Positions 1 through 64,000 of a DNA stretch of 64,000 bases are shown piece after piece. Source of the DNA: Symbiodinium sp. CCMP2592 (Eukaryota; Sar; Dinophyceae; Suessiales; Symbiodiniaceae). The notes below the pieces were generated by a model that was not told the DNA's origin, made no database searches, and saw only the letters and a list, made by a program, of their open reading frames with translations. Position 1 is the stretch's first letter. The number at the start of each line of letters is the position of its first letter. Position numbers and translations under genes: made by a program. The stretch spans positions 2,531,894 through 2,595,893 of the forward strand of contig CAJNDT010000001.1 in assembly GCA_905221615.1 (NCBI GenBank). The letters are read 5' to 3'.

Positions 1-126
1 CCACAAGCTTACTCCTAGAGTCGAGGGACGCGTAGCGTGCCCCCTTCTCTTGCACTTTACACGGTCTTGCTCACAGCTCTTATAGTGACACCTTAGAACT
101 TGACAAGGCATCGCAGTCCGTTCGCA
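1..126 (-). repeat. 3' LTR of Z-A, truncated by window edge
   Basis: These bases match 36393-36518, the end of the 5' LTR, with one visible mismatch (T at 57 against C). The repeat ends in TTCGCA and the rest of the LTR, about 322 bp, lies left of the window. Confidence 0.93.
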
Positions 127-390
127 CCCCCCATGAGTTGCGTCTCCGACGCTGCTCACCCGGAAGATGGCACGATAGGACAACAGAAAATGTTCCGCCG
201 CAACGTTGACATTGAAAATCAGAGCCTTGCATCCCAATTAGAAACGTTGTGACACTCATCTACGTCAGTAACGACCCCCTGAAATGGCAAACGAATCAGG
301 CGTCACCGAAGAAAGAAGCATTCGCGATGGAATTCCACGGGCGAAGCACAGAGGTCACAATCTGGAAGATGAGGTAGATCATGTGTTGTC
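127..390 (-). other. Polypurine tract and 3' untranslated segment of Z-A
   Basis: Six C (127-132) directly abut the LTR. On the coding strand this is a G6 run next to the LTR start, as expected for the plus-strand primer. The same C6 sits at 37764-37769 in Z-B. No ORF of the element enters this stretch after the stop at 391. Confidence 0.7.
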
Positions 391-2490
391 TCACCGCCAT
401 CTCCGCGTTGACGTAGTATCGCGGTTCCAAGGCCGGAGGCTCTCCTCTGGATACTGGTCCCTTTGCTTTCCTTTGTCCTTGCCTTTATTTCGGCCTTTAA
501 CGGCGATGTAGTCGTGGTAGGAATTGGCATTCCAGCCACCATGTTGCTCATCTCCGGTCCTTTCACGCCCTTTTGAAGGTCCCTTGGCCGAAGAAGCGCT
601 TGCACGTTCCTCCGTAGTAACAGGCGTGTCCATGATGGAAGTACCACCTGGAGGGAGATACTCAGCGGCCGAGATGTGATGTAGGGCTTCAGTACGTTTG
701 GTTGTCGGATTTTGCTGTCTCTCAGCCTTGGATCTGACCAATCTGTCCATGAAATGCGCAGGCATTTGCACATTGTGGTCCACCAGCAATCCAATGGTCT
801 GGACTGAATGATCGGCATGAGTCAGCAGGATACCGACGGGGTCGATGTACAGGAAGTCCACCGGTCCAGTTGGCGTTGGTCGTAGCACTGAGAATTGTTG
901 GTGTCCTGTCACCATCGGAATCACCTCGCACAGGACGTTCAGGCAACAGAAGTGCATAGCCTTCACATCTTCATCCCTGTTGCTCTTCAAGTACGTAGTA
1001 GGGTTGAAGTTGTCCCTGCCAATTCCCATCATGTTGGCTCCCCGTGTAAGCAACGAAAGCATCTGATTCGTCCGGAAGCGCTTCAAAGTGTAAGTCCCGT
1101 TGGGATCGTACTGCTTGAGGTTCTCAGGCTCCTTGGCAAAGCGAATGATCTCCTCGTCAGTCACATCCCTGCTCACACCCGTTTCTCTGTCCACTCCAGC
1201 CAAAGATCCCCACTTTCCGAGCACATCATAGCGTTGGCCAAGTGCGAAATTCTCCCTCATCTGGAACAACGGCATAGTCGCCCACTTCGCGAATCCTGAC
1301 CAAGCCTTGTAGATGGTTCTGCACACCACGAATGCCATATACGAAAGAGCGGCCATGTTGGCGTCAATGCAATGGGCATTTCGCTTTCCTGGGTAGTAGG
1401 ATGGCTGCATGGCGGTACGTGCGAGTTGTAGTTCAGGATCGATGTTCAAAGACTGGCCGGCGATGAGGACGGGACGTCGTTCCTGTGCAACTGCATCTGG
1501 TACTGCGTCATCAAAGTCCTCTCCTGGCTCTGTGTCCATTTCTTCATCAGGTTCCTGTTCTGGATCGTCCTCCGCGACGACAGATGGCTCTGGGATTTCC
1601 TCAGGTTCCGCAACGGTCTCTGTCTCCATGGCTTCCTGCTCCTCGACGGTCGCCTCAGGCACTGCTGCTGCCGCAGCTTCCATTGTCTGAGCAATGAAGT
1701 CACTGGGGATCTCCGTAGGAGTCTCCCGTTGTGGAGTACCTTGGTAGTATCCGCAAGAAACGAATTGTGACCAGCAGGACGTGCATCGGGAGAAGCATGC
1801 TGGAACGATGTTGTAGCATGCCGGGCACACCCTCATTCTCCTTCCATCCTCGTCTCTGCGTAGGTCTTCGGGTCGCCAATTCTTGATGACAAACTTGATC
1901 CCTTTGTCCATGTAGTGATGCCGAACCGTGTTCTCCCTGTGGGACTCCAGGACAGTCGTAAGGTCTCGCATGATCTGCTCCTTGCTGGTGTCGTGGGGTC
2001 CAGGAGGCATCTCGCAAAGCAATTCCATGATCTTGCTTGGTGTTCGGTATCTCTCGAATTCAGGGAGCAAAGGTGATGCATAGTAGTCCAACACCATCTC
2101 TTTCTCCAATCGTTCATCGTAGATCTTTTCCACCAGAGCGAAAGAGTGTGTATCTTGAGGATTCGGGACGCAAAACCATACCTCCTTGACGAACTGGAAC
2201 GGTATCGTTCGGCCAACGATGATGATGCCGCTGTCTGTGATACGTCCATCTTCTCGTGCAAGGTCCTGCGAAGGGACATGGAGGACCGCCAGCGGCATGT
2301 GCTTGGCTTGTGGTCCATGTACCCGCATCTTGGTCGTCGCATTCCGGTGATCGAACGGTGCGAATACCCCCCAATAGCTGTGGAGTCTGCCGCCTTGGTT
2401 GCCTCGAAATTGGCGCCTATGGTCGAAGTCCCCGTCGGGGTCCTCCGAACCAGGCATGATGCCTTGCGTGACAATGGAATCCAGTTGCGG
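391..2490 (-). pseudogene. Z-A second polyprotein, C-terminal segment (KptA/Tpt1-like and Cys-rich)
   Basis: This frame matches the C-terminal three quarters of the intact 880-residue reading frame of Z-B (38015-40657) over its whole length. Near its start (about 2490-2150) it carries a segment with the pattern of KptA/Tpt1 RNA 2'-phosphotransferases: GIMPGSEDPDG, an RLHSYWGVF stretch, MRVHGPQAKHMPLAVLHV, then ITDSGIIIVGRTIPF and FVKEVW. Next come two CxxC pairs (VCPACYN, RCTSCW), an acidic Glu/Pro-rich linker, and a conserved domain containing FCCLNVLCEVIPMVTGH. The function is unknown; the KptA resemblance is pattern-based and unproven. A one-base deletion near 2490 (CCAG-TTGCGG against CCAGGTTGCGG in Z-B) separates it from the upstream frame, so this copy is broken. 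Confidence 0.7.
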
Positions 2491-2984
2491 CATGCCGTAG
2501 CGTGGAACGCGCCTCCAAGACGTTGCAAGAGGGTCATAGATGGAGATATTGCGAACCTGTTCTTGTCCAACTGAAGCAAATTGTTCTGGGGATCGGAGTG
2601 CGCAGAGTGACCACTCGTAGCCCGAACTGCCCATGGCTTCACCCAGCCGTTGCAAACGTTCAGGTACCTCTGGCTGTGCCGGCAACGATCATTGTTCTGG
2701 ATCTCTGTGATCTGGTCAGGAATCGATACCAACATGTTCGAGCCTGCGGATCCAAGAGTCTCCGTGCCGGGGTCCTTCACTCTCACTCCCAGGAACTGCA
2801 GCCGAATCTTGGCCTTGTGGCGTCTCGTGGCTGCGAGCATGTTCCCTTGGAACAATAGCTGGAGTCTTTCATTGTACACTCTCTTCCTCTGTTGATCATC
2901 GGTCCTTGAGACCGCTTCGGTGATGCGTCTGCTGTCATGGGTCCATAGTTGCTCATGCCTCACCAAATCTCGATCAGCACCCAC
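2485..2984 (-). pseudogene. Z-A second polyprotein, middle segment in a shifted frame
   Basis: This frame carries the counterpart of residues 17-190 of the Z-B 880-residue ORF (LVRHEQLWTHDSRRITEAV, GNMLAATRRHKAKIRLQFLG). It is flanked by two frameshifts relative to Z-B: about 2970, where Z-A has lost one base after VLIE, and about 2490. No recognised domain lies in it. It has no start codon of its own and is simply the middle of a decayed polyprotein. Confidence 0.75.
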
Positions 2985-5764
2985 CCTCCTTCATCACATC
3001 GAATGACGCTGCTGAATGCCACTTGGCACCTGTTGTCAAGCCATTCCGAGCCTGGGCGCCTGGCGATTCTGTGACGCAGGTCAGATTGAATGCATGATAG
3101 CGCCCAATCCGCGTTCCTTCTTCGATGATGGGTGATGTTGCGAAGGACAACTTCGTTCACGAGGTCCCATCGATTGTGGATGAAGCTTGCACCCTTGGTT
3201 GGGATCAGGTCGAGAATCCCGCATCGGATTGGCCTTCCGCCGCCGATGGATTCGTAGCCTGCATTGGTGTAGCCCTGAATAGTATCATCATATTCAAAGC
3301 TAGGACGGTCTCCTCGTTGAGGTAGGCGTCGGTCGCGATGGTCCGAAAGCTGCTCAATGAGGTCCACCACCCGCTGACTGTTCTCTGGTCCCATGTCCTG
3401 CAGCGGCACACCACAAGCATCATGTAAGCCCCGACGGTTCTCCACATCCGTGCAGAGATTGTGTTTGTTCTCGTAACGGATCAAGACCACATCACCCCGT
3501 ACGGCTTCGCCTCCGCGTCGCGGTCGGGCTTTGGCCTTGGGTCGTCGGTCCGAGGATGCAACACTCACATGGTCTGTGGTGTCAACGTCCATTGGCTCAT
3601 CTTGTTGTGGCGGTATTCGACGTGGATATCGAAGAAGGCTTTCCTTGATGATCTGGATGCTCCGAAGTATCAGATCCCGGGTCGCAGCATTTTCCGTGCA
3701 ATTGGACAGATGGTGTTGATCACTGCCACAAGCGATACAGAACGTGAGGCTATTGCTTCCGACCGACATTTCGCCCTGAGCAAGTATTCCCACATAGTCC
3801 TGAAGCTGCGCGACAAATCCTTCACGAATCATCTGCCTGGGATCAGGGTCTTCTGCACCTTGTTCTTCTTCGGGTTGTGCATCCACATCTACATCCTGTG
3901 CAGGTATTGGTGGAGCAACAGAGACCCCTGGATCGTCCGTGACGTTGTCAGCGGCCTGTGTCTCGTCGGTCCTTGCAATCTCTACGGGGTAGATATCGCC
4001 ATCGACGATCACTGTGAAGTCAATCACGAGGTCAGCGGACATGTTGTTGACGATCTCAGCGACTTGTTCATTCTTCTTGGGCGGTGTCCTCTTGCGTGGG
4101 GAGTCAACCGTGATCAGCTCGATAGCTTCGGCCGACGCGTAGCGGAAGAATGATCTTTCGATCCCCCTCACGCACGCATTTGCCCCCTCAAGGCCACCCC
4201 AATTTGGAAAATGACTTGGGTGTCTCATTGCAATTGTAAGAAGCCCGAGTGCCAGCTCCATCGTGTCACCCAGGAGTTCCTCCTTGGGCAAGGCTGACCC
4301 TCTGTAGCATTCTTGGCGCTCCTCCGGAGTCAAAAGCATTCTCATGAAACCAGCATAAGCGCAGTTCCCGGCATCGTAGTAGCAGATGTAGCATGTCTTG
4401 CCTTCGGAATCGTATCCTCTGTCCCATGCCAACTGTTTGGCCTTTCCCCATGCCGCGTACTCGATGGCCTGACTGGCTGTGATTCGGAGACCACCGTAGT
4501 GAGAAACCGTCTTGCCAATGTCTTCGTAGACCACTTCCGCACAAGCTTTGAGGAACTCCTTGATGTCCATGCGAGGGTCCACAAATTGAAGCCTCAGGTC
4601 ATAAAGGTGCTTTGCGCAAGCCAAGGTGTATTTCTGGGACGCGACTAAGTCATTGAAGGAGCTGACCTGATGCTGCATCTTCAAGGCTGAAGTATGCGCG
4701 CACCCAATGCAGTGTCCAGGATACCCGTTTCCAGTCGGCTTGAAGAAGGCCTGTGCGTAGCACTCAGCCAACTTCATTGCGTCACATCCAGGGCAATAGA
4801 ACGTTCTCCCTTTGACATAGCCGGTGTTCGGGGTCGCGTAGGTGTCGATCCGGAACCAGTAGTGCCTGTTGTCGTAATAGGCTTCGGGGACGGTCATGGC
4901 GATGTCAAAGTCCTGCCAGGTGACTGCGGACGATTCAGCGACCGTGTCACCCTGGGCACCCGACCTGATCTGTTGCTGTTGTTCTCCCGTGAACCATGTC
5001 TGCGAAATCTTGGTGGACGTCTTGACTTCACTCTTGTCCTCCCAAATCTCGACAAGCGACGGGTGAGCGACTGTGTCGGCGCGGACAGTTTCATCCCATG
5101 AGCGGATTCTCGATGCCTCAACGAAGCACGTGGATACCATCTTCTCGCAGAACAGCTGCTTCTCATAGATAGCGTAGCCCAATTTGAACCTGACCCGAGA
5201 GTCCGGTGCTGGCACCTTTTCGGCTGACAGTGTATGCACGCCTGATGACGCATGCTTCATCTGGCTGTACATTCTTGACCAAAACGAAGATCCATGAATC
5301 ACCACGCATGCTCGGGCTCGCAACTCCAGTTCAATATACATTCCCAGCGCGTGGAAACCGTTGAACAGAGAAGCTTTGTGCTGAAGGTAATTGCTAGCTG
5401 CTCCAACGAACCGTAAGTCGTGGTTGATGTTGACAATTGGAGGGCGCGTGGTACGCTTCCCTGCTGCGATGATAGGGTCAACGTACGTCACCTTGAGCTG
5501 TCGCTGCAAGTCAGTACGGATCGCTGCTCCGTCTCCGACTTCACTCATCGGAAAAGACATGTTCTCGATGAGGATTGCCTGGAGAGACAGATGGTAATGC
5601 AGTGTGACGGTTGCAAGCTGCTCTTCAGTCAAGCCATCCAATGTCGCATTCACAGATTCCAACGATCCTTTTGTGACTTGGAAGTTGTAGTTGGCACCTG
5701 TGGTGATCGACGGGCTCACAATGTAGATCTCGCTCCACCCATGCATGCCGAGGTTCTCTCTCAC
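2960..5764 (-). pseudogene. Z-A second polyprotein, central segment with zinc motifs
   Basis: This 934-codon frame opens on a GTG in the tail of the preceding frame (5761-7878), so the two are best read as one polyprotein joined through a one-base shift. It carries several possible metal sites: YCPGCDAMKLAEC with a later HCIGCAH, CYICYYDAGNC, and near its C-terminus a CCHC knuckle (CIACGSDQHHLSNC) of the retroviral Gag type, although Gag proper lies 30 kb away at the other end. The stretch after the knuckle (LRYPRRIPPQQDEPMDVDTT onward) is shared with Z-B 49711-50663. I do not recognise a catalytic domain. A basic PRKRTPPKK motif could be a nuclear localisation signal (inference). Confidence 0.65.
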
Positions 5765-7878
5765 GTGTGCGTTGATCCCCTGGTCCTTGCAACCATGTCA
5801 AAGTCCTGGACGAGGATTGTGCATTGAGAGCGCATAGTCGCGGCATCAGGTTTGCCACCCATACCCAAACTATTGCGAAATCCGTTCAGCGTGTTCATGG
5901 TGTTGATCCTTGCTTCTTCCGGAATGTCATCGTTGTCGACAAGATCGCGATCTGCCTCGATCATCACTGCCGAGGTAAGCATTGGAGGAGAAGGAAGATG
6001 CACGCATGATACCAATGCCAATGCATGGTACAGCCGTGAATACATCCGAAGCCACGCCTTTGTACTCAGCTTCACGTAGACCTTCAGGTTGAGACCCTTG
6101 TCATCACTTTGTGAGACGGAACGAATCCTTGCCAAATAGGTCACCAGTCTTCTGACGTAATGCTGAATCGGCGTGGTCCCCACGTCGTGGTTGGCCACAA
6201 ACTTTGGCGTCTCATCAATGGTAGGTGGGTACTCGTCGTGATCACGGGTCGTCGTCAGCAAGATCGAACGACAGCCTTTCTCATTGATGTTGACATAATG
6301 ATACCAACTTTCCTGAGCGCCAGCAGGGATTGGAGCTTCCTCCCATGTCGGTTGCGATGGTTCCTCTTCCGGTTGCGAAGGCGGTTGTTGTGGAGGAGGT
6401 GCCGCAGAAGATGACGACGCCGATGCCGTTGCCTCGTCCGTCCTTGCCCTCTTTGGTCCGTGGCTAGGGGTGGCTCGAGGTCCGGCAGCGGATCCTTGCG
6501 ATTGTTCCGGCGTTCTTCCATGCTCAGGGTGCACGATTCCTTCCGGTTCGAGGTTGCTTGCCGTAGGCATCGCAACTCTCCCCGTTGAGTATACCCAGCT
6601 AGGATGCCGTTGAAGGTTGGGCGGAAACAGGCCATCATCTTGCATAAGCGGACTCGGAGCTCTCATCTGTTGGAATTCAGCTTCCCATATGCCCAAGGTT
6701 TCACGTTTGAAAGCGCAGTCAGCCACGTAGCCAGATTCAACTCCGCATTGGTTCCAGGCGTAGCCACGGAACGACTCCGGCAGCTGGAATCCGTTCTTGT
6801 CTTGAGCTGCACATACGGCATCCACATGGTACTTGAGGAAAGCATACGTGGTGTAGTCGGAATCGGGGAGCACGTCATTAGACCATCGATAGTGCGGGAG
6901 TCCAGTTTGTGGATCGATCCATGATACATAGGAATGAAGCACGTAGAGACAAACACTGAACGCCTGGAGTGAATTCATCGCAAAGGCGAGCGGATGTCCC
7001 ATGCCTTGAGGCAATGTGCGCATCATTAAAGCCAGCTGGTGAACGTTGATTGGCGAAGCGCCATCGTTGCCCGCTGCACATTCCTGGTTGTAGGTCCGAA
7101 GCCCATACCCAGTGTGCTTTGCGAACATGTACATCAGCTTGCACACCCTGCATAACGTAGGCTCTCCCAACAGGTCGGATTGGTCAGGTGCTCTGCCTGA
7201 CATAGGCAACTTGTGGTAGTAGTCCTGATTCACCGTATACCATTGTTGAATTCTCGTGTCCGTCACGGCCTGGTAGGGCGTCTCCACGGAATTGATGAGA
7301 ACAGCGAGATTGTAGTACACGTCCGCATTGACGATGTTCCTGGTTGCAGTGTTCAAGTCGAACCGAACTTGTTGTCTTTCTTGTTCCAGTTCAACTACAG
7401 CCAACTTTGCATCATCACGGATCACTTCCTCATCCACCATAAATCTTGTGATGGCATGAAACTTCCCTCCGTAATCAGCAACGATGTGCTTGAGGCCTCC
7501 ACCAAATTTGATGACCATGGCGAGAACCTCCCCATAAGGTTTATTCATGTACTCCTCCGGGGCGGCGAACAAGCAAGCCTTGAGGATTTCTCGAACTCGA
7601 ATGGAAAGATCCCCTCCTGGCGACAGATTTGCACACGTGAACAGCAAGACCAAAGGAGGTGCTTTGAAAGCTGCCCATGTGCGAATGAGATCATTGTCGA
7701 CCACTTTGTCTTTCGTAATCTTTGGCGGGAGCGAAACGCTCTGCGACGAGTCCTCAGAATACATCTGCAGAAACTTGTGGAACTTCAGGAACGTCCGCAT
7801 CATCCCACCAGAAGGGAAAACTTCTTCATGGTCCACTCCTTCGAAGGCCAGCTCGTAGGCATTGTAGCTTTCACCCAT
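5761..7878 (-). CDS. Z-A second ORF, N-terminal segment, unknown function
   Basis: The frame starts with ATG at 7878 in a good context (gagccATGG), 111 bp after the stop of the first polyprotein. This suggests that Z has two separate ORFs, with this as the start of the second. It runs 705 codons. Visible features: a helical N-terminal half, a CRVCKLMYMFAKHTGYG Cys/His cluster near residue 240, a Ser/Pro/Gln-rich disordered linker around residues 470-520 with a basic PKRARTDE patch, and a folded C-terminal part. It ends four bases into the next frame. I recognise no family. The counterpart in Z-B is deleted, so there is no second copy here to compare. Confidence 0.6.
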   Translation of the reverse strand: MGESYNAYELAFEGVDHEEVFPSGGMMRTFLKFHKFLQMYSEDSSQSVSLPPKITKDKVVDNDLIRTWAAFKAPPLVLLFTCANLSPGGDLSIRVREILKACLFAAPEEYMNKPYGEVLAMVIKFGGGLKHIVADYGGKFHAITRFMVDEEVIRDDAKLAVVELEQERQQVRFDLNTATRNIVNADVYYNLAVLINSVETPYQAVTDTRIQQWYTVNQDYYHKLPMSGRAPDQSDLLGEPTLCRVCKLMYMFAKHTGYGLRTYNQECAAGNDGASPINVHQLALMMRTLPQGMGHPLAFAMNSLQAFSVCLYVLHSYVSWIDPQTGLPHYRWSNDVLPDSDYTTYAFLKYHVDAVCAAQDKNGFQLPESFRGYAWNQCGVESGYVADCAFKRETLGIWEAEFQQMRAPSPLMQDDGLFPPNLQRHPSWVYSTGRVAMPTASNLEPEGIVHPEHGRTPEQSQGSAAGPRATPSHGPKRARTDEATASASSSSAAPPPQQPPSQPEEEPSQPTWEEAPIPAGAQESWYHYVNINEKGCRSILLTTTRDHDEYPPTIDETPKFVANHDVGTTPIQHYVRRLVTYLARIRSVSQSDDKGLNLKVYVKLSTKAWLRMYSRLYHALALVSCVHLPSPPMLTSAVMIEADRDLVDNDDIPEEARINTMNTLNGFRNSLGMGGKPDAATMRSQCTILVQDFDMVARTRGSTHT

Positions 7879-7989
7879 GGCTCGGGATTCGGTCCTTCCT
7901 CCGTGAGAGAGAAGTACCCACCCCTATGCGACTTCACGGTTCCGGGTGCTCTGTAAGAGGCACCCTTCCCCGATCCGTCGGGTCAGACC

Positions 7990-8655
7990 TTAGTTGTTCC
8001 TTAGTTGGGGCTGTGTTATAGCCCCTTCATCAGCGTCTATACACTGACGTTGCTGCCATGCAATGTCCTCAGATTCATGTGCAACATGACTGACACTGAC
8101 ATGAGCTCGAACAAGGCTGCGAACATTCCTCGCAATCGACCGCCATGACACATCAATGCGCTGCGACAAACTGCTCTTCGATTCATGGTCCAAGCAATCA
8201 TCCATTCTCACCATCAAACGATCCGCTTCAGGCATGTTAGAGAACATGATCCTGCGTCCACCACCATCGCCACCAGCACCAACATGGTCATCAATCTTAA
8301 CCTTCGTCACCTTGCCACTTGAAACAAGAGCATGCAACTCTGGCCAAGACCAACATGAACATGAAGAAGGCATGTCAAGCGAAAAATAGACGTCGGAAAA
8401 TTCCGCACACTTCTTCAGCAGGCGTTTGAGAGATTTCAAGACACTTCTGAAAACCTTGTACTTCCCACCGGAACGTTTCTCACCCCCCACGCAAGCCCCT
8501 TCACTACTTCCAGGACCAACACCTGATCGCAAAAGCGATGCCACGAATAGCACAGGTGTGCGCAGGTCATTCCGGCACGAATCCTTCATTGCACCGATAA
8601 GGCTGTCCTCATCGGCCTTAGAGCCAATTAGCTCTTGCAAGTTATGCGAGCGCAT
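7990..8655 (-). pseudogene. Z-A first polyprotein, extreme C-terminal segment
   Basis: 221 codons that overlap the preceding frame by 28 bp in another phase and end 111 bp before the start of the second ORF. Basic, with a KSLKRLLKKC helix, a Gly-rich VGAGGDGGGRR loop and a helical C-terminus. No family recognised. It is probably the end of the Gag-Pol-extension polyprotein, displaced by one indel near 8640; it could also be a separate small ORF. Confidence 0.45.
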
Positions 8656-9779
8656 CCCTTAGTGGACTTAGGCACGGCGTAGCCATTGCCCAAGCCACAG
8701 AGGTCAACAATCATGCGGTCAGGCTTTCGTCCACCAGCCTTCGACGGCATTGCTACCAATCTCCCATCGCCCGTTGCCTGAAATTTCAAGGCTTTAAGCA
8801 ATCTCCTGGAGATTTGGCTAGTCAACTCGCATTTATCAGATCGATCCTTAGCGTCCGAATCGGTCATGTGCAAATGTTTGGACGAGCACACGTCAGACGA
8901 CTTAGGATGCAACGCGACGTTTGCGGCAATGTACTCCCATTCATCCTTGCAGTAGCCGAGCTCAACGGCGGTTCCGGGAGATACAGGATCCCGAAAGGTA
9001 TAACGTTGCCCGTGAGTGCATCCTTGGATCTTGATGCTCTTCCACATGGCATCTTCCTGAAGTCCCTTGTACTGCTTGGTTTCCTGGACTTGTACTCGAG
9101 GAGGTACTTCGATGATGATTTGGAACCCCCACGATGCCGCTCTGCGCGCAATTCTTTGGACGACCTCCCCCCATGGGTAGTCTGTCCGCAATTTGGCCCT
9201 TTCAGGGTTGTCAGCGATTTTCCGACTCAGCCACGAATTCTTGCCCAACACCCCTGCGCCAATGAAGATCACGGAGTTAGGGTTGTTTTTCCTCGCTTCC
9301 ACCACATCGAAGAGGTAGGCACACATGGCGTCGTCAACTTCTCGCCCCATACTCAACACGTTCACTTGTGACCCAGGGTCATAGTAAGAATCGGGAGCAT
9401 GCTGCGCAATGCAATCTTTTCCGGGAGCATACTCATTCCACCAATTCTCCTCATCGACTCCTACCAATGTCCACACCGTCACTGCCTTCGGAGCATCTTT
9501 GATGGTGATACGGTATTTCCATCGGCTGTAAGGGTTCCTGTAGGTATGGACCAACCCTCCATCGTGGTCGAAAAATTGGATCACCAGGCCCTCTTTGGGT
9601 TTACCTTCGGCGAACTCAACCACGTGAGGCACAATTGCTCCTTCATGTCCTTGATATTCCCTTTTCTGTTCGGCCGCATCATGCCACACATCCTGATACA
9701 CTGACGACCAATGATCATGACCAAACTGAGAGGCATGACTTTTGCAAAGGCCATTGAAGCAAGAGGAAAGCCCTGGCAC
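8628..9779 (-). pseudogene. Z-A post-RNase-H extension, unknown alpha/beta-type domain
   Basis: 383 codons overlapping the end of the RT/RNase H frame (9581-13918) in a different phase; the two are probably one polyprotein split by an indel near 9720. It has the alternating hydrophobic pattern of an alpha/beta fold (SVIFIGAGVLGKNSWLSRKI, WGFQIIIEVPPRVQ), a well-ordered charged core (DEWEYIAANVALHP) and a C-terminal RMIVDLCGLGNGYAVPKS. No known copia element has a folded domain at this point, and I do not recognise the family. Confidence 0.5.
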
Positions 9780-12700
9780 CCCCCATGGATGGCACGCGCC
9801 AGTGTGACAACCACCGCTCGCCAGTTGGCGGGCAGGGCGCGCACATAAGACTGGCCCAAAGGCGGGTCAGGAGGAGGCAAAAACGGCGGCGCAAGGACGT
9901 CCGCAATAGCGGCTGGGCGCAAATGCCCCCGTACCGGATGGTACTGAAACACAGCACGCTCCACATAGCGGTCGAACTTGCCCGGTTGATCAAGGATAGC
10001 AGCACGGTCCTCCATTTGGTGCCACTGCCCTTCACGAAGAATCCAAGTCGACCGAAGGTAGCGACCAGGCGGCAACGCGGAAGGCGGCCCCCGCAGCATG
10101 CGCGGGAACTTGACAACCAGGATGGGGTCCACACTGTCATGTTCTTGCAAGCCTTCCTTACTCGACAATCCAGCGCGATACAACACCTGAGGGAGGATCG
10201 GCGTCTGCGTGTAAGGAAAACAGGGCACTTCGCTCTTGAATGAGTAGTGCTGTTGACCCTTCTCATCCGTGCTCTGGGTATGAGTAGGGCGCATCAGATC
10301 CATAATCTCTTGGGAGCCAATGATGGCCGGCGGAAAAATGTTGATGAGCTGACACGCATGTGTCCAGGACACAGAATCCTTGAACGACTTGGTGTGTATG
10401 TCCGCTGACATCTTGGCAGTGACCTCATAGGCAAGAGAAACGTAACCTTCCTGAAAGATAGAATGCATCCATCCAATGCAGATGCCGTGGGTACGTTCCA
10501 AATGACGCATAGTCGGATTCTTGCCCGTGCGAATCACCCCGATCATGGTCTGGTTGTCGTCGTAGAAGACGAAGTTGGGGTCTTGCCCCCCAAGCTGCTG
10601 CCACAACGTGATAGCAGGCAATCCAAGACGTGACATGGCAAAGTCGGCCGCGACAATCTCGGCCTCAGGTGTGGAATGACTCAAGCACCCCTGCCTTTTG
10701 CTAAGTCCCGCCAAGGGAAATCTTGTGTGAGAACCTTGAATGTGCAAGTGAGCACCGGAGGTAGATTTCAAACTTTCTCCACAACCTGCATAGTCCGCAT
10801 CTGCAAACAGCCCGATGGACGAGTCCTCCAAGGAGTTCCCGACCCATCCAATCATCATGTGATGTTTGGACTGGTGCACATAGGCCATGAGATGATGAAG
10901 AAGAGCATCCTCCTTCTTGGTCCATTTCGTGATCTTGCGTGCGAGATTGTTGATACTGCGCAGAAGATCAAAGCGGCAAATGCGCGCGGCATAAAGCAAT
11001 TTCATGAGAATGCTTGCTGCCTGCGGAGCAAGTGCACCGCGATTAGCCTCGTTGATCTCCTCTTCCTCTGGCGCCTTGGGAATAGGTGGAGGCGGAACAA
11101 GCCGACCATCCTTATCAACAGGCATGGTGTGTCCACACCACGTGCATCGATGGCTTTTACCTGACTGTGCCGGAGCGCGAGCTGGGTGATTCTTAGTCTC
11201 CTCAGCCGGACTCGGCGATGGTACCGTCTTGAATTTTGTCGGATCGAACCCAGTCACGTCGCAGTACTTCTTGACTGTCATGTCCAGGTACGTCTCCATG
11301 TCGTAGGTAACGGTCTGCACCTTCGTTTTGTCATGCAACGTTGCCTCGCCCTTGGAGATGCGACAACCCAGATACAAACCTAGTGGCGTTTCTTCTTCCA
11401 ATCGAAGTTCTTGGCGCAGCATGTCCCAACCCTTGGGCAGGTTCTCTTTGGGCCCTGCCATCTTGAGATCATCCACGTAGATGACAAGTAAGAGCTTCAT
11501 CTGCGGGTGGAAATACAATGATGGCCATTCGTCGCCAATCGGCTTGAATCCTACTTTCTGTACCGCGGTATGGCAATGTTGTTCCCACATGGTTCCTGCA
11601 TCAGGATGTCCATATAGAGCTTTGATCAGGCGACACACAGGTCTACGGAATTTATGCCTTTTCGCAGATGGATGCCAGGCTTCATCAGGCAGTTCAACCC
11701 AACATGGAGTGCCCGATAGTCTCGCCTGAATGTATGCTTGGATAGCATCCGCCATCTGGACATCGTTGCCAGGAAGGCATCCGTAATAATCTGCCCACCG
11801 TGAGGCGTCAAACGTAGCCGGGGAATTCCCCAAATCCTGAAACAACGCGGCTTCCATATTTTGATCTTTGACCTGATCACCGAGTAGTACACCTCGCCCT
11901 TTGAACTTCCTGGCAGGATCGTCCTCTTTGAGCTGATAGTTCTTCTCATATATCAGTCCATGTACTCGCGCCATATGTACTTTCTCACCTTTCTTCTTTG
12001 CCTCAGCGACGACGTCGTCATATTCACGCGTAGTTGAGAAATCAAACACCTCTTGGTCCCACAATCCCTTCCATTCTTTCATGAAAGCTTCCATGGCCTT
12101 GGGGTTGTTGACCATCTCCTTGCGTGTGACGGGTCGAGTGACCATGGCATTGAAGCATGATCCTCCTGCATGATTCTTTTCCCGATGTACGTTTCTGTGA
12201 GAAGTCGTACACGGCATAGACGGAATCCAGTTATCATCCATGACCATATGCGCCGGAACGGCCGGCACGACGTCTGACAAGAATTGCTCTTGTGTGTATT
12301 GATCCACATAGGACTGTGCCCAGGACCATCCATCGTCGTCGTCAATGGACACGTTGAGTTGCAGATCAATTTCTTCACATGGAACAATCTTGGGAAAGAT
12401 CATGTTGTCCAAAATCTTGGTGACTATCTTCTTTCCTATCACAGCCTTCTTCCGGTCCTTCTTGGCAACTCGAGCTTTGTCTCGCTTTTCTTTCTTGTAC
12501 GCTGCCTTCTTCTCCGCTTCACTCATTTTCTTCCATGCTTCCGGAGAATAGGAATGGATAGGTCGCCGTGTAGGGAGAGTTCGTCGACCGTCGCTTCGGA
12601 TCTTGTATGGAACTCCCCTTTTATCGATCTTGCAGGCTTCACCATCATCAGTGAGATATACAATGCCGTCCCCTTTCTTCCCCGTACTCCAATGTTCAAT

Positions 12701-13918
12701 CTCCTCAGGAGCCAACTTCTTTTCTTTCAAGATCTTAATGATCTCTCCAGGTTCTTCGATGTCTCCTTCGGGGATGAGTCTACCGGTTGGACCGACTTCG
12801 CGGGGCGATCGCCGATCTTTCCCAGTGACCTTTGGTTCAGAAGGAGGCGGTGCTGCACGTAGACCTAGCTCTTCGTCTAGTTCTTCGAGTCTTTTGTCTC
12901 CTATAGCATCAATAGCTTCATGTTCTGCTGACTTGAAGACTTCGCCAGACGGCTCCGTCTCTATGTCAGATGGATCTATGTCCTGTAAGTCAGGATCTTC
13001 TCCGGGATCCGGTGGAGGAAGAAGACCATCTTGATCATCATCATCCCCGTTGCCACCATTTCCTCCAGGCGGACCGTCATCCCCGTCATCGACGTCTTTT
13101 ATCTCCTTGCCAGCGAGGTCAACGTTGTCCCTGAGTCCCTCAATGGTTGAGTTCATCCTCTCGTACTCGGCTTTCAGGGGAAACGTTATCTCCTCTGGGA
13201 AGTAGATAACTTCTGTCTCGTACGGTCTCATCAACTTCCTGGGAACAGATGCGTCCATCGACAAGTTCGCATTGGCAAATTCCTTCATGTCCCACACGCG
13301 ATACTTCTTGGACCACCCTTGACCAGCAGTGATGATGTATCCGGCAAAAATGCCTGGGATCCCCTTTGGATCGAACTTGTTGCCATATGTCTTCGGCCTT
13401 GTATCCGTCGGCTTGAAGAAGACTTTGGCCCCAAATGGTATGGCTTTTCCCTCGAAGTCCTTTCCAGTCATTCGTTTCCATGCTGAATCACCATCGCCCT
13501 CCACGTCTTCAATGTTGAGGTTCTGCATCACGCAATTCAGCGCAAAGGACCAGTATTGGGCGGGTAACCCGGCGTGTAGCATGGATGCTGCGACTGCGTT
13601 GATCACTTCTTGATTTGATCGTTCAGCGAGTGAATTGTTACTGGGTTTCCCTGGAAGGGAATGATCTATCACGATCTTCAACTGCGCCATAGCTGAATCG
13701 AACTCTGGTGCTTCATCACTATACGCCATATGAATCTTGCGTCTCCCCATTAGGCGTCTGATGGCCATGACGACCTCGTCAGTATTCCTTGAAGCCGTGG
13801 GAATCGCTGCGATCATTTTGGTGGCGATGTCTCTGATGACTAGAACTTCACGTGCTCCATCATCGAGTCCGATACCCGCTTCGGCGGCCTTGCGCATATC
13901 GAGGAAGTCGAACGTCAC
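9581..13918 (-). pseudogene. pol: Z-A Pol: integrase core, reverse transcriptase, RNase H (Ty1/copia)
   Basis: 1445 codons that begin in mid-integrase at the YR-2 insertion point (13919). The integrase acidic triad is visible: D in VTFDFLD, D in YSDEAPEF, E in NSLAERSNQE. After a long acidic and basic linker comes a copia RT: CRLIKALYGHPDAGTMWEQ and the catalytic LLVIYVDDLKMAG near residue 812. A CTWCGH pair sits between RT and RNase H. RNase H shows LFADADYAG, STPEAEIVAA, FYDDNQTMIG and the copia-typical ADIHTKSF. The upstream half of the integrase, with protease and Gag, resumes at 31025 on the other side of the insertion. The first codon is GTG and not a true start. Confidence 0.93.
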
Positions 13919-14205
13919 TTAATTTACTTAGTTGTTCTTCCGATTGAGCAGAAACGGCAGCGCTAAAATAAAATGATTCGTGAATCTATTTGCAGCGAAC
14001 CGATATACATATATGTATTGCATAAATTCCTTCAGGAAGCCACACTCGCACTGTCTTCATTTTCACTGGTGACATCGGGCAAGACTCCGGTAACGACATG
14101 CTCAACCGCGGCTGCGATTGAGACATGTCGTATGTGCAAGCGAGGTTAGGCAGCGGGGACTCAGCAGTCCACACGCACACAAGCTACGGCAGGCATAGTC
14201 ACCCC
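13919..14205 (-). repeat. YR-2 terminal repeat B2
   Basis: 287 bp, matching B1 (14650-14752 joined to 22461-22644) with two visible substitutions (GGTAACG against GGTACCG; AGGCAGC against AGGCATC). It forms the downstream end of the element. Confidence 0.92.
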
Positions 14206-14409
14206 GCTACGGCAGGCAAAGTCACCCCTCAAGGGACTAGACAGTCCAGATGCCCACGGTGGAGCATTGCAATGGAGACACAGCCTGAGAGGCCCAAGGC
14301 AAGAGGAATCAAGCAGGGGCAGATTCTCAAGTCGACAAGCTGGAGACAACCAGCGGCCCAAGAAGCACTGTAACAAGGGTTTGCGTCATTATCACTGGGC
14401 GGGCGGGCG
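14206..14409 (-). other. YR-2 spacer between B2 and A2, ends in a G-rich motif
   Basis: 204 bp present in neither B1 nor A1. It ends with GGGCGGGCGGG directly before A2. It shares ATTCTCAAGTCGACAA with the tandem repeats of YR-3 (50867-51360), hinting at common ancestry. No ORF supported. Confidence 0.7.
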
Positions 14410-14649
14410 GGACAAAAATTTCTGCCCATGCCCATGTTGCATGCTGTTTTCACTTGCTCCCTTGAGCATGACCTCGCGGCGGTGCACACAAGTAATCACA
14501 TGCTCGGCTGCACACAGAAGTGTTCAAAGCTTGCAAGAGAAAATCACTTTGCAAATTTTCTTTCCAACTCAATCGGAAGAAGTAAAACTAACCTAGTTTT
14601 ACAAAACAACCACGAAAATTAAAGCGCTATCAACCCGTTGACCGCTAGC
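14410..14649 (-). repeat. YR-2 internal repeat A2
   Basis: 240 bp from ACAAAAATTTCTG to GCTAGC. It matches A1 (30863-31024) except for a 78-bp segment (about 14517-14594) absent from A1. It abuts B1 directly (GCTAGC|TTAATT). Confidence 0.92.
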
Positions 14650-14752
14650 TTAATTTACTTAGTTGTTCTTCCGATTGAGCAGAAACGGCAGCGCTAAAAT
14701 AAAATGATTCGTGAATCTATTTGCAGCGAACCGATATACATATATGTATTGC
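14650..14752 (-). repeat. YR-2 repeat B1, first part (split by YR-1)
   Basis: 103 bp identical to 13919-14021. The repeat is interrupted after TATTGC by YR-1 and resumes with ATAAATTCC at 22461. Confidence 0.92.
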
Positions 14753-14979
14753 TTATTTCCAACTATTCAGGTAAGGTACACATACAGCAAGTGCAATCCA
14801 ACTATTCAGTTAAGGTACACATACAGCCAGTGCAACGAAGCGAGGCAGTCGGACACCTTCTTTTTCAATCCAAAGCGGGGTATGTCTGGTGAGTCCGTAG
14901 CTAAAGAAGGTGCACACACCAGCAAGGATGCACACATCCAACAAGATGATCGGCACACCGTCATCACTCACCCACCCCA
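14753..14979 (-). repeat. YR-1 terminal repeat B2
   Basis: 227 bp, same sequence as B1 at 15195-15421. It contains an internal duplication: two copies of CAACTATTCAG(G/T)TAAGGTACACATACAGC(A/C)AGTGCAA, about 36 bp apart. Confidence 0.93.
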
Positions 14980-14995
14980 GGGGAGGGCGGGCGGG
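14980..14995 (+). other. G-rich spacer with quadruplex pattern at YR-1 B2/A2 junction
   Basis: Sixteen bases GGGGAGGGCGGGCGGG: four G runs with single-base loops, a strong G-quadruplex pattern on the plus (non-coding) strand. YR-2 has GGGCGGGCGGG at the same place, immediately before its ACAAAAATTTCT repeat start. Confidence 0.8.
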
Positions 14996-15194
14996 ACAAA
15001 AATTTCTCATGAGCTGCACACAGCCAAAACTGCAACATCAAGCGTGAATGTTGAGCAAGTGGTCAATCGTCACAATGCATCGAATGCCAAAGACAAGTCG
15101 CCAGCAAATCAAAAAGATCAAAAATTAGCAAAGGCGACACCGACAGAGAATAGTTTGGGAAATAAAATGCTGTCTCGCAAGCGAGAAGGCTTAT
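14996..15194 (-). repeat. YR-1 internal repeat A2
   Basis: 199 bp, reads as identical to A1 at 22262-22460. It begins ACAAAAATTTCTC, close to the start of the YR-2 A repeat, and abuts B1 directly. Confidence 0.94.
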
Positions 15195-15421
15195 TTATTT
15201 CCAACTATTCAGGTAAGGTACACATACAGCAAGTGCAATCCAACTATTCAGTTAAGGTACACATACAGCCAGTGCAACGAAGCGAGGCAGTCGGACACCT
15301 TCTTTTTCAATCCAAAGCGGGGTATGTCTGGTGAGTCCGTAGCTAAAGAAGGTGCACACACCAGCAAGGATGCACACATCCAACAAGATGATCGGCACAC
15401 CGTCATCACTCACCCACCCCA
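15195..15421 (-). repeat. YR-1 internal repeat B1
   Basis: 227 bp copy of B2. The polymerase stop codon at 15438 lies only 16 bp outside it; in YR-2 the matching distance is 15 bp. Confidence 0.93.
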
Positions 15422-15437
15422 CTCAAGAAGATGACGG

Positions 15438-16886
15438 CTAGGGAAGGGTTATGATGGATTGCACTAAGCTGTCGAAAAGAGCTCTCACGCAAGGCTCTGT
15501 CGATGCGCGACTGCGAGGAAGCATACTGCAGTCCTTACCTCTACTGGGGTGGTCTGCCACATTGCTGCACGACGGGACACGTGCTAGCCAGGGCAGCACC
15601 GTGTGCGATTCACAAGTCTTAGCGAAGATGTGACAGATCCGCGTGATAGACCAAGACGATGAGCAGCCCTTGATCAGCGAACATCGTGCGCCTTCGTTGT
15701 CAAGGTATGCCACGCACTCGGTGGACTTCAAGTGTTCCTCCCACAGCTGAAATGCAAGTACAACCGCTATCGCTTCCAACTCGCCGATGCCTGTCTCCGC
15801 TTTCAAGGGCAGCAAAGGGCGAATGTCGGCGCTCTCCAGGAGCAGTGAAAACCACCCGACTACGGAACCCGAAGGCGAGATCAGCACACCACCTAAACCT
15901 CCGGTATAGTCAGGCTCAAAACTGGCATCAGTGTACACGAACCATGGCAGGCCTAGCGGCTTATGAATCCTTCTGGGTTGTCCTTCAAGTATGCGAGCCA
16001 TCAGAAAGCTCAATGCGTCGGTCGTGGCAGCACTCAACTTCGGCATGAAAGGGTATGCATGCACGTGTGTGCTGACATGCTTGAGGGCGTAATGCCCGGC
16101 TTTACCCATAACCTGCGAGTTTGCAAAAGCAAGTTTGCCACGCAACTCCATGCCACCTTTGTAAGAGAGCTGGCCCTTGGCAAGCACGTCCGAAACCAAA
16201 GCATGGATGTCCCTCTTCCTCTTCTCGGTGTTGTCCACGGTAACGACACCACCCCCGCTCTCAGACAAGTCAAAGTGCAATCCAAGAGCCGAGACATCCC
16301 GAGAGAAGGTGTCGGCTTTCGGGCCCACCGTGTCGAACACCCAACCTAACAGCTGGAACAGTAGCTCCATCGTGCTTCCTGTATTGTCTGCTAGGCAGTC
16401 GGGCGACGCTACTATGAAGTCGTCGTAATATGAAGTCGTCGGTACAAGGAGGCAGCGCGTCGCTAACCATTGGATGCACCGAGAGCACCTGATAAAGCCG
16501 TTGACCGATGCTCGGGAACCGAACGGGAGGCAAATCTGTGTGAAAAGGCATGTCTTCCCCGTGTGAGGGTTGTAAACGGCAATCACTGCAAACTTCCTGG
16601 AGGCAGTGGAGACACACAGCTGCCTATATGCAGCGGTCAAGTCGAAAGAACGGCCCTTGATCCAGGAGGGTCGCTTGGCCTTCCCGAGTCCCTCGCACAG
16701 CTTGGCAAACATGGCGGCCGCCACGTCCGCCGTGTCCACTGTGGGCTGCTCTAGGGTGGTCACGCATGCATTCACCCCGCTGCGGCTGTAGTCATCGATG
16801 GGCCTCAATTTGTCGTGTTGCCACAAAGGGAAGCGGTGCGATACGACATACCCGTCAGGCAGGTCGTCCCAACCATATGGGCCCAC
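15438..16886 (-). pseudogene. YR-1 reverse transcriptase and RNase H
   Basis: This frame carries the RT palm (KLRPIDDYSRSGVN, RSFDLTAAYRQL, LPFGSRASVNGFIR) with the catalytic SYYDDFIVA near residue 152. A connection domain follows, then an RNase H-type domain from FVYTDASFE (about residue 320) with AYLDNEGARCSLI and CSNVADHPSRG. It continues the frame ending at 16855. The two are separated by a four-base tandem duplication (AGCC AGCC on the plus strand near 16892), which shifts the phase right after the conserved DRGWL motif. It ends 16 bp before repeat B1. Homologous to the C-terminal half of the YR-2 polymerase; RT of the DIRS/Ngaro type by context. Confidence 0.88.
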
Positions 16887-19452
16887 AAGCCAGCCAGCCC
16901 CTGTCTACCTCCTGCATGGTCTTTTCCCACAACTTCAAGTCAGTGGCATGATCCCCCGATGAACCAAGCGACATCCGAAGGGCTTCATTTGCGCGACCCG
17001 CGGCAGCGCTGACATCGTCAGGGTGAAGGGATGCTGGAGACACTTTCCCAGGCAGCACGTTCGACACAGGCGAGGTCCCCACTAAGTCGAAACCCGATCT
17101 TATGTCACTGGCCAAGCTCACATCCTCATAGCCCTCGCTCGCGATAATCTCGTCCAACAGCTGTAGTCGTTTGCGTCGCAGCACCTCCCTCATGTGCGGG
17201 TCCTCGACTTCCCAGATAGGGTCGGGACGCACACCTATCTCAGCGGCGCGGGCGGTCCACTTATCCAGCCACTGCTTGCGCCGTTCAACAATGGCACTCG
17301 GCGGGGCCTTCGACACTAGATCTATGCAAGATTCAAGATGTGCTGGCAACGAGTCAACCATTGCTTTAGGGTGACCCGCCTTCACGGCGGCACGCACGAA
17401 CTCGCTTTCAGTATGATACACGCCAAACGTCAAGGTACACAGCTCTCGATCCCGCTCCTCGGCAAGCTCAACTTGTGGAGTGTCAGCCCCGTCAACCTGA
17501 GGCGCCGCGATGGCTGGCAGGATCGGGGGGTTGTGACCCGGCAGCGGAAAGCCCAGGTCTAGAAGAAGTCTAGTGTCACTCTGCTTCAGCGACGAAAGAT
17601 TTCTCGGGGTGAAGCCGATCAGGACGATTCTTGATCCGAGCCAAGGCAATGTGCAATGAAAGCGGTGTGCATCAAATTGCACGGGGCCCTCGCAGACTTG
17701 CAATACACGGCCTGTGGATTGGCCGCATGGCGTCATCCGGGAGTGAGTGCCCCCATCATCCTGCACCCAGATGCCTCCATCTTTGAAAGATGTGAGGGGA
17801 GCAACATAGTTCAGAGTGCCCTCCAAGTTGTTTGCATCCCTGTGCATCGGAGTGCAAACGTTGGAGTAAAAGGCAATCGTCGCGAAGCATGCATCTGGGA
17901 AGCATGTACGCAAGTACCTGACCGCGGCAGAGACAACACGAGGGAAAGCTCTGGTGTGCTTCCGCAGGCCACATAGCTTGTTCTGGGAATAAGCTCCCGC
18001 GGTCCAAGCCTTCTCACGAGCATCATCAACGCCACGTGCTGGCACTTCAGCCGGTAAGGTTTCGAATATACTGACAAGGCTGCTGGCATCAACTCTGGCA
18101 CCAAGATTCGAGGCCAGCATCTCTGCTTCACACTCGGTCGCACATACCAGCGAGCCTGAACATGTGGGGCTTAAAGCTAATGGAGCAGCACCGCCTACAC
18201 CCGAAGGGGAAAAGGGGAAGGCGGGAGAACCACAACTGGAAGGTGCTGCTCGCCCAACAGACTGCATGCGAGGGGGCATATCGGCATCGCAAGAGGGATG
18301 AACACTCTCACAGGCAGCACCCACTAGACCCGAAGAGGAAGGGAGGTCACAGGCAGCACCCACTAGACCCGAAGAGGAAGGGAGGGCACCGGCGGAACCA
18401 CAAGGGGGGGGTGCTGCCTGATTCACACCACTCGACGCGTCCGAAGCGTCTGGATTGTGTTCGGCGAGCGATGCTCCAGCCTGCGAAGTACGATGCACCT
18501 GGTTGCAGATCAAACCTTCCCCCTCTACACGATCGGCAGCCAGTCGAGAAAGAGGCGGCACAAGCTTGGAACCAGCAGGCACAACAGTGTCCTGCACGCG
18601 AAGAGTGGCCAGCAGCCGGTTCTTGGAGTCCAGGGGTGGACATTGCGGCACAGCAATTTGCACAAAACGCTTAAATTCAGGAACTGGGGCCAGAGGGAAC
18701 TTGCGTGGCTGCATCCCCGTCGCAACCTGAGCTGCAGCAAGTGGTGGAACCTGCGGAGTGCGAACATGCAGATGCTCGAGCATGACTGATGCGAGCGCAC
18801 GGTAGAGCTGCCCCACAGCAACATCAGTGGAAGACTTTTGGCGACTGGCAGTCGCCAAGCTCGCACAAGATCGAAGGACAAGTGGCAGGGAGGATGCAAA
18901 CCGAATGCAACCGGGTGTTGGGGAGCCAAAGGCACAGAGATCAAAGTCAACCGAAGATTTAAGCAAGCTCTTACCCAAGTCAGTTGTCCAGAACGACGAC
19001 CTCGACGCAGCTTCCACCGTCCAAGGCGTTTCGGTATCATTGCAGTGTTTCAAAAGCTGAGAGATTGCATACACACAGCGGTCAGCATTGTCACAAGAAA
19101 GATGCGGAGATTTCTGACGATTTGGAAATATAGAACGAGGGCACCTGATATGCACCCAAGCACATGAAGGTTCGCGGGCCCATGACGCACAAAGGGCAAG
19201 GCCACCCGGAGACAAAATATCCATTGGAACAACCGGTGCCGCGGCAGCCTGTGAGCAACCCTTGCCAACTGCAAAGGAATTCGGCAACCCCATTCGGAGA
19301 CAACCACACAAGCAGGCACGACGAGCAAAAACTTCAACGCAAAATGCGCTTGCACTGCAAAATTTGCCGTCATCTGACGGCTGGCGCTGTTGTTGCACAG
19401 GTGCCTCAGACTCTTCGGGATCAGCATGTGCAATGAGATCACCTGTGCACAC
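16855..19452 (-). pseudogene. YR-1 polymerase N-terminal part: degenerate methyltransferase-like and dioxygenase-like domains
   Basis: Residues about 38-200 keep the layout of the YR-2 methyltransferase-like domain (EVFARRACLCGCLRMG, PMDILSPGG, an FDLCAFGSP block). Its key motifs are gone: the PPC loop reads HIRCPRSIF and the ENP motif reads VEAASRSS, so it is probably catalytically dead. After a low-complexity linker (residues 330-440), residues about 460-625 form a 2OG-Fe(II) dioxygenase-like domain with an HRD iron motif (H537, D539) and FDAHRFHCTLPW followed by GSRIVLIGF (distal His, 2OG-binding Arg). The domain order, methyltransferase then dioxygenase, is the reverse of YR-2. The frame follows Gag in the same phase after one TGA stop (19459-19461), and is broken from RT by a four-base duplication. 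Confidence 0.75.
18308..18385 (-). repeat. Two tandem copies of a 39-bp coding repeat
   Basis: Two perfect 39-bp units encode a 13-residue repeat (LPSSSGLVGAACD/E-like) in the linker of the YR-1 polymerase. A third, degenerate copy lies on the downstream side. Confidence 0.85.
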
Positions 19453-19458
19453 TGCATG

Positions 19459-20655
19459 TCACTCAGAAGTGGCCGAGTCATGCTCGGACATGGGATGCGA
19501 TTTGTAACAGCCCGGCTTGCAACACACATGCTTGAACTTGCACTTCGCACCCGCTTTGCACTTTCCAAGATTAAAATTGAAACAGATGGGTTTGTTGTCA
19601 GGCGTCCGCGAGTGCATCCCTTTCAAGGCATCTGGTATTGGGTCGCGGGTGATCTTCAACTTCTTATTTTTGCCATCCCCTGGTGTGTCGCTAGTGCGCT
19701 TCTTTCCATTGCCTTTGTCGCCAGGCTTGCCGGAGCCCTTGCCCTTACCTTTGACAGGTAGCAGAAAATACATGACCGATTGGTTGTACTCCAGCTTCTC
19801 AAACTCCTTGTCAAGCGGGAGCACGCCCCTTGCATCAGGCTTCAGGTTCCCATTGCACGTGCGGGCAAGCTCCAAGAAACATTGCCGATCTGCCCTCAGC
19901 ACCTGTGCCCTCGAGACCTTCTGGAACTCCGGTGGCGGGTCCTGGCTCATGATGCGGAAGAGCCGTTCATTCCACTTCTGCACCGTCTCATAAGAAGCTA
20001 AACCAACAAGGTCCATGGCCAAAGCTCGCCTCATCATTGCCTGGTAAAGTTGCAAATCGCTGTCCACTGACATGGTGGCTAGGGCTTCCTCATCCTTCAC
20101 CACGATGCCCATCTTATTAGCGTCGAGCTGCAAGGCCTTGGGAGGCTTCTCACAACACAGCTCAGCATCACGGGTGATGCACTCGCCGGGGGAGAGGTAC
20201 TTCAGTTCGTCGTTCTCGCGCATGTTTGCGAGCTTGTCATACACGCAATGGGCTACGGACAAAGGGCCTTCCAGCGGGAGGCCTTTGAGGCGTTGCTTCT
20301 GATCCTCGATGCGCATTGAGCGCTCCGATGCCGGAAGCTTCCGAGACACATCCTCACCGGATTGCATGGTAGCTCGGAGCTCTGCCACTGTCATGGTCTG
20401 GGCTTCGAAGATAAGCTGTTTCATTGCGGAGCTGTCGCCCAAATTGACTCTCGCCCCGGGCCTCAAAGTAGCAGTGAAGCTATCCATCTCGTCGGCCGTC
20501 GGTTGCGTTCCTGGGAGTGATACTGCATAGCTCAACTTGCCCAGCGTAGTGATGCCTGAAGCTTTCATGGCAGCGATCCAATCCGCTGCCAAGCCCACCC
20601 TTTCACATTGCTTGTCGAAGGCTGCAGCCGAAGTAAGAATTGAAACCGCCGCCAT
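19459..20655 (-). CDS. gag: YR-1 Gag-like protein with CCCH zinc finger
   Basis: 398 codons from ATG at 20655. A helical body (GLAADWIAAMKASGITTLGK at the N-terminus matches YR-2 and YR-3 Gag) is followed by a basic Gly/Lys-rich tail (KGKGKGSGKPGDKGNGKK) and a C-terminal zinc region CFNFNLGKCKAGAKCKFKH. That spacing (C-x7-C-x5-C-x3-H) is of the CCCH type and not the usual CCHC knuckle. A final CCKPGCYKSH follows. The likely role is RNA binding and packaging. The stop is TGA, and the polymerase reads on in the same frame. The frame looks undamaged. Confidence 0.82.
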   Translation of the reverse strand: MAAVSILTSAAAFDKQCERVGLAADWIAAMKASGITTLGKLSYAVSLPGTQPTADEMDSFTATLRPGARVNLGDSSAMKQLIFEAQTMTVAELRATMQSGEDVSRKLPASERSMRIEDQKQRLKGLPLEGPLSVAHCVYDKLANMRENDELKYLSPGECITRDAELCCEKPPKALQLDANKMGIVVKDEEALATMSVDSDLQLYQAMMRRALAMDLVGLASYETVQKWNERLFRIMSQDPPPEFQKVSRAQVLRADRQCFLELARTCNGNLKPDARGVLPLDKEFEKLEYNQSVMYFLLPVKGKGKGSGKPGDKGNGKKRTSDTPGDGKNKKLKITRDPIPDALKGMHSRTPDNKPICFNFNLGKCKAGAKCKFKHVCCKPGCYKSHPMSEHDSATSE

Positions 20656-20997
20656 CCCGCAAGGTCACCAATCTCTACACTGCTGTGAAGTACAATGTGT
20701 CAACAAGGGTCCAGGCCTGATCTAGAGAGAACATGCAAGCGCCTGGTCCGAATGCACACAAGCTGTTGAAACAAAGCGAGTAGACAAAAGCATGGACATG
20801 ACATGTCTACCATAGGCCTCAGCCATAACTGGTGCATTCACAAAGATCATGAACTGGTGCTGACCATTGCCCAAGCACAGTAAGGCATCCACTAGATGGT
20901 GCATTCACTCAAACAGCACATGCTGCACACAGCATGGGCAAATCAGACTGCACACAGTCGCAACCGCACTTCAAGAACATTTCATACGCAGCTCACA
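20656..20997. other. YR-1 region between Gag start and recombinase tail
   Basis: 342 bp without a supported ORF. It contains short CTGCACACAG-type motifs that also occur in the YR-1 A repeat (22262 onward). It is the equivalent of the tandem-repeat spacer in YR-3. Confidence 0.5.
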
Positions 20998-21789
20998 CTA
21001 GCTACGATCCATAAGCTCATTGAGCTTGTCGGCCAAAGCCCCTTGGGAGTCCAGCAGTTCTCCCTTCCAGCACACTGCGCACCTAGTCCACTTAAAGTAA
21101 GCACCCTCAAGCCACCTGTACACCGTGGTCGTCCGTCGACCACAACGGGTCCTACATGCTGACTGGTCGCCCTGGGCTCGATGCAACATCCTGGATTTGA
21201 CGTGTTGCCAACAAGGTTCGTTGATCTCATAGTCCTGGTTGACTCCGCAATTCGAAACCAACTGCTCCTCATCTTCACTGTCACCTGAAGAGCTAGAGCT
21301 CGAAGAGGAGGATGAGCTTGTCTGCGCCAAGGCAGCCTCCTGCATAGGTGTCGCAGGCACACTACTTGCATGCACAATCGGAGACGGTGCACAATCCCCG
21401 GGCGTCGGCGAATGTTCTGAAGGTGGGCTTGCTGAACCGTTATCAACCCGATCCCAAGAACTGAAGTCTGGATCATGCCCAAATGCCGATGAGTCAGGGG
21501 CACGGTTGAGTGAGCGGTAGTGCTCCAACTCGCCGTGTTCATCGAGATCATCTCCTTGTCCCGTCCCGCTAGCTGCAGGACCCTCAGCTTGCACGGTCGG
21601 AGCTTCGAAGGGGCATGCATCCTTGGGGTCATCGAGGAAGGAATCCCGAAAGGCACGCAGATTCTCGTCAGCATGTGAGGCAAGCCACCCCGAACGGGTT
21701 GCATCGGGCTTGAAAATGTTTGTGCGTATCTCCCATAACATTCTGCGGTAAGCCCTCAGCGGTGCGCTCAGCAACTCTCGGCTGTAACA
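20998..21789 (-). pseudogene. YR-1 recombinase remnant: C-terminal tail only
   Basis: The reading frame includes a Tyr codon at 21784-21786 followed by SRELLSAPLRAYRRMLWEI, which aligns with the residues after the nucleophile Tyr in YR-2 (YAVDLATSAVKEFEQVLRDI). A long acidic Ser-rich linker follows, then a Cys/His tail (MLHRAQ..., CRTRCGRR, CAVC) shared with YR-2 and YR-3. Upstream of the Tyr the frame hits stops and a C12 run (21829-21840). The core-binding domain and the Arg and His catalytic boxes are missing, an estimated loss of about 2 kb compared with YR-2. Confidence 0.78.
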
Positions 21790-21904
21790 AGCAAGTGAAC
21801 AATGTCAGTGTCACAGAGCCTCACCTCACCCCCCCCCCCCGCAGAAGAGGAGAGGCCGGGGAAACTATTCGGCTCGCCAGCAGGCGGCATGCGGTGAAGC
21901 TGCT

Positions 21905-22159
21905 CTAGCGACGAGAAAAGCAAGCGCAAAACGAGCTGAGCGAAGCGGCCCACGTGACCTCTGATGCAGATCCTGGCGATGACAGAAGCTGCTGCTCCAA
22001 CTGCCTGATGCGCCTTTGACAGGCAGACACGTGGGCTTCAAGAGTGTTAACCTGCAATTGAAGCTCGTAGAGATGCCTGCTGATGACGCTCACAGTACTG
22101 GGAGACTCGCCGTCACTGGGCACACTGGAACCTGCAGCCAAAGCTTCTGCGAAGTCCAT
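21905..22159 (-). CDS. YR-1 ORF1, small coiled-coil protein
   Basis: From ATG at 22159 (MDFAEALAAGSS), the same opening as YR-3 ORF1 (MDFGDALVDGSS). A short coiled coil follows (HLYELQLQVNTLEAHVSACQ). About 84 residues. It lies 100 bp inside repeat A1. Function unknown; conservation of the opening and the coiled coil in two diverged elements argues that it is a real protein. Confidence 0.65.
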   Translation of the reverse strand: MDFAEALAAGSSVPSDGESPSTVSVISRHLYELQLQVNTLEAHVSACQRRIRQLEQQLLSSPGSASEVTWAASLSSFCACFSRR

Positions 22160-22261
22160 CCGACTGCCCCACAACGGGCAGTCTTGCACAGCGGGCTAAT
22201 CCCAGCCTTTGTTTTAGCACCTTGGGGCTTTTAGCAAGCAATACAGCCTCTAGAGAGCCCC

Positions 22262-22460
22262 ACAAAAATTTCTCATGAGCTGCACACAGCCAAAACTGCA
22301 ACATCAAGCGTGAATGTTGAGCAAGTGGTCAATCGTCACAATGCATCGAATGCCAAAGACAAGTCGCCAGCAAATCAAAAAGATCAAAAATTAGCAAAGG
22401 CGACACCGACAGAGAATAGTTTGGGAAATAAAATGCTGTCTCGCAAGCGAGAAGGCTTAT
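22262..22460 (-). repeat. YR-1 terminal repeat A1
   Basis: 199 bp, reads as identical to A2 (14996-15194). It forms the upstream end of YR-1 in coding orientation. Confidence 0.94.
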
Positions 22461-22644
22461 ATAAATTCCTTCAGGAAGCCACACTCGCACTGTCTTCATT
22501 TTCACTGGTGACATCGGGCAAGACTCCGGTACCGACATGCTCAACCGCGGCTGCGATTGAGACATGTCGTATGTGCAAGCGAGGTTAGGCATCGGGGACT
22601 CAGCAGTCCACACGCACACAAGCTACGGCAGGCATAGTCACCCC
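22461..22644 (-). repeat. YR-2 repeat B1, second part
   Basis: 184 bp matching 14022-14205 of B2 with two mismatches. It resumes exactly where 14752 stopped. Confidence 0.92.
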
Positions 22645-22659
22645 TAATTAACCGCGGTC

Positions 22660-25600
22660 CTAAGCAAGAATGTCATCAAGCGTTTTTGCAACCGGAGTCG
22701 CCTTGATAATCCCTGCCTTTCCCTTCAAGACTTTAACTAGCTTTCTAGACAAAATGTCAGAGGGATTCGAAGGACTCGGAACACGGGATATCCAAGTGTT
22801 TAGCCCTGCCATGTCTTCCACCGAGAGGAGTAACTCGATGAGCATCTTGCCTGTGTCGTTTCTTGCCCTCCCCGAAATGCACACGTCTCGAGCGCTATTG
22901 TTATCCACGTAGGCAACTAATGCATGATGCATGACGCGCTTGCGCCAAAGCACTATTGCAGCAATGTACGCTACAAGTTCCGCCTCGAAGATGATGGTTT
23001 TCTTCGTGGCGCTGCCAAGCTTCTCCATTTGTTTCCGGTCCAGTTCATACGAGAAGAAACTCAGCATCTCGCCCTCATGATCATAAAGCACGCCGCCTAT
23101 GCCGCACTTGGGGCCCTGAGCGCCTGCCTCATAAGCGGCGTCGGTGAAGATGTATCGCGGGGTGTGGGCTGGCCTCGCCAGCACACGTGGCTTTGAGTCT
23201 CTGAGAAGCAGTGCATATCGATTCAAGGCAACAAGAGCGTCCTGTCCAAGTTCCGCTTGGCCCAACGCGATATGTGCATCCAACTCCTTGAGGCAGAGCT
23301 TGCTGGCACGGCCAAAAACTTGGCCGTCGGCAAATTGTAGCCGACCCCTGAGCCGCTGTGCATCTTTGTTGCGCAGCTCCTTGCTTTCAACTGCATGGGT
23401 AAGTGCAGTCAGGAGTTCTTGCACCCTGCAGTCAGTGTTCCCAACCTCCACACGCCCGCTGCTGAAATGTTCCAAGTGAAACCTCACCCCTAATGATTCG
23501 AACGTGCTGCCAAACTCCTGTGCCTTCTTCCCCTCCTCTGCGAACTGCCACCCTAAGAGTCTAAAGAAACGGGGAATGTGATCGGCAGTGAAGGCGCAAT
23601 CCGATTGTCTTGCTAGCGTGGGGAAGTCGTCGAAGTAGCACGTCCATAAGAAGCCCAGGTGGCACCCGAGCGTCCAGACTGAATGCACGGTCCTGAGAAA
23701 GGAGTGCACACTTCTCACCGCTCCGAAGGGTAAAGCTTTAAGGCGATGCACTGAAGGTCGACCTGACTGCTCATCATGGAAAGCTACGTATGCATCCTTT
23801 AGGGCATCCTTACTTAGGCCAAGCTGGCGGTAAGCGGACTTAAGGTCATAACTTCGGCCTTTAAGGTTATCCCTAGGGAAGGATTCCAAACATTGCAGCA
23901 TCAAGCATGCCAGCACGTCTGTCGTGTGCGGTTGCGGCGATTCGCACGCCTGCACGGCTGCATTCACGGAGCTCCCAGACAAGTCATCTATGAGTCGCAC
24001 CTTTTGAGATTCGCCGGAACCTTGCGATAACCCAAACCTTCTACTGACTAAGGCCTCATCCTCCAAATCGCTAGGATTGATCGGCCCTTCTAACCAACCC
24101 TTGTCATGCTCTTCGGCTGTTTTGCGTTTCACCTCCCGGTCTAGCTCGCCTTGGGATCGCACCGACTCCAAGACGTGCTTCCTGGATTGCGATGCTTTGC
24201 GGTGGACCTCTTGCGGTGATGCCGCAGCAGGCTTGAACACTTGGGGAAACAATCCTGTAAGTGGCACCTGACCCACCAAGTCTGTGCCGTTGATCATTTC
24301 TTCGACAACTTCCATGTCCTCGTAGCCGATGTCCTGCAGGAGCTCTTTCCACAAGAGGATTTTCTTAGACCCTAAGATGGCCCTTAGGTGGTCTGGCATC
24401 TCGGCTTTGAGTGCCTCCTCACTCTCCTCCAAGGCTGCTGCCCTGGCTTCCCACTTCTCAAACCACCTTTCCCTGAACTCAAGTAATTCTTTAGAAGACA
24501 ACGATCGGTTGATTTCCACAGCCTTCTGAAGTGCCCGCGGCAGAGGAATCCTCAACAGTTTAGGGTGTCCCGCTTTGCATGCGGCCTGAACAAAAGCCTC
24601 GGGGGAATAGGGCACGCCCCACGCCTGTTCAAGAGTAGGCTCAGTAGAGTTCAGATTCACAGCAGAATCGTTGACCCCCGAATCGCCGACCCCCTCTTTA
24701 ACCGAAAGTGGTACAGTTCGAAGAAGTTGCGCATTGGCGGGAATGCGGCGCACAGAAGCAGAACAGGCCTCGGGCAGATCCCACGGTTGTGCTAGGCGGC
24801 CCATGGGGGCGCATGGAGCAGCATCGAGGGCCGTTTTCGGGCCACGAACCAGCAGTACAGTGCAAGGCTCCGGCACGAGAGCGGGAAATTTAGCCGCAGC
24901 AGGCTGAGGTCCAGACGCGGCGCGGCAAGCAGACAGCAAGCTAGCTGGCTTGGGCAAGGTTTGGGATGGCTGCCAGCCAGTATGCACCAAATGAGTTGCA
25001 ACACAATGGGCGATGGCGGCCGCCAGAGGCGGCGGGTAAGCTGTCTCGGCTTTGGTTGCGAAGCCGTTGGGAGTGAGGCCCCAGGGCTCATGGTGATGTT
25101 CCGGAGACTGGCCCGGGCAAGAGCGCTGCAGCGATGAGAAGACATCATGGGTGGCCGCTAAGGTCGTCCGTTTCGGGCGGGAGCCTCCGAACATGCAGTG
25201 GTCGAAGGAGGTGCGGAAAGGGCACAGGTGCGCTATGGCTTGGAAAGGCGTGGTGGCCCAGAACCACGACCGGTGCGGATTCTCGCACACGAAAAGCACA
25301 TCCCGACGGTGGCATTCCAGAGCAACCTTGGCCAAGAAGGCATACAAGACATTGGCGGCCTCAACTCGTTGCTTATCTGAACCCTGAAGGTCTGGCAAAC
25401 CGTCGGGAAACTCGGAGGAGCGCAGAGGCGGTGGGCTTGGGATTGGCACGCCTGAAGCATCGTAGACTGGGATGTCTCGTGCACGGCTGGAAGTACCACA
25501 AGGTGGGGCTGCTACCACAGCCGATAGCAGCGGATTGCACAACCAAAACATGGCCAGATCCTGGCCATCCTGAGTGGTGAGGTCTGCGATCAAGGGAGCA

Positions 25601-26436
25601 CACGCCGCAGATTCAACATGTTTGTGGTCGATTCCGTGGGCTGTAACTCCCAGGCGGCGGAGGCAGGCTGTAACACGAGAAGTGCCAGAGAACAGCTCGA
25701 ACACGACGGGCGTGGCTGGTGCCTTGAAGATTGGACGCGGTACTGGCACCATGGTTCCTTGCTGAATGACGTCACCTGTGGCTAGGTCGGGGGGGCTAAA
25801 CCCTAGGGAGACCAACGCTGAATGATCAGCTTCTGACAGGGCCGCGAAATCGCGGACTACAAACCCGGCTAAAACTACCCGGTAACCGCTCCAAGGCATG
25901 GTGGCATGCCGTCGATGGGCATCGAATGTGATACATGTATTCGAGACCGGTAAAAGCTCTCCGCACAAGTGCGCATGGGGCAGCGGCCCTGCATGCTCGC
26001 CTGAAGCGCCTTCGAGCCACAACTGGCCCTCAGTGAAGGTGGAGACCCCAATCAAGAAATTCGGAAAATCTTTGGCATTATTTCGGTCGGCGTGCAGCGG
26101 TGTGAGCACCTGAGCCATCAAGGCCAAGGAAGTGAATGGCAAATCGTGCCCCCAACTCTTAGCATAGGTGGTTAGCATCCGACACACCGTCGGGAATTCA
26201 TGACACGTGCGGCGCAGCCCCAACATGGGGCCTTGGACATAGGCACCGACACTGAAAGAAAAACTGGATTGATGAGTGATGTCAGGGTGTGATCTGGCCG
26301 GCGCTTCTGAAGGCAACAAGCTTATGAGCTGTATTATGTCATCAGAAGTAATTCTAGGCTTACTGAGGCAAGCGGCTGCGAACTCCTCAGCTGTGGCATG
26401 CATTTGATCCTGTTGTGCACTGAGGTCTCCTGTCAA
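22660..26436 (-). CDS. YR-2 polymerase: dioxygenase-like + C5-methyltransferase-like + RT + RNase H
   Basis: 1258 codons open throughout. Residues 60-210: 2OG-Fe(II) dioxygenase-like, with HAD at 115-117, distal His 174 or 177 in FDAHRRHATMPWSGYR, and Arg 186 before VVLAGF. Residues 244-490: methyltransferase-like, with ELFSGTSRV (SAM loop) at 247, AAPPCGTSSRA at 309 (catalytic Cys 313 expected for cytosine-C5 enzymes), CENPHRS at 384 and GGSRPKRTTL at 417. Residues 775-990: RT with VRLIDDLSGSSVN, RSYDLKSAYRQL and the active site YFDD at 934-937. Residues 1090-1240: RNase H with D1098, E1150 and D1177 (YIFTDA, IIFEAE, VAYVDNN). It follows Gag in the same frame after one TGA (26500-26502). Expected activities (DNA methylation and oxidation of a methylated base) are inferred from motifs only. 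Confidence 0.85.
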   Translation of the reverse strand: MTGDLSAQQDQMHATAEEFAAACLSKPRITSDDIIQLISLLPSEAPARSHPDITHQSSFSFSVGAYVQGPMLGLRRTCHEFPTVCRMLTTYAKSWGHDLPFTSLALMAQVLTPLHADRNNAKDFPNFLIGVSTFTEGQLWLEGASGEHAGPLPHAHLCGELLPVSNTCITFDAHRRHATMPWSGYRVVLAGFVVRDFAALSEADHSALVSLGFSPPDLATGDVIQQGTMVPVPRPIFKAPATPVVFELFSGTSRVTACLRRLGVTAHGIDHKHVESAACAPLIADLTTQDGQDLAMFWLCNPLLSAVVAAPPCGTSSRARDIPVYDASGVPIPSPPPLRSSEFPDGLPDLQGSDKQRVEAANVLYAFLAKVALECHRRDVLFVCENPHRSWFWATTPFQAIAHLCPFRTSFDHCMFGGSRPKRTTLAATHDVFSSLQRSCPGQSPEHHHEPWGLTPNGFATKAETAYPPPLAAAIAHCVATHLVHTGWQPSQTLPKPASLLSACRAASGPQPAAAKFPALVPEPCTVLLVRGPKTALDAAPCAPMGRLAQPWDLPEACSASVRRIPANAQLLRTVPLSVKEGVGDSGVNDSAVNLNSTEPTLEQAWGVPYSPEAFVQAACKAGHPKLLRIPLPRALQKAVEINRSLSSKELLEFRERWFEKWEARAAALEESEEALKAEMPDHLRAILGSKKILLWKELLQDIGYEDMEVVEEMINGTDLVGQVPLTGLFPQVFKPAAASPQEVHRKASQSRKHVLESVRSQGELDREVKRKTAEEHDKGWLEGPINPSDLEDEALVSRRFGLSQGSGESQKVRLIDDLSGSSVNAAVQACESPQPHTTDVLACLMLQCLESFPRDNLKGRSYDLKSAYRQLGLSKDALKDAYVAFHDEQSGRPSVHRLKALPFGAVRSVHSFLRTVHSVWTLGCHLGFLWTCYFDDFPTLARQSDCAFTADHIPRFFRLLGWQFAEEGKKAQEFGSTFESLGVRFHLEHFSSGRVEVGNTDCRVQELLTALTHAVESKELRNKDAQRLRGRLQFADGQVFGRASKLCLKELDAHIALGQAELGQDALVALNRYALLLRDSKPRVLARPAHTPRYIFTDAAYEAGAQGPKCGIGGVLYDHEGEMLSFFSYELDRKQMEKLGSATKKTIIFEAELVAYIAAIVLWRKRVMHHALVAYVDNNSARDVCISGRARNDTGKMLIELLLSVEDMAGLNTWISRVPSPSNPSDILSRKLVKVLKGKAGIIKATPVAKTLDDILA

Positions 26437-26499
26437 GGTGGTTGCGGCTGAACAGTCATGGACGCGCTCAGCAGGATCATGAAAAGTGACAGGATCAGT

Positions 26500-27430
26500 T
26501 CAAGCTCCACCCGCAGCCGGACATTGGCCGATCGGGTGAGCTCCCTCGCACTTGGCACACACGTGGGCCCTGCTGCAATTGGGATGCGTGCATCCCTCCA
26601 GGTTGAACGCGAAGCAGATGCGCTGCCCCTGCTTTGTCATGGGCTTGGCTCCTTTCTGTCGCAAAACCAAGGGCATAGGAATGCTATTGGCATCCGGCGC
26701 GCCCTTGCCCTTCCCTGTTTTGCCCTTGCCCGGTTGTTTGCCCTTGCCTGAGCCTTTACCCCCTTTGGCACCGTCGTGGCCACGCCACTTGTTCGCATGA
26801 TCACCGGTGGATGGATTCTTTCGCTTGAAGCCCGCTGGCAAGGGAACCAGGAGGGATGACACTGTGTATGATTCAAGAGCGACATGAAGTGCGCGGTCCA
26901 TGTCGCAGCTTCCATCTGGATTGGCACGGGGTCGCCTGTTCTCCTCAAGCATATGCACCCAAACGGCCCTGTCTGCTTGAATCAGCTGCTCGATGCCGAC
27001 ACGCTGGTGGTTTGCTGGGGCAGGCCGGCGAAAGTGCATCATAAGCTTAGCCAGGTAACCTTCATACTCGCCAAGGCTGACGCAATTAGCCATGACGTAA
27101 GCATAACCCCTTCGTTTGAACCCTTCAAGCAGAGCCAACGCACCGTGAACTGGTTGATCTGTAGTTTCAGCATGCTCACGCACTGCGATTTTCCCTGCCT
27201 CCACTTCAAGAACTTTCGACGGCTTATGGTGATTTAACAGCTCGTGCTGGCGAGAGACACACTTTTCAATCGGAATGTGCTTGAAGACATTTTCGCGGTG
27301 CTGTTCACAAGTCAGATCAAGCAATGAATGCCCAGGCTCCATGGTTGAGTCGATGTGCAGTCCAGGATTAGCAGCCTTAAACATGGACAAGCGTTGGGAC
27401 TTCTCGGCCTCTGGTAGCTTCTGCTTAGTG
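26500..27430 (-). pseudogene. gag: YR-2 Gag-like protein, C-terminal part with CCCH finger
   Basis: This frame continues the Gag homologous to YR-1 Gag after a frameshift near 27430. It shares the motif block around a conserved EKCVSRQHELL, a basic Gly/Lys tract (KGGKGSGKGKQPGKGKTGKG) and a C-terminal zinc region CFAFNLEGCTHPNCSRAH (C-x7-C-x4-C-x3-H). A second Cys/His set, CAKCEGAHPIGQC, follows. It ends in TGA with the polymerase in the same phase downstream. The frame between 27390 and 27430 is open in this phase and matches YR-1 in content. Confidence 0.78.
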
Positions 27431-27725
27431 TATTGTCTGGATCCAGGATCGACTGACGGAGTGCACTTAGCTGCAGGGTTTGCGATTCAAACAACAGGCG
27501 CTTAAAGGCAGCAACATCTCCCAAAGACAAACCAGGGAGGTTCGACTCAAGCCACTCCTTCAAAACCTCTTCGGGCAGGTCTTGACCGGGCGTCCCGATG
27601 AGATGTGCTGTGGTCCCCAGTGTCTTAACTCCCAGGCCCCCTAACTTGCCCACTGTTGGCTGACTCAAATTGATCTCCTTGCATCGTCGCTGAAAGTGAG
27701 CCTCAGAGTCAAGAATGGCAGTCAT
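27400..27725 (-). pseudogene. gag: YR-2 Gag-like protein, N-terminal part
   Basis: From ATG at 27725. LSQPTVGKLGGLGVKTLGT aligns with GLAADWIAAMKASGITTLGK of YR-1 Gag. LGDVAAFKRLLFESQTLQLS aligns with LGDSSAMKQLIFEAQTMTVA. The phase is lost near 27430 by a small indel, so this copy does not give a full Gag. Confidence 0.75.
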
Positions 27726-27999
27726 TGCAAAAATTGGACGAGAGACTCAAGCTGTAATGTTCCTAGTTTGTACCGGAAGTAGCATGCTGATGTTGTGCTA
27801 AATTCACATGACGCTCAACATGTCAATACTCTCAGCCGGACTGCGCGGGAGCAACGACACTCTCATGCACTCCTAGGCTGCGCTCACTAACACTCGCAAA
27901 ACCCTCAGCACACAGTGCGCACTCATTCCGACTTCACGGCAAAAGTACCGCGAGCTGCTCTCTTTTGGTGCCCTCGCACTTGTCCCCTCGGACTGGCCT

Positions 28000-29319
28000 C
28001 TAAAGGCCGGCAGCGACCCTTCTACAGTTGTGGCACGTGCCACTGATTTGCCCAAAACTTTTTGGGACGACATAATTGGAGGTCCCAACTTTCCCACATG
28101 CCAAAATGGCATTTCCTCCCCCAGACCGCGCAACCACATAATGGCATTTCTTGGACTTCACATGCACAAGTGAGTCTTTCAAGCCCCACGGCCAGTCCTG
28201 CTTCTGAACCTTCTGAGCGGGCTGCTCATCCTCGGACGATGATCCCGAACTCTCAGCACTCTCGCTGTCGGATGAGGAGCTGGAATCCGAACTGACGTCC
28301 ACAATCTCGCCTTGACTCGGCATCCCGTCACAAGCGTCTGGCTCTGACTTAATTGCATCCTGGGACGGCTCGGGAGGAGCGACGAAATATTCTGCCCGCG
28401 GGTTGTCTGGTTTGAAACGTCCTGATGAGATGTCTCGAAGAACTTGCTCAAACTCTTTCACTGCCGAAGTAGCTAAGTCAACGGCATAAATAGCCTGCGA
28501 TCCGATCGTGGCAGATGCATGCCTGCCCAAAACTGATCTTACTGGTTCGCTTGTCCCGAACTTGGAGCACCAGGCTAGTGGAGTGCACTTGAGCGAATGT
28601 GAAGAGATGCGCTTCAGGCGCTCTTCATCACACACCGGGCCCAATGCGATCCTCAAGAATGACGTGATCTCCGCTGCTCTGATCTCACGCTTAGACAGCA
28701 TTTCACCATCTGCAGACATGGGGGCCCTCAGAAGCGGGCCCTCAACTTTGCCCTGGACCTCCATGCCCACAGCGCTGAGAGCGTCCAGCGCCGAAGACAC
28801 CCATTGGGTGCCAGTGACGCCTATCGCTGGGATCAGAACTGGAAGAAGCTTCTTCGAACGTGCAGTGACATTGTTCGTCTTATGCATCCCCAGATACAAG
28901 ACCACATACCCAGAAGACTCGCTGAACTCATGCTCAATCCACTGGATGTCCGAAAGGTCGCTGTTTCTACAACGCCCATAGAGCGCAAAGAGACATCTGG
29001 CTGCCATGGCTCTATCGAAGCTGTGGGCTCCCCGGTCTTCCACCATGGTGTGCAATCGGCATGTTTCGCCCACTGTCAAGGCTTCAGCTTGACGCAACCA
29101 ATGGACCCCAACAGACATTTGTTCCGCAATTCCACACACCCGCCGGCTCTGCAAGACATCGTCCAAGTGGAAGCCAAGCACATGGTGAAGGAAGCGCATT
29201 GCACTGAGGATCCCAGCCCCTTTCGAGGCCGCTGCACCTGCCCTTTTGAGGTCGGTCATATATGCCCACAGCGACGCTTCTGACAAGCAGTCTGACTCTG
29301 ATGCAGGGCCGTTAAGGTA
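28000..29319 (-). pseudogene. YR-2 tyrosine recombinase catalytic domain and C-terminal tail
   Basis: The frame continues in phase from ORF2 (29320 onward) after a single TGA, where YR-3 has no stop. Counting from 29286, the catalytic set is Arg 105/107 (LYGRCRNSDL), H230 and K233 (SHSLKCTPLAW), H256 (VLGRHA) and Tyr 267 (QAIYAVDLA). The second Arg of the classical HxxR is Lys here. After the catalytic domain come an acidic Ser-rich linker and a tail with CHYV, ACGK and CHNC that may bind zinc. Its role would be to integrate the DNA form by recombination, consistent with the clean insertion junctions. It sits upstream of Gag and RT, contrary to the usual DIRS/Ngaro order. Confidence 0.85.
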
Positions 29320-30423
29320 TCATCTGAGGAATGTGTTGAAGGCATTCGCACGCTTGTCTATCGTCCAAGGGGAGCGAGTGCCGACAGCAGCCGTCACCGA
29401 TTCTGGATCAACCTTCCCGCTGCGCTGCAGCGTGCAAGGAACCAAGTTCAGGGGCACAAGCCGGAGGCACGCAACCAACTTACCTAAACTAACTTCCAAG
29501 ACCTCAGCACGCCTCTCGCGGAAGGATAGGTTCTTAGTGGCTTTGATGGCCACTGCGAAAATCGGTTTACCTTGAAGATACACCTTGGCGCTCACAGCTA
29601 CGTGGGTCGTTTCTTGATGGGTTGGCTCCTGGGGCACAAGGAGCCTTTTGGCAATCAAGGGCATCTTAGGTACCGTTGGCAGTGATGGCAAGGATTCACT
29701 GAAGACGGCGCGCATGGGGCCGCGCTCCCACGGAAACTTCAGTTTGCTCAGTGACGGATTCGAGACCAACTCGGTCGACACCACGGCAGCCACATCAACA
29801 AGCGGTGCTATCATGGGCTCCTGAGGGCTGGTAGTGAAAACCCCGGCTACAGGAGGTGTGATCAAGCTTGCATCTGATCCTACCGGTCGCCAAGAGGAGC
29901 TGGATCCTGCAGCTAGCTGCTCTAAGTGTTTATCGAACTCACTCAAAAGCCCTGCCTCGGTTTCAGCTACTTCCTTATAATGCTGCCATTCTGCCGAAGG
30001 GTCACAACTTTCTTGTTCTTCCCAGCCTTCCGGTTCCAAGTCTGGTGAGGGATCCACATTTTCGGGCTCGGAAGTGCCCGCCAGGCCTAAACCACAAGAA
30101 AGTTGAAGGTCTACACCACTAGGAACCGAAGGGGGGAGTGGTGGAAACTCGGGTCGGGGCTCTGGGTTTTCTCCACTGTCTACACCACCGAGCGGCTGCT
30201 CGTTCGACGTCTCAAGCTGTTCTGAAGGGTCTGCTACCCCGGCCGCAAGTTGGTCTGCAGGCAGAGGTGTCAAGATCTCAACTTCTGGCGCAAGATGGTC
30301 CGAAGGCAGAACCGCAACCCCCTGATTATCCGAAACATGGCCCGTAGCATCAGGCACCGAGTGAGCCGCCTCGGGCGCAGCTGGAAGCAGGCGCGGGAGC
30401 GCACCTGTTGCTGAGTCAGACAT
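29320..30423 (-). CDS. YR-2 ORF2: disordered region plus recombinase core-binding domain
   Basis: From ATG at 30423 (MSDSATGALPRLLP), which overlaps the ORF1 stop (ATGTCTGA). The first 200 residues are Pro/Glu/Ser-rich and probably disordered. A conserved box FPWERGPMRAVF follows; YR-3 has LLPWERGPFAWVF at the same place. The C-terminal 100 residues (VSLGKLVACLRLVPL..., WTIDKRANAFNTFLR) form the start of the recombinase core-binding domain. The phase is shared with the recombinase frame and only one TGA (29320-29322, in the place of a likely Trp codon) separates them. It is therefore best seen as the N-terminal half of the recombinase protein. Confidence 0.72.
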   Translation of the reverse strand: MSDSATGALPRLLPAAPEAAHSVPDATGHVSDNQGVAVLPSDHLAPEVEILTPLPADQLAAGVADPSEQLETSNEQPLGGVDSGENPEPRPEFPPLPPSVPSGVDLQLSCGLGLAGTSEPENVDPSPDLEPEGWEEQESCDPSAEWQHYKEVAETEAGLLSEFDKHLEQLAAGSSSSWRPVGSDASLITPPVAGVFTTSPQEPMIAPLVDVAAVVSTELVSNPSLSKLKFPWERGPMRAVFSESLPSLPTVPKMPLIAKRLLVPQEPTHQETTHVAVSAKVYLQGKPIFAVAIKATKNLSFRERRAEVLEVSLGKLVACLRLVPLNLVPCTLQRSGKVDPESVTAAVGTRSPWTIDKRANAFNTFLR

Positions 30424-30790
30424 GACGATATTGCAGGGCAGGATCACGGAGGGCAATACGGTAAAACGATGTGCGGGCTGGCTCTAACACGAAGGCAGCT
30501 GTTTGCAGAAGGGCTCCGCGCGCTCGAAATGACAGAAAATTCAGCAGCACTGCGCAGGGCCGTGGGGTAAAGGTGATATCCCCGAGATCAAGAAGAACCA
30601 AAGTGGAAGTAGCTGTGCTGGCACCGACTGAGCTGGCTGATGGAGACTGCAGAGGACTTGGGCGCAAGCGGTACTCCAAAACTGTGACCCTGAATTGCAA
30701 TGCAGCGATCTGATCCTGCAAGTCCTCCCGCAGCACGCGGAGGTCCTCTGAAAGCACGGCGCTGGGACCCACGGAGGTGGAGTCACTCAT
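30416..30790 (-). CDS. YR-2 ORF1, small coiled-coil protein
   Basis: 124 codons from ATG at 30790, 72 bp inside repeat A1. It contains a coiled coil (LREDLQDQIAALQFRVTVLE), as the small ORF1 of YR-1 and YR-3 do, then a Ser/Pro stretch. Its stop overlaps the ORF2 start by eight bases, which would allow termination-reinitiation. Function unknown. Confidence 0.65.
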   Translation of the reverse strand: MSDSTSVGPSAVLSEDLRVLREDLQDQIAALQFRVTVLEYRLRPSPLQSPSASSVGASTATSTLVLLDLGDITFTPRPCAVLLNFLSFRARGALLQTAAFVLEPARTSFYRIALRDPALQYRHV

Positions 30791-30862
30791 GAGGCACGAA
30801 GCCGATGTGTTGTGCTACAGAAGACTAAGTGTAGAAATGTGATGCTGAAGATATGTGTCCAG

Positions 30863-31024
30863 ACAAAAATTTCTGCCCATGCCCATGTTGCATGCTGTTT
30901 TCACTTGCTCCCTTGAGCATGACCTCGCGGCGGTGCACACAAGTAATCACATGCTCGGCTGCACACCCTAGTTTTACAAAACAACCACGAAAATTAAAGC
31001 GCTATCAACCCGTTGACCGCTAGC
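30863..31024 (-). repeat. YR-2 terminal repeat A1 (with internal deletion)
   Basis: 162 bp equal to A2 (14410-14649) minus 78 bp. The deletion joins GCACAC to CCTAGTTTT. It ends GCTAGC at the junction with Z-A. Confidence 0.9.
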
Positions 31025-34000
31025 AAGATCCCCCCAGTGTTTGATCACACGTTGAAACGCACCTCGTTGTGTCCGCAAGTGCTTCATCTTCGCGCGTATG
31101 CACGATTCGCAATATGGATTGCGGTAGCGATGAGTACACAGATGTGCCAACGTCTTGGCTTCGGCTTTCAGTGTTCCGACTCTGGCCTTGCGGCTCGGCG
31201 CACCGTCGCCTTCCACATCAATGATCACCTCATCGTCACCGTCCAATGGAATTTCACCCACTCCTTTTCCTTCGTCGTCCGGAGGTCGTCCGGCCTCGGA
31301 CTCTGGTACTTCTTCTATAGGAGGTTCTTGGGGTTCAGGGTCAGGAGGTCGTTCATGAGCGTCACCTTCTTCTTCTGCTTCAATTTCGCTCGGTGCAGCT
31401 TCAGCGGCAGCTGCGACACTGACGTCAACATCACCCGCGGTTAGCACACCCTTGAAGATTTCGGTGATCGCTTTGGCCTCCGGATCATCATGAACCAGTG
31501 ACTTGGAACTCCCGGCGCGAATGTACGGAATGTCACCGTTCACGAACAGAGATATTCTCTTGCCCTGCGGGTTGATCATGAATGGTTCCCTTCCGGGTGG
31601 CCACACAAACCCGTAGTTGAAGTTCATGCATCTCTTACCTATGGAAAGCACCGACGGTGTGTCATCCAACACATAAGCGTTGATCGGTTCCTCGAACGAC
31701 TCAGTCTGGAAGTTCGACACAAGATCGGTATCGGTGATTCCATTTGCTGTCTGAAATGATATGGGCTCTGGAGTCACGAGTGTCTCGAGACTGTGCTTCT
31801 CGATCTTCTTCTGAGATATGAGGTCATGGCCACACCCAGTGTCCATGAGAAACTTGATCTTCTTCTTGAGGATGACTGGTTGAACCATGCATTTGAATAC
31901 ACCTTGATTGATGATCCGTTTGCTGTGCGCAGCATCGAGTTCACGCTCAACGATGGAATCCTCACCGTCGTAGAAGGAAACTTCTTCCACCCGAGACGTT
32001 CCTGGGATTCGTACGAATGAAACTCGATCTCCGCATTGATCATCATCGTCGTCAACCATGTCTCTCATGATCTGTGCCCTCAATCTCGCTTTGTGCTTAG
32101 CGAATTCCAAATTCACGGCGCGATCCTCATTGTTGACAAGCGCTTCCATGTCGACGTACTTCACCTTCCGCTCCTTGTCCTTCTTCGATCTTCTAGGACA
32201 CGAAGAAATGAACTTCACGTCATCGGCGAATGTCACGTTACGCTTGATCTCTTTTCGGGTCGACGTAGTCGGTCCCGAGGATTCGTCGTCAGTTGAACAA
32301 TCCGAATCAGCGTCGCTGTCAACGGATGGACAATCTGACTCTTCCTCATCTTGTCTTGAAGATCGCTTCCATATAGCCGGGGCTGATGGATTCCACCTTC
32401 GGCACAATCTGATGGCGGGTGCCGCAGGGAGTGCCTTGGCCTTGGCATTCGGCTTCGCTGGAGCTGCCTTTGCTTCGGATTTGGCTTTAGCTTTTGCCTT
32501 TGGTTCCGGAGCTGGGGTAGCTGCTGCCTCATGCTTGAAAGGACAATTCTCTCTTGAGCACGAGCCTGTGTTCTTGAAAGAGTAGCATATCCTATTTCCT
32601 CCTCCTCCAGACGGACTTGGAGTTCTCGTCCTCGGCGTAAAGGGTCGCTCTGGAGTCTTCTTCGAGTGACTGAATGGGCACTTGTCACCATTTCGACACC
32701 CTGCATCTGTGAAATGGAACTTGCAGCGGATTTGCTTCTTGCTCTTGTCGCCTCTGTTGTCCGCTGACTCACTCCTCGTCTTCTTCTTGGGCTTTGGCTT
32801 GGTCTTCGCATGACTCTTCGCTTTGCTTTGAGGTAGTACAGGTGTTGCTTTATCCGGCTTGGTAGGCGAAGCTTTGACCTTTGCGGATGGAGCTGCGTTA
32901 GGCGTTGGTTTCTCAGGTACCTTGGCCGGTGCAGCGAGCAAATCCTTGCCCTCAAGCATCTGGCGCAAGCCAATTTGGGTCTGAGTGAGATTTGATTGTT
33001 CTCGTCTCCGCATGATGGTACGGTCGATGATCTTCATCAGATTGTCGTACGATCGGTCTTCATGATTGTAGGGCAAGTGTTCGTAGTGCATGCCCAACTC
33101 CATCTTCATTGCGGGCGAGTCCTTGATCTTGCTGTACAAGCAATCACGGAGAGCTGTTTTGGATGGTATGTCTTCTGGCCTCATCCGTCCCAGAACTTCC
33201 AACCACGTCTGCTTGAACGTATGAAGTTTGTTGTCGCCTTGGTACTGGAGCTTCACCAGATACTCGAGAGTGATGATCATGTCGAGACGATCGTGCGTTC
33301 GAAAACTTTCATACATCATCGCAATGATTTGTCGTCCTTTGATGATCTTCCCTTCGGGCCTGCTGATGTAATCGTTGGCCTTCCGGTTCACCTCCAGGTA
33401 CAGATCAGCAGATTTGTCACCACCAGCGCGTAGCATTGCGACCATGGCGATCCCCAATTTGACGTCTACGCTCTTGAACTTCTTGTGTCCCGAATCGTTC
33501 AGTGCTTCGACATCAGGGAATGGATTGAACGCTGGTGCCAGCCATAACATCCAGTCCTCATGATTTGGGTCGGCTGATGCCCCTAAGACATTCGCCGTGC
33601 ATACGGATCGCCAGTTGTTGAGGTGAGTGAGAGTAGGCCATGGAGGAACGGTCACTTTATCGGCCTCCCTCCTGGAAATTCTCACCTCTGTGACTTCAGG
33701 ATCTGCGTCTCCATCAGGATCACGCACATGAGGGTCAGGATCCGGGTCAGGTTTGCCTCTACCGCTTCTCTTCTTATCATCATCGTCATCATCAGGCGGA
33801 TCTGGAGGGTCATACCCCGTGCCGGCTCCTTCATCATGCTCTCCCTCTCCGTTCTCGTCGCCAGCTTCATCACCGTCATCGTCTCCATTGTCTTCCTGAA
33901 TCGTTTCAGCAAATAATCTCCACTCATCACGATCAGCTCTGAGACGCTGTTCGGCTTTCTGGGCCTTGAGTACTTCGCTTCGCAGATCAGCAATCTTCTC

Positions 34001-35503
34001 TTCGTACCGTTCCGCGACCTCTTTCTCGATCTGACGCCTCCTTGCCTCATGGATGGAATCGTCATAGGCGACAGGGGCACCAATGAGGTCGTTGCCCTTC
34101 GTAGATGCGATAATGCCGTCGATACCAACAGGTCTTGAGGAGCTGGCAGATGCTGTGGACTTCGATCCCAACATCCCGCGATCCTCCAAGAGTTCACGTA
34201 GCTGTCGATCACGCACGGCTGCCGCATCACTTTGCCCATGAAATCCGCTTGGTATGCCAAACAGAGTGGCTGCACTAGGCGTGGAACGCGCATGTGCTGG
34301 GCTGCTAATACCTGGCACGTAGTGCTCGGGCATTGCATCCGCCACGATTGGCGTTGAATAGGATTTATTCACCTCACCTTTGATGCGGCCAGTGAAGAAG
34401 TTTCCACCGGTAAATGGAATTCCATCCATCGCAAGGTTCTTGTCCTTGTCCGATTCCGAGAATGCGAACTTCTCTTTGGCGACTGGACTAACTTGACTTG
34501 GGGACCGTATTTCAGGGGATCGTACCTCACCTCCTACGGAAAATGCAGGCACTACTTCCTTTCCTACGTGCTCCCAGCCAGACTCAGTAGTCCTCGAAGA
34601 CATGGGCATGCTCGAAGGCCGTGTCACTCCGCCATGGTAGTTGGAGTTCCGTGCTGCCTCCAATTCGCTGCGTGTCCTCGCTTGAAGATCTTCTTGTGCT
34701 TTGAGCGTTTTCCTGAGTTCACTCAGCTCGTCGTGCAAGGTAGGCAATGCGCGCCTTGCATGATCTTCATTCTGATGAAGTCGGTCCTCTGCATCTTGCA
34801 TCCTCCTCACAGCCATTTTGCGGTACTCTTCCTCTTCACCAAGACGTTCGCGAAGCCGAAGTCGTTCTTGATCAATGGCTGCGCTGTTCCCAGCTAGCCC
34901 TTGGATCTCGTTCACGGCCCGCAACTCCTGATTCTTGACCAAGTGGAATCGTTCCTGCATTGCTTGTAAGGCTTGTTCCGAACTTGCTGTGTTCGACCGG
35001 AGGAACAAGTTCTCTCTGGCTTGTTCATGAAGTTCATGAGTCAGATGCTCATACTCACGTGCCATAAGCTCACCATCGCCTTGCGCTCTTGCCTCCAACT
35101 GCACAAAGTTAGTGGCTGCTTCCGTGCGAAACACATGTAGCTGCTGAGCCAACTCCTCGGCAACGGCGTGTGCTTGACGTTGTTGAGCAGAGTTCTGTTC
35201 ATCCATGCGAAACAAAGCTGCTTCATAGTCTCGCTTCATCTCCTGATTGACATTGTTGATGTGCCTCATGGCTAAGCATGCATGGTCACGTTGTCGTTCC
35301 AATTCTTCGATGCGAATCCCAGATCCTTCATCTTCTTGTTGCATCTCCTTGATCTTATCCATCAGGGTCTGGACAACTCCTTCGTACTCTTGCATCTGAC
35401 TGCGATAGTACATCTGCTGCGCAAGGTTCGATGCTTCGAGCTGTTGCGAAATCGTCAGTTCCTGATAGGCATTCGGACCATCGGCTATGGCTGGCGTGGT
35501 CAC
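31025..35503 (-). pseudogene. gag: Z-A Gag, protease and integrase zinc domain
   Basis: The frame runs from a frameshift near 35500 to the YR-2 insertion. Residues 1-330 are long coiled coil (repeated Glu/Gln/Leu-rich stretches). An acidic GDDDGDEAGDENGEG region follows, then a Gag core (EVTEVRISRREADKVTVPPW). Two CCCH zinc fingers sit near residues 925-990: CKFHFTDAGCRNGDKCPFSH and CYSFKNTGSCSRENCPFKH. The aspartic protease follows near residue 1218 with FLMDTGCGHDLIS. The frame reaches the pre-integrase zinc motif HLCTHRYRNPYCESC and stops at HWGDL where YR-2 is inserted. Same domains and order in Z-B 53988-58826. Confidence 0.9.
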
Positions 35504-36006
35504 CGATGACGCATCACCACGTGCAGGATAGTGTCCAGAGTCATATCCAGATCGTCAGCATCGCGTGGTTGATTGGTAACCATCCGATTCCATGTCATGG
35601 ACTTGTCACGCCCACGAGTAGCCGAAGTCCTTGATCGTGCTGAAGAGCTTCTCGAAGATGATGGTCTCGACTTCTTTTCCAAGGTCTTCACTCCTTTGTC
35701 CTTGGCCCTGGACGTAGTCCGAGGTGCCTGAAAACCAGACGCTTCGGCTCGTCGTTCTGGAGCCTTGCCCGTCCTCGAACCTGTGGATGTCGGACGCGAA
35801 GGCGTAGATGCTCTTGGTAGACTCTTTGCTTTCACCTTGGGAACTGCCTTTGCAATGGCAAGCGCAGAAGATTGACCTTTGTCATCTTCCGTGGAGCTAT
35901 CAACGGATTGCACCACTGTGTCATCAGCTGTTGACTCACCAACGGCTGGCGCTGCCACATCGGCACCGAAAGTCATTGTCGTATCTTGGCTTGATCCCGA
36001 GTTCAT
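35500..36006 (-). pseudogene. gag: Z-A Gag, N-terminal segment
   Basis: From ATG at 36006 (MNSGSSQDTTMTFGADVAAP), closely matching the first 168 residues of Z-B Gag. It is Ser/Lys-rich and disordered, with several basic patches. A one-base deletion near 35500 (ATCCTGCA where Z-B reads ATACCAGCTCA) ends this phase, and the rest of Gag continues in the next one. Confidence 0.88.
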
Positions 36007-36050
36007 CGTGGTCGTAGTAGATCAAGTAGTCGTTGCTGCAGAAAGGCAGA

Positions 36051-36070
36051 GCCGCGTACGGCTGATAACC
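36051..36070 (-). promoter_or_regulatory. Putative primer binding site of Z-A
   Basis: Directly inside the 5' LTR the coding strand reads GGTTATCAGCCGTACGCGGC. It does not begin TGG, so it is not a standard tRNA 3'-end site. Its complement GGCTGATAACC resembles an anticodon stem-loop (CUGAUAA loop), compatible with an internal half-tRNA primer as in Drosophila copia. The same 20 bases lie at 58871-58890 in Z-B. Confidence 0.45.
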
Positions 36071-36518
36071 TGCGTGGGGATTTGATCTCAATGATGTTGC
36101 TGCTCTCCCCACCAGAGCTGTAATGAATATAGGTGTGGCTGGCTTGCACTCTCCACAGACTGGGACCCTGTCTCTCTCACACTTCCACACGTGCAATCCT
36201 ATGCAGGCAGAACCGGCGGCCGTTCCTTTTTCACTCGCTGCCGGCGGCGGTTCGTCTGTGCACGGGATAGCTCTGATTGCTCAGGATAGAAGACACATAT
36301 AGCACTTAGCTATGGGCATTGACTTGAGCCAAACGTTGCGTGGGCGGTCACATAGAAAGGTAAGGAGAAGCGATGCGGTGTGCGTAGCACGTCCACAAGC
36401 TTACTCCTAGAGTCGAGGGACGCGTAGCGTGCCCCCTTCTCTTGCACTCTACACGGTCTTGCTCACAGCTCTTATAGTGACACCTTAGAACTTGACAAGG
36501 CATCGCAGTCCGTTCGCA
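36071..36518 (-). repeat. 5' LTR of Z-A
   Basis: 448 bp from TGCGTGGGG to TTCGCA. The right edge touches the microsatellite. On the coding strand it contains TTTGGCTCAAG (rc of 36323-36333), the same as the last 11 bases of the dinoflagellate spliced leader. Confidence 0.9.
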
Positions 36519-37287
36519 TCTATTGGCATTAGTACTAGTATTAGTATTGGAATTAGTATTGGTATTGGTATTGCCATTGGTATTGGTATTGGTATTTAGT
36601 TTTAGTATGAGTATTAGTACTAGAATTAGGACTGGTATTGGTATTGGTACTAGTCCAAGTATGTGTATCAGTATCAGCATCAGCATCAGTGTCAGTATCA
36701 GTAACAGTATTCGTATTAGTATAAGTATTAGTTTTCGTATAAGTATTGGCATTAGTATCAGTACCAATATCAGTATCAGTATTAGTATTAATATCAATAA
36801 TACTACTAGCAGTAGCATTAGCATTAGTATTTGTATTCGTATGAGTATTAGTATTGATATTAGTATTAGTATTAGTATTAGTATTAGTATTAGTATTAGT
36901 TTTTGTATTAGTATTAGTATTAGTATTACTATTAGTATTAATATTAGTATCAGAATTAGTATTAGTATTAGTATTAATATTAGTATTAGTATTAGTATTA
37001 GTATTAGTATTAGTATTAGTATGAATATTAGTATTAGTATTAGTATTAGTATTAGCATTAGTATTAGTATTAATATTAGTATTAGTATTAGTATTAATAT
37101 TAGTAGTAGTATTAGTAATAGTATTAGTATTAGTATTAGTATTAGTATTAGCATGAATATTAGTATTAGTATTAGTATTAGTATTAATATTAGTATTAGT
37201 ATTAGTATTAGCATTAGTATCAGTATTAGTATTAGAATTAGTATTAGTACTAATATTAGTATTAGTATTAGTATTAGTATTGGTATT
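36519..37287. repeat. (TTAGTA)n-type microsatellite, left part
   Basis: About 770 bp of imperfect ATTAGT hexamers with variants (ATCAGT, ATTAAT, ACTAGT). It lies between the 5' LTR of Z-A and the 3' LTR of Z-B and continues at 59367. Open frames across it (Ile-Leu or Ser-Ile dipeptide runs) are artefacts of the repeat. Confidence 0.95.
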
Positions 37288-37763
37288 TGCGTGGGGATTT
37301 GTTCGTGTTGTTGCCCGTAATGCTCACCCCACAGAGCTGTTGTATTGATAGCGTGGTTGCCCTTCAGGTACACGATCGCAACTGCTCCCTTCTCCCACTC
37401 TTGTCCCTATCCCTGTGCAAGCAGATACCACGCAGCTTCCTTTTGCACTCTGCGGCCGGCAGTGCTGTCGGTGCACGGGATTGGCTCTGATCTCTAGGAA
37501 TCACGAAGAACGAATGCTTTCACTATGGGCATATGCGTTCTAGCGCATGTGCTCACACTTGAGCCTTGAGCCTTGAGCCAAAGTTGCGATTGGCGGAAGT
37601 CAGAAAAGAATGGCTTAGCATCACGGCGTGCGTAGCACTGCCGCTAGCTTAACCGAAGATGAGGGACGCGTAGCGTGCCCTCTTTGTTGACCTGTACATG
37701 GCCATGCTCACAGCTCTTATCGTGATACCATAGGATTTGACTAGGCATCGAAGTCCGTTCGCA
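37288..37763 (-). repeat. 3' LTR of Z-B
   Basis: 476 bp, TGCGTGGGG to TTCGCA, reading the same as 58891-59366. It contains three tandem CTTGAGC units at 37558-37578 followed by CAAAG. On the coding strand this is TTTGGCTCAAG followed by two more GCTCAAG. Confidence 0.94.
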
Positions 37764-38014
37764 CCCCCCATGAGTTGCGTCTCCGACGCTGCTCACCGGA
37801 AATAGCGCGATAGGAACTCTACGGATTAGTCCGCCGCAACTTTGAAGTTTGATATCAGAGCCCTTGCATCCCAATTAGAAATGGTGTGACACTCTGCTAC
37901 GTCAGTGACGATCCCCTGAAATGACAAACGAATCAGGCGTCACCGAAGAAGGATGCAATCGCGATGAACCACATGGGCGATGCAAAGAGGTCACATTGAA
38001 GACAGCAATGATGA
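37764..38014 (-). other. Polypurine tract and 3' untranslated segment of Z-B
   Basis: C6 at 37764-37769 abuts the LTR (G6 on the coding strand). The rest is homologous to 127-390 of Z-A and carries no ORF of its own. Confidence 0.7.
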
Positions 38015-40676
38015 TCAGGTGTTGTCCCGCAACCATTGGCGCGTGCGCTCTGGGTTGTGTTCCCATGGCCTGAGGTTGTCCTCGGGGTATGGAGATCTGC
38101 CTTTCCCTTTGTTCCGTCCCTTGTTCCTGCCCTTGGTCGTGATGAAGTCATGGTAGGTATTGGAATTCCAACCTCCGTGTTCTCCAGCGTCATGTTTTCG
38201 GGCGTCAGGGGCGGCACTGGATGCAGCAGCACCTGATGTTTCATCTGCGGTGACGGGCGTGTCCATGATGGATGTTCGTCCTTGAGGAAGATACTCCGCG
38301 GCTGTAATATGTTGCAGCGCATCAGGACGACGTGCATTTGGATGTTGCTGTCTTTCGATCCTGCTGCTCCGAAGCTTGTCCGAGAAGTGGGATGGCATCT
38401 GCACGTTGTGGTCTACCAACAACGCAATGGTCTTCACCGAGACGTCGCTGTGCGCCAAGAGAATCCCGACGGGGTCGATGTACAGAAATTCCACTGGTCC
38501 GCTTGGGGTAGGTCGAAGAACAGAAAATTGCGAATGCCCTGTCACCATGGGAATGACTTCGCAGAGGACGTTCAGGCAACAAAAGTGCATTGCCTTCACC
38601 TCGGCTGGGGATTCATCCTTCAGGTACCTGCTGGGGTTGAAATCGTCTCTGCTGATTCCCATCATAATGGCACCGCGGATCAGTGTTGAGACCAGCTGGT
38701 TCGTGCGGAAGCGCTTCAGAGTGTACGTCCCGTTGGGATCATACCCTTTGCGATTGACAGGTTCCTTGGCAAAGCGAATGATCTCCTCATCGGTTACCTC
38801 CCTGCTGATACCAGTCTCTGTATCCAATAAAGCTAAGTCCCCCCATTTTCCAAGCACATCATAGCGTTGCCCTTGTGAGAGATTCTCCCTCAGTTGGAAT
38901 AGCGGCATGGTCGTCCATTTCGAGAAGCCAGTCCATGTCTTGTGGATGACCCTGCAAACAACGTATGCCATGTAGGAGAGCGCAGCCATGTTGGCGTCGA
39001 TGCAGCGAGCGTTTGGCTTGCCGTGGTAATAGGGCGGTTGCATTGCGGTGCGAGCGATTTGCAATTCAGGGTCGATGCTCAAGGAATGTCCGGCAACAAG
39101 GACTGGTCGACGTTCCTGCGCCACAGCATCAGGCACATCGTCGTCGAAGTCCGCATTGGGCTCGGTATCCATCTCTTCATCAGGTTCCTGCTCTGCATCG
39201 TCGTCACCAGCGATGGAGGCATCGGGAACGCCTTCAGGTTCCGGTACCGTCTCCCGCTCGATAGCTTCTTGCTCTTCTGCAGTCAACTCAGGTACCGCCG
39301 CTGCCGCAGCTTCCATCGTCTGAGCAATGAATTCACTAGGGATCTCCGTAGGAGCCTCCCTTTGTGATGTACCTTGATAGTAACCACAGGAGATGAAGAT
39401 TGACCAGCATGACGTACAGCGTGAGAAGCATGCCGGCACGATGTTGAAGCATGCGGGGCACACCCTCATTCTCCTGCCATCATCTTGTCTCCGAAGATCT
39501 TCAGGTCGCCAGTTCTTGATGATGAACTTGATGGCCTTGTCCATGTAGTGAAACCGGACAGTGTTCTCCCTGTGAGCCTCGAGCACGGTTGTGAGGTCAC
39601 CCAGTATCCGCTCCTTGGTTGCATCGTGAGGACCCGGAGGCATGTCACACAGCAGTTCCATGAGCTTGGCTGGGGTCCTGTACCTTTCGAACTCCGGGAG
39701 CAACGGCGACCCTTGGTAGTCCAACACCATTTCTCGTTCCAAACGTTCGTCAAAGATCTTTTCGATCAGTGCGAAAGAATGCGTGTTCCGAGGATCAGGA
39801 ACGCAGAACCATACCTCCTTGACGAATGCGAACGATATCGTGCGCCCAACCATGAGCACGCCACTGTCGGTGATACGTCCGCCTTCTCGGGCAAGGTCAT
39901 TGGAAGCAACGTGCAGAACTGCCAATGGCATGTGCTTGGCCTCCGGACCATGTACCCTTGTCTTTGTTGTCGCATTCCTTGGATCGAACGGCGCGAATAC
40001 CCCCCAGTAGCTGTGGAGTCGTCCTCCCCTGTCACTCCGTCCACGTCGGCGCTGGTCGAAGTCCCCGTCGGGGTCCTCCGATCCAGGAATGATGCCTTGA
40101 AGCACGATGGAATCCAGGTTGCGGCAGGCCGTCGCATGGAATGCTCCTCCCAGTCGTCCCAGGAGAGTCATAGATGGAGATATTGCGAATCTGTCCTTGT
40201 CCAACTGTAGCAAATTGTTCCGAGGGTCCGAGTGCGAGGAGTGTCCACTGGCAGCCCGTACCGCCCACGGCTTGACCCATGCGTTGCATTGGGTCAAATA
40301 CTGCTGGTTGGGTCGGCAACTGTTGCTGTTCTGGATCTCGGAGATCTGGTCACGGACTGACACAAGCATGTTCGAGCCCGCGGATCCAAGAGGTCCACCG
40401 CTAGGTTCTTTCACTCTCACACCCAGAAATTGAAGCCGAATCTTTGCTTTGTGCCTCTTCGTGGCTGCCAACATGTTTCCCTGGAACAGTAGCTGCAGTC
40501 TCTCATTGTACACTCTCCGCCGATGGTCGGGATCACGATTGTTGACCCCTTCGGTTATGCGCCTGCTCTCATGGGTCCAAAGCTCCTCTTGTCGGACCAG
40601 GTCGTCGATCAGCACCCATCCTCCTTCATCGCATCGAATCACGCTGTTGAAGGCCACTCGGCAATGTCCATCGAGC
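38015..40676 (-). CDS. Z-B second polyprotein, C-terminal part (KptA/Tpt1-like, Cys-rich)
   Basis: An open frame of about 880 codons where Z-A has three broken pieces. It begins in mid-protein at the C1 insertion and is continuous with 49711-50663 once C1 is removed (RRPGSE to the frame ending in VAFNSVIRCDEGGW). About residues 175-285 show the KptA/Tpt1-like pattern (IIPGSEDPDGDF, GRLHSYWGVF, TRVHGPEAKHMPLAVLHV, GRITDSGVLMVGRTISF). VCPACFN and RCTSCW may bind zinc. An acidic linker (residues 440-500) leads to a C-terminal domain with FCCLNVLCEVIPMVTGH and a basic Gly/Lys tail. The better preservation compared with Z-A suggests selection on the coding sequence before this copy was made. Function unproven. 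Confidence 0.7.
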
Positions 40677-40681
40677 CATTC

Positions 40682-40853
40682 TGAAAGTTTAAACCCTTAA
40701 GTCAGTATCCACTTATAATCACGGCACGAGTCGGGAATCTTTTCTTCACTTCCCAGCTCCGCTGTCGGCTGTGCTTGAGCCTACGTTTGACCTACGGAGA
40801 CACGCAGTGAAACGCTCTAAATTGGGCATGAGGGGAAATTGAACATTCTGTTA
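40682..40853 (-). repeat. 3' LTR of C1
   Basis: 172 bp, TGAAAGTTT to CTGTTA on the plus strand, so TAACAG...TTTCA in coding orientation. The coding strand contains TCCGTAG and GGCTCAAG 10 bases apart (40774-40798), the two ends of the dinoflagellate spliced leader with a different middle. Confidence 0.95.
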
Positions 40854-41429
40854 CGCCCTCATCACATACACAGCTTTGTCGTGTAATGTGATCCTTGTGA
40901 AACTTTTCCACTCTTGTCACATGCTCCTTTGAGCTTGATCTTCTCTTCTCACATGCTTCTTTAATCCTTTTGAAGCTTTCTTTTCTTTCTTTGGTCTTCA
41001 TCCTCAGTCCTGTAATACGGCGAATTTGCATTCCACACTCACTTGGCATGGTGCTCTACATCCTACATGCAATCTCTCACTTTTCTGCACGTCGCAGTAG
41101 ATCTCGTAGTCTGGCGACGTAACCTTGGCCTTTTGGCTTTTCTTTTGAAATGCCTTTGGCTTTTAGGTCTTTCTTCAAAAGCCTTCGTGGTGCTCGTGGT
41201 GCTTTGTCGTGAGCTTTAGCTTTTGCTGTAGCGGCGTTGTACGCCCTTTCCGTGAAATTCCGCTCCTTTCTTTGGAATTCACTTCCAGCATAGCTTTATC
41301 CCTTTTCACACGAAAGGATAGGCTTTACTGCCCCTTCTTTCATGCATTGTGAAACTTCGCTCCTTGAGTGGCCTTTTCCCACTCTCATATGCCTTGGGCA
41401 AAATGCCCTCACTTTTGTCTGCCTTGGGC
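40854..41429 (-). other. C1 3' untranslated region
   Basis: 576 bp between the last stop and the 3' LTR. T-rich on the plus strand (A-rich in the transcript), with CTTTTGGC/TTTTAGGC-like short repeats. No ORF or structure recognised. Confidence 0.6.
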
Positions 41430-42836
41430 TTACGCCGGTGGTCCTTCAGTGGCTGCCTCTGTGCTGTCTGGTGTCCCCGGACTGACAGGCCTTGTCATCG
41501 TGGCGCTTACGGCTTGGATTCGACGTCTCAATCTTGATCTGTCTTCATCATTGTGGTCGCTGTTGGACCTAAACCTTAAACCTTGAGTGTTTGATCTTGT
41601 CTGACTTCCGTGGCGAACTTGCGTCCGCTCTTCAATCAGTTCATCAAGGCCTTGGTCTTCTTCTTCTTGGTGTAACTGTGCGAGCAAAGCTGGGCCCAGC
41701 TGCTCAGCTTCCTGTCTGCTGTTTTGAACAAATTCTTCAGCGCCATCCATGTTTCCCAACCAGGTCCTTCTTTCATCGAACGTCATAACGTTCCACCGTT
41801 CTTCTGGAACATCTTCTGGCCTTTCATACAAAACATTCCTTGGCGGCTGAATCTCTCCTTCATAACCTTGCTCTTCGGTGATGTCGTCTGCGTCGTATTT
41901 CTGCCGCCACACACTCTCGGCGTGGTCTCTTATGCACTCGACACAGCTGTGTGTCACGTGCACCTTCTTGTTCCTTCCGCATCTGTTCTCATTACACCAT
42001 TGGCAAATCCCATCGCACATTGCACCTTGTGCCCTTGTTGGGGATTGCTCTGCTTCATAAGCTGCTTTATCTCCTGGGTGACAAACCCAGCATGATCGAT
42101 AACCTCGTTCTTGTGCAGTTCGAACCGTCATCTTCTCAGTTCCAGGGCTCCACCATTTGCATGACCGTTTGTGGTAGACATACCTTCCATTGTAAACATA
42201 CACGGGTTCTTCGCCCCTGAGGAAATAATATCCTTCTCTAGCCTTCTTGAATAAACCCGTCACTTGTTGCATCAGGAAGATCAGTCCCATAATGCTTAAT
42301 GTGACCATCGCCAGGTCCATCATTTCTTCCATTCTTCCACTTACTTCTTCAGCCTTCTGATCTTCTCTGCTGTGGGCCGAAATGCCTGCGGTTGCGGTTG
42401 TTCCATGGATGCACACAATCCATACAGCAATACCCACATAAGCTCCTCTCGTGTACTTCCTTGAGAATTTCTTGTGCTTCTTCGACTCTTCCTGAGGATT
42501 CGCTTCCTTTTCCTTCTTCTCTTCACCTGAGGATTCGCTTCCTCTTGTTCCTTCTTCGTCTGACTCTGGATCTGATCCTGGCTCGCTCTCTGACTTCTTT
42601 TCCTTTTGTTCTTCTGACTGCTTCTTCTCCTTTTCCTTGTCGTCATCAGTCTCTATATCCTCGCGGTACTGTCTGTTCATCGCTTGAACTTCCTTCCATA
42701 GTTCATCAGCGCTTGGCCGCTCACTTCTGTCTTTGCTTAACAGCTTCCGCAAGTGTTCTGTCGTTTCGAGACTTCTGCTTTGCTCCTTGATCATGTACTT
42801 GACTGCTTCATCATCTGCACCGGTGGTGCTTGCCAT
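41430..42836 (-). CDS. C1 extra C-terminal ORF: membrane segments and Cys-rich domain
   Basis: From ATG at 42836 (MASTTGADDEAVKYM); the frame is open upstream to 42884. A charged coiled-coil-like N-terminus (residues 1-130, Lys/Glu-rich) precedes two hydrophobic segments, AYVGIAVWIVCIHGTTATAG and LAMVTLSIMGLIFLMQQVTG. Next is a Cys/His domain (VYHKRSCKWW, RSCWVCHP, MCDGICQWCNENRCG, HSCVECIRDH), then a charged tail. It follows RNase H and overlaps that frame by about 45 bp. The position is that of an envelope-like third ORF, but nothing shows a fusion protein, and it may instead be the frameshifted end of Pol, anchoring it to a membrane. Function unknown. Confidence 0.6.
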   Translation of the reverse strand: MASTTGADDEAVKYMIKEQSRSLETTEHLRKLLSKDRSERPSADELWKEVQAMNRQYREDIETDDDKEKEKKQSEEQKEKKSESEPGSDPESDEEGTRGSESSGEEKKEKEANPQEESKKHKKFSRKYTRGAYVGIAVWIVCIHGTTATAGISAHSREDQKAEEVSGRMEEMMDLAMVTLSIMGLIFLMQQVTGLFKKAREGYYFLRGEEPVYVYNGRYVYHKRSCKWWSPGTEKMTVRTAQERGYRSCWVCHPGDKAAYEAEQSPTRAQGAMCDGICQWCNENRCGRNKKVHVTHSCVECIRDHAESVWRQKYDADDITEEQGYEGEIQPPRNVLYERPEDVPEERWNVMTFDERRTWLGNMDGAEEFVQNSRQEAEQLGPALLAQLHQEEEDQGLDELIEERTQVRHGSQTRSNTQGLRFRSNSDHNDEDRSRLRRRIQAVSATMTRPVSPGTPDSTEAATEGPPA

Positions 42837-43785
42837 AGCTCTTTCGATCTTCTTTGTGTCTTCCTCTTCTTCTCTCTTGAGCAAAATGGCTGCGATTGCA
42901 CTCTATGCACAACAACAATCATGCACAACAGAATGCAAATGTAGCTTACTATTCCCAGTCCTTGTTCACCTTCTTCATCAAATCTTCTTGCTTCAGCCAA
43001 GGTTAACAACACTGCAGTTGTAACCGTCTGGATAATCCTTGTGATCATCTTTTCATCGAATCTTGTGATGCTTCTTGTCTTTGTTCTTCTCACTTCTGCT
43101 TCTTGCTCTTCTTGAACGCTTGTTGTCAGAAATTCACCTTTGTATCCGAGCCTTAGCATATACTTGCGTATCTTCTCCTTTGTCAGGGATTTGGTCCCTA
43201 AGTCTGAGGGATTCTCCTTTCCGGCTATCGCCTTTATAATAAGCTTGGGAATCTTTTGGATCCATAAGAGGTCCACTTGTAAATGGCGTGCCTTGCCTAA
43301 GCCTTTCCTTGAGATCAACTGTCTTGAGCTTGACGAATCGCTGTATAACATCAGTCTTGGTTCAATTCCTAGGATTCTCTTCAGCAATCCTTTCAGGAAT
43401 ACACCTTCGCTTAGAATTGATGTTGCCGCAATTGTCTCAGCTTCGCAAGATGACAATGCTACGCTCTTTTGCCTCTTGCTTTGGAAATGAATCAGGTTTC
43501 CATTCACCATGATCACTCCACATGAAACGCTTTGCCTTGACTCTCGGTCTGCTGCCCAGTCGCTGTCGCTTATCACTTCGATGAGCGCGGGCACTTTGTA
43601 GTTGTCCCTCTCGACGTTTCCTTCATCTCTTCTGCTTTTCACTTCGAGGAAACTTTTCCCAGGGTAACTCTTTTGATGTACCAGTTCCACTTCTGGCGTT
43701 CCTTTGAGATACTTTCCAACGTATCGTAGCAGTTCCATATCTGCTTCAACAGGTGTGGCTAGCTTTGTTGAAAGCTTTTTCAAGA
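42791..43785 (-). pseudogene. pol: C1 RNase H and hydrophobic extension
   Basis: Takes over from the preceding RT frame after a frameshift near 43775 (an A5 run in CTTGAAAAAGC). The end of RT is followed by a copia RNase H: VISDSDWAADRESRQS, ALSSCEAETIAA, LMLYSDSSSS, KARHLQVDLLW and SDLGTKSL. Beyond the usual Pol end are two hydrophobic segments (ITRIIQTVTTAVLLTLAEA; LGIVSYICILLCMIVVVH), then a basic tail. The hydrophobic segments are unusual for copia Pol. Confidence 0.85.
42876..42898 (-). other. Spliced-leader-like sequence at the Pol/extra-ORF junction of C1
   Basis: The coding strand reads CGCAGCCATTTTGCTCAAG. It matches the dinoflagellate spliced leader over its last 18-20 bases with one T-to-C change and one missing G. 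It sits 40 bp before the ATG of the extra ORF. It could be a relict of a trans-spliced mRNA captured as cDNA, or chance. Confidence 0.4.
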
Positions 43786-44369
43786 CGATACATGATGTCT
43801 GGCCTCTCTGGTGCCAGATACAGTAGTATCCCAACTCCTTTCCTGAACGTGTGGTGGTCTGCTTCGTTCAGCGGTTCCATTCCACCTTTCTTTGCCTGAA
43901 ACGCTCTTCCGTTGTCTGCTGGACACGGTAGCTTCTTTGGATATGCTCCTTCCAACTTGAGCACTTCTACCAGTCCCTCAATGTACTTTGTGTTCATTGT
44001 GATCTCTACGTTTCCATTTCCTTTTGACTTGAACTTTCTCTTCAGGAAACTCATTGATCCGTCTTCTTCATCCAATGGTCCTTCTACTTTGATCTTCAGT
44101 CCTTTGCTTCTCAGGAATTCAACCAACTTCTTGAACTCTTGTCTTGATGCGTATAACTCCATGTCATCTACATGACTCAGCACGATGATTCCGAATCCTT
44201 CTTTGTCTGGCATTCTTGAGAATAGCGCCGGGAGTCCGCTATCACTTGCTAACCCATACTCTTCTAGGTAGCTTTTCAATTTTCCAAACCAAGCTGCACT
44301 CCCGATTCTCTGTCCGGGCAATGTGTACCCGAGTTCATAAATTTCTCCATCGACTTCAACGATAGTCGG
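43746..44369 (-). pseudogene. pol: C1 reverse transcriptase, second part
   Basis: Same phase as the 49301 frame after one TAG stop (44370-44372). Contains the RT active site LSHVDDMELYAS, YLGYTLPGQRIGSAA-like entry, and LLYLAPERPDIMYRL near its end. A one-base shift at the A5 run near 43775 moves the reading to the RNase H frame. Confidence 0.88.
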
Positions 44370-47300
44370 CTATTCCTGCTCTACCATAAGATAGGCGTCA
44401 GCTACATCAATACTTCCAAGAACATATCCTTCTGATGATGCAAACAGAGCTGACAGTAGCTTCACGGTGCTTGCTACACCGGTTGGTGAAAACAAACTTG
44501 CAATATCTGTATCACCTAACCACTTGAATTCTCTCGCTACCAGGCGTCCTCGCCTTCTCCATTCTTTGTCTCTGTGCCTCCAGTCATACACTATCTTTGT
44601 TGACAGAAACTTGTACTTTGAGGTATCTGTTCCCTTCGGAAGTTTGTTCAGCACTTTCATCTTCTCGAGTCTTTCCAATTCGTGCTTCTTGGACACACCT
44701 TCAACCTTCTCCATTTCATCATCTTCTAGCTTTGGTGGTCCGCTTTCGAAATCATTCGACCATTTTGGCATTTCTTCTGGTATCTCTTCTTCTCCGTCTG
44801 ATTCTTGCCATTCTTCTTCTTCTTCGAATTCAGCTTCCATTTCTTCAAATTCTTCCAATTCAACTTCTTCATCATCATGAAATTGTGGGAGTTCTTTTCT
44901 TAGAAATGGTTCTATCTTCTTCACACTTCTCATCGCAATAACTCTTCTCACTGAGCTTGATGCTTCTCCGACGGCTATGAACTTCTCCGGGCGTTCTTCT
45001 GCGTTCGCCGGTCCTTCATCCATCTTTTGCCTCACCGCTTCTGGCTGCTCGCCTTTTTCAAGGATCCTCTTTGGCGATGCTGGCGGTGGATTCTCTCCCG
45101 AAATCAACTCAGCAGATTCATCGCTTCTTTCACTTCTTCTTCTTGTGACTCCTTGTCCGCGACTGCTTGAACTGCTGCTTGATGATCCAATTTGTCCTTC
45201 TCCTGGATCTTCGTCCTTGTCTTGTTCAGTCTCACTTGGCGGGTCTGATGCCGCTTCTTGACTTGGGCTGTAGTCTCTCAATTCATCTTCTTGCTCTTGA
45301 GTTCTTTCTTTCCTTTGAACAAATTCTGGCTTGTTGTCGATCGCAATCTCGATTCCACTGTGTGGTGGCAATCTCTTCGTGGATTTCCTTCCTACCAACG
45401 TATCTTGCGTGTAGTTCCACGGTGTCCCTGTAGCTTCAGCTAGCACTTCCACATCATACAGTGGCGTACACTGTCTTATCGTTCTGCTCTTGATGATTCC
45501 TTGTCTTGTGCTAACCAGGTTCAGGTTGTTCACAGAATCCTTTCCAACGAAGATTCCTTTTCTCCATGCTTCACCTTTCTCCTTGACTTTTGGTACTGGC
45601 TTTGCCAACACAACGCTTCCCCATGGTGCCAATGTTCCTTTGTACTCCCTGTCGAATAAAACTTCAAATGGTGTTGATCCTTTCTTTACAACAAATCTGT
45701 TCAGCAGAAATGCTGCATGTCTTGCTGCCCATGGATACAGCGTACTTTCTGAAGTAATCTTCACTTTCGCTTGCGACTCAACTCCGTACACCAGTGTCTT
45801 GGATAAGTTCCTGACCGTTTGAACCCATCTTTCAACTTGCAATCCTTGGTGTTCATCTGGTGCTACGTCTTGTATCTCTGTCTCCAGATTCTTCATCTTC
45901 CGTATTCCTTGCACTTTCTTTCTTAGCGCGATCATTGCTGGTTCTGTGTCTGTCCTCAGAATGACTTTCGAATTCAACAACATCAATACTCTGCACACTT
46001 CTTCCACGACGTATGATGTTGCTTCCTTTGTTGCTACTGGGATGACATGTACGAACTTTGTTGCTTCATCAACCATCACTAGTCCGATTGTCAATGCATC
46101 TTTGTTGTCTTTCGTATTCTCTTCATCTCTTGTCCCAGTGAACTTGAAATCCATTGAAACCAACGATGCTTCATATTTCTTCTCTGACACATCAAAGTTA
46201 TCTTCTCTTGATCTTGTTGCTTGGCAACTCTCGCACCAATCAGCTTTCGGTAGGTGCGTCAATTCGTGTCTCTTTCTTTCTTCTTCGGTTGGCATCTCAG
46301 GTCTCTTTTCACCTTTCGGTTCTCTTGTAAATTCCAACTCCAGACCTTTTGAGATTTCTACCAACTCTTTCATCTTGTTTGACGATACGGCTTGTTTCAA
46401 CCGTTGCCATAGTTGAACTTTACTTCCAGTCTTTCCTATCTTCAGGAATTCACATGCTGTTCTCAACTGCTTGAGTGAGCTTTCTGGACTTAGCTCGACT
46501 CCTGCCACAGACATTGCTTCATCCAACTTCTCTCCTAGTTTTGGTAGTTGTTCTTCTATTTTCTTCCATTCTTTCATCTCTTCTTCTGCAGGCGGTTCAC
46601 TTGGAAACAGGTTCTCCATCGCTTCTGCAGCTTCTTTCTCAACTTCTTCTATCTTCTTCTTTGTACTCTTTTCTTCTTCGTGAACAACTGCCTTCTCCTT
46701 CTGAGCTGACATCTCCACGTCTGCTGCTTCCACTTCTTTCTCTTGTTCCTTTCTCTTCTTCTTTGGCGGTGTTCTTTCGTACTCACCATACTCTTCAAGT
46801 CCTAGAGATCTTCTCTCCAAGATCGTGATGATAACCGAGTTCTCTTCAACTGCATCTATCACGACTTCTCCTCGGTCTTCCCACTCTTCAGCGCACTCCA
46901 CAAACTCCAGTTCGCTCCATATGATGGTGTCACCTTCATACCTCGATACCAAAGTAGTTCTGAACTTGAATGCTTTCACATCATCGCTTGTGGGGTCATA
47001 TGTTGTATACATGTCATAATCGATTCTTGCTGGCTTCCCATCTGTCATGAAAAACCATCCTTCATGATACTTCATCTTTTCAAGATCACTCTCCATCTGC
47101 TTGATCAACGTGAGCTTCCTCACTTGTGCTTCATCGACTTCATCCTTCACCTGAGCTCTGTATATCTTGAGGTCTGTCACTGTTGAGTTCCTTGCAAACC
47201 TCACTGGCACTTTTGCTGATCCTTTCTTCAGGTAAGCATTGAACTGGTCTAGAGGATCAAGTCCCCATCCGACTTTCCACAACTTGCCTACTGCAAAGAG

Positions 47301-49301
47301 TGGTTGTGTTACATCTCCGAACACAGCTGAATCTTTTACTCTTATCACTCTTCCATCTGTTCTTTGAAACTCAAATGTGATGTTCGCTCTTGTCTCAGTG
47401 GTTCTTATCCTGTTGCCTTGTGCGTCCTGAATCACCATTCTCAAAGCTGGGAACTCTACGGTTCCTAAGTCTTCACTGTAATAGCATAGCGGAAGTACGT
47501 GACAATCCGCTCCACTATCCAGTACGACTTCGACGAGTTCTGAGTAGCTTGAGTTAACGGCTCTAACTCGATGCACTTCAGGCTCTTCATCTTCTGTCCT
47601 TGGGTAAGAACTGTTAACTCCAAAGACTCTTGCCTTTTCAGCATTCTTCTTGTCCACTTCCATATCTTCATACCACTTGTGAAGTTCATCCTTCTCATAA
47701 TCTTCTTCATCAATTTCATCGGCGATGTTCGCCCATTTCACTGTGTGGACTTTTACTGCTCGCGCAGCGTAATCCATCACCATCTCTTCGAACATCCCTA
47801 CAAGGTCTATGTAGTCTTCTTCTTCATCGAACACTTCTTCGATCACTGGCATAGGCGTTGTGACCAACCTACGCACTTGTTCGTTTCCTTTTGCTCCTTG
47901 TGGTAACCTTGCTTGTGCTTGAGTAGAAGAACTAGGTTGCTCTTCGTACCATTCTTCTTCACCTGTCTCTTGGACATTCCGAACTTTTCCTTTTCCACCT
48001 TTTCCTTTACCTGTTGGTGGTGACCAACACTCCGAAGAGTAATGTCCGGTTCTTCCGCAATTGAAACACACCGGTCCGTTGTGTCCACTTTTGCCTTTTC
48101 CTTTGTCACTTTCGTAGCCTTTCCCTTCGGCCTGCCTGATGCTCTTTCCTCCTTTCTTTCCACCTTTTCCTTTTCCAAATCCTTTTCCTTTTCCTTTTGA
48201 TCTTCCTCTACCACCTTTTCCTTTTCCGTATCCTTTTCCTTTTCCTTTGTCTCCTTTTCCTTTTCCGTACAGGCTTCCTTTTCCTCCTTTGTCGCCTTTA
48301 CCTTTTCCGTCTCCTTTGCCTTTTCTCATGTGCAATCTATCCAGTTCCATCGGTATTGGTCCTTGGTAAGCCTTATTGCTTGAGTGTGACGTTGGGTCTG
48401 GAACACTCAATGATCCTAAGATATTTTCGGCTGACCATGTCTGATTGCTTCTTTCGTATTGTAGCAACTTTGCTCTGAGCTCTTCATAAGTGGTCTTATC
48501 AGTGATATCGACCATCACATGTTGCTTGAGGTGCTGTGGAATTCCTTTTAGCAGTGTACCGATCTTCAAGTTGTCGTCATACTTCTGTCCTGAGAGTTTT
48601 TCGTACTCTGCTGCAAGCTTCTCGTACGTCAAGACGTAATCCATCAGCGATGCTCCTTTACTCATGGCCGGGAATCCAACCAATGCTTGAGCCATTGCAA
48701 GACTTCTTGAACGGGAGGTCGGCTCTAATTCAGCCGTCAACTTTCTCCACACTTCAAATCCATTCATCCCGCTCACGCTTCTCAACACTTTCAGAGGTCT
48801 GTTCTTCAAGTAGCTGCTTAACACTGAGTAAAGCTTTGTTCCTCTGTTCACTCTTGCTTGATCATTGTTAAAGAATGAATTTGCCGCGTCCGATGTTATC
48901 GGAGCCTTCTCTTCCTCTGCTGACTTCAGGTCCTTCAGGAATTCTTGGTCCATAAACGCTAAGAAGTTCTTGAACGTGAATGACCAGTCACTCCATTGTG
49001 ACACTTCTTCTTCAATCGTTGCAGGATTGAACGCTTCCGGTGGCTTGAGGATCTTGCCTCCAGTATCGAAACTTACTGAGGCTGGCTGGCCGCTTGGAGG
49101 TGCGGCTGCAGCTTTCGGTGATGCTTGTGCTCTCACCAATGCATCCATTGCTGTTACCAGCTGTTGCTGCTGCACTGCTGTTCCTTGTGCAACTCTCTGC
49201 ATAGCTTCCGTAGCTTGTCCTAAAGTAGTCATCAGCTGTTCCAACCTTGCCGTCTGCGGGTTCGGCTGGTGCTGTGGCTGTTGAGCTTGTTGATGCTCCA
49301 T
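44370..49301 (-). CDS. gag-pol: C1 Gag, protease, integrase and start of RT
   Basis: 1643 codons from ATG at 49301. Residues 1-300: Gln-rich start and a UBN2/copia-type Gag. 320-400: a GKGKG-rich basic tract (repeats of CCTTTTCCTTTT on the plus strand). About 411-424: the CCHC knuckle CFNCGRTGHYSSEC. About 595: protease with VVLDSGADCHVLP. About 1025: pre-integrase zinc motif HLPKADWCESC, then an integrase core (SLVSMDFKFTG, RTDTEPAM, DEHQGLQVERWVQ, where E completes the triad). From about 1567: RT start (RGRLVAREFKWLG, GSIDVADAYLMV). It ends at a TAG inside RT; the same frame continues at 44369. Integrase directs insertion with the five-base duplication seen here. Confidence 0.93.
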   Translation of the reverse strand: MEHQQAQQPQHQPNPQTARLEQLMTTLGQATEAMQRVAQGTAVQQQQLVTAMDALVRAQASPKAAAAPPSGQPASVSFDTGGKILKPPEAFNPATIEEEVSQWSDWSFTFKNFLAFMDQEFLKDLKSAEEEKAPITSDAANSFFNNDQARVNRGTKLYSVLSSYLKNRPLKVLRSVSGMNGFEVWRKLTAELEPTSRSRSLAMAQALVGFPAMSKGASLMDYVLTYEKLAAEYEKLSGQKYDDNLKIGTLLKGIPQHLKQHVMVDITDKTTYEELRAKLLQYERSNQTWSAENILGSLSVPDPTSHSSNKAYQGPIPMELDRLHMRKGKGDGKGKGDKGGKGSLYGKGKGDKGKGKGYGKGKGGRGRSKGKGKGFGKGKGGKKGGKSIRQAEGKGYESDKGKGKSGHNGPVCFNCGRTGHYSSECWSPPTGKGKGGKGKVRNVQETGEEEWYEEQPSSSTQAQARLPQGAKGNEQVRRLVTTPMPVIEEVFDEEEDYIDLVGMFEEMVMDYAARAVKVHTVKWANIADEIDEEDYEKDELHKWYEDMEVDKKNAEKARVFGVNSSYPRTEDEEPEVHRVRAVNSSYSELVEVVLDSGADCHVLPLCYYSEDLGTVEFPALRMVIQDAQGNRIRTTETRANITFEFQRTDGRVIRVKDSAVFGDVTQPLFAVGKLWKVGWGLDPLDQFNAYLKKGSAKVPVRFARNSTVTDLKIYRAQVKDEVDEAQVRKLTLIKQMESDLEKMKYHEGWFFMTDGKPARIDYDMYTTYDPTSDDVKAFKFRTTLVSRYEGDTIIWSELEFVECAEEWEDRGEVVIDAVEENSVIITILERRSLGLEEYGEYERTPPKKKRKEQEKEVEAADVEMSAQKEKAVVHEEEKSTKKKIEEVEKEAAEAMENLFPSEPPAEEEMKEWKKIEEQLPKLGEKLDEAMSVAGVELSPESSLKQLRTACEFLKIGKTGSKVQLWQRLKQAVSSNKMKELVEISKGLELEFTREPKGEKRPEMPTEEERKRHELTHLPKADWCESCQATRSREDNFDVSEKKYEASLVSMDFKFTGTRDEENTKDNKDALTIGLVMVDEATKFVHVIPVATKEATSYVVEEVCRVLMLLNSKVILRTDTEPAMIALRKKVQGIRKMKNLETEIQDVAPDEHQGLQVERWVQTVRNLSKTLVYGVESQAKVKITSESTLYPWAARHAAFLLNRFVVKKGSTPFEVLFDREYKGTLAPWGSVVLAKPVPKVKEKGEAWRKGIFVGKDSVNNLNLVSTRQGIIKSRTIRQCTPLYDVEVLAEATGTPWNYTQDTLVGRKSTKRLPPHSGIEIAIDNKPEFVQRKERTQEQEDELRDYSPSQEAASDPPSETEQDKDEDPGEGQIGSSSSSSSSRGQGVTRRRSERSDESAELISGENPPPASPKRILEKGEQPEAVRQKMDEGPANAEERPEKFIAVGEASSSVRRVIAMRSVKKIEPFLRKELPQFHDDEEVELEEFEEMEAEFEEEEEWQESDGEEEIPEEMPKWSNDFESGPPKLEDDEMEKVEGVSKKHELERLEKMKVLNKLPKGTDTSKYKFLSTKIVYDWRHRDKEWRRRGRLVAREFKWLGDTDIASLFSPTGVASTVKLLSALFASSEGYVLGSIDVADAYLMVEQE

Positions 49302-49523
49302 CTTTTCAACTCTTTGGCAGGTCCTTGTATAACTGGCTCAAGGTCTTCCACTTTCACTCTTTATCCGACTTTGCAAGGTGCTTTTGGCTTAGCCGTAACT
49401 CCTCGCTGTTCTCCGGCAGGATGCTCTTGGTAAACCGTAACTTCCTGCTTGTACTTTTCACCTTGTTCCAGCTAGTTGCTGGCTTCCCTGGATCTTTGCT
49501 TGTTCAGCTACTGGTCTTTGCCA

Positions 49524-49538
49524 GCAGCTCCGCTACCA
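49524..49538 (-). promoter_or_regulatory. C1 primer binding site
   Basis: On the coding strand TGGTAGCGGAGCTGC follows the LTR end TTTCA directly. It starts TGG as expected for the complement of a tRNA 3' end (CCA), and resembles the initiator-Met site TGGTATCAGAGC used by many copia elements. The remaining leader to the ATG (49302-49523) shows nothing else. Confidence 0.7.
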
Positions 49539-49710
49539 TGAAAGTTTAAACCCTTAAGTCAGTATCCACTTATAATCACGGCACGAGTCGGGAATCTTTT
49601 CTTCACTTCCCAGCTCCGCTGTCGGCTGTGCTTGAGCCTACGTTTGACCTACGGAGACACGCAGTGAAACGCTCTAAATTGGGCATGAGGGGAAATTGAA
49701 CATTCTGTTA
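49539..49710 (-). repeat. 5' LTR of C1
   Basis: 172 bp, reads the same as 40682-40853. It carries the same spliced-leader-like pair at 49631-49655. Confidence 0.95.
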
Positions 49711-50663
49711 CATTCAGACCCTGGACGTCTTGCGATCCTGTGGCGCAAATCAGACTGGATGCACGACAGTGCCCAGTCAGCGCGTCCTTTCCGATGGTAG
49801 TTCAGGTTTCGAGTCACGACTGTGTCCACAATGTCCCATCGTTGGTTGATGAATCGCGCTCCCCGGGTAGGGATCAGATCAAGAATGCCACATCTGATTG
49901 GCCTTCCACCTCCGATGGACTCGTAGCCTTCGTTCGCCCATTCACCAGTAGCCTCATTGAAATCGTAACTCGCACGATCTCCTCGTTGAGGTAGTCGGCG
50001 GTCACGGTGGTCTGACAACTCTTCAATGAGATCCACCACACGCTGACTATTCTCTGGTCCAACCTCCTGTAGTGGAATACCACAAACATCCTGTAGACCA
50101 CGGCGATTCTCGACCTCCGTACATAGGTTGTGAAGGTTCTCGTAGCGAATCAGGACAACATCATTCCGCACGGCCTCGCCTCCACGTCGTGGTCGGGCTT
50201 TGGCCTTGGGTCGTCGATCTGATGATGCTACGCTCACATGGTCGGTGGAATCGACTTCCATAGTTTCAGCTTGTTGTGCAGGTGGTCGACGTGGATATCG
50301 AAGAAGACTGTCCCTGATGATCTGAATGCTGCGTTGTACCAAATCTCGTGTTGCAGCATTCTCGGTGCAATCGGACAATTGGTGGGCATCACTGCCGCAG
50401 GCGACACAGAATGTGAAAGTGTGGGTCCCCGCTTGCATTTCACCTTCGGAGATCAAATTCACACAGTCGCGAAGCTGTGCCACGAGTCCTTCACGAAGCA
50501 TTTGGCGCTGATTAGGCTCTTCAGTATCTAGCTCCTCTTCTGGTTGTCCATCCATGTCAGCCTCCTGAGGTGGCATTGGTGGCGCAATTGAAACTCCTGC
50601 TTGGTCCGTGACGTTGTCAGCGGCCTGCAGTTCACTCTCACGTGCAACGTCCATTGGATAGAT
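49711..50663 (-). CDS. Z-B second polyprotein, middle part with CCHC knuckle
   Basis: Homologous to Z-A 3050-3970, joined at its upstream edge to the YR-3 Gag start in the same frame. It contains the knuckle CVACGSDAHQLSDC (C-x2-C-x4-H-x4-C), a LRYPRRPPAQQ segment, SDRRPKAKARPRRGGEAV (basic, possible nuclear signal) and LPQRGDRASYDF. It is interrupted by C1 at ARRPGSE and resumes at 40676. A nucleic-acid-binding function is likely from the knuckle and charge. Confidence 0.75.
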
Positions 50664-50786
50664 GAAGGCTAGCGTGCCCATCGTTGTGACTCCTCCGTCT
50701 TCCAGCAGTTTGAGAAAGTCAGCAGGTAAACCTATCTCAAGTGCACGTGCATGAAATGCGGCAGCGGAGTCCAAGGTGGAATTCAT
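50664..50786 (-). pseudogene. gag: YR-3 Gag, first 41 codons, fused in frame to Z-B
   Basis: ATG at 50786 (MNSTLDSAAAFHARALEIGL). PADFLKLLEDGGVTTMGTL aligns with YR-1 Gag (AADWIAAMKASGITTLGKL). After TLAF the frame passes directly into Z (IYPMDVARESE against IYPVEIARTDE in Z-A), so the junction lies at about 50663-50670. Confidence 0.75.
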
Positions 50787-50866
50787 GGCACCTAAGAGGG
50801 CTTGAGGCCAAAGTTGCGTCACTCATGAAGAAACTTCTCTGGCAGGCACTCTCACTCAGAACGGAT

Positions 50867-51360
50867 GCGGAAAACACTGCGCAGCCTGAAGGCTCGACGG
50901 CAGTACACTGTTGAGTACGGAACCCGGGCACAGCCGAAGCTCAACGGCCCATCCTCAAGTCGACAACCTCCTCAGGGAAGACAAGTACAACTGGAAAGAA
51001 GCGGAAAACACTGCGTAGCCAGACGGCTCAACGGCAGTACACTGTTGAAGTACCAAACCCGGGCACAGCCGAAGCTCAACGGCCCATTCTCAAGTCGACA
51101 ACCTGCTCAGGGAAGACAAGTACAACTCCCAGGAAGCGGAGAACACTCCCAGCCAGACGGCTCAACGGCAGTACACTGTTGAAGTACCAACCCCGGGCAC
51201 AGCCGAAGCTCAGCGGCCCATTCTCAAGTCGACAATCCCGCTGGAAGACAACACACCGGTGAAGGAAACACTGCTCAGCCGTGTGGCTCAACGGCAGCTT
51301 GAAACGACCCCTTGAACCCAGGGCTCAGCCGCAGCTCAACGGCCCCATCTCGAGTCGATC
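50867..51360. repeat. About 134-bp tandem repeats between YR-3 recombinase and Gag
   Basis: Three full units begin at 50867, 51001 and 51136 (GCGGA(A/G)AACACT), and a degenerate one at about 51261. Each contains GGCTCAACGGCAGTACACTG and GGCCCATTCTCAAGTCGACA-like blocks. The spacing is 134, 135 and 125 bp. The region has no ORF. It may act as a promoter or enhancer for Gag/Pol expression (inference). Confidence 0.88.
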
Positions 51361-51438
51361 GACAGCAACCCTGTAGGGGTAGAGGCGCAGCTGTAGCTCA
51401 ACGACCTTACCCTGAAAGCGGGAAGCTCGGGCAATATT

Positions 51439-52420
51439 TCACGCCGCAACGGAAGCCTTAGCGCACTGTCCACATACAGGCAGGTCGCTCAAAGGGACAT
51501 CTGGGTCGAGCCTGCTATAATTTGCCGAATCGTTGCGGCCACACAAAAATCGGGCCCCGCTCAAAATGTGCACGACCCTGGAATGGACATGCATCTTACA
51601 GTCCTTGGCGGCATCCAGCTCAGCCGCCGTCATGGTCCTGCCCAAAGTCAAACCTGACGCTGCCCCCTGAAGATCGGCTTCGGCTATGTCCTCATCTTCA
51701 GCTTCAGATTCCAACATATCTGGAGCATCAGCACAAACGCGCTCGAGGAGGGCCTCAGAACCATCCGAGTTCCTGATGAGCTGAGCCAGGCGCCACACCC
51801 TGGACTCGTCAGGCTTGAGAGCTCCCTTCCGAATGAGCACGATCAAGTCGTGCACAACCTTCATGAGGCGAGTGAGCTCATCACGAGCATAAGTCAAGGG
51901 GGACATCACAGCAGGATCCACGTGATGTCCTAAGAGGCGGCGGTCAGACAGTGGAACTATCGTGCTTTTAGCTGCCCATGATAGGACTGTGCACTTCAAG
52001 CTGTGCGTGCCAATTCCTTCGATGCCTTGACTAGCGGCTGTGAGAAACTCTTTAAGGTAGCAGCATGCCTCTCCTGTGCTCATCGGTCTGTCCAGCCAAC
52101 AGTTAGCGCTCTCAGACCATGCAGGGAGAGCCGGATGCAAACCCAGAGAATATTCCTCTCTTGCCTTCATCCACAAGTCAGCCCAGTTGCTGTCTGCAAA
52201 GAATTTACCCAGCGAACACATGGGTAACAGCTGAGACTTGCGCGATGCTACGGGTGCGGTCTTCCAGTGGGAGCTCTCGGCTTCAACCAAGCAAAGGCCC
52301 TGATGGAACGACACAACAAGGCTTCCTAACCAAAGCGAGTCGCCGAACCGGGCGCTAGCCCCGAGGCAAAACAACAGGTGCCCAGCGATGACTTTCCAAT
52401 GGCAGTACGGCGCATGAATC
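51439..52420 (-). pseudogene. YR-3 tyrosine recombinase catalytic domain and tail
   Basis: Catalytic residues counted in the 328-codon frame from 52425: Arg 26 (GASARFGDS), H141 and K144 (GTHSLKCTVLSW), H167/168 (LLGHHV), Tyr 179 (SPLTYARDEL). As in YR-2 the box is HxxK, not HxxR. The C-terminal tail carries VHSRVVHILS, FLCGRND and CGQCAK, the same Cys/His pattern as the YR-2 and YR-1 tails. The frame is separated from its N-terminal half by a seven-base tandem duplication (CTTTAGA twice, on the coding strand near 52425-52440). Confidence 0.86.
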
Positions 52421-53350
52421 ACCACGTACTCTAAAGTCTAAAGCCTTGACCTGTTTCACAGACAAAGGGATCGCCTGCTGCAAACGACGTTTGCCTTGGT
52501 ACATCTTGAGCGCCAAACCCTTCACACGAGAAGAAACGGCTCGCAGAGCCGCCTGATCCTTAAACTGCAAGGTGCCCGCTGCGAAATTCCAGGCCTGGAG
52601 AAAAGAAGACCCTGAGGTAGGTCGCGCATTCGCCTCGAGTTCCTGCAAGTACTGATACAGGATTCTCTCTCCGGCAGTGAAAGGATTGCCATACCCTGAA
52701 TCAAGGGTCCACTTGGCGAAAGCCCACAAAGCAGAGGCCCTCTTCACGAGGGTGGAGGTAGCTTTCCCACTGAAAACATCACTGAACGTTCTTGCAATCT
52801 GTTGGTCTTCCTTGAGCAAGGAAGCTTCAGCCAAAAGAATGCATCCTAGCTCGGTGACGCCAGGCTCGAGCATGACGAGAACCCTGAACTTACGGAGAGC
52901 CTCCCACCTGGCAGAGTCCGAGGTCTTCATCATGGCAACAATTTGAAGACGCTTCTTTGCAAAGTCAGGCACCTGCTTCAACGCAGGTACAGCACTCGGG
53001 GCGCAGGATTGCCGTGCGGGTTCATGATCATAGGGCATCGGAATGCAGGGACGCTTGCTAGGCTGACCAAAAACCCAGGCAAAAGGCCCCCTCTCCCAAG
53101 GAAGGAGAATCACAGAAGTCCTGTTATCCTTAAGCGTTTGGTTCCAAGAAAAACTTCTGATGAGTACAGCTCTTGCGTCCAAAGCCGGGAAGTCATCTTC
53201 GGCTTTAGCCAGCCTGCTGAAGAAGGTATCAGGAGTTTGCAAAAACGATGCAGTCTGGTCCTGCGAGGCGGCGGCACCTGAAGATCCGGCTGGACCTCCC
53301 AGACTCCCTTGCGAAGAAGAGGCCAAGGCCGGATTGCCTGTTGTAACCAT
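52420..53350 (-). pseudogene. YR-3 ORF2: N-terminal region and recombinase core-binding domain
   Basis: From ATG at 53350 (MVTTGNPALASSSQG). It shows the conserved box LLPWERGPFAWVFG seen in YR-2 and then an uninterrupted core-binding domain (TFSDVFSGKATSTLVKRASA, GERILYQYLQELEAN). At the place where YR-2 has a TGA this copy reads on. It ends in the wrong phase after VKALDF because of the CTTTAGA duplication. Confidence 0.8.
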
Positions 53351-53405
53351 CTAGTCTGGCAAGCCAACCTACGGGAACACAAGCGGAAAAGTGCCAAAAT
53401 TTCCT

Positions 53406-53702
53406 TCAAGCAGACTGCTCGCGCGGTTCAAGAAATGTTCTGAATGCTGCTCGCAGGCCCTGAATGATCCCCTCTAGCCACGAGAGGCGTTGGTGGTGGC
53501 CCGTCTGGTTCACCCAGACACGCGCCAAGGACTCTTCCAAAGTTTGCAAATCGGACCTGAGGGCTTGAACTTGAAGCCTCAGGGCGTTGACCTCCAATTG
53601 GAGATCGTAGATATGCTGACTGTGGAGCTCACGAGTGCTAGTAGAGCTGCCCTCGGAACGATTAGAAGACCCGTCGACGAGTGCGTCGCCGAAGTCCATC
53701 CG
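53406..53702 (-). CDS. YR-3 ORF1, small coiled-coil protein
   Basis: From ATG at 53702 (MDFGDALVDGSSNRSEGSS), matching the opening of YR-1 ORF1. A clear coiled coil (HIYDLQLEVNALRLQVQALR, then LQTLEESLARV) and a C-terminal helix. 98 residues. It lies just upstream of ORF2, the same position as in YR-1 and YR-2. Function unknown; multimerisation is likely from the coiled coil. Confidence 0.66.
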   Translation of the reverse strand, partial: RMDFGDALVDGSSNRSEGSSTSTRELHSQHIYDLQLEVNALRLQVQALRSDLQTLEESLARVWVNQTGHHQRLSWLEGIIQGLRAAFRTFLEPREQSA

Positions 53703-54032
53703 TGGTCCCTTCGAGGGACCACTTGCACTGAGGGCTAGCCCCGAACGTCCACTGGTTGAGTTCAGGCCTCTTGAGGTTGACACGGAGCCCAGAGCCTGAA
53801 AACCCAAAATCGTTTCTCTGCTGCAGCTTTCTTCAGAGCCACAACTGCCGGCGCGAACATATCGTCAAAGTCAGATGCACCGACAGAAGCTCTAGCAAAC
53901 ATGAAATTCCTTCGGTTCAACTTCCCACAACATGTAAAATGTTCGACGTGAGAACACAAAGGTCTTTAGCAGTTTTGCGTCGCTGTGTTAGCGACTATAA
54001 ATCAAAGACAACATGATCACATTCGTGAAATA
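53703..54032 (-). other. YR-3 upstream leader
   Basis: 330 bp between the Z-B Gag junction and YR-3 ORF1. It should hold the YR-3 A1 repeat, but with no second copy in the window its limits cannot be set. It contains an imperfect GGTCCCTCGAAGGGACCA hairpin (about 53701-53722). No ORF supported. Confidence 0.5.
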
Positions 54033-57000
54033 GTCTTCTTCCTCGACTTCGCCTGGAACCGCCTTTGCGGCTGCGGCAACGCTTGTGTTGACAGCTTCTG
54101 CAGGCATGACACCGTTGAGGATTTCGGTAATTGCTTTTGCCTCAAGGTCGTCATGAACGCACGACTTTGAGCTCCCAGCACGAATGTAGGGAATATCACC
54201 GTCCACGAACAAGGAAATCCTTTTACCTTGCGGAGTGATCATGAATGGCTCTCTTCCCGGAGGCCACACGAACCCGTAGTTGAACTTCATGCATCGTTTG
54301 CCGATGGAGAGGACTGTCGGTGTGTCGTCCAAAACGTAAGCGTTGATCGGTTCCTCAAACGACTCAGTCTGGAAGTTCGACACAAGGTCAGTGTCTGTAA
54401 TGCCGTTGGCAGTCTGGAACGATATGGGTTCCGGGGTTACGAGCGTCTCAAGACTGTGCTTCTCGATCTTCTTCTGGGATATGAGATCATGTCCGCAACC
54501 GGTGTCCATAAGAAACTTGATCTTCTTCTTGAGGATGACGGGTTGCACCATGCATTTGAACACTCCTTGATCGATGATCCGCTTGCTGTGTGCAGCGTCA
54601 AGTTCTCGTTCGACAATGGAGTCTTCACCATCGTAGAATGCAACTTCCTCCACACGAGAGGTTCCTGGTATGCGAACGAACGAGACTCGATCACCTTCAT
54701 GACCATCGTCAATCATGTCCCTCATAATCTGTGCTTTCAGCCTTGCCTTGTGCTTGGCGAACTCCAAGTCGACGGCTCGATCCTCATCGTTGATGATTGC
54801 GTTCACGTCCACAGGTGTGACTTTCCTCCTTCTGTCTTTGCACGACTTCCTTGGCCGTGAGGAAACAAACTTCACATCCTCGGAGAACGTCACGCGAAAC
54901 TTAGCAGATTTCCGGGTCGACGTAGTCGGTCCCGTTGACTCGTCGTCAGTCGAACAATCCGAATCAGCGTCGCTGTCTACGGATGAACACACTGATTCCT
55001 CGTCATTCTGTCTTGAGGATCGCTTCCATATTGCCGGTGCCGACGGGTTCCATCTTCGGCACAATCTGATGGCAGGGGCAGCTGGGAGTGCTTTGGCCTT
55101 AGCATTCGGTTTGGCTGGCGCTGCTTTGGCTTCCGATTTGGCCTTGGCCTTCGCCTTCGGTTCAGGAGCCGGAGTAGCAGCAGCTTCATGCTTGAAAGGG
55201 CAATTCTCCCGTGAGCACGAACCAGTGTTCTTGAACGAGTAGCATATTCGTTCCCCCCTTCCGGATGGACTTGGAGTTCTTGACCTCGGAGTATGCGGTC
55301 TTTCTGGAGTCTTCTTGGAGTGGCTAAACGGGCACTTGTCACAGTTTCGACATCCAGCATCTGTGAAATGGAACTTGCAGCGGATATGCTTCTTCCTTTT
55401 GTCACCCTTGTTGTCCGCTGACTCACTTCTACTCTTCTTCTTCGGCTTTGGTTTGACCTTTGCATGATTCTTCGCCTTGCTCTGAGGCAGGACGGGAGCC
55501 ACTTTGTCAGGTTTGTCAGGAGTAGCTTTACCCTTCGGCGAGGGTGCTGCTTTAGCCGGTGTCTTGTCAGGCGTCTTTGCCGGCGCAGCAAGCATGTCCT
55601 TTCCTTCCAACATCTGTCGTAGGCCAATCTGAGTCTGAGTGAGATTTGACTGTTCCCTCCTCCGCATGATAGTTCGATCGATGATCTTCATGAGGTTCTC
55701 ATACGATCGATCCTCGTGGTTGTAGGGTAGATGTTCATAGTGCATACCCAATTCCAGCTTCATTGCGGGAGATTCCTTGATCTTGCCGTACAAGCAATCC
55801 CGGAGAGCAGTTTTGGATGGTATGTCCTCCGGCCTCATCCGTCCGAGAACTTCCAACCATGTTTGCTTGAACGTATGAAGTTTGTTGTCCCCTTGGTACT
55901 GAAGCTTCACCAGGTACTCGAGCGTGATGATCATGTCGAGACGATCATGTGTTCGGAAGCTTTCATACATCATCGCAATGGTTTGTCGTCCCTTTATGAT
56001 CTTGCCCTCAGGCCGACTGATGTAGTCATTTGCCTTCCGGTTCACTTCCAGGCACAAGTCAGCAGATTTGTCTCCACCGGCACGCAACATCGCCACCATG
56101 GCAACGCCCAACTTGACGTCAATGCTCTTGAACTTCTTATGTCCGGAGTCATTCAAGGCTTCGACATCCGGGAAAGTGTTGAACGCTGGTGCCAACCATA
56201 ACATCCAGTCTTCATGGTTGGGATCTGCTGCCGCTCCGAGGACATTTGCTGTGCACACAGACCGCCAGTTGTTCAGGTGAGTGAGCGTAGGCCAAGGGGG
56301 AACGATCACTTTGTCTGCTTCCCTCCTGGAGATTCTCACTTCTGTCACCTCTGGGTCTGCGTCCCCATCAGGGTCACGTGCATCAGGAGGATCCGGATCA
56401 GGTTTACCATCATCTTTCTTCCCTTTTCCGCTACCATCATCAGGATCAGATGGATCGGGAGGACCAAACCCTGTTCCGGCCCCATTTCCATGATCATCGT
56501 CCTCATTTTCTTCACCTTCTTCGCCACCATCGCCATCTGCTTCACCCTCTTGCATTCCTTCAGCGAATAGCTTCCATTCATCACGGTCAATGCGGAGTCG
56601 CTGTTCTGCTTTCTGGGCCTTGATGACTTCGCTTCGCAAGTCAGCTAGCTTCTCCTCATACCGTTCCGCAACTTCTTCCTCAATCCGGCGTCGTCTTTCT
56701 TCAGCGATTGACTCATCGAACGCTACCGGTTTGGGCCGTTGCGAATCAATGGACCTCAGACCTTTGAGTAACTCTCCGACCTGAGCACCAAAAGCTGTTG
56801 GTGTTGCCGCCCGTCGTGGATTACCAGAGTCAAAGTTTCTGATCGATGCAGTCGCGTTGTCGTGGTCGACATTTCTGGAAGAGCTGGACGATGCTGTAGG
56901 ATTCGGCCCCAACATCCCGCGATCTTTCAGAAGTTCGTGTAGCTGTCGGTCACGTACAGCTGCCGCATCACTTGATCTCTGGGTGCCTCCACTTGGGATA

Positions 57001-58826
57001 CCGAACAGCTCAGCCGCGGTTGGCGTCTTTGGAATACCAAACAACTCGGCTGCATTCGGCGTGGCCGGAATGCCAAATAGCTCTGCTGCACTAGGCGTGG
57101 AACGCGCGAGTGCTGCATTGCTGGTACCAGGCACGTTGTGCACAGGTACTGATCCCGCCACGTCTGCTGCTGTTCCCCGAACAGGATCCATCTTCCCCCT
57201 CGGGTTGCCGGTGAAGAAGTTTCCATCCGTGAACTTCATATCTTCATCAGCAAGGTTCTTGGCCGCACTCGGTTCAGGGAATGCAATCCTCTCTTTGGCG
57301 ACAGGACTAACCTGACTAGGAGATCGTATTTCAGGGGATCGTACCTCAGCTCCTACGGAAAATGAGTGTACTACATCCTTTCCTACATGCTCCCAGCCAG
57401 ACTCAGTAGTCCTCGATGACATGGGCATACTCGACGGTCGGGCCGATCCAGCAAACAAGTTGGAGCTTCGCGCCGCCTCGAGTTCACTGCGTGTCCTTGA
57501 TTGAAGATCCTCTTGCGTTCTGAGCGCTCTCCTGAGTTCATTCAGCTCATCATGCAGAGTCGGCAATGATTGCCTTGCGTGATCTTCATTCATCTGAAGC
57601 AAATCTTCCGCATCCTGCATCCTCTTCACTGCCATTCTACGGTACTCTTCCTCTTCACCAAGCTTTTCGCGAAGCCGTTGGTGCTCTTGGCGAATCGCTG
57701 TGTTGTCACCAACCAATCCCTGGACTTCGTCCATGACTCTTTGTTCCTGATTCTTGGCGATAAGGAATCGTTCCTGCATAGCATGCATGGCTTGTTCCGA
57801 ACTTGCCGTGCTTGATCGGAGGTGCAGATTTTCCCTGGCTCGTTCATGAAGTTCCTGGGTCAGATGCTCATACTCTCGTGCCATGAGTTCACCGTCACCT
57901 TGAGCTCGAGCTTCCAACTGCACAAAGTTAGTAGCCGCTTCAGCGCGTAGCGCGTGAAGTTGTTGAGCAAGTTCTTCGGCAACTGCGTACCCACGACGTT
58001 GCTGGGCAGAGCTCTGTTCGTCCATACGGAACAATGCCACTTCATAGTCTCTCTTCATCTCTTGGTTGACATTGTTGAGATGTTGCATAGCCAAGCATGC
58101 GTTATCTCGTTGTCGTTCCAATTCTCCTATGCGAATTCCAGAACCTTCATCTTCTTGTTGCATCTCATTGATCTTTTCCATCAGGTTTTGGACAACGCCC
58201 TCGTACTCCTGCACTTGACTTCGGTAGTACATCTGCTGTGCAAGACTTGACGCTTCGAGCTGCTGTCGCAATTCCTGAAAGCCGGTCGTACCATCAGTTA
58301 TGGCCGGGGTGTTGACTGAGGAAGCATCACCTTGAGCTGGTATGGTATCAAGGGTCATGTCGGCGTCGTCTGCCTCGTGAGGATGGTTTGTAACCATCTG
58401 CCTCCACGTCATCGATCTGTCCCGCCCCCTGGTGTTCGACGTTCTTGTTCTTGATCGTGCTGAAGAGCTTCTCGAAGATGCCGGTTTCGACTTCTTCTCC
58501 AACATAATCACTCCTTTGTCCTTCGTCCTTGACGGAGCTCTCGGCGTCTGAAAACCAGAGGCTTCGGTCCGTCGTTCTGTTGCCTTGCCAGTCCTCGATC
58601 CTGAGGATGTTGACCGTAAAGGCGTAGGTGATCTCGGTGAGGTCTTTGCTTTTCCTTTGGGAACTGCCTTTGCTGTGGCAAGCGCAGAAGATTGACCTTT
58701 GTCATCTTCCGTGGAACTGTCAACGGACTGCACCACTGTGTCATCGGCAGTTGAATCACTAACCGCCGGTGCTGCCACGTCGGCACCGAAAGTCATTGTC
58801 GTATCTTGACTTGATCCCGAGTTCAT
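53988..58826 (-). CDS. gag: Z-B Gag and protease, ending in YR-3 sequence
   Basis: 1612 codons from ATG at 58826, uninterrupted where Z-A has a frameshift. In order: Ser/Lys-rich disordered start with basic patches (1-150), long coiled coil (170-430), a linker with LFGIP repeats (580-620), a second coiled-coil and acidic region (700-790), Gag core (EVTEVRISRREADKVIVPPW), two CCCH fingers (CKFHFTDAGCRNCDKCPFSH; CYSFKNTGSCSRENCPFKH), protease with FLMDTGCGHDLIS near 1430. Normal Z sequence ends at about VEEED and the last 14 residues come from YR-3. The pre-integrase zinc motif and everything downstream are absent. Confidence 0.88.
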   Translation of the reverse strand: MNSGSSQDTTMTFGADVAAPAVSDSTADDTVVQSVDSSTEDDKGQSSALATAKAVPKGKAKTSPRSPTPLRSTSSGSRTGKATERRTEASGFQTPRAPSRTKDKGVIMLEKKSKPASSRSSSARSRTRTSNTRGRDRSMTWRQMVTNHPHEADDADMTLDTIPAQGDASSVNTPAITDGTTGFQELRQQLEASSLAQQMYYRSQVQEYEGVVQNLMEKINEMQQEDEGSGIRIGELERQRDNACLAMQHLNNVNQEMKRDYEVALFRMDEQSSAQQRRGYAVAEELAQQLHALRAEAATNFVQLEARAQGDGELMAREYEHLTQELHERARENLHLRSSTASSEQAMHAMQERFLIAKNQEQRVMDEVQGLVGDNTAIRQEHQRLREKLGEEEEYRRMAVKRMQDAEDLLQMNEDHARQSLPTLHDELNELRRALRTQEDLQSRTRSELEAARSSNLFAGSARPSSMPMSSRTTESGWEHVGKDVVHSFSVGAEVRSPEIRSPSQVSPVAKERIAFPEPSAAKNLADEDMKFTDGNFFTGNPRGKMDPVRGTAADVAGSVPVHNVPGTSNAALARSTPSAAELFGIPATPNAAELFGIPKTPTAAELFGIPSGGTQRSSDAAAVRDRQLHELLKDRGMLGPNPTASSSSSRNVDHDNATASIRNFDSGNPRRAATPTAFGAQVGELLKGLRSIDSQRPKPVAFDESIAEERRRRIEEEVAERYEEKLADLRSEVIKAQKAEQRLRIDRDEWKLFAEGMQEGEADGDGGEEGEENEDDDHGNGAGTGFGPPDPSDPDDGSGKGKKDDGKPDPDPPDARDPDGDADPEVTEVRISRREADKVIVPPWPTLTHLNNWRSVCTANVLGAAADPNHEDWMLWLAPAFNTFPDVEALNDSGHKKFKSIDVKLGVAMVAMLRAGGDKSADLCLEVNRKANDYISRPEGKIIKGRQTIAMMYESFRTHDRLDMIITLEYLVKLQYQGDNKLHTFKQTWLEVLGRMRPEDIPSKTALRDCLYGKIKESPAMKLELGMHYEHLPYNHEDRSYENLMKIIDRTIMRRREQSNLTQTQIGLRQMLEGKDMLAAPAKTPDKTPAKAAPSPKGKATPDKPDKVAPVLPQSKAKNHAKVKPKPKKKSRSESADNKGDKRKKHIRCKFHFTDAGCRNCDKCPFSHSKKTPERPHTPRSRTPSPSGRGERICYSFKNTGSCSRENCPFKHEAAATPAPEPKAKAKAKSEAKAAPAKPNAKAKALPAAPAIRLCRRWNPSAPAIWKRSSRQNDEESVCSSVDSDADSDCSTDDESTGPTTSTRKSAKFRVTFSEDVKFVSSRPRKSCKDRRRKVTPVDVNAIINDEDRAVDLEFAKHKARLKAQIMRDMIDDGHEGDRVSFVRIPGTSRVEEVAFYDGEDSIVERELDAAHSKRIIDQGVFKCMVQPVILKKKIKFLMDTGCGHDLISQKKIEKHSLETLVTPEPISFQTANGITDTDLVSNFQTESFEEPINAYVLDDTPTVLSIGKRCMKFNYGFVWPPGREPFMITPQGKRISLFVDGDIPYIRAGSSKSCVHDDLEAKAITEILNGVMPAEAVNTSVAAAAKAVPGEVEEEDYFTNVIMLSLIYSR
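56993..57100 (-). repeat. Three tandem 36-bp units in Z-B Gag
   Basis: Encodes TPSAAELFGIPA, TPNAAELFGIPK, TPTAAELFGIPS. Z-A has one unit (TPSAATLFGIPS, near 34260). A coding minisatellite expansion that keeps the frame. Confidence 0.9.
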
Positions 58827-58870
58827 TGTTGAAGTGGTAGGTCAAGTAGTGCTCGTAGTAGAAAGGCAGA

Positions 58871-58890
58871 GCCGCGTACGGCTGATAACC
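58871..58890 (-). promoter_or_regulatory. Putative primer binding site of Z-B
   Basis: Same 20 bases as 36051-36070, adjacent to the 5' LTR: GGTTATCAGCC followed by a GCCGTACGCGGC near-palindrome on the coding strand. Probably an internal-tRNA type site. Confidence 0.45.
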
Positions 58891-59366
58891 TGCGTGGGGA
58901 TTTGTTCGTGTTGTTGCCCGTAATGCTCACCCCACAGAGCTGTTGTATTGATAGCGTGGTTGCCCTTCAGGTACACGATCGCAACTGCTCCCTTCTCCCA
59001 CTCTTGTCCCTATCCCTGTGCAAGCAGATACCACGCAGCTTCCTTTTGCACTCTGCGGCCGGCAGTGCTGTCGGTGCACGGGATTGGCTCTGATCTCTAG
59101 GAATCACGAAGAACGAATGCTTTCACTATGGGCATATGCGTTCTAGCGCATGTGCTCACACTTGAGCCTTGAGCCTTGAGCCAAAGTTGCGATTGGCGGA
59201 AGTCAGAAAAGAATGGCTTAGCATCACGGCGTGCGTAGCACTGCCGCTAGCTTAACCGAAGATGAGGGACGCGTAGCGTGCCCTCTTTGTTGACCTGTAC
59301 ATGGCCATGCTCACAGCTCTTATCGTGATACCATAGGATTTGACTAGGCATCGAAGTCCGTTCGCA
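58891..59366 (-). repeat. 5' LTR of Z-B
   Basis: 476 bp, reads the same as 37288-37763. It contains three CTTGAGC units at 59161-59181. Confidence 0.94.
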
Positions 59367-59738
59367 GTATTAGTATTAGAATTAGTATTAGTATTAGTAT
59401 TAGCATTAGCATTAGCATTAGTATTAATATTAGTACTAATATTAGTATTAGTATTGGCATTAGTATTAGTATTAGTATTAGTATTAGTATTTATATTAGT
59501 ATGAGTATTAATATTAATATTAGTATTAGTATTAGTATTAGTATTAGTATTAGTATTAGTATTAGTATTAGTATTAGTATTAATATGAGTATGAGTATGA
59601 GTATTAATAGGATTACTAAAACTAAAACTAGTATCAGCATTGGCATTGGCACTAGTCACTGGTAATCGTACCCGTATTCGTATTCGTATCCGAAGTATTC
59701 GTTTTCGCATTCGCATTCGTATTGGTATTCGTATCCGT
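59367..59738. repeat. (TTAGTA)n-type microsatellite, right part
   Basis: Continuation of 36519-37287 after the Z-B insertion. Beyond about 59660 the unit drifts to ATTCGT hexamers. The uninterrupted array was about 1.1 kb. Confidence 0.93.
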
Positions 59739-60750
59739 GTCGGCAAAAATAGTATTTACCGTAAATCACAACCCGCAGTGACAGTAATAGTACGTCTTTC
59801 TGATGTCTAAAATTAACAATTTTTTTCAAAGAAACAGGCTGGTTTCCTTGTTTTGAAAAAAGGCAGATTGAACCGAAAAGATGAAGGGCAACATACATCG
59901 AATCTGGTTCTGCTTGCTGTTTGATGTGTGTGTTGCAGCCAAATCACGTGCCTCTGCGCCTCTTCAGGGCTGCGCGCTTTTCAAACCTATGCAGTTTACG
60001 ACCCGTCCGATGCCGAATCTGAGCTCTTTCAACAATTGGCTGTGCCATTCGGTTCAACTGGTCAAAGGAGCTCTGATCTCCAACCACTTCGACCTTTAGT
60101 CTTGCTCGCAAAAGCTCATGCCTCAAGATGCTTCGCGTTTGATAAAGTTTTGGGCAATCAGACTTGAAAGAGATGGAAAAGTTTCAATCTGCAACAGCTC
60201 AAAAGCTGTGTTGGTTGGAGTGGCTGCGTAAGCAAAAAAAACTCCTTGGAATTGAGAATTCAAAAAAAAGTGAGAAGCAGACCAAAAATGGATTCAAAGC
60301 CTTCACAGACCCCTTCGAAGGCTTCCGCCATCTTGACGGATCGCTCTTTTGAGAGAACCCACCCCATCTGCTGCAAAGCCAAGAGATGAGTCACTGCGTG
60401 ACAAGCTACGCAGCAACAAGACTGAAGTAACTACCTCGAAGTCGGCACGATTGCAACCTGCTAAGCGAATTTTTGGAGCAGTGTGAATTCTCAAAAACAG
60501 TGCTTAAATTGTTTCTGGAAATTGGAACAGACTTTGCTTTTTTTGGCGTGGGCGGGCCTCAAAGACAGCAGGTTGCTGCACTCGGCCCCAGTAAGAACTA
60601 CAATAATGCCAAGACCAAGAACAAAATCAACTGTACAAAAGAAAAGACGAAGCATAACAGGGTGAGACAGGCCGCGACTAGCAGACTTAGCCGGCAGACG
60701 TCGTTCGGCAAGACATGCCCGGAACCTAGCAACTACCACCGCTCAGATGC
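59739..60750. other. AT-richer intergenic sequence, no feature recognised
   Basis: About 1 kb with several A and T runs and short ORFs that lack any protein-like pattern. No repeat shared with the retroelements. It marks the change from retroelement DNA to other genomic sequence. Confidence 0.5.
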
Positions 60751-60856
60751 CCCGCTTCCCAGTCGGACTGAGTTGCGCAATGGCACATAAGTTGCCCAGC
60801 ATCCAAAAGGGGGCGGGCAAAACAACATACCCTTCCCGTCCGTTTTGTGCACTTGG

Positions 60857-60890
60857 CCCAGCTTCCCAAAGAGGGCCTCGCAAGGGCAAG
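60857..60890 (+). repeat. Dispersed hairpin repeat, copy 1
   Basis: CCCAGCTTCCCA-loop-GGGCCTCGCAAGGGCA type. Two more degenerate copies lie just upstream (60751-60785 and 60793-60823). Confidence 0.7.
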
Positions 60891-60985
60891 ACGGAGAGGC
60901 GCTTGGTGTGGTGGAATACGCCCAAGCACCCATACAGAAGCGGAGAGCGTCCTGCAGTGGCAAGTGCAGGAGCACTTTGATTCAA

Positions 60986-61022
60986 GCCCAGCTTCCCAAC
61001 AATGTGGGCCTCGCAAGGGCAG
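60986..61022 (+). repeat. Dispersed hairpin repeat, copy 2
   Basis: GCCCAGCTTCCCA, a short loop, then TGTGGGCCTCGCAAGGGCA. Confidence 0.75.
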
Positions 61023-61116
61023 ACACTCTGATTTTCGCACTATGCAGCAAGCCAGGAAGCACTGGACAGGGGCCGTGCTGGACAGTCAGCAGCGTGCAGG
61101 GCGCCACGCGTTCCTA

Positions 61117-61150
61117 GCCCAGCTTCCCACACGTGGGTCTCGCAAGGGCA
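61117..61150 (+). repeat. Dispersed hairpin repeat, copy 3
   Basis: GCCCAGCTTCCCACACGTGG with CCCAC/GTGGG stem, then GTCTCGCAAGGGCA. Confidence 0.75.
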
Positions 61151-61234
61151 GAGAAAGAACAGGCAGCGACCACACCAAACACCATTTTTTCAAGAGGCCA
61201 GTTCGACCCTGAGCTGCTCAGTAAATGCGCCCAT

Positions 61235-61270
61235 GCCCAGCTTCCCACCGACGTGGGCCTCGCAAGGGCA
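61235..61270 (+). repeat. Dispersed hairpin repeat, copy 4
   Basis: GCCCAGCTTCCCAC, loop CGAC, GTGGGCCTCGCAAGGGCA; the clearest copy. Confidence 0.78.
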
Positions 61271-61274
61271 AGGG

Positions 61275-61835
61275 CTAATCGGAGCAAGAGGAATCCCGGC
61301 AAGGTAGGACGAAAACCGGCAGCGGAGATCGCAGGCGTGTAATGGGGAGCTCACCCAAGGGCTCCATGGGAAAGTAAAGCAGTCTCGCCAAACCAGGCCA
61401 TCCCACAGCCCAGGGTTGCATTGCTGTTAAGGCCGACTGAATGGCCTCGGCGCGAAAGAAGTCAGCGCCCTCGTACAGTGCGAGGACAATCCGACAGACA
61501 AGTCGCGACGCCGGAGCCAGCACCATTAAGGCCTCGAGATCGATTTGTAGAATGGTGGCGCGCACCTGAAAGCCAAGTCGTACGATCAACTGAAAGTTGG
61601 TCGCGACCCAGACTCCTCTGAAAGTGCGCTGCGCCAAGAAGGCAGAGACTCGGCCCTGGTACTCAGCAAACTGCTGTCGAAGGACCAGGCCAGCTGCCCT
61701 TCGCTCATGCGGGTCAGTTGCGGACAGCAACTGCCGAGTGGCATCCGATGGTGGGGCACAGAAGAGCACCTGCAGCGAGCGCCCAGAGACGTAATGGACA
61801 ATCTGAGCCACAAGATTCTCAGGAAGCGTGGCCAT
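61275..61835 (-). CDS. Candidate host ORF, weak F-box-like N-terminus
   Basis: 186 codons from an ATG in good context (gccATGGCC). The start LPENLVAQIVHYVSGRSLQ has the LP...L..I...L...L spacing of an F-box. The remainder is hydrophobic and helical (VWVATNFQLIVRLGF; LEALMVLAPASRLVCRIVLA) with no recognised motif. A TCCTCGCAG acceptor-like site lies just upstream. No homologue is available in the window. It may be a single exon or a chance ORF in GC-rich sequence. Confidence 0.28.
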   Translation of the reverse strand: MATLPENLVAQIVHYVSGRSLQVLFCAPPSDATRQLLSATDPHERRAAGLVLRQQFAEYQGRVSAFLAQRTFRGVWVATNFQLIVRLGFQVRATILQIDLEALMVLAPASRLVCRIVLALYEGADFFRAEAIQSALTAMQPWAVGWPGLARLLYFPMEPLGELPITRLRSPLPVFVLPCRDSSCSD

Positions 61836-61920
61836 GGCTCGAAACCTAACCAGTGCCCCGAGAACCGATGCGGCTGCGAGGATGCAACGCACGTGCCAGG
61901 CGAGATGATCTCAACCACAA

Positions 61921-61955
61921 GCGCAGCTTCCCACCAAGTGGGCCTCGCAAGGGCA
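61921..61955 (+). repeat. Dispersed hairpin repeat, copy 5
   Basis: GCGCAGCTTCCCACCAAGTG then GGCCTCGCAAGGGCA. Confidence 0.75.
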
Positions 61956-62690
61956 AAAAGCACGCCGTGCTGAAGGTCGTGTCAAGTAGACAGGTCGCCA
62001 TGGACCGCATCGCTGCATAAACATAGACAGGGGCAGCTCGTTGACCAAAAGAGTGCCGGCCGTACCACTGGCGGCCCGCACACCTTACCAGGGCCACACG
62101 GGAGGCAGCCCAGCTTCCCACCCAAGTAAGACTCGCAAAAGCAACTGCAATCCCGGAGCAGTCACATCCACCTACTAGACACAGCACACCAGTGGTGGCA
62201 CCGTTCCGATGAGAGGACCTGAGCATGCCAAATGTAAAGCCAATGATCCAGGCCTCAAATCCTCACCATCCCAGCCACCGCCGCTTTGCCGAATGGCCAG
62301 GGCGGGGCTGTGATGTGGCATCAAAGTTTGCGGGGCCTGATCCAATGCGCCAGCACTACGGCTGCAGGCGAACCTGCGGTGCATGCCATCCCCAATAGTG
62401 AATCGCAAGATCCCACAGAATCCGACGAAAAGAAGCAGGGTCCTCCATGTGCTCATCATTGAGAGTGTATGAAAAGGTCCACTCGCAAGGTCCTGGCGCC
62501 GGGCGAGCTGTGCCCTGGTAAACAGATACGTATTAGAGGGCTTGTGGAATTTGGGACAACCTGTAGCCCAAAACGGGATAGCGCAGGCCGTCCGCCAGCC
62601 CCTTGCGCCCGAAATGCCGGGCCGCTTTCGCCACTCTGCTGTGGATTGGCTTCCGTCTGCAAGATGTTGGTTACGAGGTCACACTCAGCT
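61956..62690. other. Intergenic, one degenerate hairpin repeat, otherwise nothing recognised
   Basis: A decayed copy of the hairpin repeat lies at 62108-62143 (CCCAGCTTCCCACCCAAGTA, then ACTCGCAAAAGCA). The rest shows no supported gene. Confidence 0.5.
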
Positions 62691-62691
62691 C

Positions 62692-63034
62692 TTACACCCA
62701 GTCAGCAACCACTCCTCGAAGCTGATCCCCGTCGCCCAATGTAAAGGGCGCGTACTCAACATAAGGAAACATCGGCACATCGGCAAAGTCCCTTCGGACA
62801 ATCTCTGCAAACGGCCCATCAAGAAGAAGCGCAAGATACCACATGTTGATCCGCTTGGGCCCCGGACGCCTGCTGGAGGTAGCCGCCTTGCTGGGTCCAC
62901 TGACGAACGTGCGCCAGCGCACACGGCAGGCCTCAGGCCGAGCACTGGGGTTGTCAGCTGCTGGGTATGACAGGAACGATCCCCAATCAGTTCGGGAGCC
63001 GGTGTTAAGGAGGACGAGCTGTTCGCCGCCCTGC
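62692..63034 (-). CDS. Candidate host-gene exon
   Basis: An open stretch of about 114 codons (GEQLVLLNTGSRTDWGSFLS near the start, RINMWYLALLLDGPFAEIVR toward the end) with protein-like composition. It is bounded by a possible acceptor (GGAAAATGCAG|G, the AG-G form common in dinoflagellate introns) and a possible GT donor (GACTGG|GTGTAAG). No family recognised. It could be part of a host gene extending left, but no second convincing exon was found. Confidence 0.27.
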
Positions 63035-63039
63035 ATTTT

Positions 63040-64000
63040 CCAAACAAGTCATCGTAGGAGAATTTAGACAAGTCACTCCAAGCTCTGGACGCTCATCCCA
63101 CCCAGCACCATCCCACCCTGACAAGGCCACCAGCAACGTGGCGCCCACGGATGATCCCGCCACTCTTACTCTGCGGGACGGGGCCCCCTCCGCCTGGGCA
63201 AGCAGCGGGCGTACACGCAGACGATCTGCGCGGCATCCTCCCTTCTCGGGCGGCCTGTGACACGCGATTGTATCTGGGTTTGTGTGCAATTGATCTTCTG
63301 CACCACCCACGACTGAGCCAATGAGCGACAGGCAGCAGGCGTTTCTCTGCGGGTCCGTCAGCAGGATCTGGCCGTGTGTCGACCTTTTTGGCGCAGTGTG
63401 TTTTCCTGCGGGGTTGATCGGATCTTTCAGATGATAGTTCGGGCCAGCGAAGCCAAAAGGTGGCATCTGGTTCGGCTTGTCCCCACTTCAAACCATCAGA
63501 CCCTGCCGCCGAAGGACGTCGTGGACCCCCCTTGTGAGACCCACAATGAAAGCTGGACAATGGTGTCGGGTGCCCCAGTGTGCGCTGCTGTTGCCCTCCC
63601 GGACCTTGCACTCCCCACCTACCACTGCAGCATTTGCGCCATTTGAGCTGGTTACTGGCCCACAGCTTGGCTGGGTGTGCTGGCCCTTGCGAGACCGCCC
63701 TGATGGGAAGCTGAGTGTGCGTTACATTCATCGGTGGTAGTTCTTCGTGCAGCACCAGAGCCGCAGAGCTCTGTCGGCAAAGCTGCAGATGTCGCATCCC
63801 AATTGGTCGACGTTGATGCGTATTGACCCTGCCGTGAGGGACAGGGACAATCAGGTGTTGTCAGGGAGAGCAGCCACCTGTCGGCGGTGCTGGTGGGGAC
63901 CAGGGTCGACATAGCAGAACACTTGTATCGGCAGGGGCATTCAGTACTGTCGGAAAAAGGCTTAGCTCAGTGATCCGCATGCTGCCATGATGCGGCAATT
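63040..64000. other. Intergenic, one inverted hairpin repeat
   Basis: A reverse-orientation copy of the hairpin repeat lies at 63681-63715 (GGCCCTTGCGAG...TGGGAAGCTGAG). Long minus-strand ORFs here are low-complexity and not supported as genes. Confidence 0.5.

Follow-up and report, generated by a model that had tools for sequence, protein, structure and literature searches.

In a DIRS-like retrotransposon of the dinoflagellate Symbiodinium, an alga of the coral-symbiont type, the Pol reading frame begins with a domain resembling the TET/JBP oxygenases, followed by a C5-methyltransferase-like domain, reverse transcriptase (RT) and RNase H. On balance, the reading favoured here is that this Pol is reached by readthrough of a UGA codon and that its predicted oxygenase oxidizes a 5-methyl group in DNA. 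As the oxygenase and the methyltransferase-like domain are both kept by selection, the element may be able to chemically modify DNA itself.

Architecture of the element

The minus strand of the window, a 64,000-nucleotide stretch of the Symbiodinium sp. CCMP2592 genome, contains a stop-to-stop open reading frame (ORF) of 1279 codons (22660-26499), encoding in order an HxD...H...R domain, a methyltransferase-like domain with PPC and ENP, RT and RNase H. The first-pass annotation had placed this frame at 22660-26436, giving no strand; the frame is real and the same, and its residue numbers were 21 lower because its start lies 21 codons later. The motif series that it had listed (HxD/H/R, ELFSG, PPC, ENP, YFDD) is entirely present and in order, at HAD 136-138, H195/H198, R207, ELFSG 268, PPC 332, ENP 406 and YFDD 955. 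The features of the element are as follows:

22660-26499, minus strand: Pol ORF (oxygenase, methyltransferase-like domain, RT, RNase H), 1279 codons followed by a TAG stop
25798-26259, minus strand: TET/JBP-like 2OG-Fe(II) oxygenase domain (predicted), residues 81-234, linked to Pfam Tet_JBP through locus L041
26086-26094, minus strand: HxD motif H136-A-D138, predicted iron ligands
25906-25908, minus strand: H198, predicted third iron ligand
25879-25881, minus strand: R207, predicted 2-oxoglutarate-binding arginine
24988-25710, minus strand: putative C5-methyltransferase-like domain, residues 264-504 (ELFSG, PPC, ENP, RPKRT, YP..LA)
25498-25506, minus strand: PPC motif, predicted catalytic Cys334
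25276-25284, minus strand: ENP motif
23050-24183, minus strand: RT and start of RNase H, residues 773-1150 (YFDD 955-958), from motifs and weak RT matches in PDB
26500-26502, minus strand: in-frame TGA separating gag from pol, conserved across the superfamily
26503-27486, minus strand: gag ORF, of which the C-terminal 328 codons lie here and the N-terminal portion in another frame further upstream
28000-29319, minus strand: tyrosine recombinase ORF, catalytic part
29320-30483, minus strand: recombinase ORF, N-terminal part, cut off by TGA in the window copy and open in L011, L012 and L014
30862-31024, minus strand: repeat A1
22461-22644, minus strand: repeat B1, first piece, resuming behind the inserted neighbour
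14681-14755, minus strand: repeat B1, second piece
14411-14649, minus strand: repeat A2, with about 75 extra bases absent from A1
13950-14205, minus strand: repeat B2

The recombinase motifs, together with the A-coding-B-A-B repeats, identify the element as a DIRS-like (tyrosine-recombinase) retrotransposon. R, K, HSLK, G.H and Y, the catalytic tyrosine recombinase residues, are invariant in 10 copies, and the recombinase has no match in Pfam or PDB. The window copy is damaged outside Pol: its recombinase ORF, which in L011, L012 and L014 runs uninterrupted for 827 codons, is split by an in-frame TGA at 29320, and the gag N-terminus of this copy, judged by eye, lies in a different frame upstream of 27486.

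Pol follows Gag in frame with a UGA between them at 30 of 31 junctions, and in L041 as well. This conservation suggests readthrough; downstream of the UGA, no RNA structural feature is common to all groups.

A second DIRS-like element is inserted in B1 of the first, having its own repeats at 100% identity (A, 22262-22463 and 14996-15197; B, 15195-15421 and 14753-14979):

14753-22463, minus strand: inserted neighbouring element
17548-18009, minus strand: its predicted oxygenase domain, with HxD, H and R intact
18871-19344, minus strand: its degenerate methyltransferase-like domain, PPC and ENP lost, preceding the oxygenase

Copy number, conservation and selection

When the two-domain region (residues 60-520) was compared with the host genome, at least 116 matching stretches were found; 18 of them, the window among these, span the full length with at least 97% identity, and 12 of the 18 contain the 1279-codon frame. 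The element is multi-copy and apparently young. Among 10 near-identical copies, CpG transitions account for 21 of the 95 variable sites, a share that favours neither side on the paired writer and eraser considered below. No related locus was found in viral contigs, nor did PADLOC find anything, and a search for standalone relatives of the oxygenase among proteins of about 97-308 aa returned three matches, all fragments of the same family.

Across 36 aligned sequences, some partial, and counting the rows with a letter at the column, H136 is conserved in 29/31, D138 in 30/31, H198 in 32/32 and R207 in 32/32. The exceptions at H136 and D138, P0010 and P0050, resemble gene-model chimaeras. All four predicted catalytic residues are present in each of the 21 full oxygenase domains (window and L011-L030), as well as in nearly every other full-length row, while most of the remaining sequence has changed.

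Moderately diverged pairs show purifying selection on both domains. In the window's family, dN/dS (w) is 0.11-0.16 for the oxygenase (dS 0.29-0.64) and 0.04-0.06 for the methyltransferase-like domain (dS 0.60-1.63); the oxygenases of L029/L030 have 0.10, and those of the neighbour's lineage 0.08-0.12. For RT, the moderately diverged pairs give 0.02-0.13. Higher values occur in very close pairs, where changes are few (oxygenase up to 0.65), and also between distant pairs that are saturated (up to about 0.4). Given the genomic copies, the kept residues and dN/dS, the 22660-26499 frame is more than a product of chance. Absence of the two domains from most family members, which the first-pass annotation had named as evidence against its reading, was not seen among the copies examined.

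Although the methyltransferase-like domain of the neighbour's lineage has lost its motifs, its w stays at 0.10-0.23 where dS exceeds about 0.25, so a non-catalytic role is likely for that domain. This would fit the view that both domains are catalytically idle and serve the polyprotein as structural or nucleic-acid-binding modules; however, the invariance of the four predicted catalytic residues in the full oxygenase domains makes it distinctly unlikely.

A predicted, divergent TET/JBP-like oxygenase

The first domain has the HxD...H iron triad and distal arginine in TET/JBP order, and its identity is supported by sequence comparison. When Pfam Tet_JBP (PF12851) was searched over the 1.1-Gb host genome (150 of 155 candidates scored), four matches were obtained (best E 2.2e-4, 29.6 bits), sitting in open frames of 1231-1283 codons. 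In the two that were read, L041 and L042, whose examined stretches stop short of RT, the oxygenase adjoins the methyltransferase-like domain, and both are found by our own profiles of the oxygenase (9.8e-45 and 9.6e-38, respectively) and of the methyltransferase-like domain (2e-69 and 1.5e-69). By hmmscan, Tet_JBP is the sole Pfam family for the L041 oxygenase (E 2.5e-7), and also for L042. As the L041 score (30.5 bits) lies below the curated cut-off of 34.9, the domain is named TET/JBP-like and not considered a formal member. The top phmmer match of the L041 oxygenase in PDB is TET2 (E 0.065, not significant alone), with HRDTHNM against HRDLHNM and LHATLP against LHATTP.

The window's own oxygenase domain matches no Pfam family and is linked to L041 only through our family profile. 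Among the 21 domain rows, three match Tet_JBP, two match Asp_Arg_Hydrox, which is another oxygenase family, and 16 have no match; weak Tet_JBP matches occur in L019 and two other members (E 0.012, 0.14 and 0.13), and those to Asp_Arg_Hydrox (L029, L030) are weak and outside the catalytic part only. PDB searches with the oxygenase family profile (A3) or with L019 alone found no oxygenase, and phmmer of P0001 on PDB gave two insignificant matches. Regarding PHROG families, weak matches to PHROG 274 ('endonuclease V', best 0.0068) occur in 5 of the 21, whereas a family named 2OG-Fe(II) oxygenase is touched by one (0.48).

The first-pass annotation had likened the domain to both TET/JBP and AlkB enzymes. 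The former likeness is borne out by L041 and L042, while the AlkB assignment was rejected, as no AlkB family appears among the Pfam matches of the window, the 21 rows or L041/L042. The domain is therefore better described as divergent TET/JBP-like than as AlkB-like. The H-to-R spacing was considered as an argument against TET and abandoned, because the spacing is short in protist TET relatives too and L041 matches Tet_JBP.

The same comparison bears on an RNA-directed demethylase, AlkB-like in its effect, that would shield the element RNA, for example from the m1A of dinoflagellate mRNA. This modification is abundant there (PMC11549093) and an orchid Gypsy element has an active AlkB m6A RNA demethylase (PMC9289625); however, with the sequence pointing to Tet_JBP and away from AlkB families, such an activity is of low probability.

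As for the base recognized, the TET2 residue contacting it at R+8 is a histidine and the residue here is not, which weighs against the favoured reading. A rival activity is that of a thymine hydroxylase, which would place 5-hydroxymethyluracil (hmU) in the DNA of the element and so give new copies a likeness to the hmU-rich host DNA or its silencing mark. Against it, none of the base-specificity residues examined separates thymine from 5-methylcytosine (5mC), and a host enzyme for hmU has reportedly been described (Li 2024). Nevertheless, the JBP thymine hydroxylases belong to the same family (PMC11065319), and an oxygenase kept where the methyltransferase motifs are gone would fit a substrate other than self-made 5mC; thymine hydroxylation is therefore possible, albeit doubtful.

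The methyltransferase-like domain

The second domain has the ordered motifs of C5-cytosine methyltransferases, namely I (FxG-like), IV (PPC), VI (ENP/ENV) and VIII. It is not matched by Pfam DNA_methylase (PF00145), and none of the 124 PF00145 matches over its own genome falls at the listed places of the family (best candidates scored). In PDB profile searches with the domain, DNMT2 came first in one (0.013) and second in another (0.049), behind a chain named 'Methyltransferase' (0.031). With the whole polyprotein, RT was weak (best 0.0046) and arginine methyltransferases (0.28-0.54) preceded DNMT2 (0.62); for the methyltransferase-like domain in NCBIfam, the best match was a dehydrogenase, in 3 of 16 members (0.014). 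Motif order and weak DNMT2 matches make the C5-methyltransferase-like assignment of the first-pass annotation plausible, even though Pfam does not recognize a DNA methylase; for the latter reason, the domain is probably not that of the published SymbioDIRS-Dnmt3.

The oxygenase residues are kept where PPC and ENP are gone (the neighbour's lineage), where PPC is lost (L027/L028) and where the methyltransferase-like domain is altered and shortened (L023-L026). Lineages also differ in which of the two domains comes first. Apparent 'methyltransferase-only' members were rejected as oxygenase losses, since these proteins were predicted to start at their first Met, and in many Pol frames no Met precedes the oxygenase.

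The first-pass annotation had proposed a writer and an eraser in one polyprotein, the methyltransferase-like domain methylating element DNA and the oxygenase removing the mark, so that the element switches its own copies. Both domains do lie in one ORF and are under selection in the window's family, and the domains of SymbioDIRS-Dnmt3 methylate CG in yeast (PMC5890265). However, the losses and swapped order speak against an obligate pair, and with a domain undetectable as DNA_methylase this pairing is unlikely.

Proposed mode of action and significance

In the favoured reading, the polyprotein is most likely made by readthrough of the in-frame UGA after Gag, which would make the oxygenase the first domain of Pol and carry it into the replication particle together with RT. 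There, it would oxidize the 5-methyl group of a pyrimidine, 5mC being the first choice and thymine the second, acting either on the cDNA of the element or on the insertion-site DNA. The new copy could then be recognized or silenced differently, presumably benefiting the element. More tentatively, a large superfamily of dinoflagellate retrotransposons might bring its own TET/JBP-type oxygenase through Gag-UGA-Pol and write hmU or oxidized 5mC into element DNA, with the methyltransferase-like domain as an optional partner, repeatedly lost.

If active, the oxygenase would be a defined, multi-copy source of DNA-base oxidation in organisms with hmU- and 5mC-rich DNA; in relatives of the host, most of the genome is CG-methylated (PMC5890265). 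If it does write modified bases, retroelements would help to produce the unusual bases of dinoflagellate chromosomes as well as being targeted by them. The lineage series (both domains intact, methyltransferase motifs lost, order swapped) offers a natural testbed for the use of such enzymes to a transposon.

Comparison with known systems

Retrotransposon-borne methyltransferases, retrotransposon-borne AlkB and transposon-linked fungal TET genes are already known. In the titles and abstract openings of the open-access papers surveyed, no TET/JBP-like oxygenase inside a retrotransposon polyprotein was found, nor one fused to a methyltransferase-like domain. The element shares the HxDxxN...H...R pattern with TET/JBP oxygenases (PF12851; human TET2, trypanosome JBP1), differing in a domain of about 155 residues, inside a retrotransposon polyprotein and below the curated cut-off; its H-to-R spacing is shorter than in TET2. 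TET/JBP genes are tied to mobile DNA in the fungal KDZ transposons, which are DNA transposons linked with separate genes, unlike the retroelement polyprotein of the window. Tca2 of Candida albicans is not known as a DIRS-like element and its host is unrelated. It has, similarly, a UGA between gag and pol, whose mode of bypass is the question of the paper describing it (PMC2194720).

The orchid Ty3/Gypsy element also bears a 2OG oxygenase, although of the AlkB family, in an additional ORF of its own within an LTR element and with an RNA substrate (PMC9289625). DIRS1-like elements have a tyrosine recombinase, RT/RNase H and a methyltransferase domain in Pol; however, the latter follows RNase H and is Dam-like according to PMC5890265, the repeats are inverted terminal and internal complementary, and no oxygenase is described in the parts of PMC3266345 consulted. 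Closer in design is SymbioDIRS-Dnmt3 (de Mendoza et al. 2018, PMC5890265), a dinoflagellate DIRS-like element whose Pol ORF holds both the methyltransferase and RT, with a separate recombinase ORF, A-coding-B-A-B repeats and more than one domain order. Its DNMT is placed in the Dnmt3 clade, whereas that of the window element is unseen by Pfam DNA_methylase, and the words 'dioxygenase' and 'tet' have 0 occurrences in its main text, while the window element has a predicted oxygenase.

Organization of the element

The element under study is a DIRS-like retrotransposon on the minus strand, having the following features:

22660-26499, minus strand: Pol open reading frame (ORF), 1279 residues
26500-26502: TGA, the sole codon separating gag, upstream, from the Pol ORF, in one frame
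farther upstream than gag: tyrosine-recombinase ORF
30862-31024: repeat A1
22461-22644: repeat B1, cut by a neighbouring element
14411-14649: repeat A2
13950-14205: repeat B2

Every motif read in the Pol frame by the first-pass annotation is in its place after an offset of 21 residues: HAD 136-138, H195, H198 and R207 in the first domain (oxygenase), ELFSG 268, PPC 332 and ENP 406 in the second (methyltransferase-like), and YFDD 955 in the reverse transcriptase (RT). Damage in the window copy lies in gag and the recombinase, none being found in Pol. In ten aligned copies, the recombinase R, K, HSLK, G.H and Y are invariant, presumably as catalytic residues, and searches against the Pfam recombinase families and PDB sequences gave no match.

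The direct repeats follow the order A1, coding region, B1, A2, B2. Since the two B1 pieces, when rejoined, are by eye an almost exact match to B2, the neighbour, a second DIRS-like element (14753-22463) with 100% identical A and B repeats of its own, went into the element under study. A break in the neighbour's Pol frame separates oxygenase from RT; L032, L033, L035 and L037, copies of its lineage, have a single frame across this region.

Elsewhere in the window, two overlapping ORFs (51439-53350) look by eye like a further tyrosine recombinase (HSLK...GHH...Y). Tandem units spaced by 12/18 bases fill about 800 bases at 36496-37406 and are open on both strands (TNTN.../ILIL... frames), beside the repeats 37288-37587/58891-59190 (100%) and 1-126/36393-36518 (99%).

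Identity of the two additional domains

Regarding the first domain, 16 of the 21 aligned members have no Pfam match, and the others reach two families, each a 2OG-Fe(II) oxygenase: Tet_JBP in three (best 0.012, covering HxD to R) and Asp_Arg_Hydrox in two, where the match is N-terminal and misses the catalytic part (best 0.0045). Against a Tet_JBP reading, five of the 21 give weak hits to a PHROG called 'endonuclease V'. The weightiest result, decisive for this predicted identity, is an unbiased six-frame Tet_JBP search of the genome (1.1 Gb, 5383 contigs; E up to 0.001), which, with 150 of 155 candidates scored, gave four matches, the best at 2.2e-4, within open frames 1231-1283 codons long. 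In both matches examined, L041 and L042, the family's oxygenase adjoins the family's methyltransferase-like domain; their assignment as putative Pol ORFs rests on this domain pair and the frame length, as the stretches examined stop before the expected RT, and for L041 also on a gag-like cysteine-rich end and TGA upstream.

The L041 oxygenase matches Tet_JBP as its sole Pfam family (E 2.5e-7), and its best PDB matches are to human TET2 (E 0.065), with the iron motif HRDTHNM/HRDLHNM and distal histidine LHATLP/LHATTP; PDB searches with the family profile and with L019 found no oxygenase. The window domain is linked to L041 through the family profile (141.6 bits). The dioxygenase-like domain of the first-pass annotation is favoured by the Tet_JBP link via L041; however, L041 scores under the Pfam curated cut-off, and the window's own domain matches no Pfam family.

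Base contacts in TET2/NgTet1 are made by the residue at position +3 from the HxD Asp, an aromatic residue at R+6 and a His at R+8. The corresponding residues here are Asn in 29/31, F or Y in 32/32, and P, I, V or L in 32/32, so the oxygenase substrate cannot be deduced from sequence.

The second domain, proposed earlier as C5-methyltransferase-like, presents the motifs that we take to be I, IV, VI and VIII, in the correct order, and DNMT2 is its best PDB profile match over motifs I-IV (E 0.013). With another row set, a chain named 'Methyltransferase' (0.031) precedes DNMT2 (0.049), and a longer alignment places arginine methyltransferases above DNMT2, none being significant. That resemblance is plausible, but the domain is invisible to Pfam DNA_methylase, whose 124 genomic matches include none at the family's listed places among the best candidates scored. 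Consequently, it is probably other than the published Dnmt3 insertion, being either more distantly related or the product of convergence on the same fold. Separate from the element family, DNA_methylase matches in G000:C280, C1473, C3223 and C5004 lie in open frames of 985-1224 codons, possibly of the published SymbioDIRS-Dnmt3 type.

The gag-pol junction

At the gag-pol junction, a TGA ends gag in the window and in L011-L039, making 30 of the 31 copies, with L040 carrying additional stops; L041 shares the TGA, and neither TAA nor TAG occurs among the junctions examined. These span eight sequence groups, with those of L019/L020 and L023-L026 being 73-80% alike, and copies inside one group are not independent. 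Past the TGA, Pol continues in gag's frame with start residues conserved between copies; the window, L013 and L041 have their first Pol Met at codon 33-35, L027/L028 and the neighbour's lineage have it at 50-56, and the remaining copies have none within 80 codons. The simplest reading is UGA readthrough, a candidate programmed event in dinoflagellate DIRS-like elements, which, given the domain order in the window, would make the oxygenase the first domain behind Gag. No RNA structure common to the groups was detected downstream of the UGA.

Distribution, copies and selection

The 88 sequences compared (70 proteins retrieved with residues 60-560, 15 with the neighbour oxygenase, the window protein and two neighbour ORFs) form a sample shaped by its two queries, in which profiles detected methyltransferase-RT in 50, oxygenase-methyltransferase-RT in 16, methyltransferase-oxygenase-RT in 10, oxygenase-RT in 4, with 8 classed as other; the first class is overcounted, since it takes in proteins whose calls begin at the first Met. 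Three such proteins, P0007, P0015 and P0068, group in the RT tree with rows that bear the oxygenase, and rows of this kind occupy several clades with both domain orders, deep placements, on long branches, being unsure. HxD, H and R are retained in every one of the 21 full oxygenase domains (from the window and L011-L030), whereas the neighbour's lineage, L027/L028 and L023-L026 show loss or alteration of the methyltransferase motifs.

Residues 60-520 match at least 116 genomic stretches, comprising 18 full-length copies at ≥97% including the window (12 with the exact 1279-codon frame) and subfamilies at 92, 87, about 55, about 50 and about 40% identity. The neighbour oxygenase region is 98% identical to one Symbiodinium sp. 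CCMP2592 protein, which makes this species or a near relative the probable host.

As seen by pairwise Nei-Gojobori dN/dS (w), both domains appear maintained. In moderate-divergence pairs across window/L011-L014, L015/L016 and L017/L018, the oxygenase has a w of 0.11-0.16, the methyltransferase-like domain 0.04-0.06 and RT 0.02-0.08, and L029 versus L030 gives 0.10, 0.06 and 0.06, respectively. Very close pairs, noisy with few changes each, range from 0.01 to 0.65 (oxygenase) and up to 0.98 (methyltransferase-like), and distant pairs, with saturated dS, reach about 0.4. Between the two copy groups of the neighbour's lineage (dS about 0.2-0.4), w is 0.08-0.12 for the oxygenase, 0.03-0.13 for RT, 0.10-0.23 for the motif-less methyltransferase-like domain and 0.14-0.51 for the spacer. 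Purifying selection thus persists on that domain without PPC/ENP (window 18871-19344 and L031-L040), where it appears to have a putative role beyond catalysis.

Proposed role and comparison with known systems

The Gag-Pol fusion would carry both domains into the particle where cDNA arises, and the predicted oxygenase may oxidise a 5-methyl pyrimidine in element or target DNA. Work by Li in 2024 reportedly concerns an hmU enzyme. The first substrate candidate would be 5mC, because Symbiodinium genomes are mostly CG-methylated (PMC5890265); the second would be thymine, because hmU is abundant in dinoflagellates (PMC6723414) and is suggested to be repeat-associated in Breviolum (PMC11071213). The two domains do share one Pol, as in the writer and eraser first envisaged; however, the survival of the oxygenase in lineages that have lost the methyltransferase motifs makes a strict pair acting on copies of the element itself less likely.

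Retrotransposon methyltransferases and one retrotransposon AlkB are already known, and searches of open-access papers yielded none on a TET/JBP-like oxygenase within a retrotransposon polyprotein, nor on its combination with a methyltransferase-like domain in a retrotransposon. The gag-UGA-pol arrangement is the same as in Tca2 of Candida (PMC2194720), and the A-coding-B-A-B arrangement is common to this element and SymbioDIRS-Dnmt3 (PMC5890265).
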